From: Zoroaster sp. YZ-2022
Taxonomy: Eukaryota; Echinodermata; Asteroidea; Forcipulatida; Zoroasteridae
Direction: 5' to 3'
Length of the DNA: 64,000 nt
Assembly (NCBI GenBank): GCA_029582265.1
Contig: CM055816.1
Coordinates: 29,184,366 to 29,248,365, forward strand
The notes beneath the pieces were generated by a model. It was not told the DNA's origin. It saw only the letters and a list, made by a program, of their open reading frames with translations, and made no database searches. This document shows positions 1 through 64,000 of this stretch, piece after piece. Position 1 is the first letter of the stretch. Each line of letters starts with the position of its first letter. Made by a program: the position numbers and the translations under genes.

Positions 1-33
1 TTCTGCAAAGCAGCGCTATGAAATTGACCCCAG

Positions 34-410
34 GAGCTGACTTTCAACGGGGCATGGAATCGGTGTCCTGTAGTTTTAAGATGAACACAGTGACTGAAAA
101 TTACTGGCTCATTTATGCAGCAGCAACGGTAAAGATGTCCTTGTCATGCCAGGGGGTGTGATTGGGCAGTTTTGAAAAATCCACGTGAATTTTGCTAGGG
201 ATATTGGGGCTGCTGTTGTGAACAGCGCTGGGGTGTAATCTATAGTTCTGAGCGTTTGCTTTGCTTTCCTTTATTGCTTAAATCTTTCAAATCCGGAGGA
301 TCACAACATTGCGATTTGTAAAAATCTGAAAATCCGGAAAAATCCGGACAAATCTGGAAAAATCCGGACAAATTACACCCCTGCATGCAGGGTATTATAA
401 TCAGCTCTCT
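34..410. mobile_element. TTAA-type foldback MITE copy, split by another MITE
   Basis: The stretch with the phrase GGGCATGGAATCGGTGTCCT and the following GACTGAAAATTACTGGCTCA recurs at about 11.3, 13.7, 20.0, 30.8, 43.3 and 49.1 kb. Complete copies are imperfect palindromes with ends TTAAAGGGACA. This copy lacks its left end, is interrupted at 150-383, and resumes at 384 with GGGTATTAT before fading. Bases 1-33 match the end of a different palindromic repeat (GAAATTGGCCCCAG family). Confidence 0.75.
150..383. mobile_element. hAT-like MITE, 5-bp target duplication CATGC
   Basis: The ends are CAGGGGGTGTGATT on the left and AATTACACCCCTG on the right, giving inverted repeats CAGGGG(G)TGTRATT. 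CATGC precedes the element (145-149) and follows it (384-388). The host is the foldback MITE, whose other copies read uninterrupted TTATCATGTGGGGTATT here, so the empty site supports a 5-bp duplication. The 234-bp interior repeats AAATCCGGA and has no ORF. Ends in CAGGG are common among hAT elements; a 5-bp duplication is shorter than the canonical 8 bp. Confidence 0.75.
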
Positions 411-1177
411 ACAGTAACTGTACGTATGTAAGCTCAGTTGTTTAGTGCTCATTCTGGAATACTCCCATATCCTTGGTTGATGTGGAACCATGAAATCACG
501 GATATTTCAATTGGTTCTGGACGAGGGTACTGAATGTGCAGAAGACCTCACAGCCCTGTCTCGCTGACGTTTTGATTGCTGTCAAAACCTTGATGGGTTG
601 TTGTGTCGCGACATCCCCATGTTGCAACCTGTAGGCGTCAAAATGCTGTCTGAAGCTTGTTCCTCTGCAGAGTTTGTGTTTCCTTCCTCCATTTTTTTTT
701 TCAAAAACAGGCTCAGCATGACACTGCAGGAGTGAAGGATTTGTTGGGCATTTTTGTGAAAACATTCTCGGGGAATTCCTACTGCATGTACACACGTACG
801 TCGTCGTCTTGTATTTTGGGTTGATTTGGTTGTCTCTTATTCTTCATTGAAACTTAATCAACTTAACAGTAAAACTGAAACATTGTTTCCTTTCTGTCTG
901 TTTGTGACCTCTATCAGAGCTTATTAAAAAGTAAAGTCTGGCCTGATCCAAGTTTTTTTTATCAGGCTAGTGTTTAGGCCAAAAAAAAAATAAAAATAAA
1001 TAAATCTCCAGTTTCTGTGCTCCACGCACGTCACCATATTACCAAAAATAGAAAGAAAAAAAAAAGGCACGTCACCACACCGATTTTTAAGCCGATCTAC
1101 ATGTACAGTATGACCAGAAACCGGAGGCTTTTTTTTTGGGCCTTATCGCTGGTTTTGTTGGCACTGAAAAATTGAAT
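411..1177. other. Non-coding stretch with a dispersed-repeat fragment
   Basis: No gene is recognisable. Around 960-1150 are paired fragments with the phrase TCCAGTTTCTG and its inverse CAGAAACCGGAGGC next to poly-A/T and GGCC, a dispersed repeat seen again near 12.2, 22.1, 28.95 and 29.25 kb. Two ORFs of 83 and 99 codons (about 240-795, minus strand) have no protein features and are probably chance. Confidence 0.5.
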
Positions 1178-1710
1178 GAAATTTCATTTCATTTCATTTC
1201 ATTGATTGATTTCACAGGTAGAAAAAACAAATAAACACAAATTTACATTAAATTAACCCTCCTACTGATAGACCATTTGAAACCATTCAAAATTTCAACT
1301 TTCAAAAATGCCCATTGGTTTTGTACACACATGGTGATACCATTTGAACAATTAGCTTTACTACCATTCAAATCCATTCAAATGCATAGAGGGTCCATTG
1401 ATTCACCACTTAGAAGTATCCAAACAAGGTTTTGTATAATTAGCTGTACTACCATTTGGAAAGATCCAAACAAGGTTTTGTATTAGGCTGACCTACAGTA
1501 CCATTCAAAACCATTTGGGGGAATCAATACTGTACACAGTTATTTCACCATTCAAAACCACAAAAGCGAATGGTTTCAAATGGTGCATCAACTTGTATGA
1601 AAAAGGTACCAAAAGTAGGAGAGTTAACAGAAACAGAAACAAAGGTAGCACCCCTGTAGGATTACAAAAAAGTAAACTAAATTACTGTCGAGTAATTTAG
1701 AAATGGCATG
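1178..1710 (-). mobile_element. LINE 3'-end fragment (minus), split by a TTAA MITE
   Basis: On the minus strand this is the 3' UTR of a non-LTR retrotransposon ending in a (ATGAA)n-type tail, visible on the plus strand as repeated ATTTC at 1181-1200. The UTR phrase GAAACAGAAACAAAGGTAGC at about 1629-1648 is shared with copies at 35.6 and 55.4 kb. The copy is interrupted by a MITE between 1256 and 1624. Confidence 0.7.
1257..1623. mobile_element. piggyBac-like TTAA MITE (CCCTCCTAC family)
   Basis: Ends CCCTCCTACT and AGTAGGAGAG are inverted repeats with one mismatch, and TTAA flanks both sides (1253-1256, 1624-1627). The uninterrupted LINE copies at 35621 and 55408 read ATTAAATTAGCAGAAAC at the same point, so they are empty sites differing by one base from the target. 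The 367-bp interior repeats ACCATTTGAA/ACCATTCAAA and has no meaningful ORF. TTAA duplication plus a CCC-start is the piggyBac hallmark; assignment is by signature only. Confidence 0.8.
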
Positions 1711-1715
1711 GTTTA

Positions 1716-1859
1716 TTTTCAGATATATATTTTCAGATATATATTTTCAGATATATATTTTCAGATATATATTTTCAGATATATATTTTCAGATATATAT
1801 TTTCAGATATATATTTTCAGATATATATTTTAAGATATATATTTTAAGATATATATTTT
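1716..1859. repeat. Minisatellite, 14-bp unit (about 10 copies)
   Basis: The unit TTTTCAGATATATA is repeated head to tail about ten times, nearly perfect, with the last units changing CAG to AAG. The AT-rich array could form small cruciforms. No coding content. Confidence 0.95.
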
Positions 1860-2058
1860 CATGATCATGAGAATGACACAATGTTAATGGATGAATCTTT
1901 TGTTTCAGAATATATTTGAAGTGAATTTTGGCAGTTTCAGTGGCATTTAAAAAAAAATGGAATTGAATTGTAATTTTTAGAAATGCACTTTTACGATTTT
2001 CTTGTCACTGACACCATGGAATACATGTAAGACGAAACTTGCAGGTTGGTTGTACATG

Positions 2059-2316
2059 TACACTCACTGGCCAAAAGTATTGCAACATGCTCAAAATAGC
2101 ACTTTACAGTAACAGGTGAGATGATCATTTAATCTGATTTCATCGATCGTGTATTACATAATTTCCGAGCAAGAACAGTAAAAAAGAACATTGACTTCAA
2201 AACACAGGCACTTTCAAGAAGTCTTAAGTAGTATAAATAAAATAAAATAAATTATTGTAACACAGTTCTCCAAACTGAACTTTGGTGTGTGTTACAATAC
2301 TTATGACCAGTGAGTA
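2059..2316. mobile_element. Tc1/mariner-like MITE
   Basis: Inverted ends CTCACTGGCCAAAAGTATTG and (on the reverse strand) CTCACTGGTCATAAGTATTG bound about 255 bp with TA at each edge. The form CACTGGCC-AAAAGTATTGCAACA is typical of mariner/Tc1 elements. The interior is non-coding (AATAAAATAAAATAAA, stop-rich). Confidence 0.75.
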
Positions 2317-2589
2317 CACACTGTACATGGTGCAGTGGTACTGTGTACATGACAGAATATTGTGTCAATTTATAACTTAGCCTGCCAAAGTGTCTGGCCT
2401 TGAATTATTGTTTAAGTGTGGAATTACAGTTTTATGAGCAATTTTTATTGTCCAGTTGGCACTGGTCAGCTATTTTTTTTCCCCATTGTGTTGAATATTC
2501 AGTGAAATGACAGTGCATGGTTTTGAGTACAAGGTTTTGTTGTAATTGGTTGGGGAAAGTGTTCAGCTCGTCAAAGAATGATGACAGTC

Positions 2590-2985
2590 AAAGATTTCTT
2601 TGATTACCAGCCAAACTTTCATCCAAAATGTATGCATTTTGGCTGGTAGTCCGTTTTATACTACTCAAAAACAATTTAGGGAACACCGGATTTTTAACAT
2701 CAAATAGGTTTGAAATGTTCCATGAACCGGGATTTTCATTTGCAACCCCCCCTCTCTCTTTCAGTAGTCATGTCATGAAATGTGTAATCACTACATGCAT
2801 CCTTCATCATCTGTTTCATTGTGCAGTTGTTTCTCATCAATTCTGTGAAACATTGCGTTTATCTGAAATAAATGATCTTGCTTTAACTGAGATTATTCCG
2901 GTGTTCCCTAAATTGTTTTGAGTAGTATACATTGCTTAGCAAAATTCTCTGCTTACCAGGTCTGTGAAATTGGCCGCAGATCATC
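2590..2985. repeat. Palindromic GAAATTGGCC-family repeat split by a mariner MITE
   Basis: On the left, ACCAGCCAAA at about 2607 faces its inverse TTTTGGCTGGTA at 2636. On the right, after the mariner MITE, comes TTGCTTAGCAAAATTCTCTG and GTGAAATTGGCCGCAG. These are pieces of the palindromic repeat seen more completely at 16791-16981. Confidence 0.55.
2659..2927. mobile_element. Mariner-like MITE (TACTACTCAAAACAATT ends)
   Basis: Inverted ends of about 30 bp start TACTACTCAAAA-CAATTTAGG and continue through GGAACACCGGA; TA lies on each side. A second copy in opposite orientation is at 58164-58436 with matching interior (CATGAACCGGGATTTTCATT). Length 269 bp, so it is non-autonomous. Confidence 0.85.
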
Positions 2986-3503
2986 ACTGTTACCCCTTCC
3001 ATCCAGCCAATTGAATTATCCTGACGAATGTTTTTTGGTTCACTTGGTGGGTCCCCAAAATATACACAGTAACAGGTGCGGTGCATTCATGGAGAGAACC
3101 TGACCTACCCCTCTTCTTCTCATCATACATATTTAATCCACCTCACCTGTACGCCCTCGGGGGGAGTGCAAAATTTGGTCACATTCTACGCATTAATGCT
3201 AATTTTTTTTCCGGGTTGAATTTGTTTACCGACAAGGAACTGCTCTGGCGTAGGGAGAGACATTTCTTGGTGGGGACTGTGGCTTGTTTGTGCCAGAGAG
3301 CAATTGCATTAAGGGAAGTATTGGTTTTTAGTATGAGTGACGGGTGTACTTTTAAGGGTGCATTGATGGAGGATTTTAAACCAAAATACCAAATTATCAA
3401 ACAACAAATCATAGTATTAAAAGTTTGTCAATTTAAAGAGCAATTTTGATCTGAATGACGGGCATTCCTGGGCGGCATCTTGATCAGCGTCTCATTCTTT
3501 TAA
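2986..3503. other. Apparently single-copy DNA, no gene recognised
   Basis: A 122-codon ORF (3081-3449, plus) is open but has no recognisable domain, signal or conserved motif, and an overlapping minus-strand ORF of 77 codons is equally plausible by chance. I see no repeat shared with the rest of the window. Confidence 0.3.
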
Positions 3504-4780
3504 CTCTAACCTTCCCAAATCCTCCAAAGTCGTCTTTGCTAAAGTGAAGGATTTTGAAGGATTGAGGTTACATGCTACATGCTCTTTGCAAAAGTGAAGG
3601 ATTTTGAAGGATTGAGGTTATTAGGCATACTTGCCTTTCCATGGTACATGTACATCCATGTTTGTTGTAGTGATTGCAAGGTCAGTGCTTGGGTCAGTGG
3701 ACACTGTTTATTGCTCCATGCATGCAGGGAGGGTCCCTGGCCATGCACATGTATCACAGATTAGAAACACATGTGTGCATACATGTCATGTGCTTGCTTT
3801 ACTACTGAAGGATTTTGGAGGATTCAGGTTATGTGTAAGCAAATGTGCCTAGGGAGTTAGGAAGGATTCAGGTTATGTGTAAGCAAATCGGCCTAGGTGG
3901 AGTTAGGAAGGATTCAGGTTATGTTTGAGCAAATGGGCCTAGGGAGTTAGGAAGGATTCAGGTTATCAGGGCTCTCAAAGTTTAGAGGAGTAGGAGGGTA
4001 CAAGAAAGAAAGTAGGAGGGTGCAGACAAATTTGCCGAGCGCCGAAGGCTCGAGGCGTTCCGGGAAAGGCGGGGTCCGGCGGCCCTCCCCCGGAAAAATT
4101 TGAAAATTGTACTCTCTGAGGTGCATGTTTGAGGCCCTCAAGAGGCATTTGGAGGGTTATTTCCAACCCATGGAAAACAGAACAAAATGAAGAGTCTGAA
4201 GTACACTTTCCAGACTGAGGCAAGAATAAGACAAAATGAGAATAAAACAATTTCAACTAAATAAATTCCATGAAAAACTATCTTTATTGTAGTATAGTGA
4301 ACAGTAGACTAGAATCACAAGAAGACACACTGGTAATTTTAGTTCCGTTGTTAAAATAAATGTTTTATTGTTTTATTATTTCTGTTTCAAGTCTTCTTTT
4401 CCATTTAGGGCCTAATCAAATCTTGGTTTATGGTAATTGGTCAATTTAAGTGGTAACTTGTACTACAGGGGCATCCCAAGATGCTAAGCTTCCTCCTGGG
4501 ATGCCCCCTGTAGTAAAGTAAATTTGGTATGCCTAGGCTAATGGGATGAATGTATGGAGCCAGTCTCTGATGAACCTTGGATTAAAAAGTTTCAACACAC
4601 TCAACATGTTCACTTCAGTCTCTGAAAATATTTTTAAGAACTCAACAAAATCAGTTTGAATAAAAAAAAACGTAAATCTGAAGATAGGCCTACATGTACA
4701 TGTATCTAACTCTTGAGATCATCTACATGTAATCCCTCTGACTTAAATAGCAGAATTATTGATCGTACTGGTACTTTTAT

Positions 4781-4891
4781 TCAACACTCTGAGTCTGCAT
4801 CTGAAAAATCAGACAAATCTGAGTATTCATCATCCAATCCCAACGCCTTGATAGCCTCTCTCTCGCTTCGTCGCCATTTGTGCACGCACGG
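4781..4891 (-). CDS. Possible terminal coding exon inside the 3-kb transposon
   Basis: On the minus strand a candidate acceptor (GATGCCAG) precedes 36 codons ending in TGA. The peptide starts PCVHKWRRSEREAIKALGLD and continues with an acidic Ser/Asp tail (DLSDFSDADSEC). The basic-then-acidic composition looks protein-like rather than random, and it could be the last exon of a decayed transposase or of a captured host gene. I do not recognise the family. The upstream reading frame is closed by a stop just before the acceptor, as expected if an intron lies there. Confidence 0.3.
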   Translation of the reverse strand, partial: PCVHKWRRSEREAIKALGLDDEYSDLSDFSDADSEC

Positions 4892-5518
4892 CTGGCATCA
4901 TACAGCGAGCTACATTCAGCGGCCCACGTATACGTGACTGTGTACGTGTCAGAAGTACAGGTATGTGTGTGATCAGAGCGCATGCATATAGCAAGTTGAC
5001 ATGGACGTTCATGTCACAAAACACGTGTTGAAGAATGTCATTGGTCGATCAAAGGCAATGTGGGGGTAACTAACTCGTTGTGCATGCCGCGCCCCTGCTT
5101 TCTAAATAAGGATATCCCGTAAGTTATGTTGGCTTTGGATAAGGACATTACTTTGCGTAGTAATTTTTTTTTAATATTACGAAACTAACAAACTGCAAAA
5201 TATTACGAATATAAAACCAGAACTGGAATGTTAATTTGTTTCTATCACAATGAACTTTAGTTAAATTTCAATAAACCTTGTTTCCTGAAAGAATGAATTT
5301 ATAAGAGACCTAGCTAGGAATAATTAAAAACAACTGCTACTACTAAACAACGATTTTAAGAATTAAGATTATTTTCAGAACCCAATATTTCTCGTTCAGA
5401 ATCGGTTGCGGTGTACTGATTGTTACTTAATGATAAGTTATAAATCATGTTCACTTTGGTGAGGTGGGAGTTTTGCGAGCATTCATTGCCAGGAATACCA
5501 ACATGTTCGTGTTACATG

Positions 5519-6050
5519 CAGGGCCAGATTAGCCGTGGGGCCGGGGCCCAGGGGCCCTTGGCTCTCAGGGGCCCTTCGGGGAAACTGGACCGCGCAGCGC
5601 GGTCCTGGGTTTGAGGCCCTGACAAGGGCTCCTGGGGCCCGGCCTTCAGGCCCCCCCCCCCCCCCCAGGCTGGAGGTCCCTGCTGGGGACCCCTTAAAGT
5701 GGGCCCTTTGAGGACCACTGCTACACCGTACAAAGCCCAGCTTTGTACGGTGTAGGCTAGCAGGGGCCCTTGTCTCTCACAGGCCCTTGGGGCGAACTGG
5801 GACACGAGGCTGCCAACTGCTGCTGCAAATGTTATATAGGACCTATATGCCTATTATATTGTGTTCTGACGGGCGGCCCGCCGGCCCGTCACTGGCCATT
5901 GATTGTGTTAAATTTAGGTCAAAAAGATGATATAAAAAAAAAAAACAAAAAAAACAAAACCCGAAAAATGTCGGGGTCCACGCACTGCGCCAAGGGGGGC
6001 CTTGAAAAATGATCGGCCCAGGGGCCCTAGTGGGGGTTAATCCGTCCCTG
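5519..6050. mobile_element. hAT MITE with perfect 8-bp target duplication GTTACATG
   Basis: Left end CAGGGCCAGATTAGCCGTGG and right end GGGGTTAATCCGTCCCTG are inverted repeats. GTTACATG occurs at 5511-5518 and again at 6051-6058, a perfect 8-bp duplication, the hallmark of hAT. The interior is very GC-rich (GGGGCCC, poly-C) unlike the surroundings, with a poly-A patch near 5935. It is nested inside the 3-kb element. Confidence 0.9.
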
Positions 6051-6748
6051 GTTACATGTATCAGGCCGTAAGCGGCTCCGGTTTGCCGTGACGACATTTC
6101 CCGCGGTGCGGAAAACCGCGTTTGTACGGCACTGACGTTGCCGGAATATCAAGATATTTCTTGCCGATCCTTGCGACTGAATTGATCGGAAATTGACAGC
6201 CACCAATGACATGATCATTAATGAACTCGACAATGACCGACTTAACACCTCCCTTTTTATGTATTTCTTTTTAAACAAACTGTCACCTTGTTGGCAAATT
6301 TATGTAATACACAAGAAAGCTTGGTATCGGTGGGTAAATAAATGTTAATGTTGGCGATATGCTGAGGGATGGTCGGTGGCACATCAAAATAATTACACAA
6401 CAAAACCAATTTCAACACCACTTTTTTATTAGGACAACAATTAATGTGGACATCCCCTATAAATAAAATCCTCTTTTTTTTACACATCGTGGTGCACTCC
6501 AGCGCAGGCATAAAGCAGCACTTAAGGTCCCACTAATGCAATTACTGTGAACAATAGGCAAACATTCCATCCTGAGCAGCTAGTTTGATACTTGTTTGTA
6601 GCATATGTGCCGCAGCCGGTCTATTTCAGTCTTTAATAATGAATGTATCACAAACAGTTTGACAAAAGTGTATGGAATCCCAGTACAGGAAACATCGTTA
6701 ACCAATCAGGATACAGCTTACACAAAGCGCAAGGGAGCGTATACATAA

Positions 6749-6799
6749 TGGCTGCGGCCGTGTCGCTGAGAAAACTGACTAGTTTTGACGTGATTTCAG
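6749..6799 (+). CDS. Possible first coding exon inside the 3-kb transposon
   Basis: An ATG opens 17 codons reading MAAAVSLRKLTSFDVIS and runs into CAG|GTAAAT, a good splice donor. A CCAATC box lies about 50 bases upstream in GC-richer DNA. It points toward the nearby right end of the element, so it cannot be the start of a transposase contained in it; a captured host promoter and first exon is one possibility. There is no family match I can name. Confidence 0.25.
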
Positions 6800-7466
6800 G
6801 TAAATAAAACTTCGTATTGCACCGCGTGCGAATCAGTTTTTTGCAGAGAAGTTCACAGAAAGGTGAAAAAAATATTTTTGGTCATCCGGTGAAAAGTAGC
6901 CGGCGGCAAAACCTGCCGCAGGCAGCAATTTGCCGCCGGTGACCGGCTACTTTTGAGAGCCCTGGGTTATGTGTAAGCAAATGGGCCTAGGGAGTTAGGA
7001 CGGATTCAGGTTATGTTTGAGCAAATGGGCCTAGAGAGTTAGGAAGGATTCAGGTTATGTGTAAGCAAATGGGCCTAGGGAGTTAAGAAGGATTCAGGTT
7101 ATGTGTAAGCAAATGGGCCTAGAGAGTTAGGAAGGATTCACGTTATGTGTAAGCAAATGGGCCTAGAGAGTTAGGAAGGATTCAGGTTATGTTTGAGCAA
7201 ATGGGCCTAGGGAGTTAGGAAGGATTCAGGTTTATGTGTAAGCAAATGGGCCTAGGGAGTTAGGAAGGATTCAGGTTATGTGTAAGCAAATGGGCATAGG
7301 GAGTTAGGAAGGATTCAGGTTATGTGTAAGCAAATGGGCCTAGGGAGTTAAGAAGGATTCAGGTTATGTGTAAGCAAATGGGCCTAGAGAGTTAGGAAGG
7401 ATTCAGGTTATGTTTGAGCAAATGGGCCTAGGGAGTTAAGAAGGATTCAGGTTATGTGTAAGCAAA

Positions 7467-8222
7467 CATGTAGTTATTTATGTTTTTATTTTTTTTTGAG
7501 ATAAATTTGATATGCAATATACATTTGCTAAGCACAATACCAATGCAAACTACATGTGTGCATGACGTAATCTATTTAAGCCATGCGGACATTCTAGTTG
7601 GATTGATAAAGACAATCATTGCGTCCTCCAAACATGTCATCTTTACATCCAGTAGAGTTCTTGGGGCAGACGATTAATTCCCACCGGTGTACCCAAACCG
7701 GATGATGCCAATCTGCATAATCATTACCAAATCCTCCCTGCATGACACCAGACCCTCAAGGCTGCACCCCTGAGGGTTACCTACCTGACCCCCTTTGGGG
7801 TTGCTCCTTTTACCACTTGCCGCTGTCCCTCTCCCCAAGTCCTTGAGGGTCATAATGGGTCTTCATTAGTGTCGGGCACCCAGGGAGGGAACAGATGGGT
7901 CTGGAGGCCCAGTGTGGGGAATTTGGAAGCAAGAATTTGGTTTCGATTTTGTAGGATCTTGGCTCTGATTTTGATAAGCCATGTCTTTACCATCCGTTAA
8001 TACATCCCCCATGTGATTACGTTTTGTCCAATCATATTTTGGGTATTTATGAATCATGTATAATACCAAACATCAAACCTGTGAAAGTTCAGTATATAAT
8101 GGTGTGTACAAAACCACTTCACAAGACAAAAGTGCATTCAGATATTGTGTTCATTCTACATGTAACATGGAATTTACATACATATGTACACGGTACTGTA
8201 CAGTGTAGGTATATGTACACAA
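7467..8222. other. No gene or repeat recognised
   Basis: Contains a T-rich patch, the inverted pair CCCTCAAGG/CCTTGAGGG around 7755 and 7842, and only short ORFs (65-69 codons). Nothing here matches another part of the window. Confidence 0.4.
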
Positions 8223-8230
8223 ATATACAT

Positions 8231-8565
8231 TAGGCTGTGCCGAATGACCTATTCAATCGATGGTTCGAATATCCGGGTGTTTTTTTCCAGTTCGAATGTT
8301 CGAAGAAAAAAATTAAGTTTTGTTGTTGAATTTTTTAAATTTTTATATTGGCACTTCCATCATTATTCCCCCTCCCCCACAATCATCCTCTCGTTTACAT
8401 TTGGTCGCTACCTAGTAAGTCCATCCTAGTCCTGGTGACATGCTTGCTCGTTTTATCACATGGCACAATTTACAATCGGCTCGGCGGCCTTTGAATATTG
8501 AATATGCGATCGAAGTCAAAATTTGAATATCCGGTTACCAAATTATTCGAAAACGCACAGCCCTA
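8231..8565. mobile_element. hAT-like MITE (TAGG(G)CTGTGCG ends)
   Basis: Left end TAGGCTGTGCCGAATG and right end CGAAAACGCACAGCCCTA are inverted repeats. The interior is rich in GTTCGAAT/ATTCGAA and GAATATCCGG motifs. ATATACAT (8223-8230) and ATATTACAT (8566-8574) look like an 8-bp duplication with a one-base insertion. Confidence 0.7.
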
Positions 8566-8964
8566 ATATTACATGTAGGAAAAACTTACTGGAAATACTT
8601 TCAACTTTTCCTAAAAATGACAGCACCTTGGACAAAATGATTTACTGGGAAGATTGATACCATCTTAGGGACAAGGGCCTCTCCCCAAGGCTTGCTCAAA
8701 GTTGGCCATCACACAGCCTCTGGATGTTTGTACACAAGTCATGCTCAACAATGTGATATTTAGTATCTCTGTTGACACTGTGACAACAAACATTACTGGA
8801 CACTTAACTTAACTCAAGTACTTTATTAAATAAAGACTACATGCTGATATACTAGTGCTAGGATGGTTAACTGACCAAAACTGCACTGTTTAGAAATTTT
8901 CTAACCGGCTAACCAAAACCAATATTTAAAAAAAAAAAAAAAAAATTGCCACATCGGTTATTAA
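8566..8964. other. No feature recognised apart from poly-A
   Basis: A-rich tract at about 8928-8945; otherwise stop-rich, AT-rich DNA with no shared repeat that I can see. Confidence 0.4.
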
Positions 8965-9453
8965 CCAGTTCGCGTCGGGAATAAAAAAGTTTTTCTGGGC
9001 CCCTGTGGCGGGTTTCTTTTTCCCACACACACGTTAATGGAAGCTTCTACAGCGGGTGGCCGGCACTTCCGAGCATATCACCGTCATTGGCGGATCCAGG
9101 GGGGGGGGGTGGGGGGGCGGGGGGCTAAGGGGGCTGTAGCCCCTCCTAAAATCGTAAAATAAAAAATATAATAGAGAGAGGGGGTGGGGAGGGGAGAACG
9201 CACTCCCATTCCTACAGTGTGCAGCATAAACATAAGGAGGTGACCTACTTAGTACTGTACTGAAAAAATTTTTTTTTTGATTCTCAGCCCCCCCCCCCTA
9301 AAAAATGTTCTGGATCCGCCCATGACCGTACACGCGTGGCTCAACCGAGCATGCATACAAATATTCCGGAGTTTCCTGTGGCGTGTTTAGACGCTCTCCG
9401 ATCCATGGTGCAAAAACAAATTGCGTGTATACACGGCCTCCGACGCGAACTGG
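8965..9453. mobile_element. TTAA MITE (CCAGTTCGC family), host of a nested MITE
   Basis: Starts CCAGTTCGCGTCGGGAATAA and ends CCGACGCGAACTGG, perfect 14-bp inverted ends, with TTAA at 8961-8964 and 9454-9457. Three other copies (12809, 21481, 47007) are about 255 bp; this one is 489 bp because of the insert at 9085-9324. A GTGTATACAC palindrome sits near the right end in all copies. Confidence 0.9.
9085..9324. mobile_element. MITE with GGCGGATCCAG ends and 5-bp duplication ACCGT
   Basis: Ends CATTGGCGGATCCAGG and CTGGATCCGCCCATG are inverted repeats. ACCGT is at 9080-9084 and 9325-9329. The sister MITE at 47007-47261 is uninterrupted at the corresponding point (GTCACTGTACAC), giving an empty site. 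The interior is G/C- and A-rich and non-coding. Confidence 0.85.
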
Positions 9454-9675
9454 TTAAAACAACCATTGCTGGAAAGTTTATTGATGCTTTTTAATGGAAA
9501 ATGTGTATGTACAATGTGTACATTTTCCAACTGACTGGTCTGTGTGGATGTCTAACTGGTAACTCCCAGCGACTACAACAGGCATGACATTGGTATGCTA
9601 CTAACAGTGTGGCAGTATTTTCTTGTCCTTCCAGGGGGGGCCGATCTACAGCTGCTAAGCAGATAATGTTGCTTA

Positions 9676-9939
9676 GCTTGGGTCAGTGGACACTGTTTAT
9701 TGCTCCATGCATGCAGGGTGGGTCCCTGGCCATGTACATGTATCACAGATTAGAAACACGTGTGTGCATACGTGTCATGTGCTTGCTTTACTACTGAAGG
9801 ATTTTGGAGGATTCAGGTTATGTGTAAGCAAATGGGCCTAGGGAGTTAGGAAGGATTCAGGTTATGTGTAAGCAAATGGGCCTATGGAGTTAGGGAGGAT
9901 TCAGGTTATGTGTAAGCAAATGGGCCTAGGGAGTTAGGG
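9676..9939 (+). mobile_element. Truncated 44-bp-array TTAA element
   Basis: The left part is missing; it begins at GGGTCAGTGGACACTG and has three to four 44-bp units, ending GAGTTAGGG followed by TTAA (9940-9943). This copy shows the authentic right end that the 3504-7466 copy lacks. Confidence 0.85.
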
Positions 9940-9999
9940 TTAATGTTGTCGTTGCAGCTGCGTTGTGTAACAGTATGTACATGTAGGCTTCCAACGCTT

Positions 10000-10569
10000 T
10001 GATTCAGTTCCCGTACTGCTCTCTACAAGAAAGAAGTTTTAAGATTTTACAAATTTCAGTTGATATAAATGGCAAACTGGTGTAAAGGTGCGGATTTAAA
10101 GGGAAAAAAAACTGTCTCAAAAGTTAATTCCTCAAGTGCCCTTTGGTTTCCCTCTGTATGGAATGGTAGATTCCAATTACTATCCTGCCAATCAGGTTGG
10201 ACCTGTCCCCCTGGGCAGGTGACCCCATCAGGTTTGCTTACCCCCTGTGAACCCTAATCTTGACTCTGACCTCAGAAGTTACTGTACTAGTTTCGCTAGG
10301 TGTAGCGTACGATTGTGTTGTGCCGGCGCCCGGGATATTTCAGTGATTACACGGAGAGAAGTTTGTGTTATGTCGCATGGTTTTGTCATTGAGCTTGTTG
10401 ATTTGGTCTGGATTCCTGGAAGTGTACACATGGTGCATACATTGACACGGTCACTTGGCGTCGAAACAATTAGAAGAATTTAGTGCAAGTTACAATCATC
10501 ATGGTTCATTAATTACATAAACTAGGCCAAAGTATGCTTTGTTTATAAGCAACAGGATTGTGTACAATA
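10000..10569. other. No gene recognised
   Basis: Two adjacent ORFs of 62 and 78 codons (10069-10257 and 10247-10483, plus) have ordinary composition but no identifiable domain. No repeat shared with the window is apparent. Confidence 0.3.
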
Positions 10570-11025
10570 CATGTATGTTATTTGACTTATAAGGTTTGCA
10601 CAGTCAGTGTCAACTATTCTATCCCAATGGGTGATAATTTTCCCCGGTTGAAACCCTATTGTGTACAATGTATGTTATTTGACTTATGTAAAACTTGTAG
10701 CTTTGCATGGTGAGGATGATAAGTAAGACTAATTGCGGTGACACCATGTGGAATCTCAATTGAGTAGTAATTAGTTCTGAAAAGAACTTATTTGACTTAT
10801 TCTGCAGTAAGGCTCGCACAGTCAATGTCAACTATTATATCCCCATTGGGAGATAATTTTCCCCCGGTTGAAACCCTATTGTGTACAATGTATGTTATTT
10901 GACTTATTCTGCAGTAGGGCTCGCAGAATCAATGTCAACTGTTCTATCCCGATTGGGAGATAATTTTCCCCCGATTGAAACCCTATTGTGTACAATGTAT
11001 GTTATTTGACTGATTCTATAGTAAA
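10570..11025. repeat. Tandem repeat, about 115-bp unit, with a retroposed insert
   Basis: Units contain CAATGTCAACTATTCTATCC, GGGAGATAATTTTCCCCCG and GTGTACAATGTATGTTATTT. Three to four copies are present; the array is interrupted by a 100-bp insert at 10688-10787. A stray partial unit lies at about 16622-16680. Confidence 0.85.
10688..10787 (-). mobile_element. 5'-truncated retroelement 3' end, 13-bp target duplication
   Basis: Minus-strand copy of the 3' segment GTTCTTTTCAGAACTAATTA ... CAAAGCTACAAGTTTTAC. TTATTTGACTTAT is duplicated exactly at 10675-10687 and 10788-10800. The long duplication with a fixed 3' end and variable 5' end indicates retroposition. The fuller sister copies at 31.5-32.1, 37.5 and 58.5 kb carry the hammerhead-like motif. 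Confidence 0.85.
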
Positions 11026-11265
11026 GACCTTTTCACACGGCAATTTTCAAGCAATAAATGTTTCTGGCAATTTGATTGCTTGGAGATTGCCCTTTGTAGC
11101 ATTTTGCGCAATCCAGTGGCAATGAATGGGCAACACAGAGGCAACTTAATTTTTGAGTTTTGAGCTACAAATATCACAGACTGACACTTTTGTAGTAACT
11201 TTTAAATATTTCAAGGGATTATTATTATTTTTTTTTTAGTACTACCAATAATGGAAAGGGACAAT

Positions 11266-11471
11266 ATCATTATGATCAACAGGACATGGAATCAGAGTGC
11301 TAGTTTTAGATTCATTTAGTGACTGAAAACGATACCCACATGATAAGGTCATATTACCGTTGCTGCTGCATAAATGAGCCAGTAATTTTCAGTCACTGTG
11401 TTCATCTTAAACTGGGACACCGATTCCATGCCCTGTTGAAAGTCTGCTCTGATCGTGACGATATTGTCCCT
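11266..11471. mobile_element. TTAA-type foldback MITE
   Basis: Complete imperfect palindrome: AAAGGGACAATATCATTATG on the left and GATATTGTCCCTTT on the right, arms matching over about 60 bases (GACTGAAAA / TTTTCAGTC). The flanking TTAA is eroded. Non-coding. Confidence 0.8.
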
Positions 11472-11479
11472 TTCTGTAC

Positions 11480-11905
11480 TTATACTCAAAACCATGAAAA
11501 AGTACTCAATTTCAACTATAGAATTGGAGTACTCATGTACATTTTTCTGTACTAATACTCGTACTCATGAAAAAGTACTCTACAACTAGAGAGTTGGAGT
11601 ACTCGTACGTACATGTACTAGAGTACATTTTTCTGTACTCGTACTCGTACTCATGAAAAAGTACTCTACAACTAGGGAGTTGGAGTACTCGTACATACTA
11701 GAGTACATTTTTCTGTACTCGTACTCGTACTCATGAAAAAGTACTCTACAACTAGAGAGTTGGAGTACTCGTACGTACTAGAGTACATTTTTCTGTACTC
11801 GTACTCGTACTCATGAAAAAGTACTCTACAACTAGAGAGTTGGAGTACTCGTACGTACTAGAGTACATTTTTCTGTATTTGTACTTGTACTCATAAAAAA
11901 GTACT
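11480..11905. repeat. Minisatellite, about 80-bp unit, GTAC-rich
   Basis: The unit includes CATGAAAAAGTACTC, AACTAGAGAGTTGGAGTACT and GTACATTTTTCTGTACTCG. Copies start near 11493, 11566, 11652, 11732, 11812 and 11893. Each unit is dense in short palindromes (GTAC, GAGTACTC). Confidence 0.9.
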
Positions 11906-12808
11906 CGACTACAAGTCTGCCTTGCAGTCTAATTTATCTTTGGTCTGCAGACACTTGATCACATTATTAAATTAGTAATCAAGCAGATTACTGATGAAAT
12001 AATATTTGGCTAGACAACCCAACTGCTTCCCATTCAGCATGCTGGATTTCTGGATGGGGTTATAAAGTACAAACAGCTTCCTCCCAAATGGTTCAGCCTC
12101 TGTAAAAAAAATGAAAATACACTGATTGTTAACCATTTGACATTTGTCTTTAAAAATATTTCATGTATTTATTTCCCTGTTGGCAAAAACAAAGATGGCC
12201 GGAAAAAATGTGCGTCACCGCACCTATTTTGAAGCCGACTGATAACCAGAATCTGGAGACCTTTTTTTTTTGCCTTATGGGACAATAATACAGTGATGGT
12301 GAAAAGTCACTGCAGTGGGTACAGTATTTGTGAAAGTTCATGTGATTCGCTGTAAGAGTTTTTATATCCCTGTCTGAAAGTGTCCTCCCCCCTCTGATAG
12401 TTTTGTTTTTGTCCTGAGGTTTGATATATGGTCCCCGGCAGCCTTGGAAGCAGAATAGACAATTTAGTTGTAATCACCCGACTGGCACTGATTTAGGAGA
12501 AGGGATTTTGGGAAGGACTGGATGATCTTCAAGGAAACTCACTCACTGTGAGGAATTGGATGAGGAATTGGATTGTAGCCGAGAGGGTGGCTTGTAGCAG
12601 AGATAGTTTTATGAAGTTTTGCAACATTTTGTAAAACATGAAAGTCTTAACAGTTTTTCTGTGAAACTTTCAAAGCACCTACCGTTTATTGTGTTGAAAC
12701 TATCACAAGTTAGTGTTGAAGTACATACAAACATACATATTGTGAGTGTTGAAATGAACTACATGTATGTATAATGCATGGGTATACCAATGTTGTTCCA
12801 TCCCTTAA
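11906..12808. other. No gene recognised; dispersed-repeat fragment
   Basis: Around 12195-12290 is another copy of the dispersed repeat with AATCTGGAGACC next to poly-T. The remainder has no shared repeat or convincing ORF. Confidence 0.4.
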
Positions 12809-13063
12809 CCAGTTCGCACCGGGAATAAAAAAGTTTTTCCGAACCCCGTGGCGGGTTTATTTTTACCGCACAAACACGAACAATGGTGCTCACCAGAGCG
12901 TGACCGGGGAGACCGCGTCTTCCACCGTATGCTTATGGCTCGTTGCCACGTCGACCGGGAATCTATACAAATATTCCCGAGAATCCTGTGGCGTGTTTAG
13001 ACGCTCTCCGATCTGCTGTCCAAATTTGTTTTTCGTGTATACACGGCATCCGACGCGAACTGG
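12809..13063. mobile_element. TTAA MITE (CCAGTTCGC family)
   Basis: 255 bp between TTAA at 12805-12808 and 13064-13067, starting CCAGTTCGCACCGGG and ending CGACGCGAACTGG. Nearly identical to the copy at 21481-21737. A 97-codon ORF runs through it but is a property of the repeat. Confidence 0.9.
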
Positions 13064-13166
13064 TTAAACATCACTACAAGTATATGTACAAACTGTTGCT
13101 AATCTGAAAGTAAATATTCTATAGTCTTTACATAAAAATTACTTGTAAAGTTTATGATGGTATTGA

Positions 13167-13481
13167 GCCTCCTATGTACAGTGCAGTTGCCATAGAATTG
13201 TCAGACCTTTCAAAACCTTTCAAGTTTGCTGTACTGAAGGGTTTTGAAAGGTGAGAAAACTGTCTGACAAAAGGGACATATATGAAAGGTTTCGAAAGGT
13301 GTAACAACTCTCTGAACAAACTGGTGTTGAAATGTTTCAATACCTTTCAAAGGGTATTGAAAGGTGTGGTTGTTCAGTAGCAACAAATTCTGGAGGGTTT
13401 TAAAGGGTTCATAATAATTGATAGCCATTTTGGCCCGTAAGCAGATTTTGAAAGGTTTTGAAAGGTCAAACCATAGGAGGG
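13167..13481. mobile_element. TTAA MITE (CCCTCCTA family)
   Basis: Right end ATAGGAGGG is followed by TTAA (13482-13485). The left end is degraded (GCCTCCTATG after TTGA). The interior carries repeated, mutually inverted ACCTTTCAAAACC and GGTTTTGAAAGGT tracts. Confidence 0.65.
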
Positions 13482-13656
13482 TTAAGCATCCCTTTAAATA
13501 TTGTTATCGCTTACATTTACATACATGTATCTGTAGTAAAATTATGTAATTATCCAAAAATTATATGATTTTACTGTAGAGCAACTCAACAAAGATCCTC
13601 TAAAGGTATCCTTTTGTGCACATGGAAGTTTCGCTTAGAAAACTTTTGCCACTTAA

Positions 13657-13876
13657 AGGGACACTATCGTCAAATCAGAGCAGACTTTCAACAGGGCATT
13701 GAATCGGTGACCTAGTTTAAGATGAACACAGTGACAGAACATTACTGGCTCATTTATGCATCAGCAACGGTAATATGTAATATGACCTTATCATGTGGGT
13801 ATTGTTTTCAGTCACTGAGTTAATCTAAAACTAACACTTGATTCCATGCCTTGTTTGTCGTGATGGTATTGTCCCT
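13657..13876. mobile_element. TTAA-type foldback MITE, nearly complete
   Basis: Begins TTAA-AGGGACACTATCGTC and ends GGTATTGTCCCT-TGAA, so one flanking TTAA is mutated. The TTAAAGG start resembles the TTAAAGGRR signature described for T2/Kolobok-type MITEs. About 220 bp, no ORF. Confidence 0.8.
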
Positions 13877-14050
13877 TGAAATAAATGCCCCATTGTGCCA
13901 TCATCTAACCAAACAAAATGTACATACAGGTAGGACCCTACAGACAAGAAAGGAACCTCCAGGAATAATCACATCGCTGAGATCGACGAGGACAATTTTA
14001 GACAGCGGACAAACAGAGAGCCGACTCCCTCGCAACACGTTCTTGGAACA

Positions 14051-14290
14051 TCCAAAATCGGTTCCTCTTATCCAAAATCGGTTCCCCTCATCCAAAATCG
14101 GTTCCTCTTATCCAAAATCGGTTCCCCTCATCCAAAATCGGTTCCTCTTATCCAAAATCGGTTCCTCTTATCCAAAATCGGTTCCCCTCATCCAAAGTCG
14201 GTTCCCCTCATCCAAAGTCGGTTCCCCTCATCCAAAATCGGTTCCCCTCATCCAAAGTCGGTTCCCCTCATCCAAAATCGGTTCCCCTCA
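14051..14290. repeat. Minisatellite, exactly twelve 20-bp units
   Basis: The unit TCCAAAATCGGTTCCCCTCA is repeated twelve times with two variable positions (CTCTTA/CCCTCA and AAATCG/AAGTCG). Because 20 is not divisible by three and the unit has no stop in these frames, a 154-codon ORF (13851-14315) crosses it with a 20-residue period. That ORF is judged a by-product of the repeat. Confidence 0.95.
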
Positions 14291-14599
14291 TTTCAGCTCA
14301 CTCTCGGCCCTATGAAAACACCCAAGCTTCACTGAAAGGGCAAGCAAATTGACCCACCCATTCCAGCCATTGTCTGACCCGGTCAATTATTCAAACATGA
14401 TACACTTCTTAATGACCACCCCTCATTGTCCCTCTGATATAATGATGGCCTCCCTCCATGTAAGTCTTTATTCAGTAAAACCAATTAACTGCCCTGTATC
14501 GGAAATCCCCGCTTTTTTTCTTCTTGAGATTATTCCTAGATGTGTAACTTCTGACTGCGGTGGATGAGTACTTCCTGTTGTCACCCAGGTCTGTAAATC

Positions 14600-14700
14600 C
14601 TCCAAAATTAAACATCCAGGAGGTTCAGGGGGCTTTGTCCTCTAGACCAAAGGGAGACCCAGGCACGCTACCCATTTTCAGAATTTTTTTTTAACCCTGA
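14600..14700. repeat. Fragment of the CAGGAGGTTCAG repeat family
   Basis: Contains TTAAACATCCAGGAGGTTCA and CTCTAGACCAAAGGGAGACC, shared with 34.45, 51.15 and 62.75-63.05 kb, followed by a T-run. Confidence 0.7.
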
Positions 14701-15155
14701 TTAAGATTTGCTGTATTCATTCTTACGCTGTGATGTAGTTGAAATTCATTCAGGAACTGTTTTTTTAAACAAATCTTTACTAAAATTATCCTAAAATATT
14801 TTAAGGCTAGTGATGATTTAAAACACCATCATCAACTTTACACCAAGTACGTTTTATGTAAATCTGCGATCATTTTAAATTACTGTGATCAAGTTTTTTG
14901 AGATTTACCAAATGCTGATTTCTTGCCATTTATAAAATAAAACCGATTCTAAGAAGTAAAAACCCTCATGTCCAGTCCAGGACACCCCTGTCCCCATAAT
15001 CCAGCCTCCCTGTACCATGAATTGTCTGCTATCAGAAGGAATTAGGCTGGCAAGAGGAGACAAGAAAAGATTTAGAAGAAGAAAGAAAGAGGGGGGAGGG
15101 AGTTTGGATGAGCGACCCAGGGAAGATTTCTTTCAGGACTGTGTTCCTCCTAAGT
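14701..15155. other. No gene recognised; dispersed ATCATCAACTTTACACC motif
   Basis: At about 14827-14850 is CCATCATCAACTTTACACC-AAG, one of the dispersed motif copies discussed in the findings. The rest is AT-rich without shared repeats. Confidence 0.35.
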
Positions 15156-15540
15156 CAGAGTAGGGATGCTGGGTGATCGGTGATGGTGCAGGCGATATCG
15201 ATTACAAATCAACATCGTGCTTAACCGTGCCAGTCTTCCTACTTTTGTAGGAAATCCTACCTTTTTGATTTTGAAAATCCAACCATGAAACCGGGTTCCG
15301 ACTAACTTCAGACCATGGAAACTTTCCTTGTGTATCATTTTATTTCAGAGTAGGGATGCTGGGTGATTGGTGATGGTGCAGGCGATATCGATTACAAATC
15401 AACATCATGCTTAACAGTGCCAGGCATGATATTCTTCCTACTTTTGTAGGAAATCCTACCTTTTGATTTTGAAAATCCTACCATGAAACCGGGTTCCGAC
15501 TAATTTCAGACCATGGAAACTTTCCTTGTGTATCATGTTA
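15156..15540. repeat. Tandem duplication, about 192-bp unit
   Basis: AGAGTAGGGATGCTGGGTGA recurs at about 15156 and 15348 with the same following sequence (GATGGTGCAGGCGATATCGA; ACCATGAAACCGGGTTCCGA; CTTTCCTTGTGTATCAT). The second copy has a small insertion (GGCATGATAT). Confidence 0.9.
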
Positions 15541-15902
15541 TTGTAAATACCAAGATAAAAAACAGTTTCCTTGCTATACATGGCTATAGAGGTAAACCAC
15601 TATAGGCTAGTACCGTATATGCCTAATGATAATGGCAAACATTTTTCCTACCTTTTCATTTTCTGACAATATCATATCCCTGCAGTGCTTTATTCTGTAA
15701 TAAAATTGTCACTGTCAGGTCCATCATCAGTTGATTAGTTCCTGTTCAGTATCCATATCTAAATTCACAAGACCATCACAGGCTGCCCACATCGAGCAGG
15801 TGACTGCTTTGTCCGAGTGCCCACAGTAGCAGAGGCTCCCCACATTTACATATGTAGAAGATGTTTGCAAGAGTTGATACCAATCATGTTTTTTTATCCT
15901 AA

Positions 15903-15950
15903 GTCAATTCAAGTCAATTCAAGTCAAGTCAAGTCAAGTCAAGTCAAGTC
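15903..15950. repeat. (AAGTC)n microsatellite
   Basis: Ten or so AAGTC/AAGTCAATTC units. The same pentamer is embedded in the 27-bp minisatellite just downstream, suggesting common origin. Confidence 0.9.
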
Positions 15951-16090
15951 TCAAATAATTGAAGTGAAAGTTATTGACAAGTTGATACACATGTATACAT
16001 GTGTATGTTTTCTTAACAGGCAAGTAAAGCCTGTCACTTTGTTATTTTAATATTCTTCCGTGGTGATGGAAAAAGGACACAAGTCAAGTC

Positions 16091-16441
16091 ACAAGTAATG
16101 TCTTTGCAAGTCAAGTCACAAGTAATGTCTTTGCAAGTCAAGTCACAAGTAATGTCTTTGCAAGTCAAGTCACAAGTTGTTTCTTTGCAAGTCAAGTCAC
16201 AAGTAATGTCTTTGCAAGTCAAGTCACAAGTAATGTCTTTGCAAGTCAAGTCACAAGTTGTTTCTTTGCAAGTCAAGTCACAAGTAATGTCTTTGCAAGT
16301 CAAGTCACAAGTAATGTCTTTGCAAGTCAAGTCACAAGTAATGTCTTTGCAAGTCAAGTCACAAGTAATGTCTTTGCAAGTCATGTCACAAGTTGTTTCT
16401 TTGCAAGTCATGTCACAAGTTGTTTCTTTGCAAGTCGAGTC
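16091..16441. repeat. Minisatellite, thirteen 27-bp units
   Basis: The unit ACAAGTAATGTCTTTGCAAG+TCAAGTC is repeated 13 times, with variants GTAATG/GTTGTT and AAGTC/ATGTC. As 27 is a multiple of three, both strands stay open (MSLQVKSQV and CDLTCKDIT periods). These ORFs are artefacts of the period. Confidence 0.95.
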
Positions 16442-16790
16442 AAGTCTGCAAAATTTGTGACTTCGAGTCCAATTAAAGTCAAGTCAAATGTCTTGAGTCA
16501 ACAACCTTGGTATTTGCTGTATTTGTCACGTGTTCCATTATGATACATGGTTCCCTTTATGTACATTTAGAAGATTAGATTTTGACAGCATCAGAGCCAT
16601 GTACAATGTACATAGCTCACAGGGTCAACTATACTATCCCAATTAGGAGGTAACTGTTAACCCGATTGAAACCCAATTCTCCCAATGAGGATACCAATAT
16701 ACCCCCAATGGGGGGCACCCTTGGGTGATAACAACACCTACTCCATATCAGTACTCATTACATTCCTTCTGATATTGAGCTGGTGCCAGC

Positions 16791-16981
16791 CTGGGGCCAA
16801 TTTCATAGTTAAGCAGAAAATTTCCCTGAGCAAATATTTCTGCTATTGCTCTATGCTGAAACAGACTACCAGCCAAGGTCTGTACATGTTGTATACTGGT
16901 AAGCTACAAAACCTGTTTAGCTAATTTTTCTGGTAAGCAATTTTTATCTGCTTAGTGCTCAGCTCTGTGAAATTGGCCCCA
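16791..16981. repeat. Palindromic MITE-like repeat (GGGGCCAATTTC ends)
   Basis: CTGGGGCCAATTTCATAG at the left faces GTGAAATTGGCCCCAG at the right, with further inverted TTAAGCAGAAAATTT / AATTTTTATCTGCTTA. Relatives lie at 1-33, 2590-2985 and 39560-39690. No clear target duplication. Confidence 0.7.
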
Positions 16982-17036
16982 GAGATGACAGCAAACTGCA
17001 TATAATTTAAACTGCTCATACCAGACTCCAACTCAT

Positions 17037-17384
17037 AACTCATGTCGTGGCTGAGCCGTCTAGCTTACCGGACTCAAGTTCTGGTATTAGCAGCAGAATG
17101 TGGGTTCGAATCCCGGCCGTGACACTTGTGTCCTTGAGCAAGACACTTAACCATAATTGCTTCTCTCCACCCAGGGGTTAAATGGGTACCTGTGAGGGCA
17201 GAGTTGGTTGATTAGCCCTATATGTGCTGTAATGGCAGCAATTGAGCTGTATATTCCCCAGGGAGCTGAGATGGTTTCAGGAATGATTTATGAGCCTTAT
17301 AAGCAGGGGTAATGATATTGCGCCTTGAGCACCACTTAGTTGGTGGATACGTGCGCTATATAAGTCCACACATTATTATTATTA
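17037..17384 (+). mobile_element. tRNA-headed SINE with (TTA)n tail, 17-bp target duplication
   Basis: The head has an A box TGGCTGAGCCG and a B box GGTTCGAATCC, as in a tRNA with a long variable arm. The body follows (CTTGAGCAAGACACTTAACC; CAATTGAGCTGTATATTCCC) and then the tail GCGCCTTGAGCACC ... GTGCGCTATATAAGTCCACA-(TTA)n. ACCAGACTCCAACTCAT (17020-17036) and ACCAAACTCCAAATTCAT (17385-17402) form an imperfect target duplication, confirming retroposition. Not a functional tRNA gene. Confidence 0.9.
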
Positions 17385-17402
17385 ACCAAACTCCAAATTC
17401 AT

Positions 17403-18725
17403 TGATAAGGCCAAACCAGAAAAATGTTGTGTTTCCGGTAACCCGACTAATCCAATAATATTTGTGAAAGGTAGAGTTGGGATTTATTTTTATTTTGTTA
17501 TTTTTGTCAGGAATTAAAAAAAAAATTTAGAGAATTTTCTGTCATCTTTTTTTTGAGGTATGTAATTTTTTAAAACACAGTATACATATACAAAATAATT
17601 AATAAAACAAAATTGATTTCGTGATCAAATTTGTTTAAAATGTATTTTCAAACATTGCACATGCGTACACATATGGATGCAGTCGTGCTTTCCAAGGTGA
17701 CTGAGGACCTCTCAAAACAAAGAACCAGCGACTGTGGACCTGTTGTTCCCTTTGTTATAAGTCCTTGGTCAGTTTGCAGTGCAAATACGCATGTACATGT
17801 TTTTACATGTGCATGCATAAAATCCCTATAAAAAATTAAACAAATAAAAATAATAATAATAAAATAAAAAATTAAAAAATCCCTACCAACCAACCCATCA
17901 TGTTTGTGGACATGTTACCAGAAACACAATATTTATTTTGTTTGGCCTAATTAAGTATATAAGTCTCTCTATACAAGAAATCCCCTTACACCCGTCTTGT
18001 TTAAAGCCCCTTCTCTGTAGCAGTACAACTTTACATGATATGAAAGAAAGTGAGAGAGAGAGAGCGCTCCTCAAAGCTATCCATTGTAAGAGAGATTCCC
18101 CTATTGTCACATCCTGGTTGGCCCACAACAGATAACACATGATTGGAAAGAGGTGACCAGTTCTGAGGGCTAGGGTCGCTTGGACAGGACGCCTAACGGA
18201 AGCATTAAATCCCTGGAATTGAGTTTGAATAAGTGTTGTCTTGTTGTGTGCGGTTGGCAGCAATGGGGATACGGCGACACACTGTTCAGTACATGGTTGT
18301 AAATACATCAGATAGCTTGGTTCCTCGATGTGTAGTATCCGTCGGTAGAGAGAGAGCATGATATTTAGGAACTTTTTAAGTGTGGATATAAATTGATAAC
18401 ACAGCTGTTGTTTCCTGTGTGAGCTCTCATTGGACGCTGAAGAAGACATTGTTAGACTTATCAGAGAGTGTCGTACACCTGTTTTAATACCAGGAACATA
18501 AGTTTAGTGGACACATCATTTAACTTAGTACTTAACAGGATATTGAAAGTGGACATCGTTGTGAGTTTTGTATAATGTGAAAGCTGTCATTGGAACAATG
18601 CAGTGCTGTGAACTTTTTGGGCAGAATTCTCTTAATAACTTATGAGACACCAGGACAGCTTTTCAGTTCTACTAGTGTAAGTAGAGAAGTTTTTTTCCAC
18701 TGGTTCGTTTCATCTTTCCGCTCTC
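17403..18725. other. No recognised feature; one 183-codon ORF on the minus strand
   Basis: The minus-strand ORF 17898-18449 is the longest not explained by a repeat. Its composition is unremarkable (a Leu/Ser-rich middle, no signal peptide at the start, no motif that I recognise), and the plus-strand AG-rich run near 18048 creates part of it. I see no splice or promoter support and treat it as doubtful. Confidence 0.25.
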
Positions 18726-18899
18726 ATCTTATGTGTATTGCCTATAAGGACTACTAACATTAATTTATGCATTTTTTATCTTTTGTTTAGTATTATATTG
18801 CATTTGCTATTGTATTGTTATGCTAATTGTATGATTTCTTGTTTACTGTAAAGTGCCTTGAGCACTTCTTGGTGGATATGTGTGCATTATAAATCTTCT

Positions 18900-18931
<32 letters not shown>
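18726..18931 (+). mobile_element. LINE 3' fragment (same family as 52.9-53.8 kb)
   Basis: From ATGTGTATTGCCTATAAGGA to the (TAT)n tail this is nearly identical to 53645-53822, including GCATTTGCTATTGTATTGTT and GTGCATTATAAATCTTCTG. It retains CCTTGAGCACTTCTTGGTGG, the segment also found in the SINE tail. Strongly 5'-truncated. Confidence 0.85.
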
Positions 18932-18934
<3 letters not shown>

Positions 18935-18956
18935 TCCTTAGAATTTGTTTACAATA

Positions 18957-19090
18957 TAATATGCATGTACATGAAGACAATCAGAGCATACTGATCGAAA
19001 CGTCGAGTTGTAACAACCAGTTCTTTTCAGAACTAATTACTACTCAAAAGATAATTTTTCACATGGTGTCACCGCAAACGGTCTTTACTT
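18957..19090 (+). mobile_element. Retroelement 3' region with hammerhead-like motif
   Basis: Contains AATCAGAGCATACTGATCGA followed by AACGTCGAGTTGTAAC, then TTCTTTTCAGAACTAATTAC and CATGGTGTCACCGCAAAC. The 3' end of the family (GCAAAGCTACAAGTTTTAC) is missing here. Confidence 0.75.
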
Positions 19091-19564
19091 GTAATATACA
19101 TTGTTGTACAGTACATGTAGGCATGGTTACGCATAAGATGTTCTGATGTTCTAAACAATACGCGACTCATCCCCCCCTCCACCCCACCGCTTCAATTTAT
19201 TCTCTTATAATTGAAGTTGTCAATATAATAGTTATTCTGTGGAAAATGTTGGTTTTTTGAATCGTGGTGTCAATTGTAACGACATCCTGCCAGAGTTAAA
19301 TAAGTGTTCTACACGTGTCGAAACTCTTTCTTTCGCTTCCAAGAATGTTTCTAACTGACACTGACAGGGGGTCGCCATGAAAAAAAAAAAATGTGTCCGG
19401 CTGGAGAAAGCAAGTCATGAAATATGTGCCCACTGCTCGAGGGCAAATGTCTACTCCGTCCTCCGTAAACAAAGTGTTTGCCAAAGTCGGAGGGGGTCTG
19501 AAAATGTTCTTCTCCGAAAATTGGGAAAACGGTGTCCTCGGGTTAGTGGGCCAAAGTGTACTAA

Positions 19565-19955
19565 TGTAACTTGGCAGTTAGAATACCTCATATCGAGGGC
19601 TTAAAACCAGCACTGGGTATGTCCACTTATGGTGTTTTTGACCCACCCAGGGCAGAAAGGAGTATGAAGCCCCAACGATAAAACTTTACAAAATATTGGT
19701 TAGAGAAATTTTGAAGATAGTTGTTTGTTTGGGGAGTTTTCAGAAAGATTCAAACTTTTAAACTCATTTTTAATTTTTTTTCAAAATGCTGATTTTGGAT
19801 ATAATCAGTTCTGGTTTTAAGCCCTCGATATCTGACTTGGCAGTTAGAATACCTCATATCTGACTTGGCAGTTAGAATACCTCATATCTGACTTGGCAGT
19901 TAGAATACCTCATATCTGACTTGGCAGTTAGAATACCTCATATCTGACTTGGCAT
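19565..19955. repeat. 28-bp minisatellite interrupted by a MITE
   Basis: The unit TCTGACTTGGCAGTTAGAAT+ACCTCATA starts at 19831, 19859, 19887, 19915 and 19943. One more unit lies upstream of the MITE at 19565-19593. Confidence 0.9.
19594..19827. mobile_element. MITE with perfect 17-bp inverted ends inside a minisatellite
   Basis: CGAGGGCTTAAAACCAG and CTGGTTTTAAGCCCTCG are exact inverses. ATAT lies on both sides, and the neighbouring array units read CTCATATCTGAC, so the duplication is ATAT, or TA if the ends are taken as TCGAGGG. Interior AT-rich, non-coding. Confidence 0.85.
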
Positions 19956-20126
19956 GGAATTGGTGTCCTAGATTAAGATGAACACAATGACTGAAATTAC
20001 TGGCTCATTTATGCAGCAGCAACGGTAATATGACCTTATCATGTGGGGTATTATTTTCAGTCACTGAGTTAATCTAAAACTAGCACTCCGATTCCATGCC
20101 CTGTTGATCGTAATGATATTGCCCCT
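19956..20126. mobile_element. TTAA-type foldback MITE, left-truncated
   Basis: Runs from GGCATGGAATTGGTGTCCTA to TGATATTGCCCCT. Shares ATGACCTTATCATGTGGGGT with the other copies, which serves as the empty-site reference for the insertion at 150. Confidence 0.8.
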
Positions 20127-21140
20127 ATAACAGGTAATAATTACCCTAATGAATTAATGACACAACCCACCATGAATTAATTTTGGGGCATATTGACTTG
20201 TAAAACCATGTTCTTGTGATTCTTTGGACAAATGTTTCATTCTGAAGCATTTATCCATTCCACAAGTAGCATAGCAATGTTCTGATGAAAATGTTCAGAA
20301 ATTGCTCTCGAAATAGCAAAAAAAAGCACACTATAGCCTAGGTGATACATGTTTAAACTAAGAAAATACAATAGAGTAATCCACTGAATTACTTGTGTAC
20401 TTTGTTGATGTAATGCACTGCATAATCTTATCCATAGTGCACCAGACTCTGTTGTCTGAACAATTATCATCCTCTTGAGAATTTCTACGTTGAATTAACT
20501 GTGTACAGTGGGGCCTGTAATCTCTCTTATCTGAATACATCACAGTTGACTGTCGCAAACTTCACATTCTCTCCTCTGTTTGTAACCCATCCTATTAGCT
20601 GTCCACATTGTGTCCAGATTTTGTATGGTCCCCCCAAAGAATTGTTAAGGCAGTCCACTGCAAAGGTACATAACCTAATCCCTGTTTACTGAGCTTATCT
20701 CATCACCACCCCCCCCCCCCCAATCTCTCTATCTAATACCTGCCTCTCTAATACCTCTCTATCCCCATTGTCCGACCGGAAGAATAGATGTACACTGTAC
20801 AATCCTCAACACAATGCCCACTGATAGCGCAAAGGAATTTCAAATTGCCTGAGTGTAGGCGGCACAATGCCTGTGTTCCTGCAGGGAATAGCATGGGGGA
20901 AGGAAAGAGACAATATCAAGGGGGCTCTGGTCGCGTCCTTGGTCCGCTAATAGTAATCACCGAGTAGATGTGACAGATTGTGATCAGACAAACACGCATA
21001 TTGTTGTTTCCCACCCATTCAGGTTTCCAGTGACTAAAAATCACTGGCTGATTTTCATAAACGCTCTCCATCCATGCATTGGGTATAATCGGCACCCAAG
21101 AATTGGGTGGAAGACATACATGTAGCATTAGTCAGCAATA
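20127..21140. other. No gene recognised
   Basis: Contains a poly-C run (20709-20722) and short ORFs of 63-77 codons with no identifiable domain. No window-internal repeat is evident. Confidence 0.35.
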
Positions 21141-21141
21141 C

Positions 21142-21385
21142 CTTTGGGTGTCTTTTGGACGCCCTGTTTGCTAAATGGACACCTTGTTTTATTTGCAAAA
21201 CACATGCAAATGTATTAAGTTAAACATTTGGACACCCTGTTTGCTAAATGGACGCCCTGTTTGCTAAATGGACGCCCTGTTTGCTAAATGGACACCTTGT
21301 TTTATTTGCAAAACACATGCAAATGTATTAAGTTAAACATTTGGACACCCTGTTTTTCAAAGAACAACAAATCTGGATGCCCTAT
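21142..21385. repeat. Tandem repeat, GGACGCCCTGTTTGCTAAAT unit within a larger unit
   Basis: A 20-bp unit GGACGCCCTGTTTGCTAAAT repeats in runs, and a larger block (TTTGCAAAACACATGCAAAT, AGTTAAACATTTGGACACC) occurs twice. A diverged single copy is at about 35060-35165. Confidence 0.85.
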
Positions 21386-21480
21386 ATCCAAATCCTAGCT
21401 TAAGTTATACTCTGTTGGAAGGTATTGTGTCTCTCTTCTGGTTTTTCTCCACCAAGAGTTGAACCGTTTTCTTTTCTTAA

Positions 21481-21737
21481 CCAGTTCGCACCGGGAATTA
21501 AAAAGTTTTTCCGAACCGCCGTGGCGGGTTTATTTTTACCGCACAAACATGACCAATGGTGCTCACCAGAGCGTGACCGGGGAGACCGCGTCTTCCACCG
21601 TATGCTTATGGCTCGTTGCCACGTCGACCGGGAATCTATACAAATATTCCCGAGAATCCTGTGGCGTGTTTAGACGCTCTCCGATCCGCTGTCCAAATTT
21701 TTTTTTGCGTGTATACACGGCCTCCGACGCGAACTGG
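21481..21737. mobile_element. TTAA MITE (CCAGTTCGC family)
   Basis: 257 bp between TTAA at 21477-21480 and 21738-21741, near-identical to 12809-13063, so both are probably recent insertions. Open frames inside are shared by the copies and have no protein features. Confidence 0.9.
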
Positions 21738-22239
21738 TTAAAAGGAATACAGAACATTCATCAAGTTAATGCGGGAAACTTTTTCCACTTGTTTGTATCT
21801 CAGGTACAATTCTTCATTGTTCCATACCTCAAACATCTGCTCAGGAGAAAGAATTCGCACTTGACTTGAAATAATCACTCTGTAAAGGTTAACGATCACT
21901 GTATTCCAATAAGGTAAGTTGCTTTTAATAGAAACGTTTAAACAAGGACAGCAATTCTCGGTTGATCGAGGTCAATTGATAAAGAAATGCCTGTGTAATT
22001 CTCAAATTACAGTGTTCTCCACAAATGTCCATAAAACTGATCCTTTTTACGTCTTTATCAACCAGTATAAGACTACAAAAAGTCTCTGGTTTCTGGTCTC
22101 CCTGCGAGTCGCATCAGACATTTTTCTGACATTTTAAGTTTTCTTCTTTTTAGCTAGATGATTTTCAAGCCAACCTATGACCAGAAACTGGAGATTATTA
22201 TTTGTTTTGGGGGGAGGGGGGGGGGGGCCTAAACCAGCC

Positions 22240-22378
22240 TACAATTCTCCTCAAGACGATCAGAGTATACTCAGAACCAACAATTATTACATTATCTGTA
22301 TTGACATTATTTACATGGTGCTTCCACAAATCATACTCCGGTACTTCCACCATGCAAAGCTTCAACTCCTACTTGGTA
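22240..22378 (+). mobile_element. Diverged retroelement 3' region
   Basis: TCCTCAAGACGATCAGAGTATACT, cut short before the GAAAC box, is followed by a diverged CATGGTGCTTCCACAAATC and CACCATGCAAAGCTTCAAC. It belongs to the hammerhead-like family and is abutted at 22379 by the TTAA element. Confidence 0.6.
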
Positions 22379-22382
22379 TTAA

Positions 22383-23317
22383 CCCTGACTCCCTCAGCCC
22401 ATTTGCTTACACATAACCTGAATCCTTCCTAACTCCCTAGGCCCATTTGCTTACACATAACCTGAATCCTTCCTAACTCCCTAGGCCCATTTGCTTACAC
22501 ATAACCTGAATCCTTCCTACCTCCCTAAGCCCATTTGCTTACACATAACCTGAATCCTTCCTAACTCCCTAGGCCCATTTGCTTACACATAACCTGAATC
22601 CTTCCTAACTCCCTAGGCCCATTTGCTTACACATAACCTGAATCCTTCCTAACTCCCTAGGCCCATTTGCTTAAACATAACCTGAATCCTCCCTAACTCC
22701 CTAGGCCCATTTGCTTACACATAACCTAAATCCTTCCTACCTCCCTAGGCCCATTTGCTTACACATAACCTGAATCCTTCCTAACTCCCTAGGCCCATTT
22801 GCTTACACATAACCTGAATCCTTCCTAACTCCCTGGGCCCATTTGCTTACACATAACCTGAATCCTTCCTAACTCCTTAGGCCCATTTGCTTACACATAA
22901 CCTGAATCCTGCCTAACTCCCTAGGCCCATTTGCTTACACATAACCTGAATCCTTCCTAACTCCCTAGGCCCATTTGCTTACACATAACCTGAATCCTCC
23001 AAAATCCTTCAGTAGTAAAGCAAGCACATGACATGTATGCACACGTGTTTCTAATCTGTGATACATGTACATGGCCAGGGACCCTCCCTGCATGCATGGA
23101 GCAATAAACAGTGTCCACTGACCTAAGCACTGACCTTGCAATCACTACAACAAACATGGATGTACATGTACATGTACAATGGAAAGGCAAGTATGCCTAA
23201 TAACCTCAATCCTCCAAAATCCTTCACTTTAGCAAAGAGCATGTAGCATGTAACCTCAATCCTTCAAAATCCTTCACTTTAGCAAAGAGGATTTTGGAGG
23301 ATATGGGAAGGTTAGGG
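22383..23317 (-). mobile_element. TTAA element with 44-bp array (inverted copy)
   Basis: Flanked by TTAA at 22379-22382 and 23318-23321. On the plus strand it starts CCCTGACTCCCTCAGCCC, runs through about 13 units of AATCCTTCCTAACTCCCTAG+GCCCATTTGCTTACACATAACCTG, then the unique segment (GGCCAGGGACCCTCCCTGC), and ends GGGAAGGTTAGGG. 935 bp, complete. Confidence 0.95.
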
Positions 23318-23321
23318 TTAA

Positions 23322-23685
23322 TATTGATTATAAACTTGGTGAATCGTGTTGAACAGTACTTGAGAAAGTACACGTAGGAGCAACATTAACTGCAAAGTGA
23401 ATAATGTTTAGGAAAAAAATAGCATACATGCGGATGGGCCAAGCTTTGTGATAGGTGTCCTTTGTTACATACGTGTAGGTATATATGTATCATTTATGTA
23501 TTATAATTTATTATGACTCCTGATTAACATTATTGTACATGTAGCTTCCTATTCAAGGCACAGAGATTGATTTCATTCTAATTTGAAGAACAACTGAGAA
23601 TGCGCGCTCATAATAAGCATTGGTACAGGTACAAATGTACATCTACCTACGACACCATGTCACAAAGCTCGGCCCCAACCTGGTG
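23322..23685. other. Dispersed-repeat fragment, no gene
   Basis: ATTATAAACTTGGTGAAT and AACTGCAAAGTGAATAATGTT are shared, diverged, with about 26408-26500. No ORF of interest. Confidence 0.4.
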
Positions 23686-24073
23686 GAATAATAATAATAA
23701 TAATAATAATAATGTGGCGTTATGTAGTGCACGTATCCACCAAACAGGTGCTCAAGGCGCATTATATTATTACCCCTGCTCATCAGGCGCATAAATCATT
23801 CCTGAAACCATCTCAGCTCCCTGGGGAGTATACAGCTCAATTGCTGCCATTACAGCGCATATAGGGCTAATCAAACACAAAAACCAACTCTGCCCTCACA
23901 GGTACCCATTTACCCCTGGGTGGAGAGAAGCAATTATGGTAGAGTGTCTTGCTCAAGGACACAAGTACCCCGGTCGTGGCTGGGATTCGAACCCACATTC
24001 TGATGACTCAGCCATCAGAACACAAATCTGATGGATGCACTAAACCGCTCGACCATGGCACTCCATGGCACTC
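23686..24073 (-). mobile_element. tRNA-headed SINE, minus strand, full length
   Basis: Begins on the plus strand with the (AAT)n tail, then the inverse of the tail (GTGCACGTATCCACC) and body, ending with B box GGATTCGAACCC on the reverse complement and A-box region CTCGACCATGGC. The last bases CCATGGCACT are locally duplicated. Confidence 0.85.
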
Positions 24074-24164
24074 CATATACGTGGGAATGACCCACATGCA
24101 TGCAGTATGTAATTGTACATGTTCATGTTCTGTACATATCTTTATCGACCAGTAGAAACCATTT

Positions 24165-26385
24165 GTGACCTGCTCCCACAAAATGAGCGTAAAGTCGCAC
24201 ATTGCCATTTCACAGTGCAGCGGGCCAAAGTCAAAATTTTAATGGGTGGTCAATTTTTTGTTTTGGGGTTATTTCGCATCTGTATATATCCCTTTAGCAA
24301 TTCTTAAATTTTTAGTCGGATCTGAAAATAAAAAAGTGTGTTTTTAAGTCGATTTTGTTGATGACTTTTGTTGTGATGTATCAGAAATCCAAAGACAAAG
24401 ACGTAAACAAAGACGAAATTCTTCCCGATGTTCACCCTGTTCTAAAAAACCGCCCTATGTATGTTTGGTATCGTCCGAAAGCTGAAGACGTGGCCTGTTT
24501 ATTTTTAGCAACATGACCTCTGACCGTTCATTCAATAAAGAGTTACAATAAGAATACTAAGGTTGTCATCGACGTAAACAAGGAGCCTTGTTGCTATGCC
24601 TTGCCGTTTTGAGTGCTGTGATTCGCTTAAACCTACCTCGTGTTCACGTGCGCATGCGCCCGTGCAGCGATGTGATTTGTTGACTCGGCCGCCATGGCAC
24701 AGTGTGAAACTGTATGGTTACAGTACACGTTTTACAAAACATGTGCGGTTTTCTTGTCGCTTTTTAATACAACAATAACAGAAAATGGCCGATAAGAACA
24801 GAATAACGAAAGTGCCCTTAATGATGCTGTTATTCTTGGGCTCAATGCTGCTGACAATGATGCTTGGGGAGCTTTTTACAGAGTTTTCGCGGGACGACAC
24901 TTTGTCGGACTCCGAAGACGAGCCCGAAACTTCCGACTCGGATGCCGATGATAGCGCCCGATACGGACGGGGAAGGCAGCCATGAAAGCGTCGACAATGA
25001 AATTGACAGTGACAACGAGCCTGTCGTTAACGAAAATCCTGCTCGGGACATCGTTGATGCCGGTTGGAATGGATGATTGGGTTTCGCCAAAGCGTAGAGC
25101 GTTGAAGGTTCAAATTAACAAACCCTTAGCTTTATACACAACATTGTAACTTGTTTTGTTTTTAACACTTCAGTTATGTTAATTCAGAGTGGTTTCATTC
25201 AAGGTTTTTGTACATTGATAAAGGTCGTCAATATTCAGCATTACGATCTGACTGCTGCTTCAACTTTTCTTTAAATTTAAACAATGTAATTTTTAAGTGA
25301 AAGGAATAAAGGAAAACAACATTACATTTGTATAAGCATCGTTCCTATTTGCTGAAATGAATACATAGCATAAAATACAATAAAATGTAAGTTTATGGAC
25401 TGTCGTGAAGGTAACAGATACTGCCCCTTTAAGTATGTATTAATTATTTTTTAATTAAAAGTGTGTTTTCATAGTACTTACTACTTTTAGCAAGACAAAT
25501 AAGGACATAGAGTTACATTAATTCATGTATGTAGAAGGTTAGCTATGATTAACATGTTTGTTTATTTCTATAACTGCCCTTTAACCTTAACCATGCTCTG
25601 AGAAAACTTAAACATATTCAACAAGTTGTGTATGTTTGTTTGAGCTATCATGTTCATTTGCTTTTTATTTAAAAAAAAAATCAAACTTGTTAATACAGTG
25701 CGTGTTCTAATTGCAAAGGAGAGAATGCAACCATGGACAGCTAACTGCTCAACTGAACTGCCACAATTGAGAAAAATTACAATACATTTTCAGTGAAACG
25801 ACTGCTCCTTTAAAATGTATAATTACGTTTCTTCTACATTATCAATGCTTGATTAATACATGTAATGATATGATTCACTATTCGATGTAAAAAGCTTTGG
25901 ATTCTCTGTCAGTTTACATTATTTCAAAGTATTCAAAACTTCTGCATTTCAATATTTTATGGTCCAGAATAGTGATAAAAATACTGTAATTAAATATGCA
26001 AATGAGGTCTTAATATCCATTGAAGTTATTATTTTGTTTACGTATTTCATTACTAATGTCATTTTTTGTATTTCCTGAAAATTTGAAGTGAAAATATTGA
26101 TCACAACATGGTCGTTGTTAAGGAAACAAAACCTACCTTTTGTATGTGTTGCATTATTTGGTGTTGTTTTCTTGTACACAAGTTTAAAGGCTATTATCTC
26201 CAAAACTATTTTGTATAATTTGTGTAGACTCCATTGCCTTTCTAAGGTTGTAACTTTCTTTTTGAGTGCGATACCCCCAAGTGTTATATACCATTGGAAA
26301 GCTCTTGGTCTACAGATTTCAGAAATACAAAAATCTAAACTTTGAGAATTTCCGACTTTATGCTCATTTTGTGGGAGCAGGTCAC
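24165..26385. mobile_element. 2.2-kb DNA transposon with 33-bp inverted ends
   Basis: Left end GTGACCTGCTCCCACAAAAT+GAGCGTAAAGTCG is matched on the reverse strand at the right end with one mismatch. ATTT flanks both ends (24161-24164, 26386-26389), a likely 4-bp duplication. The interior is mostly AT-rich non-coding DNA plus an acidic broken ORF at 24785-25075. Two internal spots (25425, 25800) carry GC(C/T)CCTTTAA, resembling right ends of TTAA MITEs. Superfamily not determined. Confidence 0.8.
24785..25075 (+). pseudogene. Frame-broken acidic ORF of the 2.2-kb transposon
   Basis: The ORF at 24785 (66 codons) becomes strongly acidic (DDTLSDSEDEPETSDSDADD) and the acidic stretch continues in another frame (APDTDGEGSHESVDNEIDSD, then ARDIVDAGWN) to a stop at about 25074. 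Continuity of composition across the frame change suggests one former N-terminal region. Acidic N-termini occur in several transposase families, including piggyBac-like ones; no catalytic core is present, so the family is not assigned. Confidence 0.4.
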
Positions 26386-26389
26386 ATTT

Positions 26390-26904
26390 GAGAACAGCAT
26401 AATAATCAGTTATAAACTTGGTAAATTTTGTGTACAGTAGAGAAATTGAGAACACAACTTACTGCAAATTGAATATGTTAAGGCGAAAAAATAACATTCA
26501 TGAACTTTCAGCCGTAGTTCAGTTGATCTCAGGGATTTAATATTCAAGCATGCAAGAACCAAACAACATGCCCTGTTATTTCCACCCCCAAAAAATAGTT
26601 TCACTGCCAAATTTCAATCGGTGCCCAGTGCCATAATAAAGCTCTCACTGCATGCACGTGAAACCGGTTACCACCAGACCATGTCACTCCTACATATTGG
26701 ATGGTTCTGAAAGAGGGACAGCTTGACAGACATGAGCCAGAGATCCCACAAAATATTCAATCGAGAAATACTGGGAAAATAAAATGACTGGACATGCAAT
26801 CTTGGTGATGGTATAACATTGGAATTTGGTAAAGTACATACAATGTACATTCATGTCGACCCCCTAGTTTCATATGTACATACTTTATATTATACAACTT
26901 ATGC
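26390..26904. other. No gene recognised
   Basis: The start shares TTATAAACTTGGTAAATTTT with 23334. Nothing else is identifiable. Confidence 0.35.
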
Positions 26905-27470
26905 AGAAGGGGCCGTTGCCACCTAGGGTACTCCGGATTGGTACCCAGACATTCTCAATCTTATATGTACATTAGTAATGTAGATGAGGTCGTTGTCACC
27001 CAGTGTACTCCCCAATGGTACTCAGGCAATCTCAATCCTATAATGTACAGTAGTAATGTACAATGTAGATGGGGTCATTGTCACCTAGGGTACTCCCTTA
27101 TAGTACCCAGATATTCCGAATCCTATTAGTAATGCAGAAGGAGTCGTTGTCACCCTAATGGTATCCATACATTCTGAATCCTATATGTACATTAGTAATG
27201 CAGAAGGAGTCATTGTCACCCAGGGTACTCCCTAATGGTACCCAGATATTCTGAATCCTATATGTACATTAGTAATGCAGAAGGAGTCCTTGTCGCCCAG
27301 GGTACTCCCTAATGGTACCCAGATATTCTGAATCCTATATGTACATTAGTAATGCAGAAGGAGTCCTTGTCGCCCAGGGTACTCCATAATGGTACCCAGA
27401 CATTCTGAATCCTACATGTATATGTACATTAGTAATGCAGAAGGAGTCGTTGTCACCTAGGGTACTCTAG
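26905..27470. repeat. Minisatellite, about 75-bp unit
   Basis: Units contain GTACATTAGTAATGCAGAAG, GAGTCGTTGTCACCCAGGGT and ACTCCCTAATGGTACCCAGA; about seven copies with increasing regularity toward 27470. Directly adjoins the next array. Confidence 0.9.
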
Positions 27471-27497
27471 GGAATGATTTTATTCAAAAATTTTGCA

Positions 27498-28345
27498 TCT
27501 TGATTCAAAGAGAGTAAGCATACTCATAGAAGCAGTTTGGCCAACATTACCAATGTTGTACCTTCCCAATGTTGTACCTTCCCTTTAATGTATATCTTGA
27601 TTCAAAGAGAGTAAGCATACTCGTAGAAGCAGTTTGGCCAACGTTACCGATGTTGTACCTTCCCTTCAATGTACATGTACATCTTGATTCAAAGAGAGTA
27701 AGCATACTCATAGAAGCAGTTTGGCCAACATTACCAATGTTGTACATGTACCTTCCCTTCAATGTATATCTTGATTCAAAGAGAGTAAGCATACTCATAG
27801 AAGCAGTTTTGCCAACATTACCAATGTTGTACATGTACCTTCCCTTCAATGTATATCTTGATTCAAAGAGAGTAAGCATACTCATAGAAGCAGTTTTGCC
27901 AACATTACCAATGCTGTACCTTCCCTTCAATGTATATCTTGATTCAAAGAGAGTAAGCATACTCATAGAAGCAGTTTGGCCAACATTACCAATGTTGTAC
28001 ATGTACCTTCCCTTCAATGTATATCTTGATTCAAAGAGAGTAAGCATACTCATAGAAGCAGTTTGGCCAACATTACCAATGTTGTACCTTCCCTTCAATG
28101 TATATCTTGATTCAAAGAGAGTAAGCATACTCATAGAAGCAGTTTGGCCAACATTACCAATGTTGTACATGTACCTTCCCTTCAATGTATATCTTGATTC
28201 AAAGAGAGTAAGCATACTCATAGAAGCAGTTTGGCCAACATTACCAATGTTGTACCTTCCCTTCAATGTATCTTGATTCAAAGAGAGTAAGCATACTCAT
28301 AGAAGCAGTTTGGCCAACATTACCAATGTTGTACCTTCCACTTTT
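27498..28345. repeat. Minisatellite, 81/87-bp unit, about 10 copies
   Basis: Units contain CTTGATTCAAAGAGAGTAAG, CATACTCATAGAAGCAGTTT and GGCCAACATTACCAATGTTG. Alternating units carry an extra CATGTA (87 bp instead of 81). Both lengths are multiples of three, so a plus ORF of 235 codons and a minus ORF of 244 codons span the array. A degenerate single unit is at about 63088-63300. Confidence 0.95.
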
Positions 28346-28944
28346 AAATTAACACCTTTATGCATTCTGGCAAATGCAATATCTGTAGCACTTCAAATAT
28401 GGAAAGTTATCAAAGGGGGATGAACTGGCTGTAAACCTATGGGGCATCTGGACAGTCTTTGCCCCAGTGATATGCCAACTTATGGGACAGATCTGATTTG
28501 TAAAAACCAAGCCATGCCAGAGACCCCGACAGTGGTGTGGCACTGGGATTCCATCAAATGTTTGAAAAAAACAACTACAGTACTTGTATGTAAAAGCTAG
28601 CCAGGACTGGTAATATATTGTCTGTTTGATCACTCCAGGATGGATGGATGGGTGTGTGGTCAGTCTTAAACAGTCTGGGTGTCAATTCATTTGACAGGGG
28701 TCATTTGTTAAAATAAGTGGGCCTTTAATTTAATGATTGCTTGTGGCAGCCAGCCAGTAGGATAAAGATGGGGGGGGGGGGGGGGAGAAATGTGTACATG
28801 TACAGAACATGGTGTATGGTGGTATGGACACTCAATTATAATGTTTGTACATGTAACCTGTACTGTAATGGTGTGGATTTTCCACAGTGCAGTACATGTA
28901 CATGACATTTGAAGTTCATACTGTACAGTAATTATACATTAGGC
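28346..28944. other. No gene recognised
   Basis: Poly-G run (28771-28784) and several GTACATGTAC stretches. ORFs of 66-91 codons show no features. Confidence 0.35.
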
Positions 28945-29345
28945 CAACAGAAAAAAGTATCCGGTTTCTGGTCATAGTTCGGCTTCACAATTGGTACAGT
29001 GACATAATCTTTTTTTTTGGCCAACCTTTTGAAATATGTGATGTACATGTACCGTATGTCTGGTTATGGAACCAGACCAAATTTCCTATACATAAACCGA
29101 GACAGCCTCCATACAACAAAGTGTGGTGGGTAAGAAGAGAGGCCTCACAAGTACATGTAGGGCAAACGTTTATACCCCTACTGTATGTATTTAAAACACA
29201 GACATGTATTGTGATTTTTCACAGGTTAGTTTTTAAGGCCCCCAAAAAAGTCTCCAGTTTCTGGTCATCGGTCGCTTCAACATCGGTGCGGTGTCGCACT
29301 TTTATTTTATTTTTTTGGCCATCTTTTTTTTAGCCAACAGGGAAA
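28945..29345. repeat. Two copies of a dispersed poly-T/TTTCTGGTCAT repeat
   Basis: At 28950-29030: TCCGGTTTCTGGTCATAGTT, CGGCTTC, poly-T, GGCCAACC. At 29230-29345: TCTCCAGTTTCTGGTCATCG, CGCTTCAACATCGGTGCGGT, poly-T, GGCCATC. The shared TACATTGCATATGCGGGGACC-type 3' flank suggests a duplicated larger unit. Confidence 0.6.
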
Positions 29346-29599
29346 TACGTGATACATTGCATATGCGGGGACCAAATTTCCCATATATACAAAGTATGGT
29401 GGCTAAGAGAGGCCTCACAAATCATTCATACCCCTATGTGAAAAAAGTTGTTCAAAAAGCACAGCACGGCAGAATCCCAGCAATTTTGGCTGCAATTGGA
29501 CATCATTTCATAGCAAAAAAAAGAAAAAAAGAAGAAAATTAAAAATGCCGACATGCAGGTGTGAGGGTTGAAATGAATGTACACACTACATGTACATTT

Positions 29600-30363
29600 C
29601 TGTGACTACAAGGGTCAAAATCAGTCAAAATGTTGGTATACTTGCCAAGGTATATCTAGTGCACTTAACCCTTCTACTACTACAAGGGTCAAAATCAGTC
29701 AAAATGTTGGTATACTTGCCAAGGTATATCTAGTGCACTTAACCCTCCTACTACTACAAGGGTCAAAATCAGTCAAAATGCTGATATACTTGCCAAGGTA
29801 TATCTAGTGCACTTAACCCTCCTACTACTACAAGGGTCAAAATCAGTCAAAATGTTGACATACTTGCCAAGGTATATATATCTAGTGCACTTAAAAGTCA
29901 AACACTGTCAAACCTTACGTGTAGTAAGTACATTAACCCTCCTACTACTACAAGGGTCAAAATCAGTCAAAATGTTGATATACTTGCTAAGGTATATCTC
30001 GTGCACTTAAAAGTCAAACACTGTCAAACCTTACGCGTAGTAAGTACATTAACCCTCCTACTACTACAAGGGTCAAAATCAGTCAAAATGTTGACATACT
30101 TGCCAAGGTATATCTAGTGCACTTAAAAGTCAAACACTGTCAAACCTTACATGTAGTAAGTACATTTACAGGTCAAAATGAGTCGACTGATTTTGACTGG
30201 TAAAAGCATTCTCTGGTATTGTTGAGGGTGGTCAAAAAGACAGTCAAAAGCAGTCAACAATGCCCCTGTGTTGCACAGTTGGGTCAGTCGTCAAAAACAG
30301 GCAGCTGACTGATTTTTGTCCACTGTAGCTACTTGCCACAAATGTTCAGCTACATTAGGAGGG
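29600..30363. repeat. Tandem array built on a TTAACCCTCCTAC terminus
   Basis: Units of about 75-110 bp each contain CACTTAACCCTCCTACTACT, ACAAGGGTCAAAATCAGTCA and TTGCCAAGGTATATCTAGTG. The right edge has AGGAGGG followed by TCTA in place of TTAA (30357-30367). It looks like a CCCTCCTAC-type TTAA MITE whose left terminal segment has been amplified. Confidence 0.75.
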
Positions 30364-30726
30364 TCTAAACTAACCAAAACAAACCAAAACTTAAAACAAA
30401 AACTAAACAAACAAAAAATGATTAACATTTATAATAATAAAAAATATAAAAAAATAAAAATTAACTTCAAAATATGTTGTCCTTAACTCTGTTCTAAACT
30501 CTGTATTAAGAAAAGTCTCTCTGGGTCATTGTGATGGAGGAATGTATGCAAATCGTGCCAGTAGTGGAATGCAGCAATCAGTATCTTTTGTTTGGCCACC
30601 TGAAACCAGGAGTTTCTATTGGCTGGATAAATCACAGTATTGTAATTGATGCTCATTGTTGTCATGACAGCAACATATGTTGAAAGATAAGGCATGGAAT
30701 TTGTCTTTGGGAAAATAACCAATATG
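30364..30726. other. AT-rich spacer, no gene
   Basis: AAACAAA and ATAATAATAAAAAATA stretches followed by ordinary stop-rich sequence. Confidence 0.4.
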
Positions 30727-30730
30727 TTAA

Positions 30731-31006
30731 AGGTACGATATCGCCACGATCAACAGGGCATGGAATCATGGAGTGGTAGTTTCTGATTAACTCAGTGACT
30801 GAAAATAATACTCTACATGGTAAGGTCATGGAATCGGTGTCCTAGTCTAAGATGGACACAGTGACAGAAAATTACTGGCTCATTTATGCATCAGCAACGG
30901 TAATATGTAATATGACCTTATCATGTGGGTATTATTTTCAGTCACTGAGTTAATCTAAAACTAGCATTCCGATTCCATGCCCTGTTGATCATGACGATAC
31001 TGTCCG
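30731..31006. mobile_element. TTAA-type foldback MITE with partial internal duplication
   Basis: Starts TTAA-AGGTACGATATCGCCACG and ends CATGACGATACTGTCCG-TTTA. The two arms both carry CAACAGGGCATGGAATC. An internal ATGGAATCGGTGTCCTAG appears earlier than in other copies, making the palindrome asymmetric. Confidence 0.8.
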
Positions 31007-31499
31007 TTTACAAAGAGGAAAAAAGACAAACAAACAAACAAAACATTCATCTCAAAATCCAGTACAGAATTTATGCTAGTCAGGTGAAAATAAAAAAGAT
31101 TTATTGAAATTGAAATTCTCCGTCATCGATGATATTATTATTTGAATTTCTTGGGTTGTTGAACAGTCATCAAGTTGCTAAAATAACTCTCACCAAAACA
31201 GGTGTGTACCAGAATGCAAAAAAAAAAAAAGAAAAAGCAAATTCCTTCAGAGCAGTAAATCTCTCAACTGTCCTCAAATCGAATGGATTATTTCACCATA
31301 ATTCACAAATACGAAGGTTGTAAATAGTGTATCGGTCTGGGTGTTGTAAGTTGAGACTTGTTTATTAGGAAACTGAGATATCATAGAGCTGCTTAGCAGA
31401 AAAGAACTGCTCACCTGGAAAATTTGCTTGGCAACCTTAGTATGTTTCAAACCCCTGTGAAATGCTTTTTATTTTGAATTACATATATATCCCGGTACA
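31007..31499. other. No gene recognised
   Basis: A 64-codon ORF and an A-run near 31220; the phrase CTGCTTAGCAGAAAAGAAC near 31391 resembles the GAAATTGGCC palindromic family. Confidence 0.35.
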
Positions 31500-32103
31500 T
31501 GTAACAAGTAAAGACTGTTTGTGGTGACTCCATGTACAAATTCTCTTTTGAGTAGTCAATAGTTGGTGGAACCGGTTGGTAGACCTTCATGTACTGAAAA
31601 GAACTGGAGGTTACAACTCGACATTTCGAACAGTATGCTCTGATCGTCCTGAGGACGATCAGAGTATACTGATCGAAACGTCGAGTTGTACCTCCAGTTC
31701 TTTTCAGATCCTCATTTCTCCTGAGGACGATCAGAGCATACTGATCGAAACGTCGAGTTGTAACCTCCAGTTCTTTTCAGATCCTCATTTCTCCTGAGGA
31801 CGATCAGAGCATGTACTGATCGAAACGTTGAGTTGTAACCTCCACTTCTTTTCAGATCCTCATTTCTCCTGAGGACGATCAGAGCATACTGATCGAAACG
31901 TCGAGTTGTAACCTCCAGTTCTTTTCAGATCCTCATTTCTCCTGAGGACGATCAGAACATACATGTACTGATCGAAACGTTGAGTTGTAACCTCCAGTTC
32001 TTTTCAGAACTAATTATTACTACTCAATAGAGATTTTCACATGGTGTCACTGCAATTAGTCTTTACTTATCCTCTTCACCATGCAAAGCTACAAGTTTTA
32101 CCT
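31500..32103 (+). mobile_element. Head-to-head and tandem retroelement 3' regions with hammerhead-like motif
   Basis: 31508-31650 is an inverted copy (GTAAAGACTG ... AGAACTGGAGGTTACAACTC). From 31651 four to five direct units of about 73 bp follow, each with CTGAGGACGATCAGAGCATA, CTGATCGAAACGTCGAGTTG and CCAGTTCTTTTCAGATCCTC. The last unit continues into AACTAATTATTACTACTCAA ... GCAAAGCTACAAGTTTTAC. Inverted plus tandem terminal repeats are typical of Penelope-like elements; no reverse transcriptase is present. Confidence 0.75.
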
Positions 32104-33747
32104 ATTTACAGACCTACATGTAAATGGTAGAATTTTAGGAAAAAGTACAAAAAAGGTACAGTATGTATTGTATGTGGCAAATTTACACATACAATGTACA
32201 ATAATTACACATTTTTGCAGCATGTAAAAAAGAACCAGCCATTACCATCTCGGACTAGTTTTGCCCACAGCTGCCTGCCCACGCATATGTTTCACGTACT
32301 TCCATCAATAATAAACATTTGTTGCTCTGAATTCTTGAACTATTTCTTTCTCCGACTCCAGTCCAAATTTTATATCAAATTGATCGTAACGGGAGTACAG
32401 CCCCCCACGGTTACCTCGAGCAGTTCTAGATCATCGATGTCAATTTTTTTACCCTTCGAAAATAGAGATCATTCGGAGAGAAATCGCAGTCACAGAAAAC
32501 CCATTATGTATTGGAAATTTTTTATTTTTTATCATCCGGCCACTGTATTCCGTCAAAATACTGAACCAATCCCAAACAATACCTGAAATGTTGTCACTTT
32601 CATTAACAACAACCGCTTTCTGTTTTTTTATTTTATTTTGTTCTCTCTTATCCGTTTCACACTTTCCGCCCGGTCCCATTTGTCAAGTTGAGTTGCCCAA
32701 CATGGACCCCAAAACTCAACGTGACAAGTCCGTCTTGTCCGCGGTGACAGTAATCCTATGGCTGGAGGCCAGACCAGATGGCTTGATTAAATGTTATTTA
32801 TTCTCGTAATTCAACCTGCTCCAACCCACTCAAAAAATAAATTTGTTGGCCATGGTAAAAGATCCAGGTAATTACTTTGACGTGGGAAGATTGATGTTGG
32901 CTTTGAGGGATAGATTTTTAAAACTTTTTTTATTTATTTATTTTTTCTAAATAAAAATTGAACGGAGATAAGCTACCAAAGTGCAGATTTGTTTGAACAT
33001 GACTTCCAGCTCCAACTTTAAAATACTTTCTTTGATGAAAAACTGTGGTGAAAGCCTAATGTAAAAAGAAAATGCTGTGTTGTTAATCTCCTGTGGAATG
33101 GAGTAAAACCAACTGAAATGTAACACAGACCTCAGACCAGACACTTCTTCAAATGTTCAACCATGACGTTCATGTCCCCTTCAGCGCCCCACAAAATACT
33201 TGTCAGAAAATGTTTGCCGTCTTAAATTTGAAGTCTTTTCAGAGACTGAATGGTGGATTTAAGTGGAAGGGGGGAAAACCATTCATTTGTGTGTCTTAGA
33301 AATGAGTGCAGTAGGTAGAAACTCTGATGCAATGCATTGACATTGGTACATATAAAGGCAACTTTACTTTATTTTGAGAGATTTTTCTGGTCAAACTAGG
33401 AGATTTAAAAATACCCCTGCCCCCCTATATTCTCATGACAAAGGTGTAGATAGTGTACAGTGTATGAATCAACACTTGTTTACATAATGTACATTATGGA
33501 AATACAATGGATGACATCTGTGATGGAGCATTTGCAGTATTTTCCAAACAAAAATTACGTGTACAATAATTTTGTTGTTCAAAGAAATTATTTGGGAAAA
33601 CATTTTTATAGATGACGACAGAATGGCACTGTAAAGATGACCTTCTGGGATAAGACTGCCAAATTTGTAAATGAGCTAATTATTCAAACTTATACCCCCC
33701 CGCCCCCGCCCATTTTATAACTATTGGAAGTACTTAAGTTTATTTTA
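32104..33747. other. No feature recognised
   Basis: The longest ORF (32194-32586, 130 codons) has no domain. A short methionine-initiated stretch at about 32702 (MDPKTQRDKSVLSAVTVILW) is protein-like but unsupported. Poly-C near 33690. No repeat shared with the window. Confidence 0.3.
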
Positions 33748-34057
33748 CCATCCCACAATCGGTGCAATTTTTGAAACAACCCATTCAGGCCACTCCAAGC
33801 CATTAGCTGTTGCCAGTGGCCTCCTATGGTTACCCTTCTGTGCACTGTCACTCCACTGAGATTGCAGGGTAAGGTGGTCTCCCATTGATACATTGTAGGC
33901 CATACTAATATGTTCAAACATTTACAGTGGCCTTGGGTGGCACACAGTTGATTTTGTAAGATTACTTGGAAAGGACAGCAGGCTTGTACATGTATGTACT
34001 GAAGGTTGCTCAAGAACAGAATTTTGTGGATCGGAGTGGCCGCCATATGTAGGAGGG
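33748..34057 (-). mobile_element. TTAA MITE (CCCTCCTACA family)
   Basis: Right end TATGTAGGAGGG then TTAA (34058-34061). The left end is mutated (CCATCCCACAATCGG). The interior (GGCCTTGGGTGGCACACAGT; CAGCAGGCTTGTACATGTAT) is shared with 40606-40913 and 63312-63626. Confidence 0.8.
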
Positions 34058-34266
34058 TTAAAGTCTAACTCTTTTAAAATTAAGTTTCTGTTTAAAGTAT
34101 ACACATGCACAGTACTTCCTGATGACATAGGTCTATGTGGGTTTTTCCCAAGAATATTTGTCGTGGGATTTCTTTCTACATCTAAAAAATGAACATTTCT
34201 TCATCGTCATCTTTTCAGAGGTTACACACCAGGCTTAGAAGTTACAGTGGGTAAAGGTACTTTTTA

Positions 34267-34547
34267 CAGGCCTGTGATTTCTCAGGATTTTTTTTTTTTT
34301 CCCCCCTCAAATCTCCCTTTGCCTCAAAATGTTCTTGAAAGAAGAGAAGTAGCAACCAAGGAAAGAAAGAAGTAGCCTGTATTGTGACCAAACCTCTAGT
34401 TTCTTGTTTGTGGGGATGTGGAGAGTTTGTAAATCCAGAGTTTAACATCCAGGAGGTTTAATGGGGTTTGTCCTCTAGACCAAAGGGAGACCCAGGACTG
34501 CATTTTTCAGGATTTTTTTTACCTAAAGTTGTCAAATCACACCCCTG
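34267..34547. mobile_element. hAT-like MITE (CAGGCCTGTGATTT / AAATCACACCCCTG)
   Basis: Inverted ends with TGTGATTT in common. The body contains AAGAAGTAGCCTGTATTGTG, TTTCTTGTTTGTGGGGATGT and the CTCTAGACCAAAGGGAGACC block. Copies at about 50981-51262 and 62640-63087. The ends resemble the element at 150-383. Flanks CTTTTTA and ATTTTA give only a doubtful duplication. Confidence 0.6.
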
Positions 34548-35563
34548 ATTTTAAGGCATCCTTGGTTTCATTATCCCCCCCCCCCCAAAAAAAGAAGATA
34601 GGTCTATATAATGTAATAATAAAAGGCTGCGCATTCCTTTGATCCTGTGTAATGATTATTGATACAGTCAAACGTTTGGCTGTTTGCCAAATGTACAAAC
34701 CTTCAGACACAAAATAGTGTGAAAAGAAAATGTGAAGAATTCCACGGTTAAGATAAAGCAGTTTGGGAGTGGACAGAGATGGAGAGAGACAGAGCGAGGG
34801 AGAGAGAGAACGAACGAGCGAACGAGCGAGCCAAAAATAAATGGCGGCATGCTTGATTTCATTCAATGGTAAATGACGCCTAGAAAGTACATGTGTGCGA
34901 TCTACCCGGGCATTAAATTGAGGTCAGAGAAGTTCAGCAGAGATTCTTGACCCATCGTGGATTCGGGAGCCGGCAAAGAAGAAATTTAGTGGAATGAAAT
35001 TCCTGGGTGCAAGCTAAGCATCGCAGTATTATATTTGCTAGCAACACATGTACATCTGGTTGTCTTTTGGACGCCATGTTTACTAAATGGAAATCCTGTT
35101 TTATTTGTAAATAAACACAATGCAGAAGAAGTATTGGAAGTTAAACATTTGGACACCTTGTTGAAAAAACAAAATAAATGAATGAATAAAGGAATGAATA
35201 AATGAATGAATAAATAAAAATACAATTTGGATGCAATCTTTTCAAATCTTGTGTTGTACACTGGCGAGCAGTAGTTCTCAGCTCCAATTGCATACGTCAT
35301 TAAATCACTTGTAATTGCCTAATTAAGGATGAATTGCCTAATTCAGGATGAAGAAAGTTTGTTGAATTGAATTGAATGAATTGAATTAAACGTTGCCACT
35401 GATTGTTGCCTTGCTGAAAGAAAGGTTGGTAGATGGTACAGATTTTTAAATATTTTACAAAAAGGTTTACAATAAATTTGACATAATATTTCCGATTTTC
35501 TCTAAAATGAAAGCAGACGAAATCATTTCTCGGGATGATTGATATAAAACATTGTACAAACAT
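34548..35563. other. Mostly single-copy, with two repeat fragments
   Basis: GAGAGAGA/GAGCGAACG-rich patch at 34770-34830; a copy of the TTTGGACGCC block at about 35060-35165; (GAATAAAT)n-like run at 35170-35220. The dispersed TTTCTCTAAAATGAAAGCA motif is near 35499. ORFs of about 104 codons here are AT-rich and unsupported. Confidence 0.4.
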
Positions 35564-36260
35564 TTCATTCATTTCATTTATTGATTTCACAGGTAGAAAA
35601 ACAAATAAACACAAATTTACATTAAATTAGCAGAAACAGAAACAAAGGTAGCACCCCTGAAGGATTACAAAACAGTAAACTACATAAATTACTGTGGAGT
35701 TGATCTCCTGATGCTACCATGTAGGAAGCAAACAAACATTGAATCACACAAAGAACGATAAACAACATGGCTTTAGGCACACTTTGAGATTTATAAAAAC
35801 AATACTAAAATAAAAATATAAAAAGTTAATACCACACAGTTTGAGTTATGGCATCTCCTAGGCCAGGGACTACTAAATGTTTTCTAAGTGAATTAATAAA
35901 TAAAGATAAACCATAAATAACTGTTTCTTTAACATCTGCTGGTAGCACCTCCCATAATCTTGGAAATCTATAAAAAAAGAGAATGATGAGCAGCATTGGA
36001 CCTTGCCATTTGAAAAACTTAACAACTTCAGTGTGTCTACGATTAACAGGGATGAGATCAATAGGAATGTCAAATTTATTATATAAATATCGTTTCGGTT
36101 TGCGGTAACACCATGTGTTTATCTCAACTAACGTGAAGCTGAGATACAGGTTCTGAAAAGAACCGTATCGCACAACTCGTATCTCAACCTTCGTTAAGTG
36201 AGAAAGGTTCAAGGGAGAACCAATTTCGGGCAACTCGTTTTTCTCTACTGTCGCTAAGTG
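35564..36260 (-). mobile_element. LINE 3' end, minus strand (tail, UTR and end of ORF2)
   Basis: On the minus strand: an ORF end, a UTR with ATGTAAATTTGTGTTTATTT, and a tail of AATGA/AATGAAATGAA. The longest of three related copies, and the uninterrupted reference for the MITE insertions at 1257 and 55683. Confidence 0.8.
35826..36233 (-). pseudogene. C-terminal fragment of a non-LTR retrotransposon ORF
   Basis: A 135-codon open stretch ends at the start of the LINE UTR. It contains FFYRFPRLWEVLPADVKE and LFINSLRKHLV, matching the form of the C-terminal 'LWN-LP-I ... F---L' region seen after the reverse transcriptase in many LINEs. No catalytic motif is included, so it is a truncated remnant. 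Clade not determined. Confidence 0.5.
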
Positions 36261-36680
36261 AGAAATATGGTTCAGGGAGAACCATGGGGACTAAACATTT
36301 AATAGCAAATACAATTGAAAGGAAATGAATTCTATTACATCAGGCATGTAAATCTTTCGATAACGAAATGTTGCAGGGCGTCAACATTGAAAATTTTACA
36401 TAATAATTTCAGTTTTCTTTAAAATTCAGATAAAAGATCATATCCCACATTCCCAGGATGGTTGATACATGGACATGTGTAGATGTGAACAAACTATACA
36501 CCAAGTAAGTCATTCGATAACAAAATGTTGCTGGTCGGCAAGTCGGCAACGTTTTGTTAGTTCAACATAATAATTCCTGTTTTCTCTAAAATGAAAGCAC
36601 TTCAGATGGAATCATTTCTCAGGGAATCATTTCGCAAGGAGTGTACCAACTTTCTACTGAGTATGTCTTTCAGATAATAA

Positions 36681-37099
36681 CCCTCCTGTTGATTGATCAT
36701 TTAGGGACAAGGGCCAAAGTCATGGTACAGCCAAGCCTTTGAGAAGCCAGATCAGGCCCAGGCTTTCCCCCTGCCAACTGGCCTACATGTATATAATGAG
36801 CTCTGCTTGCCTGGGCTAAGCCCTCCAGAAGCCCAGGTTATGTTGATTGGCAGGTACTGTATTGTTACAGGATTAGGGCTCACAAAAGACAATTAGGAGG
36901 CCAGGTAGCCTAGTCCTGGCCAGGCTTCTCAAAGGCTTGGCTGTACCATGACTATGGCTCTCCTTCCTTAGTATCAATCAAATGGTTTTGAATGATAAAG
37001 GTACACATGCATGTACTATACTACCATTCATAAAAACACAGTTGTCTAGTTTTGAATGGTGTGTCAACTTTCTGACAAATTGTACTGAGTCTAGGAGGG
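36681..37099. mobile_element. TTAA MITE (CCCTCCTG / CTAGGAGGG)
   Basis: Left CCCTCCTGTTGATTGATCAT after ATAA; right CAATCAAATGGTTTTGAATG ... CTAGGAGGG before TTAA (37100-37103). The subterminal motif matches the element at 1257. Interior contains an inverted pair AAGCCTTTGAGAAGCC / GGCTTCTCAAAGGCTT. Confidence 0.75.
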
Positions 37100-37115
37100 T
37101 TAATTACATATCGTC

Positions 37116-38207
37116 GCAGTTTTCACAAAGTGACACATTCGTCCATGTCGTGGTAAAATCGCATTGCGAGAAATAAGCGATTGAAGTTGGTCAAGTTTTA
37201 AAACCGCATTTTAATCTCAAAGATCATTATTTTTTAATTGGTTAGAAAGCAGAAATCTCAAATGATACGTAACTGTATTCGTTTTGTAGAGGAAAATAAC
37301 TATGAACGAGCAACAACTTATAAACCAAACAGTCACGTCGTGAAAACTGCACACGTTGTTGTCAAGTTTTCACGAACTGACGTTTCCCGTGCATTAGTAC
37401 ACGCGTCAACTTCGTGGAACACACGTGTGGCGTGATCGAATTGTGTCACTTCGTGAAAACTTAAAAACATGCGAACTAATCCTCCAGCATCCATTCATGG
37501 GATGATCCTCCAGCAGTCTACTTAAGCAGCAGCATTTTCCAGAGTCCGGCATTCTCCTGAGGACGATCAGTGCATACTGATCGAAACGTCGAGTTGTACC
37601 CCCAGTTCTTTTCAGAACTAATTACTACTCAATTGAGATTCCACATGGTGTCACCGCAATCAGTCTTACTTATCATCCTCACCATGCAAAGCTACAAGTT
37701 TTACTTAAAAACATGCCGTTCGCATAAAATACGTATGCAGTAATACATGCACAAGGCTGCGATTGGTCACTTTGTGAAAACTTAAAACCACAGTTGACTT
37801 CAATTTTACAAAAACTTCATTACTTTAATTAGAAAACTAGATAGTTTTGAGGATTAAAACTTTAAACTCAGGCCTGTTTTGGTGAATTTTGTTCTTTGTA
37901 TAAAACATTCTGCCTTACTTCTCAAAAACCTTATCACATTATATCATTGGAAAGCTTACATATGGGCCTACATTTTTATCAAAGTTTTGACCCCCACCAA
38001 CCTTTTGGAAAAAAATGGTGTAGGCCTACAGATGTTGTGTAAGAATTGATTTATTTCATCGGACGCCAGAGTCCCATATTCTACAGGGCTGAGTTTAAAG
38101 GGTTAAAACTTGGTGAAATGAAAGACAGTATTTGAAGTCCAAACATTGACTAAACTCATTTTAAAAAAAGAAAGATTTTTAGCCATAAGTCACTTCGTGA
38201 AAACTGC
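37116..38207. mobile_element. DNA element with GCAGTTTTCAC ends and repeated subterminal motifs
   Basis: GCAGTTTTCACAAAGTGAC at the left is inverted as GTCACTTCGTGAAAACTGC at the right. Several further TCACTTCGTGAAAAC-like motifs (37345, 37370, 37446, 37769) lie inside. A derivative of its right half is repeated at about 38766-38960. No target duplication seen. A retroelement 3' end is inserted at 37473. Confidence 0.6.
37473..37704 (+). mobile_element. Retroelement 3' end, 12-bp target duplication, hammerhead-like motif
   Basis: Flanked by TTAAAAACATGC at 37461-37472 and 37705-37716. Contains CTGAGGACGATCAGTGCATA, CTGATCGAAACGTCGAGTTG, TTCTTTTCAGAACTAATTAC and ends exactly at ACAAGTTTTAC, as do the copies at 10688 and 32103. 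Confidence 0.9.
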
Positions 38208-38654
38208 AATGATATGTACCCATATATAATCACCAATGCTGTACATGTACATGTGTACCTACACATGTACCCTTTAACCAGAACCAGTGATCAGCGTATT
38301 AACCTCTAGAGAACACTGTTCACATAGTGCTTTGTGTGGGACTTTTGAAGGAATTTCATATGATACAGTGTATTCTGACCACAATCAATTTTGCAATGGT
38401 TCTCATATCTGTACCTGCATTCCTTATTATACACTGCCGGATCTTGTTACTGTCAGCAAGCAACTACCCGGAATATTTGCCTTTCAATAATTTCCTCACA
38501 TTGCACACCTTGACCCCCTTCCTTATCATCCCCACAAACATCAATCAACCGACCCCCAAAGTCATTTACTGGGCACTTACTTTTCTTTTTAATTGGGGAA
38601 TATGTAGGGGAGATCAAGGGAAGGATTGAAATGGATGTTACCATTTTGTGGAAG

Positions 38655-38973
38655 GGGGGATGTTGTTGGGGAACATGGGATAAAAATGAGGGATGGAGAG
38701 CTGAACTTGTAGGATACATGTATTATGTTACATATGTATTATATTACATTATTTTCCCTGGTAATTTCACTTCGTGAAAACTTAAAACCACAGTTGACTT
38801 CAATTTTACAAAAACTTCATTACTTTAATTAGAAAACTAGATAGTTTTGAGGATTAAAACTTGGTGAAATGTAAGATAACAGTATTTGAAGTCCAAATAT
38901 TGACTAAACTCATTTTCCAAATAAATATGATTTTTTAGCCATCCGTCACTTCGTCTTTTAGTTGGGGAACATG
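38655..38973. repeat. Local duplication (GGGGAACATGGGATAAAAAT block)
   Basis: The block GAACATGGGATAAAAATGAG followed by GATGGAGAGCTGAACTTGTA occurs at 38671 and again, split by a transposon, at 38965-38973 plus 40070-40150. Confidence 0.85.
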
Positions 38974-40069
38974 CAGAGATGCCAACATACACGATTTGGG
39001 CGTAGCAAATACGATTTTGAGCCGTGAATACGACTCTACGATAATACTTCATTGAAATACGCTAAACAAGCCGCCCCAGTATAACTGTATATAGTTACAA
39101 TACAAGCAAACAATGAATGAACTATTAAGTGGAAATAAAAATGATGAAAAATAATTTTAAAAATTAAAAAACAAAACAACCTTTTAAATATAAACCGCAG
39201 TGGTGGTAAAAAGCATCGTTTTTATGATGGATACCGGCGCATTACAAATGTTCATTATTATTATTATTATTAGAATTCACATGATTATGTACGTATCACA
39301 CACAAGCGCGAGCGCGCTGGATTCGACTGCCTACCTACCACATGTACCCACCTGCGCCTGTACTGTACATCTGTACATTATTTGCAAGATCGTACCCATT
39401 GATCTCTATTACATAATGGGGAATAATGAGCATACCCGTGGGGAAATGAGGTTGTCTGTGAGGTAGCTTGTGTGTACACGTACGTGTACATATATGCGCG
39501 CATAATTGTGCTCGCGCACATGCATTACCTTTTAATTTCTCGAAGCTTCTTTGCAAGTGCGACTTCAGTGCTAGGCATGCAGGCACTGCTTACTGCGGAA
39601 TTCTGCGCTTACGGCGCATAGAATTACATGCTTTTTATGGTGCCGTAAGTGCAGAATTCTGTGGTAAGCAGCGCCATGAAATTGGGCCCAGGTGAGCTGA
39701 GCTAGGGCTAGGCCTAGCTAAGGCTATCAATTTGTTATTTGCCTTCGAGACCCCAAGAAAGAGAACAGTTAGTATTATAATCAAAATTTCTAACGTGATT
39801 GATGCATGGATTACTAATTTGGAAGATCATTATTGTGAGCTTTTTAAGATAAGATACATCTAGCATTGTTATAATTTCATAATTTTTTCATTGAGTATTT
39901 TCCTCCAATTTACTCTGCCCCCGGTCCCACTACCGCCAGCGGGGTTCACAACGAGTGCGGCGCTGACATTGCCCAAAATCCGGACATGCATTTTTTAGCG
40001 TTAGATTTTTGCGATTGTTTTTTTTCAATAGATGCTACTCTTTTTTGGAATTCAATGTTGGCATCTCTG
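38974..40069. mobile_element. 1.1-kb DNA element, CAGAGATGCCAACAT ends, 6-bp duplication AACATG
   Basis: Ends CAGAGATGCCAACATACACG and CAATGTTGGCATCTCTG are inverted repeats. AACATG lies at 38968-38973 and 40070-40075, and the paralogous uninterrupted site at 38671-38680 proves the 6-bp duplication. A 223-bp relative is at 48187. The interior holds (TTA)n, an A-rich tract and a palindrome at about 39585-39665 (GCAGAATTCTG). Confidence 0.9.
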
Positions 40070-40224
40070 AACATGGGATAAAAATGAGGGATGGAGAGCT
40101 GAACTTGTACGATACATGTATATGTTATATTATATTATTTTCTCTGGTAATGAAACCAAGGATTCTTCAAAAGTGCATTTTGCATCTACGTACATACACG
40201 TACACGTTATGTACATCATGTTGA

Positions 40225-40605
40225 ATGGAGTGCCATGGTCGAGCGGTTTAGTGCATCGGATTTGTGTTCTGATGGCTGAGTTGTCAGAATGTGGATTCGA
40301 ATCCCAACTGCGACCACGGTGCTTGTGTCCTTGAGCAAGACACTTTACCATAATTGCTTCTCTCCACCCAGGGGTAAATGGGTACCTGTGAGGGCAGAGT
40401 TGGTTGTTGTGTTTGATTAGCCCTATATGCGCTGTAATGGCAGCAATTGAGCTGTATACTCCCCAGGGAGCTGAGATGGTTTTAGGAATGATTTATGAGC
40501 CTGATGAGCAGGGGTAATAATGTAATGCGCCTTGAGCACCAGTTTGGTGGATACATGTACGTGCGCTATATAAGTCCACATTATTATTATTATTATTATT
40601 ATTAA
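40225..40605 (+). mobile_element. tRNA-headed SINE, plus strand, full length
   Basis: A box TGGTCGAGCGG and B box GGATTCGAATCC lie in the first 90 bp, then CCTTGAGCAAGACACTTTAC, the body and the tail GTGCGCTATATAAGTCCACA-(TTA)n. The tail ends in TTAA, where the next MITE begins. Confidence 0.9.
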
Positions 40606-40913
40606 CCCTCCTACACATGGAGGCCACTCCGATCCACAAAATTCTGCTCTTGAGCAACCTTCAGTACATACATGTACAAGCCTGCTGTCCTTTCCAAGTA
40701 ATCTTACAAAATCAACTGTGTGCCACCCAAGGTCACTGTAAATGTTTGAACATTAGTATGGCCTGCAATGTATCAATGGGAGACCACTTTACCTTGCAAT
40801 CTCAGTGGTGTGACAGTGCACAGAAGGGTAACCATAGGAGGCCACTGGCAACAGCTAATGGCTTGGAGTGGCCTGAATGGGTTGTTTCAAAAATTGCACT
40901 GATTGTAGGAGGG
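40606..40913 (+). mobile_element. TTAA MITE (CCCTCCTACA family) at the SINE tail
   Basis: CCCTCCTACACATGGAGGCC at the left and TTGTAGGAGGG at the right, with TTAA at 40602-40605 and 40914-40917. The interior matches 63312-63626 in opposite orientation. A 108-codon ORF starting with the sequence for MEATPIHKILLLSNLQYIHV is also present in the other copies on the corresponding strand. Confidence 0.9.
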
Positions 40914-41145
40914 TTAATGTTTGTAAGCCTGAAAAACCTGTAAAGAGAAGATGATGACATAATGTTAAGTTTTTCATGTAGATGTGGGAGGAAAATCCCA
41001 GCAAAATTATGAAGGAAAACCTAGATAATCTTTTGATTATATGTAGTTCATCCAGTATCCTGTTGGTATTAAAGTCGATATGTAATATGTGCGCGCATTG
41101 GTAGTTATGCGCATGCTTTTCACGACTTTCTGGTTCCAAAGCTGG

Positions 41146-41255
41146 CATAATAATAATAATAATAATAATAATAATGTGTGGACTTATATAGCGCACGTAT
41201 CCACCAACTAAGTGGTGCTCAAGGCGCATTCTTTTACGTGCATTACACAACACAC
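41146..41255 (-). mobile_element. SINE 3' fragment, minus strand
   Basis: (ATA)n followed by GTGTGGACTTATATAGCGCA and CAAGGCGCATTCTTTTACGT, the inverse of the variant tail present at 57240-57330. Confidence 0.85.
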
Positions 41256-43288
41256 TGTTGTGTGTTAGTTAAAACCTAAATTCCTTGGTTTTAATTTTCA
41301 AAAGCGATTCTGTAATACGTGTATGTGGGTGCATTGATAGTTACGCACATATGCTTTTCATGACTTTACGGTTTCAAAGCTGGCATACTGTTGTGTGCTG
41401 CTGTATGGTGAGATATTGGCCCCGGGGACATGGCGGTGTTGCATGTACATGTATACATCCAAAAATTCATAATTTATTTTGATAAGAGTAGGATTTCGTT
41501 ATCCGCCGATATCGGAGTAAGAGAATGAACACTGTTGCCCTGCTCTAGTTGTGTGACTCTACACGCTCCATAACAGAAAGAGTAAAATACCCCCCCTCCC
41601 CCCCCCCCCCCCAAACACAACAAAATATGACTCTGGAAAACCCCACTGGAATATCAACAGCCAAAACATAAAGCCCAAGTCAAAATTTCATATCCATGGA
41701 CTGCAATTTTTGCGGGAGCGGCATATTTGCAGAATGCCAACATTGAAATCCCCTGGAGGTGTTGTGCAGAGACTGCACTCCATGCAGGCCTGGTTTTCTC
41801 TCTACTCTCTCTCTCTCTCCCTCCCCTGGTTAAGGCCAAGGAGAGAGTGAGCTAGCCACACAACAGCCCTGCCGAGCCCCAAGTAGATACTGTGGTTTAT
41901 TTTTTCAATTAAGGAAGTTTGCTGAGTGGTGATTGGATTAAGGCAGGTGACTTTTTTCCCCTTCTCTACTGTAGTGTATGGTTTATACATGTACATGTAA
42001 GACCTTGGGATATAAACCCCATGTCTACTGGTAGTAATCACATGGACGCAACTCGATGTTGACAGCCAATGATTCGGAGCTCCGAGGCATGGCTGTTTAA
42101 ACCAATATCACTGTGGTAGTCTTGCGTTCTCTCAGAGGAAGAGTGTGTCGGCCATTTTATCTCCCCCATACAGGATTGACAAGGATACAAAAAGAATCAC
42201 TGGTGAAAAAAAAAAAAAATTCTGAGTTGTGATTGGAGAAAGATCAGATGTATTTGGTTGAAATTTTTTCTGAAGGATTTCCTGTCTTGGGACAGCTACA
42301 TTTATTGAAAAAGAAGCTTTCACCAATGTTTTTTAATTTTTATTGGGGGAATGCATTTTTGGTTTCACCGAGGCAAAGGACAGAGTAGACGAGTGTTGGA
42401 CGTACTTGTTGAATTCAACTGGAGTTTCTTCTTCTTGCATGTCAAGAGTTAGTGGGTTTAGTTTATAGAAGTAACAGTTTACCTTGCAAGCTCCACCAAG
42501 AATCTCGTTTGCTGCTTTGTTGAAGCTAAAATAGAAAAAAAAGCTGAGAAATTGAATGCCAAACTTTTGCTAGCCTTCACATAGAAACTTAATGTACATG
42601 TACATGTACATTTCTCGATTGGTAGTACATGTACCGTATATTAATTCACTGGAAGGCACACTGATGGTTTGTAGTCTACGCCTGCATGAACTTTAGGTAA
42701 AATTCTTCAGAGGTAATTGATAAGTTTCCTGACTTTGTTTTCGTTCAAAGATTGGTACTGGATCAGATTGTCCATACACGGGATCGACAAACAAAACCAT
42801 CCACGTGGATCGGTTTTCATCTCATTCGTGACATTGTTGACTTGTTTTTTATTTACGAGAAGAACCTCTCTTGGTAACTTCTCTTATTGCCATTGGAGCT
42901 ACATCGACTTAACATTGATCATTGTGTGAAGAACAACTCCCTTATACTTATAGTGGTTATCTTCATGTGAAATTCTCCCCATTGCTTTTGCAGTCCACTT
43001 TGATTCCTGCCTGATCGATCCTGCTGGTTCTCTTTGTGCAAATTGATTATTTAGGTAAGTTTGAATTCCTTTCATACACACAATCAATTGCAAAGAAATT
43101 TGGACAATTTTTTTGGTGAAATGTCTGTAAATGCATCCATACTTTGTAAGATGCAAAAGATATACAGTGTACAGAAACCATCGTGTGAAGGTATCGGTTT
43201 ATTTCATTTTGTGGTTAATGAGAAAATTATAATTTGTGAAAATTATTTACGTTATTATGGATGCATTTACTAAATGCATTAAAAAAAA
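41256..43288. other. No gene recognised over 2 kb
   Basis: Poly-C (41586-41613), a CTCTCTCT run (41800-41820) and A-runs. The block near 42480 (AGTAACAGTTTACCTTGCAA, GCTCCACCAAGAATC) recurs diverged at about 58097. AAATGTCTGTAAATGCATCC near 43120 is shared with 45140, 46437 and 58456. ORFs are all under 90 codons without features. Confidence 0.35.
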
Positions 43289-43699
43289 TGAATCGGAGTG
43301 CTAGTTTTAGATTAACTCAGTGACTAAAAATAATACCCCACATGATAAGGTCATATTATCATTGCTGCTGCATAAATGAGCCAGTAATTTTCAGTCACTG
43401 TGTTCATCTTAAACTAGGACACCGATTCCATGCCCTGTTGAAAGTCTGCTCTGATCGTGACGATACTGTCTCATAGCTGCCAACTATTACAAAATTTTCG
43501 TAATTATTACAATTTTTTTTTCTTTCAGGAATTATGAAAGTAGTATAAATTGATTTACGTACATATATGTAGTATGTTTTTGTGTGATTTATTTGGTCAA
43601 GATGACCATCATTTTAGTTTTCACACAAATTGTTATGTCTCGGTCGGTTTCATTACAAATTGGAATTTTGAAATGTTGGCAGCTGTGCTGTCTCTTGAA
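43289..43699. mobile_element. TTAA-type foldback MITE split by a MITE
   Basis: Contains ATCGGAGTGCTAGTTTTAGA and the complementary arm to GTGACGATACTGTCT; interrupted at 43472-43687; resumes CTGTCTCTTGAA. The left end is truncated. Confidence 0.8.
43472..43687. mobile_element. 216-bp MITE, CATAGCTGCCAAC ends, 6-bp duplication CTGTCT
   Basis: Ends CATAGCTGCCAACTATTAC and GAAATGTTGGCAGCTGTG; CTGTCT at 43466-43471 and 43688-43693. Other foldback copies read GATACTGTCC(C/G)TTT uninterrupted. The ends are close to those of the CAGAGATGCCAAC family. Confidence 0.85.
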
Positions 43700-44037
43700 G
43701 TCAAATTCAGTAAGGGAAAATTGTTTTACTGGTTTTACAAATTATGAAAGCAGCCGAGACAAAGCTTTCAAGGGATGTTTGATACCGTCATCAACTAACT
43801 TCACACCAAGTAAGGTTTGTGTCAAACTGTGAGCTGTGTACTTATTTCGAGATAATCGATATATACGTGTAGTGTTTTGTGGCTTAGAAAGACCCAGTAC
43901 ACATTCAGTATAATATCCGTGTGTACGTGTATGTATGTATTCATCTTGAAGTGAAGATACAACATTGGTACATGTAGGAGCCTTCTCCATGAATTAGCTG
44001 TATTTGTTGATTTGTATACGTGCATTCCAAATATTCT

Positions 44038-44374
44038 AATAATAATAATAATGTGGACTTATATAGTGCACGTATCCACCAAACTGGTGCTCAAGGCGCA
44101 TTATATTATTACCCCTGCTGATCAGGCTCATAAATCATTCCTGAAACCATCTCAGCTCCCTGGGGAGTATACAGCTCAATTGCTGCCATTACAGCGCATA
44201 CAGGGCTAATCAAACACAATAACCAACCCCTGGGTGGAGAGAAGCAATTATGGTAAAGTGTCTTGCTCAAGGACACAAGCACCATGGTCGCGGTTGGGAT
44301 TCGAACCCACATTCTGACGACTCGGCCATCAGAACACAAATCCGATTCACCAAACCGCTCGACCATGGCACTCT
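44038..44374 (-). mobile_element. tRNA-headed SINE, minus strand
   Basis: (AAT)n tail, then GTGCACGTATCCACCAAACT, the body with a deletion removing the CCTCACAGGTACCC segment, and the head with GGATTCGAACCC (B box on the reverse strand) and CTCGACCATGGCACTC (A box). Confidence 0.85.
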
Positions 44375-44559
44375 AGGCAGTTCCCAAACTCCCACACCAT
44401 TTTATTATTTTTTTTTAAATCTTATTTAAATACTTACCAAATGGTGGCTATAATTCGCCGCCAAGGCATCCATCAAATGATTTTAATTTGTTCATCTTAC
44501 ACTTTCCATAAAGTATATGCACATTATTTTGGGCCTTAAAACCCTAAACCCCGAATGGT

Positions 44560-45065
44560 TTTGGCTAAGAACCTTCCTGAATCCGCCAAAATCAAACATC
44601 ATGCAGTAGTAACACTACCACCCAACTGTTGGACTTACATGTAGCTGGAATTGGGACACCCGGCCCCCATGTAAAGTATCCCCTTCTGGGCTATACAGTA
44701 CCGAGTCCATCAAAATACAACACCATGCAGTAACACTACCACCCAACTGTTGGACTTACATGTAGATGGAATTGGGACACCCAGCCCCATGTAAAGTATC
44801 CCTGTCTGGGCTATACAGTACTGAGTCCATCAAAATACAACACCATGCAGTAACACTACCACCCAACTGTTGGACTTAGCTGGAATTGGGACACCCAGCC
44901 CCATGTAAAGTATCCCTGTCTGGGCTATACAGTACCGAGTCCATCAAAATACAACACCATGCAGTAACACTACCACCCAACTGTTGGACTTAGATGGAAT
45001 TGGGACACCCGGCCCCATGTAAAGTATCCCTGTCTGGGCTATACAGTACTGAGTCCATCAAAATA
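44560..45065. repeat. Tandem repeat, about 117-bp unit, 4-5 copies
   Basis: Units contain GAGTCCATCAAAATACAACA, CCATGCAGTAACACTACCAC and CCCAACTGTTGGACTTA, starting near 44701, 44820, 44935 and 45051; a diverged unit begins at 44580. Confidence 0.95.
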
Positions 45066-45975
45066 CAACAGCACCAGCCATTGGCCGTTTGATGGGTTTG
45101 GGGTTGTTATGGTTTTTTAAGGACGTATACACTTGTGGTAAAATGTCTGTAAATGTTTATTTCTAACTTCTAAGAATCAAGATATTTGTATAAAAAACCA
45201 GACTGTGACAGTTTCAGCTTAAAATCATTGTTCACTAACAAGGAATTTGTGAAAATGCAAATTAAGATTTCTGTCTTCGGATGTCAGAAAATTCATTTTA
45301 GAAATGATTTATGTAATTTTACTAGAATGATAGCACTTGATGAGAAAGAAATATTTCATCTATCTAGGATGTTTGGTACATGATTATCAACTTTATACCA
45401 AGTACACTTTATTTAAAAACTGATCATTTATCACGATAGTTTGTCAAGATATCTAATACTATATCCGCTCAGTGCACATCATAGCCCTCTAGCGGTGAAT
45501 TTACACCCAGTATCTTGATGATAGCCACTTTTGCGTCATGTGAGCGTTGTGCGTACACTTTATGTGCGTATGTTATGGAACTAAGTGCGCGTATGTACTT
45601 CTGCCAGCCAATGATCGCTGGAGATATTCTGCACGTACGCACTTCAACTGCAAAATACGCCAAACGCGACGCACTATCGCTGCCCTTTTGCCCACAGTGA
45701 TCTAACAACATGTGCCTTCAACAGCTCATGCACGGTGTGAATAATAAGTGTAGTGTAAAAGTGGGAGTAAGTCATTCAAAAAATATTTATACAAATATTT
45801 GGTTCAATGTTCAACTCTATTCCCACTGCCTTCACGTTCAATCCATCCCCAACTGATGTCTGACCTTTCCATGACCCTAATCAGAAACTATTTGTTCTGT
45901 CCTTATCCCAGGACATGAGAATCGATAAAACACTCCCCAAAAAACAAACACTACCACCTCTTAATTCCCCCCCTC
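45066..45975. other. No gene recognised; one dispersed-motif copy
   Basis: The dispersed motif appears as GGATGTTTGGTACATGATTA-TCAACTTTATACCAAG at about 45367-45402. A GTGCGTA-rich patch follows at 45550-45650. Confidence 0.35.
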
Positions 45976-46266
45976 TTGCAGTCTCCGGCCGACCCCCGAC
46001 GCAAATTCAATTACGGTCGATTCCCTGGCTTAATTTTTTTTTTTTTTTTTCATTTCTGTTCATACCTGGGCCCCTACTGCCCCTGCCAAGTCGGCAAACC
46101 CTCTACAGAGGAACAGTTACAGTTTACATGTCAGATGGAATCAGCCCAGGAATGCATCATAGGATGCTGTTGCCGCGGCGACGCATGCAGGGGAGATGTT
46201 TTGGGGCTGGCGGGCTGCTGGGCTTGCCATCTTAACAGCAGCTGGGGCATGAAAATAACACATTAA
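45976..46266 (+). CDS. Small Cys-rich ORF or exon, unknown
   Basis: A 96-codon ORF whose second half is cysteine-rich: YCPCQVGKPSTEEQLQFTCQ, then ECIIGCCCRGDACRG and GCWACHLN, with about ten Cys in 60 residues. A polypyrimidine tract (46027-46050) precedes this part, so it could be the 3' terminal exon of a spliced gene, with the N-terminal half of the ORF being intron. GC content is higher than nearby. No repeat explains it. I cannot assign a family, and a chance ORF is possible. Confidence 0.3.
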   Translation: MQSPADPRRKFNYGRFPGLIFFFFFHFCSYLGPYCPCQVGKPSTEEQLQFTCQMESAQECIIGCCCRGDACRGDVLGLAGCWACHLNSSWGMKITH

Positions 46267-46499
46267 GGAGAATTTGTGGATCGCATTATTCTTCTGTCCA
46301 GTCCTCTATAAAAATATCTTCTCTGATTGAGTCCGCTGGAGAACTGGATACTTAAGAAATCTGAATGTTGTCGCATGGCAGCAGCTGCAAGTTTATCAAA
46401 ACTTGCTTAAACCTTGAAGCTGGTATTATGTACTAAATGTCTGTAAAATGCATCTATACTATGTAAGAAACAATATACATATTAATGAGTTCTTTTGGG

Positions 46500-46690
46500 T
46501 ACAACATGTAATAATCTCTTCTTGGAAGAAGTGGTCGTCAGGAGACGATGGCTAGAGGTTGTTGAGAACAAACCAACCGGCTCTTATCAGAGCCATCACT
46601 TCTTCCGACATGAGATCATTACATGGTGTACCCGCAAGAACTCAATAACATCTACTGTATCTCCACCATGCAAAGCCTCAAATCCTAAAT
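46500..46690 (+). mobile_element. Diverged retroelement 3' region
   Basis: GAAGTGGTCGTCAGGAGACG is followed by AACAAACCAACCGGCTCTTA, TTACATGGTGTACCCGCAAG and CTCCACCATGCAAAGCCTCA, a diverged relative of the element at 58494 and 37473. Confidence 0.6.
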
Positions 46691-46857
46691 CAGTGTACAG
46701 TTATGTACAGAAACCAACCTACATGTACATGTACGTGTGTAAACGTTTCAGTTTATTTCATTGTGTCGTTAACCGGATAATCGTGAAAATGCATTGGATT
46801 TCTTTTGCAGAAGCAGAATTATTGTCTCATGAAGTCGAAAATTTAGTTGGGAAATTA

Positions 46858-46940
46858 TAATAATAATAATAATAATAACAGGAATTTATAAAGCGCCTTT
46901 GCCAAAGGATTTCAAATTGCCAAAGGATTTCAAATTGCTT
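46858..46940. repeat. (AAT)n with TTATAAAGCGCC tail-like sequence
   Basis: (TAA)n then GGAATTTATAAAGCGCCTTT and a local duplication of GCCAAAGGATTTCAAATT. It resembles an inverted LINE/SINE tail. Confidence 0.6.
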
Positions 46941-47006
46941 GACTAATTTTAATAAACATCTCATCTGACAAAAATATTTCAAATGTATGCACCATTATCA
47001 GCTTAA

Positions 47007-47261
47007 CCAGTTCGCGTCGGGAATAAAAAAGTTTTTCTGGGCCCCTGTGCGGGTTTCTTTTCCCCACACAAACACGTTAATGGAGGCTTCCACAGCACGT
47101 GGCCACGGTCTACCGAGCATGTCACTGTACACTCGGCTCGTTGCCACGTCAACCGAGCATGCATACAAATATTCCGGAGTTTCCTCTGGCGTGTATAGAC
47201 GCTCTCCGATCCGTGGTGCAAAAAAAAATTCCGTGTATACACGGCCTCCGACGCGAACTGG
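47007..47261. mobile_element. TTAA MITE (CCAGTTCGC family), complete
   Basis: Starts CCAGTTCGCGTCGGGAATAA and ends CCGACGCGAACTGG, with TTAA at 47003-47006 and 47262-47265. Closest to the 8965 copy and provides its empty site near 47121-47132. Confidence 0.95.
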
Positions 47262-47349
47262 TTAAAACACCAAATTATTTTCACATACATGTAATATATA
47301 ATTGTGATTTTTTTTTGAAAGATAACTAATAGCTTTAACTTGCTGTAAG

Positions 47350-48170
47350 GTTAATACTGAACAAGAACAGGCGTATCCACACCATTCACCCCCATGGTCT
47401 CAACATACAGGAAGGGAATGACTAATTTCCCCCTTTTTTTCTCATTTTTTCTTTCTCCACAGACATTGTTACATTTATTTTACATTTGTTTCACATTTGC
47501 TTGTTAGTGTATTCGTCGATTTTGTTTTACTCCCCCTGCCTGACTCGTTGCTTTTCACTAATCTCATAATCTCTTCCAACCAAAAACTCCTGGTACCTCT
47601 TCATTTAACTATGTAATCATTTATGTTTTTGTGTGGCCTTTTTGGGAAAGAATGTTGAACACAACTGCCACTTTACTTTTTTGTGGATCAGGCGTGTCCA
47701 CGCTATTCCGCCCCATGGTCTCAACATACAGGAAGGGAATGACTAATTTCCCCTTTTTTTCTCCCTTTTTTTTCTTTCGCCACAGACATTTTTCCATTTG
47801 TTTTTCCATTTGTTTTTCCATTTGTTTCGCTTGTTGGTTTATTTGTCCTGTTCATTGCTTTTCACTAATCTCATAATCTCATAATCTCTTCTTCCAGCCA
47901 AAACTCCTGGTACCTCTATTCCTTCTTTAATCCCTCTTTTGCTCCGGTCCCAGGACCAGTACATGACTATGCGTTTTATATCTTCTTCTTCTTTTGTGTT
48001 CATTTCACACCGAGACTAACTTGTAACTCTCTTACAGTATGTTTATTTATGTACCTTGTTTTTTCCTGTCTCGCTTTGCCTTTGAGAAAGAACCTGCTAG
48101 GTTCGAAACGTAAGGCCAATAACATTTACTTTGCAAGAACAAATCAGTTAGGCTTGGGGCTTATTTTATT
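47350..48170 (+). mobile_element. Retroelement 3' region, second hammerhead-like family
   Basis: CCCATGGTCTCAACATACAG and GGAAGGGAATGACTAATTTC occur twice (47392 and 47713), followed by CACAGACATTTTTCCATTTG, TCACTAATCTCATAATCTC and CAAAACTCCTGGTACCTC. It ends in CCTTTGAGAAAGAACCTGCT, AGGTTCGAAACGTAAGGCC. The inverted counterpart lies at 57070-57930. Confidence 0.65.
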
Positions 48171-48186
48171 GTATATATCCCAAATC

Positions 48187-48409
48187 CAGAGATGCCAACA
48201 TTTACGCTTTATCCGTAATATTTACGATTTATTGAGTCCAATTACGATTGTACGATCCTTGTATCAATTTTTGGCCGGCCGTGAAACCAACGATGTAAAG
48301 AATCACATGTGTTTACGGCACGCGCACCGTAGTTCATCAGCTGTTTACACGACGAAAACCTTTCGTTAGGCGAATTACTCTTTTTCAATTTGGAATGTTG
48401 GCATCTCTG
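48187..48409. mobile_element. 223-bp MITE, CAGAGATGCCAACAT ends, 6-bp duplication CAAATC
   Basis: CAGAGATGCCAACATTTACG and GGAATGTTGGCATCTCTG; CAAATC at 48181-48186 and 48410-48415. A short relative of the 1.1-kb element at 38974, with the same ACGATT-rich left subterminal region. Confidence 0.85.
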
Positions 48410-48415
48410 CAAATC

Positions 48416-49117
48416 CCAGTGAAACTGACTCACCTGAACATGTAGAGTACAGTAATTGTGTTAAGTCAGTGTGCTGGTGGAAATAAGGTTCATAAATAGA
48501 CATATAATTGCTTGAATTGTTTTTTAAAAAAATAGCTGTATTACTTAAGGAGCTCCTTTGTCCATAGCAGGTTTGACGTCTTTGCAGGTGTCTAAGAGGA
48601 AAAAAAATAATATCTGCATGTTACTTTCTTTCAAATGAATCATTTGAAATGAACAAAACTATCTTCTGTCACAAATCCTGCCCACTGGGTGGGCCCTTTC
48701 CTTTTCACCGCTGCTGTCACGCTTCCATATTTGACAATTTCCAATTTGGTTTTGCTAGAAAAACCCAGTGTTGGTAATGCCAAGACCACACAACAAGGGA
48801 GTCTTGTACTTATGTAGTCATCTGCACTGGAAGTAGGCATACAGTGGAGGTCCAAATACGGAACCTTGGGGAACCCCTGCTGTAAAGCTGAACAGCTCCC
48901 TCATGAGATACCTGGCGTGAATTCCACATTAAATCAATAATGCATTTCTGGCCAAATCAAATTTGAGAAAAAGATTAAGGCAGAAAAAAAAAATTCTGTA
49001 CATAATTGAATTTTTTTCTTTTCTGTCAGCGTAACAAATTAAAATGTGAAGTATGTGTGTGCGTATGGTGTGCGTATGTGATTGCACATACTGTAGTATG
49101 AATTGATGTCAATTTAC
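48416..49117. other. No gene recognised
   Basis: ORF of 71 codons (48640-48855, minus) without features; A-run at about 48986. Confidence 0.35.
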
Positions 49118-49121
49118 TTCA

Positions 49122-49691
49122 AGGGGCAGTATCATCATGATCAACAGGGCATGGAATTGGAGTGCTATTTTTGGATTAACTGTGTTCATCTTAAACTAGG
49201 ACACTAACTCCATGCCCTGTTGAAAGTCTGCTTTGATCAGGACGAGTGCCCCTTTCAGGGATGCCAGTTTTCCCGGCTGTTGCCGGAATTCCGGCTTTTT
49301 CATATTTTCCCCAAAGAAATCTGGTGCTTTGTCTTTCGTCCATGGTGGGAAAAAATTTGCCTTTGTGTGTGTGGGTCCATGTGTGTCTGTTGTATGTATC
49401 TGTTATATTGATTGCAAACGTGATCATAAAGATTGTATTTTGCGGCCCTCATTTTCTGAAATTTTTTGACTGATTTTACTCAACTTGGGTACCATAATGG
49501 AGGTTGGAAGAGGTTTGGATCTGGAAAAAAAAATCGATGCTAGTGTAAAGAACAGGTTCATTTGGCGTTGGCTTGAATCAAAAGACAACGAGGGATATTT
49601 TCTTTCCATGCGATGAATGAATGTTCGCTCTTCCTTTGCGGGAAATTTTTCTTCCGGCTCTGGAGCAAAGAGCTACTGGCATCCCAGCCCT
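49122..49691. mobile_element. TTAA-type foldback MITE split by a MITE
   Basis: AGGGGCAGTATCATCATGAT after TTCA, then CAACAGGGCATGGAATTGGA; the palindrome is internally shortened. Interrupted at 49256-49687. The right end CCCT is followed by TTAA (49692-49695). Confidence 0.8.
49256..49687. mobile_element. 432-bp MITE, CAGGGATGCCAGT ends, 6-bp duplication CCCTTT
   Basis: CAGGGATGCCAGTTTTCCC at the left; the reverse of the right end is CTGGGATGCCAGTAGCTC. CCCTTT at 49250-49255 and 49688-49693. The foldback host normally reads GTCCCTTTAA here. Several overlapping ORFs of 61-78 codons inside are unsupported. Confidence 0.85.
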
Positions 49692-49695
49692 TTAA

Positions 49696-50529
49696 AATAA
49701 GGTTTAAATTAACAAATTGTGTATTTGATACCTAGTACATTGTAGTATGGTTGCCTTATTTATTTCTTATTTATTAGTTTTACCCCTTCCATTCCCATTA
49801 CTATTAACTTTATCAGTACTTAGAAACTTTTGGTCCTCTGTTTTTGAGGGGGTGTATGTAAAATGTCTTTCGTTACTTTAGGCATTCGTATTTTGAAGGT
49901 CTCAGAATTCATTACCTGGTGACATTTCCCCCATCTTTTCCCACAAGAAAATGAAGAAAATGTATTTTTGTTTTGCTTGAAGCATCAGTCCGTCTTAATG
50001 TCTCAGAAATTATTTACCATTGACATTTTCTTACCTCCCACCCCCTCCCCCATAGTGAAGAAAATGTCTCGTTCCTTGCAGCGTTTATGGTATAAATGTC
50101 TTGGGAACCTTTTGTAGATGATGTTTTCTCCTTTTTCTGTCTTCCTTTTTTCTGATTTTTTTTTTGGAGGGGTGGGGGAAGAAACAGCCTTTCGGCGATT
50201 GGGGCAATTCATGTTTTGACATTTCTTGGAAACCATTTACCGGTGTTTTTCCATCAATCGATAATGCATTAAGATTTTCAATTTCTGAAGACTCCAAGAC
50301 TTCATTTGACTGTGAGAGAGCGATAATGGCATGTTATTGATGCTAAAGATTAATTCCTCCCGGCAGACACATTAATGAATCCAATTATAACGTGGGTTTT
50401 CTTACATTTTCTCTGATCTAAATTGCTTAGTGTGCTTTCCGTGTTTTTATAAAGTCTCCGATTTTGTCGCCAGCCATTTGTTATGTCTTTATCGCTGGCT
50501 TTTGTCCTTGCTTTTTGTCTTAGAGTAGT
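49696..50529. other. No gene recognised
   Basis: T-rich, stop-rich DNA. ATTTCTTGGAAACCATTTAC and TGTCTCAGAAATTATTTACC hint at an old degenerate tandem pattern across 49900-50250. Confidence 0.35.
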
Positions 50530-50965
50530 TGTTCTTTTGGTCTGGTTTGTGAATTTCCAGGTGTGTTGTTTGTCTTTTGTCTCCAAAGCTGTCTCTTGTC
50601 ACGGCCTTGTTGTTGATTTTGTCTAACTTCTAAGTACATACTATGTACATACATGTACAGTAGTTGTTCTTTTGTCTTGTTCTGGGCTGTGAGTTTCCCC
50701 GGTGTTTGTTGGTCTTTTGTCGTTGTAGCGGGCTCGTGTACCTGTCTTGTCTTTGGTTTTTCTTTTGTCTCATTCTGGTTTGTGAATTTCCAGGTGTGTT
50801 GTTTGTCTTTTGTCTCCAATGCTGTCTCTTGAGACGGCCTTGTCTTCGCTTTTGTCTTCATTGTTCTTTTGTCTCATTCTGTTTTGTGAATTTCCAGGTG
50901 TGTTGTTTGTCTTTTGTCTCCAAAGCTGTCTCTTGAGACGGCTTTGTCTTTGCTTTCGTCTTAGT
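50530..50965. repeat. Degenerate tandem repeat, about 120-bp unit
   Basis: GTTTGTGAATTTCCAGGTGT followed by GTTGTTTGTCTTTTGTCTCC and AAAGCTGTCTCTTGAGACGG recurs at about 50547, 50779 and 50884, with a diverged unit between. A further trace is at 51270-51330. Confidence 0.85.
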
Positions 50966-50980
50966 TCTTGTCTCAGTTTA

Positions 50981-51262
50981 GGCCTGTGATTTCAGGATTT
51001 TTTACACATCTCCCTTTGCCTCAAAATTTTCATGAAAGAAGAGAAGTAGCCACCAAGGAAAGAAAGAAGTAGCCTGTATTGTGTCCAAACCTATGGTTTC
51101 TTGTTTGTGGGGATGTGGAGAGTCTGTAAAACCTCCAAAATTAAACATCCAGGAGGTTCAGGGGGCTTTGTCCTCTAGACCAAAGGGAGACCTAGACCTG
51201 CTACCCATTTTTCAGGATTTTTTACTTTTGTCAAAAATACGGTACACCCCAGTTATTCTTTT
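50981..51262. mobile_element. hAT-like MITE copy (GGCCTGTGATTTCAGG family)
   Basis: GGCCTGTGATTTCAGGATTT at the left, the shared body (AAGAAGTAGCCTGTATTGTG, CTCTAGACCAAAGGGAGACC) and TACGGTACACCCCAG at the right. Inserted within the 120-bp tandem region. Target duplication unclear. Confidence 0.6.
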
Positions 51263-51429
51263 GTCTTGTTCCGGTTTTCGAATTTCCAGGTATTTTGTTT
51301 GTCGTTTTTGCTGACTCATGTACCTGTCTTGTCATTGATTTTTTCTTTATTCTTTTTGCCTCGTACAGGTTTCTGAAATTTTAGGTGTTTATTTGTCTCA
51401 ATCCCCTGACCCTTGTCTCTTGTCTCTTG

Positions 51430-51510
51430 TCTCTAGACAGAAAGATTTCAAGGAATGTTTGATACCATCATCAACTTAAATAGCACCAAGTAAGTTTCAT
51501 GACATTCTGT
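51430..51510. repeat. Dispersed GATGTTTGATACCATCATCA motif copy
   Basis: CAGAAAGATTTCAAGGAATG then TTTGATACCATCATCAACTT and CACCAAGTAAGTTT, closely matched at 43770 and 63790. Confidence 0.6.
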
Positions 51511-51731
51511 TGATCAAATATACTGAGACGCAATAGAAACTTACCACTTGTTTTGGAATAGCATAAAATTGTAATGGTTCAAAATAAGACAACACAACAA
51601 TTTGGATTAGAAATGTTGGCATTTTATTGAGGAAATGTCCACGTTTTGTCCACTGTACTCGATCCCATCTGTATCCACTTCACCGCGAGTGCACATATTA
51701 CATTTGTGCATTGTGATTACTGATAATTTAA

Positions 51732-52242
51732 AGAGGCACTCTAAGGTCAAATTCAGTTTTGTGATGCACTCATTTTCCAATAGATAGAGTCCTTATTAAA
51801 GTGTGAAAAAAATTACAAGTCTCTAACTTCACTTTAAAGTTGTGTTACATATCATTTTATTTGATACCCTTTCAGAGCGATATTTGAAACATGACGTCAC
51901 TATTTTCTTACGGTAAATGAGTCTGTAACATTCCATACAGGAATTTTTTGTTTGTCAAAAAGTCAATTTCAACGCCGATTTGATCAAATATTGTGGAGAA
52001 TCAGGAATGAACTGCAAATTCACCGTACAAAAATGTAGAGATCCATTTATTTGAAATGTGACGTCACTGTTGTATTTGGATGTTAACAAATTTCACACAG
52101 GAAGGTTATCACATAAAATTACATTTTACATCACTTGAACGTGAGGTTAGAGACTAATTTTTTTTGGTAATTTTTTCACACTTTAATAAGGACTCTAGTT
52201 ATTGGAAAATCACAAAACTAAATTTGACCTTAGAGCCCCTCT
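51732..52242. mobile_element. TTAA element with about 110-bp inverted ends
   Basis: AGAGGCACTCTAAGGTCAAA at the left and (reverse strand) AGAGGGGCTCTAAGGTCAAA at the right; TTAA at 51728-51731 and 52243-52246. Inverted similarity extends through GTCCTTATTAAAGTGTGAAA. Ends read TTAAAGRGG, near the T2/Kolobok-type TTAAAGGRR signature. 511 bp, non-coding. Confidence 0.85.
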
Positions 52243-52246
52243 TTAA

Positions 52247-52886
52247 GGTCGAAAAAGTGGTAAGTTTCTATTGGGTCTCAGTATATTTAAAAGGGAAGAC
52301 ACAATACTGGTTATCAAGAAATATGACATCAAAACTAACATGTGAAAGTTTGCTCACAAATCACAATGGGTGCCGTAATCTTTGAGAACAAACTAGAAAC
52401 TGTAAAATGTTTTTTTTTTTTTTAAGTTATAAAAAAAGACTTTTATATAAAAATTAAAAAAAAAAAAAAAGTTTGAGATGAAATTTTGAAAACATATAAT
52501 TTCATTTGGCTTAAACAACAACTGACTTAAACAAAATCAGGTTGGGTGTTAAGTGACGTAGATGGAGCAGAGATGCGTGTTTGTAACCGGTGCTCAAACC
52601 TTCTAAAAAAGAGGTCTTTATTGACTTACTCGAGGCATCATCCAATCCATATTGATGATGAATCTCAATCTCAATTTTGCTTGCAAGAGGCAACGGCAAT
52701 GATGTTCTTGCCCCAAGCCTCCACGACCAAAACACGTGTCAAGCAACAACAAAAAAAACACACACAAAAACTCAAAAATAAAATGCTCCAGATTTGCTGC
52801 TTTCTCGAGGCAGCCAAGTGTTCCTCAAGACCAGAATTGTCTTTAATCATATGTAAGAAGAATGGCTACATGTCTTGAGGCCTTGA
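52247..52886. other. No gene recognised
   Basis: Poly-T/poly-A stretch at 52410-52475. A 110-codon ORF (52546-52878, plus) begins with an internal CxxC (RVCNRCSN) but is Lys/Gln-rich later and unsupported. Confidence 0.3.
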
Positions 52887-53822
52887 TTTAAAAATCATTT
52901 ACTATGAGTATTCATGATATTCGCATTTGGATGAAGGAAAATTTTCTAAAACTCAATGATGATAAAACTGAATTTGTGCTATTTGGTTCTCGTCAACAAC
53001 TGTCTAAGATTTCTATTCCAAATATTGTAATTGGTGACTCTCATGTGCAATCTTCTTCTCAAGCAAGGAACCTTGGAGTTATTTTTGATGCAAACATGAC
53101 ACTTAAACCTCATATTTCAAATGTTACTCGCACCGCAGCATTTCACCTTAGGAACATTGGAAAGTTACGCAAATAGCGTAATTATGATGCAACAGAACAA
53201 ATTGCCCATTCCTTCTTAACATCTCGTCTTGATATGGCAAATTCACTGCTTTATGGACTTCCTCAGGATCAACTACAACGACTTCAAAAGATTCAAAACA
53301 CTGCTGCACGTATTGTGACTTTCTCTAAAAAAATCATGTCATATCACCCCCATCCTGAAAGATCTGCATTGGCTGCCAATATCATATCGTATTATTTATA
53401 AAATATTGCTTATCGTTTTCAAATCTTTGAATGATTGTGCACCATTATATATATCTGACTTGTTGAAACGTTATGCCCCCTCTCGCAAGTTACGTTCCAG
53501 TGCAAAATTTCTGCTGGCTGAACAAAAGTCTAAACATTCTTGGGGTGACAGATCTTTTGAAGTTGTGGCTCCACGCCTTTGGAATGATTTGCCTCTGTAC
53601 ATTCGTGAATCACAAACTGTTTACTCCTTCAAGAAAAACTCATTTTATGTGTATTGCCTATAAGGACTACTAACATTCATTTATGCATTTTTGATCTTTT
53701 TGTTTAGTATTATATTGCATTTGCTATTGTATTGTTATGCTATTGTATGATTTCTTGTTTACTGTAAAGCGCCTTGGTGGATATGTGTGCATTATAAATC
53801 TTCTGTATTATTATTATTATTA
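52887..53822 (+). mobile_element. 5'-truncated CR1/L2-like LINE
   Basis: Holds the C-terminal part of the reverse transcriptase ORF, a short UTR (GCATTTGCTATTGTATTGTT), the tail segment GTAAAGCGCCTTGGTGGATA, GTGCATTATAAATCTTCTG and (TTA)n. The 3' UTR matches 18726-18931. Confidence 0.9.
52904..53663 (+). pseudogene. LINE reverse transcriptase, C-terminal part, broken
   Basis: The first piece (52904-53176) reads SIHDIRIWMKENFLKLNDDK then TEFVLFGS, the conserved 'W...N.LKLN..KTE.....S' block after the RT palm in CR1/L2-group LINEs. It continues past an in-frame stop (after GKLRK) with DATEQIAHSFLTSRLDMANS, LLYGLPQDQLQRLQKIQN and AARIVTF. A frameshift near 53325 leads into the last piece (ITPILKDLHWLPISYRIIYK; WGDRSFEVVAPRLWNDLP), ending at TAA 53661-53663. 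The catalytic FADD box lies upstream and is absent. Clear relic; one stop and at least one frameshift. Confidence 0.92.
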
Positions 53823-53894
53823 CACACACACACATACATGTAAGCCTTACACCTCCTGTTATAATATTGATCATTGGTAAGTATGGCTTTATTC

Positions 53895-54340
53895 CCAGGC
53901 CTTCCAACGAAACCTATAAAACCTGTAAAAACCTATAAAAATGGGAAACTTTATTTCCTCCAAAAAACCTATATTAACCTGTAAAAACCTATATTTTTAA
54001 TCTCCTGCAACACATTTTCAACTTCCTCATAAAATCCTCATGGCTTTGAAGAAAAATTACTTCCTAAATACATGTATAAAGAGATGAAGCCAAAACAGTA
54101 GTCAAACTGTAACATGTGTACCGCTCTTAGATTTTCTGCCGGACAGGGTATAGGGTAATGTACTTTGTTGCAAAAAGTACTCAGAAGGTAGGCAATTTAC
54201 CAAAAACTTGTTATTTAACACTGCATAATCACGGGAAATAACCTATAAAAGCCTATATTTTGGCATTTGGTAAACCTACATGTATAATAACCTATATTTT
54301 GCTTAAAAACCTATTTAAAAAAGCCTGCATCCCCCCCCCC
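53895..54340. repeat. Degenerate AACCTATAAA-rich element
   Basis: AACCTATAAAACCTG and AACCTATATTTT variants recur at 53918-53995 and 54240-54320. CAGGCCTTCCAACG at 53897 and AAAAAAGCCTG at 54319-54329 could be eroded hAT-like ends, but the inverted match is short. Confidence 0.4.
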
Positions 54341-54934
54341 CCCATACAAATTCAGCCAGTTCACCCTCTCTGTTGCAGCTACCACAGGTTCCATCACCCT
54401 CTCGCAAAATATATTTGGTCCCGATCGAGCTGTCTTTGGGGGGGGGGGGAGAGAGGGGGGGCTTTGCTTGCATTAGCCTAGTTTTCCCTATCCCCACCCC
54501 CTCCCCCGACGCTGAAATCAATAGTTATGTTTTTGGTCTGCTTGCTCAGGCAATTCTGAGATGATTAGGATTTTCTTACTGTGATGTGATTTGGCATGCC
54601 TTAATGATTTCAGTATGCGGGCCATGTCACGCAAAAACAAAATCCATCAGACGCCAGTTTGGTGTCTCATTATTTCTTCAAATGAGTTTGGTTTCTATTG
54701 GATAAATATGTCAAAGACGGATATTTTAAAAGGGGCCGGGTAGATGGAATCACATTAAATCGGCGTCATGCAGTGTTGATTCTACAAGAGCAGTTCAGCT
54801 GATGTCCTGCAGTAGGCCTTTCAGCCAATGTAACATGTACGCTTATTTGATCAGACGTAAACGATCACAGTTGTACATTGAACTAACTCGCTGTAAAGTT
54901 AATAAATAGAGGATTAGGTGTTGTTGCGAACTGC
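54341..54934. other. No gene recognised
   Basis: Poly-C (54330-54344) and poly-G (54438-54450) tracts; short overlapping ORFs only. Confidence 0.35.
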
Positions 54935-55345
54935 TTACCCAACCTAAAGGACCTGTAGTATAAATGCAAAATAGTAGTTATTGGCCTTACGTTTCCAACC
55001 TAGCAGGTTCTTTCTCAAAGGCAAAATGGACGATATACAAACATGAACAAATACATAAACACAAGAGTAAATAGAGAATTAGCTGTTGCAAACTGCTTAC
55101 CCAACCTAAAGGACCTGTAGTATAAATGCAAAATAGTAGTCATTGGCCTTACGTTTCGAACCTAGCGGGTTCTTTCTCAAAGGCAAAATGGACGATGTAC
55201 AAACATGAACAAATACACAAACACAAGAGTAAATAGAGAATTAGCTGATTGCAAACTGCTTACCAACCTAAAGGACCTGTAGTATAAATGCAAAATAGTA
55301 GTTATTGGCCTTACGTTTCCAACCTACATGTACAATGTACATGCA
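54935..55345 (-). repeat. Tandem array of retroelement termini (second hammerhead-like family)
   Basis: Two and a half units of about 162 bp: ACCTAAAGGACCTGTAGTAT, GGCCTTACGTTTCGAACCTA, GCGGGTTCTTTCTCAAAGGC, AAAATGGACGATATACAAAC. On the minus strand each unit reads CTTTGAGAAAGAACC(T/C)GCTAGG then TTCGAAACGTAAGG. Confidence 0.85.
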
Positions 55346-56730
55346 GCATTTCATTTCATTTCATTTATTGATTTCACAGGTAGAAAAACAAATAAACACA
55401 AAATTACATTAAATTAGCAGAAACAGAAACAAAGGTAGCACCCCTGAAGGATTACAAAACAGTAAAACTACATAAATTACTGTGGAGTTGATCTCCTGAT
55501 GCTACCACGTAGGAAGTAAACAAACATTGAATCACACAAAGAACGATAAACAACATGGCTTTAGGCACACTTTGAGATTTAAAAACAATATTAAAATAAA
55601 AATATTAAAAGTTAATACCACACAGTTTGAGTTATGGCATCTCCTAGGCCAGGGACTACTAAATGTTTTCAAAGTGAATTAACCCTAACATTTCCAAATC
55701 CTCCAAAATCCTCTTTGCTAAAGTGAAGGATTTTGGAGGATTCAGGTTATTAGGCACACTTGCCTTTCCATGGTACATGTACATCCATGTTTGTTGTAGC
55801 GATTGCATGGTCAGCGCTTGGTTCAGTGGACACTGTTTATTGCTCCATGCATGTAGGGAGGGTCCCTGGCCATGTACATGTATCACAGATTAGAAACACA
55901 TGTGTGCATACATGTCATGTGCTTGCTTTACTACTGAAGGATTTTGGAGGATTCAGGTTATGTGTAAGCAAATGGGCCGAGGGAGTTAGGAAGGATTCAG
56001 GTTATGTGTAAGCAAATGGGCCTAGGGAGTTAGGAAGGATTCAGGTTATGTGTAAGCAAATGGGCCTAGGGAGTTAGGAAGGATTCAGGTTATGTGTAAG
56101 CAAATGTGCCCAGGGAGTTAGGAAGGATTCAGGTTATTTGTAAGCAAATGGGCCTAGGGAGTTAGGAAGGATTCAGGTTATGTGTAAGCAAATGGGCTTA
56201 GGGAGTTAGGAAGGATTCAGGTTACATGTATGTGTAAGCAAATGGGCTTAGGGAGTTAGGAAGGATTCAGGTTATGTGTAAGCAAATGGGCCTAGGGAGT
56301 TAGGAAGGATTCAGGTTATGTGTAAGCAAATGGGCCTAGGGAGTTAGGAAGGATTCAGGTTATGTGTAAGCAAATGGTCCTAGGGAATTAGGAAGGATTC
56401 AGGTTATGTGTAAGCAAATGGGCCTAGGGAGTTAGGAAGGATTCAGGTTATGTGTAAGCAAATGTGCCTAGGGAGTTAGGAAGGATTCAGGTTATGTGTA
56501 AGCAAATGGGCCTAGGGAGTTAGGAAGGATTCAGGTTATGTGTAAGCAAATGGGCTTAGGGAGTTAGGAAGGATTCAGGTTATGTGTAAGCAAATGGGCC
56601 TAGGGAGTTAGGAAGGATTCAGGTTATGTGTAAGCAAATGGGCCTAGGGAGTTAGGGTTAATAAATAAAGATAAACCTTAAATAACTGTATCTGGAACAT
56701 CTGCTGGTAGCACCTTCGATAACACTGGTC
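55346..56730 (-). mobile_element. LINE 3' end, minus strand, split by a TTAA element
   Basis: Parallel to 35564-36000 (CACAGGTAGAAAAACAAATA; GGCATCTCCTAGGCCAGGGA), cut after AAAGTGAATTAA at 55682 and resuming at 56658 with TTAATAAATAAAGATAAACC and CATCTGCTGGTAGCACC. Confidence 0.9.
55683..56657 (+). mobile_element. TTAA element with 44-bp array, complete, with empty site
   Basis: TTAA at 55679-55682 and 56658-56661. Starts CCCTAACATTTCCAAATCC, continues with the unique segment (GGCACACTTGCCTTTCC; GGGAGGGTCCCTGGCCATG) and about 16 units of the 44-bp repeat, ending CTAGGGAGTTAGGG. The uninterrupted LINE copy reads GAATTAATAAATAAAG at 35891-35905. Non-coding and 975 bp, so mobilised in trans. 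Confidence 0.95.
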
Positions 56731-57139
56731 AACAATTTTTTTTAAAGTTGTCTGCTTCGGAGATAAAATGTGCTATTTATTATGGATTTTGATGTGCTGA
56801 ATTCAAATATGACAATTAAAATTGCTGATTGGCTACTGTTTCCAAGATATTTAAGTTTTTACATTGTACATACTATGTATATGGTGTACATATTGTACAT
56901 ATAGCAGATTTTTAATCATGAATTATCATACGCTATTCCCATACGTGTACACATGTACATGTAGATCTTGAAAACTAGAGCCAATCAACAATTTTAAGCA
57001 TCATTTCCATTATCAGTGACCCATAATTAGTCAAGTTTGACTTCATTTGTTTCGGAAGCATTTTGGCTGCAGACCAGTGTAATCTTTCTCCAAGGCAAAA
57101 TGAATAAGATACACATGTACATACATACGTATACAAAAA

Positions 57140-57345
57140 CCGTAGTGGGTTCGAGCCCCGGTCGTGACACTTGTGTCCTTGAGCAAGGTACTTAACCATA
57201 ATTGCTTCGTCCTTCGGATGGGACGTAAAGCCGTAGGTCCCGTGTGTTGTGTAATGCACGTAAAAGAATGCGCCTTGAGCACCACTTAGTTGGTGGATAC
57301 GTGCGCTATATAAGTCCACACATTATTATTATTATTATTATACAT
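57140..57345 (+). mobile_element. Variant SINE, shortened, plus strand
   Basis: Begins at the B box (GTGGGTTCGAGCCCCGG), has CCTTGAGCAAGGTACTTAAC, then a different middle (CCTTCGGATGGGACGTAAAG, CCGTAGGTCCCGTGTG) and the usual tail GCGCCTTGAGCACCACTTAG ... GTGCGCTATATAAGTCCACA-(TTA)n. A second SINE subfamily sharing head and tail. Confidence 0.85.
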
Positions 57346-57603
57346 GTACCGTATACATGCGTAAACAAGAGTGAGCCACAGTTAGTCAGGTGTGAAATAA
57401 ATACCAGAGAAAAGGGTACAAAAAGCAGCGTCAGGTTCTGGTCCTGGGATCGGACAAAAGAGGGATTACAACACATGAATAGATAGAGATACCAGGAGTT
57501 TTTGGCTGGAAGAAGAGATTATGAGATTAGTGAAAAGCAATGAGTCAGACAGAGGGAGGGGGAGGGTAAAACAAGACAGGCAAATAGGCTGACAGGCAAA
57601 AGA

Positions 57604-57805
57604 AATGGAAAAACAAATGGAAAAACAAATGGAAAAAAACAAATGGAAAAAAACAAATGGAAAAACAAATGGAAAAACAAATGGAAAAACAAATGGGAAA
57701 ACAAATGGAAAAACAAATGGAAAAACAATTGGAAAAACAAATGGAAAAACAAATGGAAAAACAAATGGGAAAACAAATGGGAAAACAAATGGAAAACAAA
57801 TGAAA
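57604..57805. repeat. Minisatellite, 12-bp unit ATGGAAAAACAA
   Basis: About 16 units with AAAAA/AAAA and GGGAAA variants. The 47.8-kb relative has three units in inverse (TTGTTTTTCCAT), so the array expanded in this copy. A 151-codon plus ORF (Met-Glu-Lys/Lys-rich) and 144-codon minus ORF (Phe-rich) across it are by-products. Confidence 0.95.
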
Positions 57806-58163
57806 AAATGTCTGTTGAGAAAGAGAAGAAGAAAAAAAGAGGGAAAATTAGTCATTCCCTTCCTGTATGTTGAGACCATGGGGGTGAATGGTGTGGACAT
57901 GCCTGATCCACATCTTTTCTCTTATACATGTATGAGACTGGACCAATTCTCTGCAGGATACCAAGCGACTCAGTGCCCTGTAAAATCATGTTATGTTGCT
58001 GAAAAGTTGAAGACAGGCATCAAACATCCCTTGAGACCATTTCAGTCATTTTTTTTTTAAAGAACAGTCAAATTAAGTTTGTTTAGTTGATAGAAGTAAC
58101 AGTCTTACCAAGCTCCACAAAGAATCTTTGAAGCAAAAATAAGTTTGTTTTTATGCATATATA

Positions 58164-58436
58164 TACTACTCAAAACAATTTAGGGAACACCGGAGTAATC
58201 TCAGTTAAAGCAAGATCATTTATTTCAGATAAACACAATGTTTCACAGAATTGATGAGAAACAACTGCACATTGAAACAGATGATAAAGGATGCATGTAG
58301 TGATTACACATTTCATGACATGACTACTGAAAGAGAGAGGGGGTTGCAAATGAAAATCCCGGTTCATGGAACATTTCAAACCTACCGGGTATTTGATGTT
58401 AAAAATCCGGTGTTCCCTAAATTGTTTTGAGTAGTA
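58164..58436. mobile_element. Mariner-like MITE (TACTACTCAAAACAATT ends)
   Basis: TACTACTCAAAACAATTTAG at the left, inverse at the right, TA flanks; opposite orientation to 2659-2927 and about 90% alike by eye. Confidence 0.9.
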
Positions 58437-58493
58437 TATATCACCTCTTGGTTAAATGTCTGTAAATGCATCCATACATGTACACACGTCCTG

Positions 58494-58645
58494 ACGACGA
58501 TCAGAGCATACTGATCGAAACATTAAGTTGTAACCAACCGGTTCTTTTCTAAACTACTCAAAAGAGCATTTCTACATGGTGTCACTGCAAACAGTCTTTA
58601 CTTATCCTTTTTTTCACCGTGCAAAGCTGCAAGTCTTAGATCCAT
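58494..58645 (+). mobile_element. Retroelement 3' region with hammerhead-like motif
   Basis: GACGATCAGAGCATACTGAT then CGAAACATTAAGTTGTAACC, TTCTTTTCTAAACTACTC, CATGGTGTCACTGCAAACAG and GCAAAGCTGCAAGTCTTA. The GTCG after GAAAC is mutated compared with other copies. Confidence 0.75.
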
Positions 58646-59269
58646 ACTTTATAAGAATCAAAGGTGTGCATGTACATGTACTGACTTGATGATTTGGAGT
58701 GTAAATAATGTTCTTAGCTAGCTAGATTGTTGTTAGGAAACAAGTACACCTATACTTTTTCTTCTCCAGCCCGTTGTTCAACACCAAAACTTACAAAACT
58801 TTTTAGCAATTTACATCCATAAAGAACAAGATTTTGTTCTTCTTCGGTTCAATGGTCAGCTGAAGTGATTGACTGGGTTCAAACAGAGTGATAAACAAAG
58901 CTTTATCCTGTTTCCTCCCAAACATGTAACTGAAGCGGCCGTTTCCTGTCCAAAGCACTCCAGACCAGCTTCTACGGTTTCCTGTGTATTTGGTTCTAAC
59001 AGTTCAGGATGCAATTCAATTCCCCTGGAAAATAAACAGCTTCCTGTCTGTCAATTCTTGCCATTGACATTGTCATCATCAGTCAGTGTTATAAAGAAAA
59101 TTGCCAGTTCTGGGAAGGTGTGTTTGTATCCTAAAATAGCTGTATAAACTTCAAAACAAGGAATGATATCTGTTACCCCTGCTCGCTTTCTTTGTCAATC
59201 TCGTTTTTTATGTCCTCTGCAACCCTTTCCTCATGAAAAAAAAAATACAAATCAAATAAAATACAAATA
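58646..59269. other. No gene recognised
   Basis: A 92-codon plus ORF at 58869-59147 has mixed composition and several Cys but no recognisable motif; no repeat match. Confidence 0.3.
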
Positions 59270-59830
59270 TATATATGATAGGTATTTCCTCTTCTTGCTT
59301 TCATTGTCAACTTCATTTTTCCTCCTTTGCTGTCATTTCCCCCTGATCACAAAGTTTACAAAACTTCAACACCAGAAATGAAAAGTATATCCTTTTTCTT
59401 GCTTTCAGTCAATTTAATTTTCTCTCCTTTGCAATCATTTCCCCTGATCACTAAGTTTACACAACTTCAACACCAGAAATGAAAGGTATTTCCTTTTTCT
59501 TGTTTCTGTCTCCTGTCTAATTTTCGCTCCTTTGCTATAATGTAGTTTACAAAACTTCAACACCAGACAAGAAAGGTATTTCCTTTTCCTTGCTTTCTCT
59601 CAATCACAAAGTTCACAAAACTTCAACACCAAAAACGAAAGATATTTTCCTTTTCTTGCTTTCTGTCAATTTCATTTTCCCTCCTTTGCTGTAATTCCCC
59701 CGATCACAAAGTTTACAAACTTAACAAACCGGATATTATTTCTCTGTATCCTTCTCGCTTTCTTTGTCAAACTTTTCACTCTCTCTCTCTCCTTAGATAT
59801 CATTTCCTCAATCAAGTTCAAAACTACGAA
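59270..59830. repeat. Degenerate tandem repeat, about 95-bp unit, 5-6 copies
   Basis: GATCACAAAGTTTACAAAAC followed by TTCAACACCAGAAATGAAA, TATTTCCTTTTTCTTGCTTT and TTTTCCCTCCTTTGCTGT recurs from about 59330 to 59720 with substantial drift. Confidence 0.8.
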
Positions 59831-60011
59831 ACCTATAAATTTTCTCTTCTCAAATTTCAAATTTGTGATACATATTTCATTTCTCAAGAATGTCAGACGG
59901 AATTATATATATCAGGATGTTTGGTACCGTCACCAACTTTATATCAAGTTTTGTTGAATTCAGTAATTATGTAATTGGGTACTTACCAAAGATTTATGTA
60001 CACTACTTTAA

Positions 60012-60700
60012 AGGGGGACTGACATCCTTTATTGTGTGTGTACTTAAGGCGTTTTGTAATAAAATATTGTTTTTGAGACCCACCTGTGTCTATTTAATCA
60101 TTGATTTCTGAGTACAAGTATTTTAAAACAATGTTTGAAGTGTTTGGGGGAGGCAACCCCGCCCCATGGTGGAAGCTTCATTTGCATAAGATATGTGACG
60201 TAAGGTCGGGAAGATCCGATGTGTACAATGTACATGATGTACATACAAACGTTTCACACACGTATCGTCGATTTCATTTCTTCCGTGATTTTTGTTTCCG
60301 GAACTAATAAAATGCCGGGAAGATGTGTTTCTGCAGGATGCAGCAACACACCAAAGACGGTGTTAGCCTTCATCTGTTCCCAAGTGACCCAAAAATCACC
60401 GTATTTGGACGAGCAAAGTTCGACTGACAAGAGTAAAGTGGTCAGGTCCATCGGCTCACATAGTTTTGTGCAGCGATAATTTTGAGCCGAGTTTTGAGCC
60501 GAATTTCTATTCCCGACATGACGTCACAAACAGCTCCTCCGTGCAGGGCGTAAAAGTGGGGGGCATTTTTACAATGGTAAAATAACACTCTCAAAAACAA
60601 TAAAAACACAAAACAAAAAATTTATTGATCTTTTACTGATATAAAAGAATAAAACGATCACATATTTAACTGTTTGATTTAAATTCATGTCAGTCCCCCT
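60012..60700 (+). mobile_element. TTAA transposon relic (AGGGGGACTGACAT ends) with THAP remnant
   Basis: AGGGGGACTGACAT at the left and ATGTCAGTCCCCCT at the right, perfect inverted 14 bp, with TTAA at 60008-60011 and 60701-60704. The TTAAAGGGG start fits the TTAAAGGRR signature described for T2/Kolobok elements, some of whose transposases carry THAP domains. The 689-bp length and the enclosed THAP fragment suggest an internally deleted or decayed autonomous element. Confidence 0.85.
60312..60540 (+). pseudogene. Decayed THAP zinc-finger domain, likely transposase N-terminus
   Basis: An ATG opens MPGRCVSAGCSNTPK, the usual THAP start with C-x4-C. The next part of the domain appears after a frame change (DGVSLHLFPSDPK), then a further frame change gives WTSKVRLTRVKWSGPSAHIV and LCSDNFEPSFEPNFY, corresponding to the C-x2-H end. 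The zinc-ligand His is replaced by Asn (CSDN instead of CSDH). So there are two frame breaks and one lost ligand. Domain order and spacing match THAP closely; function is lost. Confidence 0.8.
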
Positions 60701-60704
60701 TTAA

Positions 60705-61500
60705 AATTCAGCCAAGCCCAGACAGCCATGTTACACATCATGAATAAATTAAGCAGTACCCGTAATCAACACTGGTTGATTAAGTCTAGTCACAAGACTA
60801 TAAAAATATGACAAAACACAATAAAGGGGGCCACTTTGCATCCGTCACGTTAGCAGTTTTTCCAATGGTTGTTATTTATTTTTAAGTACCCGAAACCGAC
60901 CAAAAAGTGTTTCAACATGTGAATGGACATGCAGGCTTATACTAGAACTAATTTGAGTTGATTTATTTAATTTTTAAATTTTTTTAATTTATTTTTTTAC
61001 CCTCAAATTTCCATAAAAATTGGACAGAAAAAGTTACCTCACTTTTCCGTCCATTTGTTGATGGAAATTTTAGGGTAATTAAAAAAATAATAGTAATAAT
61101 CAACTCAAATTATCTTTAGGATAAGCATGCATGTCTATTCAAATGTTGAAATTCTTTTTGGGTGGTTTCAGATATTTAAAAAAAAATTACAACCATTAGA
61201 AAAACTGCTAACGTGACGGTAGGAAAGTGGCCCCCTTTATTGTGTTTTATGTCATATACGTCTCAGAGGGGGGCACCCACACCTCCATTTACATAGCCTT
61301 GAAGAAATTTTAAAGCAATGCTTAATCACCATTGGTTGATTAAGTCTAGTCACAGGCTGTAAAGGTCCCAGAAAGGGGGGGGGGGGGACACCCACACCTT
61401 GATTTACTTAGCCATGAATAAATTAAGCAGTGCTTCATCAACACTGGTTGATTAAGTCAAAGTCACAGGCCGATTACATCCCAGAGGGACGGATGATCAA
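60705..61500. repeat. Tandem repeat, about 130-bp unit, split by a palindrome
   Basis: Units contain AGCCATGAATAAATTAAGCA, ACACTGGTTGATTAAGTCTA and GTCACAGGCTG, followed by AGAGGGGGGCACCCACACC. Copies near 60735, 61300 and 61410; the first is interrupted by the palindrome at 60805-61257. Confidence 0.85.
60805..61257. mobile_element. 450-bp foldback element, arms about 205 bp
   Basis: The left arm starts ACACAATAAAGGGGGCCACT, and the right arm is its inverse, AGTGGCCCCCTTTATTGTGT. Pairing continues through CGTCACGTTAGCAGTTTTTC, TTTGAGTTGATT and ACCCT(C/A)AAATTTCCAT to a central loop near 61040. The outermost bases are ATATGAC / GTCATAT. No ORF. Confidence 0.85.
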
Positions 61501-62004
61501 ATATCCGCACTATTTTAGATTTGTTTACGGCAAGGTTAGGAAGGACGTGGAGATGTCATAACAGTGAACGTTTTATTGCATCATGGCGGAGAATAAATCA
61601 GCAATCGGATCGCGGGGCTAGATGGATTATCAGGATTGGCATTTTGACAAGAGTGCGGTGATAAACTGTGTAGTTTTTTGTTTCTCTTCGTATTATAAAA
61701 ACCTTGCTTGTTTTTTCGCAGTCTTATGCCACGCTTTGAATGTCAGCACTGTTTACTTTGGGTAGATCCAAATCATTTATTATCCTGACGTGCCTGACGT
61801 TCATAACTTGAATCAATGAGAAAGTTCACTGCACCCTCAGGATTTGTTTTCCACGGCAGGCACGCATCGCAGATTAATTAATCTTGTGGCATCAAGCCAG
61901 CAAATGCACCTTCAGTAAAAGGTCTTTGTGAGCATCCGTACTTAAAGGTATAAGTTTGTTTGACTCACTATTATCCATCACTTGTTTTAAATAATTGAAA
62001 ACAA
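61501..62004. other. No gene recognised
   Basis: A short ATG-start (MAENKSAIGSRG) at 61584 closes after 12 codons. No repeat is shared with the window. Confidence 0.35.
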
Positions 62005-62575
62005 AATAATAAAAATATGGTTGTCGGCCTTACGTTTCGGACCTAGCAAGTTCTTTCTCAAAGGCAAAATGGACGATATACAAACATGAACAAATACATA
62101 AACACAAGAGTAAATAGAGAATTAGCTGATTGCAAACTGCTTACTAACCTAAAGGACCTGTAGTATAAATGCAAAATAGTAGTTATTGGCCTTACGTGTT
62201 CAACCTAGCAGGTTCTTTCTCAAAGGCAAAATGGACGATATACAAACATGAACAAATACATAAACACAAGAGTAAATAGAGAATTAGCTGATTGCAAACT
62301 GCTTACCAACCTAAAGGACCTGTAGTATAAATGCAAAATAGTAGTTATTGGCCTTACGTTTTCAACCTAGCAGGTTCTTTCTCAAAGGCAAAATGGATGA
62401 TATACAAACATACATTCATACATGAACACATGAACACATGAACACACATGAACACACATGTGTTCATGTATGAATGTGCTAGTTGGAAACGTAAGGCCAG
62501 TAACCATTATTTTGCATTTATACCACAGGTCCTTTAGGTTGGTAAGCAGTTTGCAACTGTTAATTCTTTATAATA
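62005..62575 (-). repeat. Tandem plus inverted array of retroelement termini
   Basis: Three direct units of about 165 bp like those at 54935 (GGCCTTACGTTTC, GCAGGTTCTTTCTCAAAGGC, GACGATATACAAACATGAAC), then a short palindrome CACACATGTGTTCATGTATG near 62450 and an inverted unit (TTGGAAACGTAAGGCC, GGTCCTTTAGGTTGGTAAGC). Confidence 0.9.
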
Positions 62576-62639
62576 AAATGATAAAAACAGTAAAAATCCC
62601 CTATTTATTAATCACATTCTGGTTTGTTTGAGTTGCTGT

Positions 62640-63087
62640 AAATTTGTTTTGAAGAGAAGTATCCACCAAGGAAAGAAAGAAGTAGCCTGTATTGTGTCCA
62701 AACCTCTAGTTTCTTGTTTGTGGGGATGTGGAGAGTCTGTAAGTCCTCTAGAATTAAACATCCAGGAGGTTCAGGGGGGATTTGTCCTCTAGACCAAAAG
62801 GAGACCCAAGCCTGCTACCCACAGGAGGTTCAGGGGGCTTTGTCCTCTAGACCAAAGGGAGACCCGCCCACTACCCACATGAAGTTCAGGGGGCTTTGTC
62901 CTCTAGACCAAAGGGAGACCCAGGCCTGCACAGGAGGTTCAGGGGGATTTGTCCTCTAGACCAAAGGGAGACTCAGGCCCTGCTACCCACAGGAGGTTCA
63001 GGGGACTTTGTCCTCTAGACCAAAGGGAGACCCAGGCACGGTACCCATTTTTCAGGATTTTTTTACTTTTATCAAATCACACTCCTG
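62640..63087. mobile_element. hAT-like MITE copy with expanded 58-bp internal repeat
   Basis: The body AAGAAGTAGCCTGTATTGTG ... GGAGGTTCAGGGGGATTTGT is followed by five units with CAGGAGGTTCAGGGGGCTTT, GTCCTCTAGACCAAAGGGAG. Other family members have one such unit. Right end AAATCACACTCCTG; left end not clear. Confidence 0.75.
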
Positions 63088-63300
63088 TCAAAGAGAGTAA
63101 GCATACACTTAGATACACTTTTAACCCTAACTCCCTAGGCATTGTACTAAAACAATAAAAATCCTTCAAAATCCTCCAACTGGCTTTGTTGTCTAGGGAG
63201 TTAGGGTTAAAAGGTTGATACAGTAGTTAATTTATGTAGCTTGATTCAGAGAGAATAAGTGTACATGTATGCACTTGTACTTTCAATATTGTACATGTAC
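63088..63300. repeat. Isolated 81-bp minisatellite unit, split by a MITE
   Basis: TCAAAGAGAGTAAGCATAC at 63088 and GATTCAGAGAGAATAAGTGT at 63242 resemble the 27.5-28.3 kb array unit. Confidence 0.7.
63125..63206. mobile_element. 82-bp minimal TTAA MITE of the 44-bp-array family
   Basis: CCCTAACTCCCTAGGCATTG at the left and GTCTAGGGAGTTAGGG at the right, with TTAA at 63121-63124 and 63207-63210. It has the terminal sequence of the long elements with AATCCTTCAAAATCCTCC inside, but no array. Confidence 0.9.
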
Positions 63301-63311
63301 ATTCCCTTTAA

Positions 63312-63626
63312 CCCTCCTACAGTCAGTGCAATTTTTTGAAACAACCCATTCAGGCCACTACAAGCCATTAATTAGCCGTTGCCAGTGGCCTCCTATGGTT
63401 AACCTTCTGTGCACTGTCACACCACTGAGATTGCAGGGTAAGGTGGTCTCCCATTGATACATTGCAGGCCATACTAATATGTTCAAACATTTACAGTGGC
63501 CTTGGGTGACACACAGTTGATTTTGTAAGATTACTTGGAAAGGACAGCAGGCTTGTACATGTATGTACTGAAGGTTGCTCAAGAACAGAATTTTGTGGAT
63601 CGGAGTGGCCTCCATGTGTAGAAGGG
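63312..63626 (-). mobile_element. TTAA MITE (CCCTCCTACA family)
   Basis: CCCTCCTACAGTCAGTGCAA at the left and CATGTGTAGAAGGG at the right, TTAA at 63308-63311 and 63627-63630. 315 bp; inverted relative to 40606-40913. Confidence 0.9.
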
Positions 63627-63639
63627 TTAATGACTGTAA

Positions 63640-64000
63640 GGTGATATGGGTTCACACTATCTACGTGTATGAGAGCAAAAGTTCATTTCACCTTTCTAAC
63701 ATTGATCAGCGTAGATTTATTCATGGAATTTTGATCCTCTTTGAAAATCCAATTTTGATTAGTTACAAAACTGTAACACCTCAAACAGAAAGATTTCAAG
63801 GGGGATGTTTTGATATCATCATCAACTTCACACCAGGTGGACAGTGTGTGAAACTGAGTCTCACTCCCTCTAGAGACATGATGAAGTGATGCTTATAACA
63901 GGGTTGATATCAACTATATATAGATACTCTTAGGTGACAATGATTTCTAGCATACTATCCCTATTGGGAGATATTTGGATCCTGATTAGTATCCTATTCT
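63640..64000. other. No gene recognised; dispersed-motif copy
   Basis: CAGAAAGATTTCAAGGGGGA then TTTTGATATCATCATCAACT and TCACACCAGG at about 63786-63837, a copy of the dispersed motif. The last 30 bases (CCCTATTGGGAGATATTTGG) resemble the 115-bp tandem unit of 10.6-11.0 kb. Confidence 0.4.

Follow-up and report, generated by a model that had tools for sequence, protein, structure and literature searches.

Five insertions with 6-bp target duplications in a Zoroaster genome as probable non-autonomous hAT elements

Insertions in the window and their ends

The window, by which we mean the whole 64,000-nucleotide stretch of the Zoroaster sp. YZ-2022 genome analysed here, carries five insertions (E1–E5). 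The initial annotation described all five, and its coordinates and duplications stood up: in the window sequence, an exact 6-bp duplication flanks each of them. The largest, E1 (3967..6964, minus strand), is a probable 3-kb non-autonomous hAT-derived element with ends CAGGGCTCTCAAA and the duplication GGTTAT; it sits in a 44-bp tandem array, with its transposase remains on the minus strand. E2 (38974..40069) measures 1.1 kb, with ends CAGAGATGCCAACAT and the duplication AACATG. E3 (43472..43687) is a 216-bp miniature element (MITE) with ends CATAG/CACAGCTGCCAAC and the duplication CTGTCT, and E4 (48187..48409) a 223-bp MITE with ends CAGAGATGCCAACATT, identical at 16 of 16 positions, and the duplication CAAATC. 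E2, E3 and E4 have no assigned strand. E5 (49256..49687, plus strand) is a 432-bp MITE with ends CAGGGATGCCAGT/CTGGGATGCCAGT and the duplication CCCTTT. All five belong to repeat families in the genome, judged on the 40 candidates scored for each (out of 2,445 for E1, 1,832 for E2, 726 for E3, 506 for E4 and 420 for E5).

We scanned the window for pairs of C..G-type ends that agree at 12 or more of 16 terminal positions, with exact flanking duplications of 5 bp or longer. The scan returned nine pairs: E1–E5 with 6 bp, one with 8 bp (N8, described below), two with 5 bp and one with 7 bp. The 5-bp pairs are N5, a CATNGGCGGATCCAG-ended element at 9085..9324 with the duplication ACCGT that serves as a contrast case, and an off-register pair within N8. 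The same scan of 100 dinucleotide shuffles gave 22 matches (15 with 5 bp, 6 with 6 bp and 1 with 7 bp), never more than two in one shuffled window, so that 6-bp cases arise at 0.06 per window against five observed. A candidate end at 18253-18265 had no partner with a duplication within the 6 kb tested. Another stretch, 2064-2313 (GTACAC), bears what we take to be a resemblance to a Tc1/mariner-type end; its TA reading is ambiguous, and it was left out of the count.

Between the two ends of each insertion, 12–16 of the first 16 bases match. The CA(G/T)(A/G)G pattern proposed for them fits most ends, the exceptions being one E3 end (CACAG) and one E5 end (CTGGG). The description of all five as MITEs does not hold. 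Under the usual criteria (under ~600 bp, non-coding, high copy number, conserved ends) E3 and E4 qualify, and E5 is short yet keeps a coding piece. E1 is a 3-kb composite with N8 nested in it and E2 measures 1.1 kb, which leaves E3–E5 as the MITE-sized ones; E1 is not a MITE.

The TGCCA end core reported for four of the insertions is indeed common to E2–E5. The ends CANAGNTGCCAAC are common to E2–E4 and resemble those of E5, and subterminal TACGA motifs occur in E2 and E4 at near-equal positions (37, 56/57 and 64/65). The shared core and the TACGA positions common to E2 and E4 suggest that E2–E5 likely derive from a common lineage. No transposase was found that could be tied to the E2–E4 ends or to the E1 ends. 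G000:C1:104314104-104317125 has a pair of oppositely oriented CAGAGATGCCAACATT ends spaced 3,022 bp apart and is a candidate for a longer E2/E4 element. Given the TGCCA core and the 6-bp habit, E2, E3 and E4 were most likely moved by the same lineage as E5 or a close one.

Transposase remains in E1 and E5

The initial annotation saw no transposase in the window, and a Pfam search of 52 open frames in it at E 0.1 likewise found no transposase domain. Transposase remains are nevertheless present in two of the insertions. E1 contains a broken hAT C-terminal dimerisation domain (hATC, PF05699) on the minus strand, lying in two frames at 6051..6224. It is interrupted by N8, a nested CAGGG-ended element of 532 bp (5519..6050) with the 8-bp duplication GTTACATG, and resumes past it at 5478..5516, also on the minus strand, where the terminal part alone gives E 0.43. 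In a single frame the domain scores 12.5 bits (E 0.13), under the Pfam cut-off, and surfaced only with a more permissive limit than E 0.1; the read-through with the parts joined by X reaches 24.5 bits against a cut-off of 21.4. A protein search with this read-through returned 36 candidates, 16 of them hATC-bearing (best E 3.4e-8), and tblastn of those hATC proteins against the unmodified window recovers the remnant in two frames (E 1.2e-8). An hATC frame from a separate PF05699 search of the genome, read at 20 of its 150 listed hATC matches, also matches the unmodified window at 6204-6067 (E 3.3e-6).

The interior of E1 is 80–85% identical, in collinear blocks, to an element at G000:C11:8987138-8991708, which has TAGGGCTGTGC ends, a BED-finger frame, an hATC frame and an 8-bp duplication. 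The hATC DNA of E1 matches an open-frame hATC exon at 80%, and 6229..6633 (minus strand) is 85% identical to the 5' part of this relative. Some 2.8 kb separates the counterparts of these two blocks in the relative and is missing from E1. On either side of the interior, 331 bp and 1040 bp of E1 have no match in the relative, and the interior may therefore be captured cargo. Since the ends of E1 also differ from those of its interior's relative, the element looks chimeric. On its sequence, E1 is a deleted, chimeric element with an interior from a hAT that has other ends and makes 8-bp duplications.

E5 encloses a hAT transposase N-terminal peptide (49494..49607, plus strand) that matches L184 (tblastn E 1.3e-8), a locus on another contig where a related transposase lies in long open frames and is followed by an E5-type end. 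L184 has a 453-aa open frame, 68% identical to the E5 peptide over 38 aa, and an overlapping 313-aa frame bearing an hATC domain (24.5 bits, above the cut-off); the overlap leads us to assume an intron or a frameshift. Its hATC stretch matches the Hermes transposase weakly (E 0.01). The first L184 frame has no real match among solved structures (best E 0.41), the NCBIfam search gave nothing useful, and the E5 peptide searched against the protein database returned one candidate and no scored match. About 330 bp past the end of the L184 transposase gene the E5-type terminal sequence starts: ACTGGCATCCCTG (L184:3500-3512) complements the 13-mer at the left end of E5, and beside the right end 45 of 55 columns are identical (82%). 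Reading 650 bp upstream of the frame did not reveal the 5' end of L184. Besides the locus on C9 (G000:C9:36891301), the coding relative has a near-identical copy at C19:15310666-15312024. As the L184 gene matches the E5 peptide and precedes an E5-type end, E5 is most likely a deletion derivative of the L184 hAT lineage; at 68% identity over 38 aa, L184 itself is a relative and not necessarily the parent.

Duplication length across families and neighbours

We fetched further copies of each family (27 for E3, the window's own aside, 20 for E4, 19 for E5, 10 for E1 and 9 for E2); being the best matches to the window copy, they are not a random sample. Loci with identical flanks were merged by hand into one event, and L021 (the window's own E3), L022 (with the same flank) and L093 were left out, giving 72 further insertion events. 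An exact 5–8 bp duplication is present in 52 and absent in 20. The 52 exact duplications comprise 42 of 6 bp, 6 of 7 bp, 2 of 5 bp and 2 of 8 bp; 6 bp is thus the mode in the five families and not a constant. The E4 family, a recent one of MITEs, has both 6- and 7-bp duplications. The ten E1 events include seven exact 6-bp duplications, one 6-bp duplication with a single mismatch and two exact 5-bp duplications. At the E1 empty site in the 44-bp array, removing 6 bp fits best (score 105 of 120), against 94–100 when 4, 5 or 7–10 bp are removed.

The constant 6-bp duplication proposed initially is not supported, as cases of 5, 7 and 8 bp turn up within the same families. Lengths varying from 5 to 8 bp across copies had been named in advance as evidence against a single lineage, and such variation is there in part: 10 of the 52 are of 5, 7 or 8 bp, and 42 stay at 6 bp. 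As a distinct 6-bp group, the five insertions keep their exact duplications but are a selected set, because the window also holds the CAnnG-ended elements N8 (8 bp) and N5 (5 bp). An empty-site paralogue of N5 favours 5 bp by a small margin. Over 264 kb, a scan restricted to exact duplications no shorter than 5 bp returned six TGCCAAC/TGCCAGT-ended elements, all with 6 bp. These 264 kb contain elements that habitually duplicate 5, 6 or 8 bp, and the end core GGCGGATCYAG occurs with both 5-bp and 8-bp duplications. It is possible, though we consider it unlikely, that duplication length in hATs is only loosely fixed and shifts from one close relative to another, hAT5, hAT6 and hAT8 being states and not clades. 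If true, a change in the end sequence or in the geometry of the synapse would alter the state. The 6/7-bp mixture of E4, together with E1 against its coding relative (6 versus 8 bp), offers a natural test of how hAT duplication length is controlled.

Superfamily assignment and related systems

E1–E5 are very probably non-autonomous cut-and-paste hAT transposons belonging to the type for which 6-bp duplications are usual (called hAT6 in Repbase). An hATC domain is found in the E1 fossil and in L184, the coding relative of E5. The hAT consensus has short terminal inverted repeats beginning C/T-A-n-n-G; E1–E5 agree with it, though one E5 end reads CTGGG. hATs duplicate 8 bp, or 5, 6 or 7 bp in named groups, and the mode here is 6 bp, with the hAT6 length in 42 of 52 exact cases and so not strictly. 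With coding evidence for E1 and E5 and end similarity only for E2–E4, the five most likely represent one superfamily, and are best read as ordinary members of a known one, not an unfamiliar lineage. By analogy with the superfamily, a hAT transposase acting in trans would bind the CAnnG ends and subterminal repeats, excise the element and join its 3' ends to the target strands at points offset by about 6 bp; once the gaps are filled, the 6-bp repeats would remain. A puzzling group of insertions is thus resolved into a known superfamily, and naming a coding relative for one family makes mobilisation testable.

The initial annotation suggested a single transposase lineage behind all five, serving several non-autonomous families. 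Their non-autonomous nature, the most likely single superfamily and the likely common lineage of E2–E5 agree with this proposal; a single transposase for all five is unsupported, as E1 has other ends and an interior from a hAT lineage unlike that of E5. We give roughly even chances to at least two hAT lineages having produced 6-bp duplications independently, with the L184 lineage acting on the TGCCA ends (E2–E5) and a different one on E1, whose ends are CAGGGCTCTC. The E1 ends are unlike the other four, its interior matches a ZBED1-like hAT for which BLASTP gives no significant hit in L184 (best E 0.15), and its own family shows the largely 6-bp record given above; however, the interior may be captured cargo, given its unmatched flanks.

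Elements outside hAT fare far worse. IS3EU and GingerRoot elements also make 6-bp duplications, according to parts of PMC10045372 and PMC12730594, but have TA..TA termini (occasionally TG..CA in GingerRoot) and integrase-like transposases; the CAnnG ends and hAT remains found here make them very improbable, and the hATC domain contradicts them for E1 and E5. Dada-type elements are less probable still: their 6–7 bp duplications overlap in length with ours, yet as described in part of PMC3706591 they are without terminal inverted repeats and target small-RNA genes. The inverted ends of E1–E5 contradict such an origin, and no Rfam match reached the gathering score in the window. That chance inverted-repeat pairs happen to have matching flanks is hardly credible; a finite search space is all that favours it, the shuffles yielded six 6-bp matches in 100 against five in the window itself, and it is refuted by the further copies of each family, which carry their own duplications.

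The reading as hAT elements can be set against several known systems. A literature search for the five end sequences gave, among the matches listed, no title on transposons. In viral contigs two 16-base ends had 19 and 1 matches, where we estimate about 20 by chance per 16-mer, and no duplication of at least 5 bp occurred among the partner ends listed (up to five per match). Ds-type deletion derivatives of hATs retain their ends and lose the transposase interior. The elements here resemble them in both respects, with the difference that the E1 ends are unlike those of its interior's relative. ZBED1-like hATs and the G000:C11 element share the collinear interior of E1 but have other ends, and E1 duplications are mostly 6 bp. 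BuT2, a Drosophila hAT of the Tip group, is similar in its ends, where primers begin CAGTGCTGCCAAC (compare CAGAGATGCCAAC, CATAGCTGCCAAC and CAGGGATGCCAGT here), and in its deletion-derived MITE-like copies; it differs in making 8-bp duplications, according to part of PMC3942097, against mostly 6 bp here. The closest likeness in duplication length is to hAT6 (Kapitonov and Jurka 2007, Repbase Reports, as cited in PMC12730594), which with hAT5 denotes hATs making 6- and 5-bp duplications, respectively, in part of PMC12730594. E1–E5 resemble hAT6 in their hAT transposase remains and 6-bp duplications, and differ in that the length is a mode, not a constant.

Paired-end insertions in the window

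The initial annotation described E1–E5 as five CA(G/T)(A/G)G-ended MITEs with constant 6-bp target duplications, and inferred that one transposase lineage may serve them. Re-reading of the sequence recovers all five insertions, each between exact 6-bp repeats: E1 at 3967–6964 (GGTTAT), E2 at 38974–40069 (AACATG), E3 at 43472–43687 (CTGTCT), E4 at 48187–48409 (CAAATC) and E5 at 49256–49687 (CCCTTT). When the window was scanned for paired ends of the C..G type flanked by exact duplications of 5 bp or more, nine pairs came out, five of them E1–E5. The others are N8 at 5519–6050 (8-bp duplication), an off-register pair within N8 (5 bp), N5 at 9085–9324 (5 bp) and a weak pair at 57091–59592 (7 bp). 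One hundred dinucleotide shuffles yielded in total 15 pairs at 5 bp, 6 at 6 bp and 1 at 7 bp. N8 has CAGGGCC.. ends and an exact duplication, is nested in E1 and splits the coding remnant of that element. N5 ends in CATNGGCGGATCCAG, and a second such 5-bp element lies within the 200 kb downstream.

E1 is inserted in a 44-bp tandem array that acts as its own empty site: the array phase is best restored by removing exactly 6 bp. Arrays of this unit (GGATTCAGGTTATGTGTAAGCAAATGGGCCTAGGGAGTTA..) occupy 3819–3966, 6965–7466, 9806–9939, 22384–22998 and 55948–56656. N5 has an empty-site paralogue at 47003–47269, where 5 bp fits best, narrowly (180 vs 176–178). The window contains no junction-spanning empty site for E3, E4, E5 or N8, and no usable one for E2.

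The two ends of each element match at 16 (E4), 15 (E2), 14 (E1), 13 (E3) and 12 (E5) of their first 16 bases. E3 has the TGCCAAC core in common with E2 and E4, while the core is TGCCAGT in E5 and CAGGGCTCTCAAA in E1. E2 and E4 align at 73% over the first 70 bp and at 83% over the last 34–36 bp, and both carry TACGA at left-end positions 37, 56/57 and 64/65. E3 and E5 each lie a few bases past the end of copies of one interspersed repeat (43301–43471 and 49179–49245), further copies of which are found near 11300, 13660, 19951 and 30823; this placement may reflect target preference or chance. The window also holds a LINE reverse transcriptase remnant at 52892–53663, part of which (53319–53663) has 192 homologous proteins at E 0.001.

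Genomic copies and duplication lengths

A whole-genome search (1.0 Gb, 616 contigs) identifies all of E1–E5 as repeat families. The genome contains the 16-base end CAGAGATGCCAACATT 564 + 575 times and its reversed control not once (0); two opposed ends of this type, 3,022 bp apart at G000:C1:104314104-104317125, mark a possible longer element related to E2 and E4. Duplications were counted in copies drawn from the 40 candidates scored per family (of 2,445 for E1, 1,832 for E2, 726 for E3, 506 for E4 and 420 for E5), with copies collapsed to distinct insertion events and the window's own copies excluded. The 10 E1 events comprise seven exact 6-bp and two exact 5-bp duplications and one without an exact repeat (5/6 match); the nine E2 events, seven of 6 bp, one of 7 bp and one with none. 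Among 20 E3 events, ten are exact at 6 bp, one at 8 bp and nine at no length (six of these match 5/6). E4 divides into 11 events of 6 bp and four of 7 bp, and the 18 E5 events into seven of 6 bp, one each of 7 and 8 bp, and nine without an exact 5–8-bp repeat. Altogether 52/72 events have an exact duplication, 6 bp in 42/52, including weak cases: TTTTTT (E5), TGTGTG (E1) and the 8-bp duplication in E5, where the left end is ill-defined. The 6/7-bp mixture in the E4 family is recent and not a product of decay, since the 20 fetched copies are 98–100% identical to their consensus (the window copy, 95.5%).

The same kind of paired-end scan over the window plus 200 kb downstream gave two pairs at 5 bp, seven at 6 bp, one at 7 bp and eight at 8 bp, where 20 shuffles put the chance level per sequence at 0.75 (5 bp) and 0.05 (6 bp). 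The 6-bp set consists of E1–E5 and two further TGCCAAC-ended elements. The eight 8-bp rows represent five duplication sequences, through duplicated or composite sites. Both 5-bp pairs end in CANNGGCGGATCCAG; the 8-bp pairs have other CAnnG ends, bar one downstream site with CAACGGCGGATCYAG ends. Because this site has the same core as the 5-bp pairs, duplication length is no simple function of the end core.

Coding relatives of E5 and E1

A peptide at 49494–49607 of E5 recurs across its family. With one family member's version of this peptide as the query against the genome, 150 matches of 489 candidates were scored, and two of these matches lie in 453-aa open frames. One of these, the locus L184 (G000:C9), has a sub-threshold BED finger in that frame (14 bits vs cut-off 20.6) and an overlapping 313-aa frame with the hAT C-terminal dimerisation domain (hATC, PF05699; 24.5 bits, E 2.4e-5). 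There is also a frame of 110 aa, and 330 bp further on stands ACTGGCATCCCTG, the complement of the 13-mer at the E5 left end. Beside its right end E5 is identical to L184 in 45/55 columns; no left end is seen in the 650 bp read ahead of the 453-aa frame. The peptide match, the hATC frame and the E5-type end sequences make E5 most likely a deletion derivative of the L184 hAT lineage.

The minus strand of E1 carries a broken hATC domain. In a single frame it scores 12.5 bits, under the PF05699 cut-off; when the frameshift and N8 are bridged by X, the resulting read-through reaches 24.5 bits vs a cut-off of 21.4. The read-through matches 16 hATC-bearing proteins among 36 candidates (best E 3.4e-8), those named being mostly ZBED1-like. 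The same proteins match the unmodified window by tblastn in two frames (E 1.2e-8), and an hATC frame taken from an independent search of the genome with PF05699 also hits it (E 3.3e-6). We read 20 of 150 listed genomic hATC places, each with ~700 bp downstream, and six match E1. The best-read relative, G000:C11:8987138-8991708, has TAGGGCTGTGC ends, an 8-bp duplication (GTACAGTC), a 401-aa BED-finger frame (42.8 bits) and an hATC frame (72.4 bits). Taken alone, this copy reads equally well as 6 bp with CTAGGG ends; in other copies, on C8 (AAACATAT) and C18 (CAATATTG), the duplication reads as 8 bp. E1 and the C11 relative align in four blocks in the same order (85%, 80%, 80% and 81%) that skip ~2.8 kb, including the BED-finger frame, and its outer 331 bp and 1040 bp have no match there. 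E1 thus looks like a deleted and chimeric element, and its hATC remnant alone does not name its transposase.

Elsewhere in the genome, three hAT transposase 3' parts with CAGTGGCGTAGCTGGC-type termini (L118, L119 and L121, on G000:C7, C22 and C3) are 96–98% identical, and this near-identity suggests a recently active hAT family.

Relation to known transposon families

The five insertions are a real group of a known kind, non-autonomous hAT elements with a 6-bp habit. The proposed single transposase lineage is plausible for E2–E5 but unproven for E1. One point is mildly surprising: duplication length varies within families and between close relatives. Judged by its transposons, the host genome is probably that of an animal.

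A further 2.2-kb element at 24166–26384 has inverted ends TGACCTGCTCCCACAAAATGAGC, perfect over 23 bp and near-perfect over ~34 bp, and a 6-bp duplication (CATTTG); the frames scanned hold no recognisable transposase. Its TG..CA ends and 6-bp duplication would fit a GingerRoot/IS3EU-like element.

In the literature, IS3EU is described with TA..TA ends, although its duplications are 6 bp (PMC10045372), and Dada with duplications of 6–7 bp and no terminal inverted repeats (PMC3706591). Within hAT, the names hAT5 and hAT6 are given to families with 5- and 6-bp duplications and hAT7 to those with 7 bp (PMC12730594), and the Drosophila element BuT2, whose forward primer starts with CAGTGCTGCCAAC, is a Tip-group hAT with 8-bp duplications (PMC3942097).
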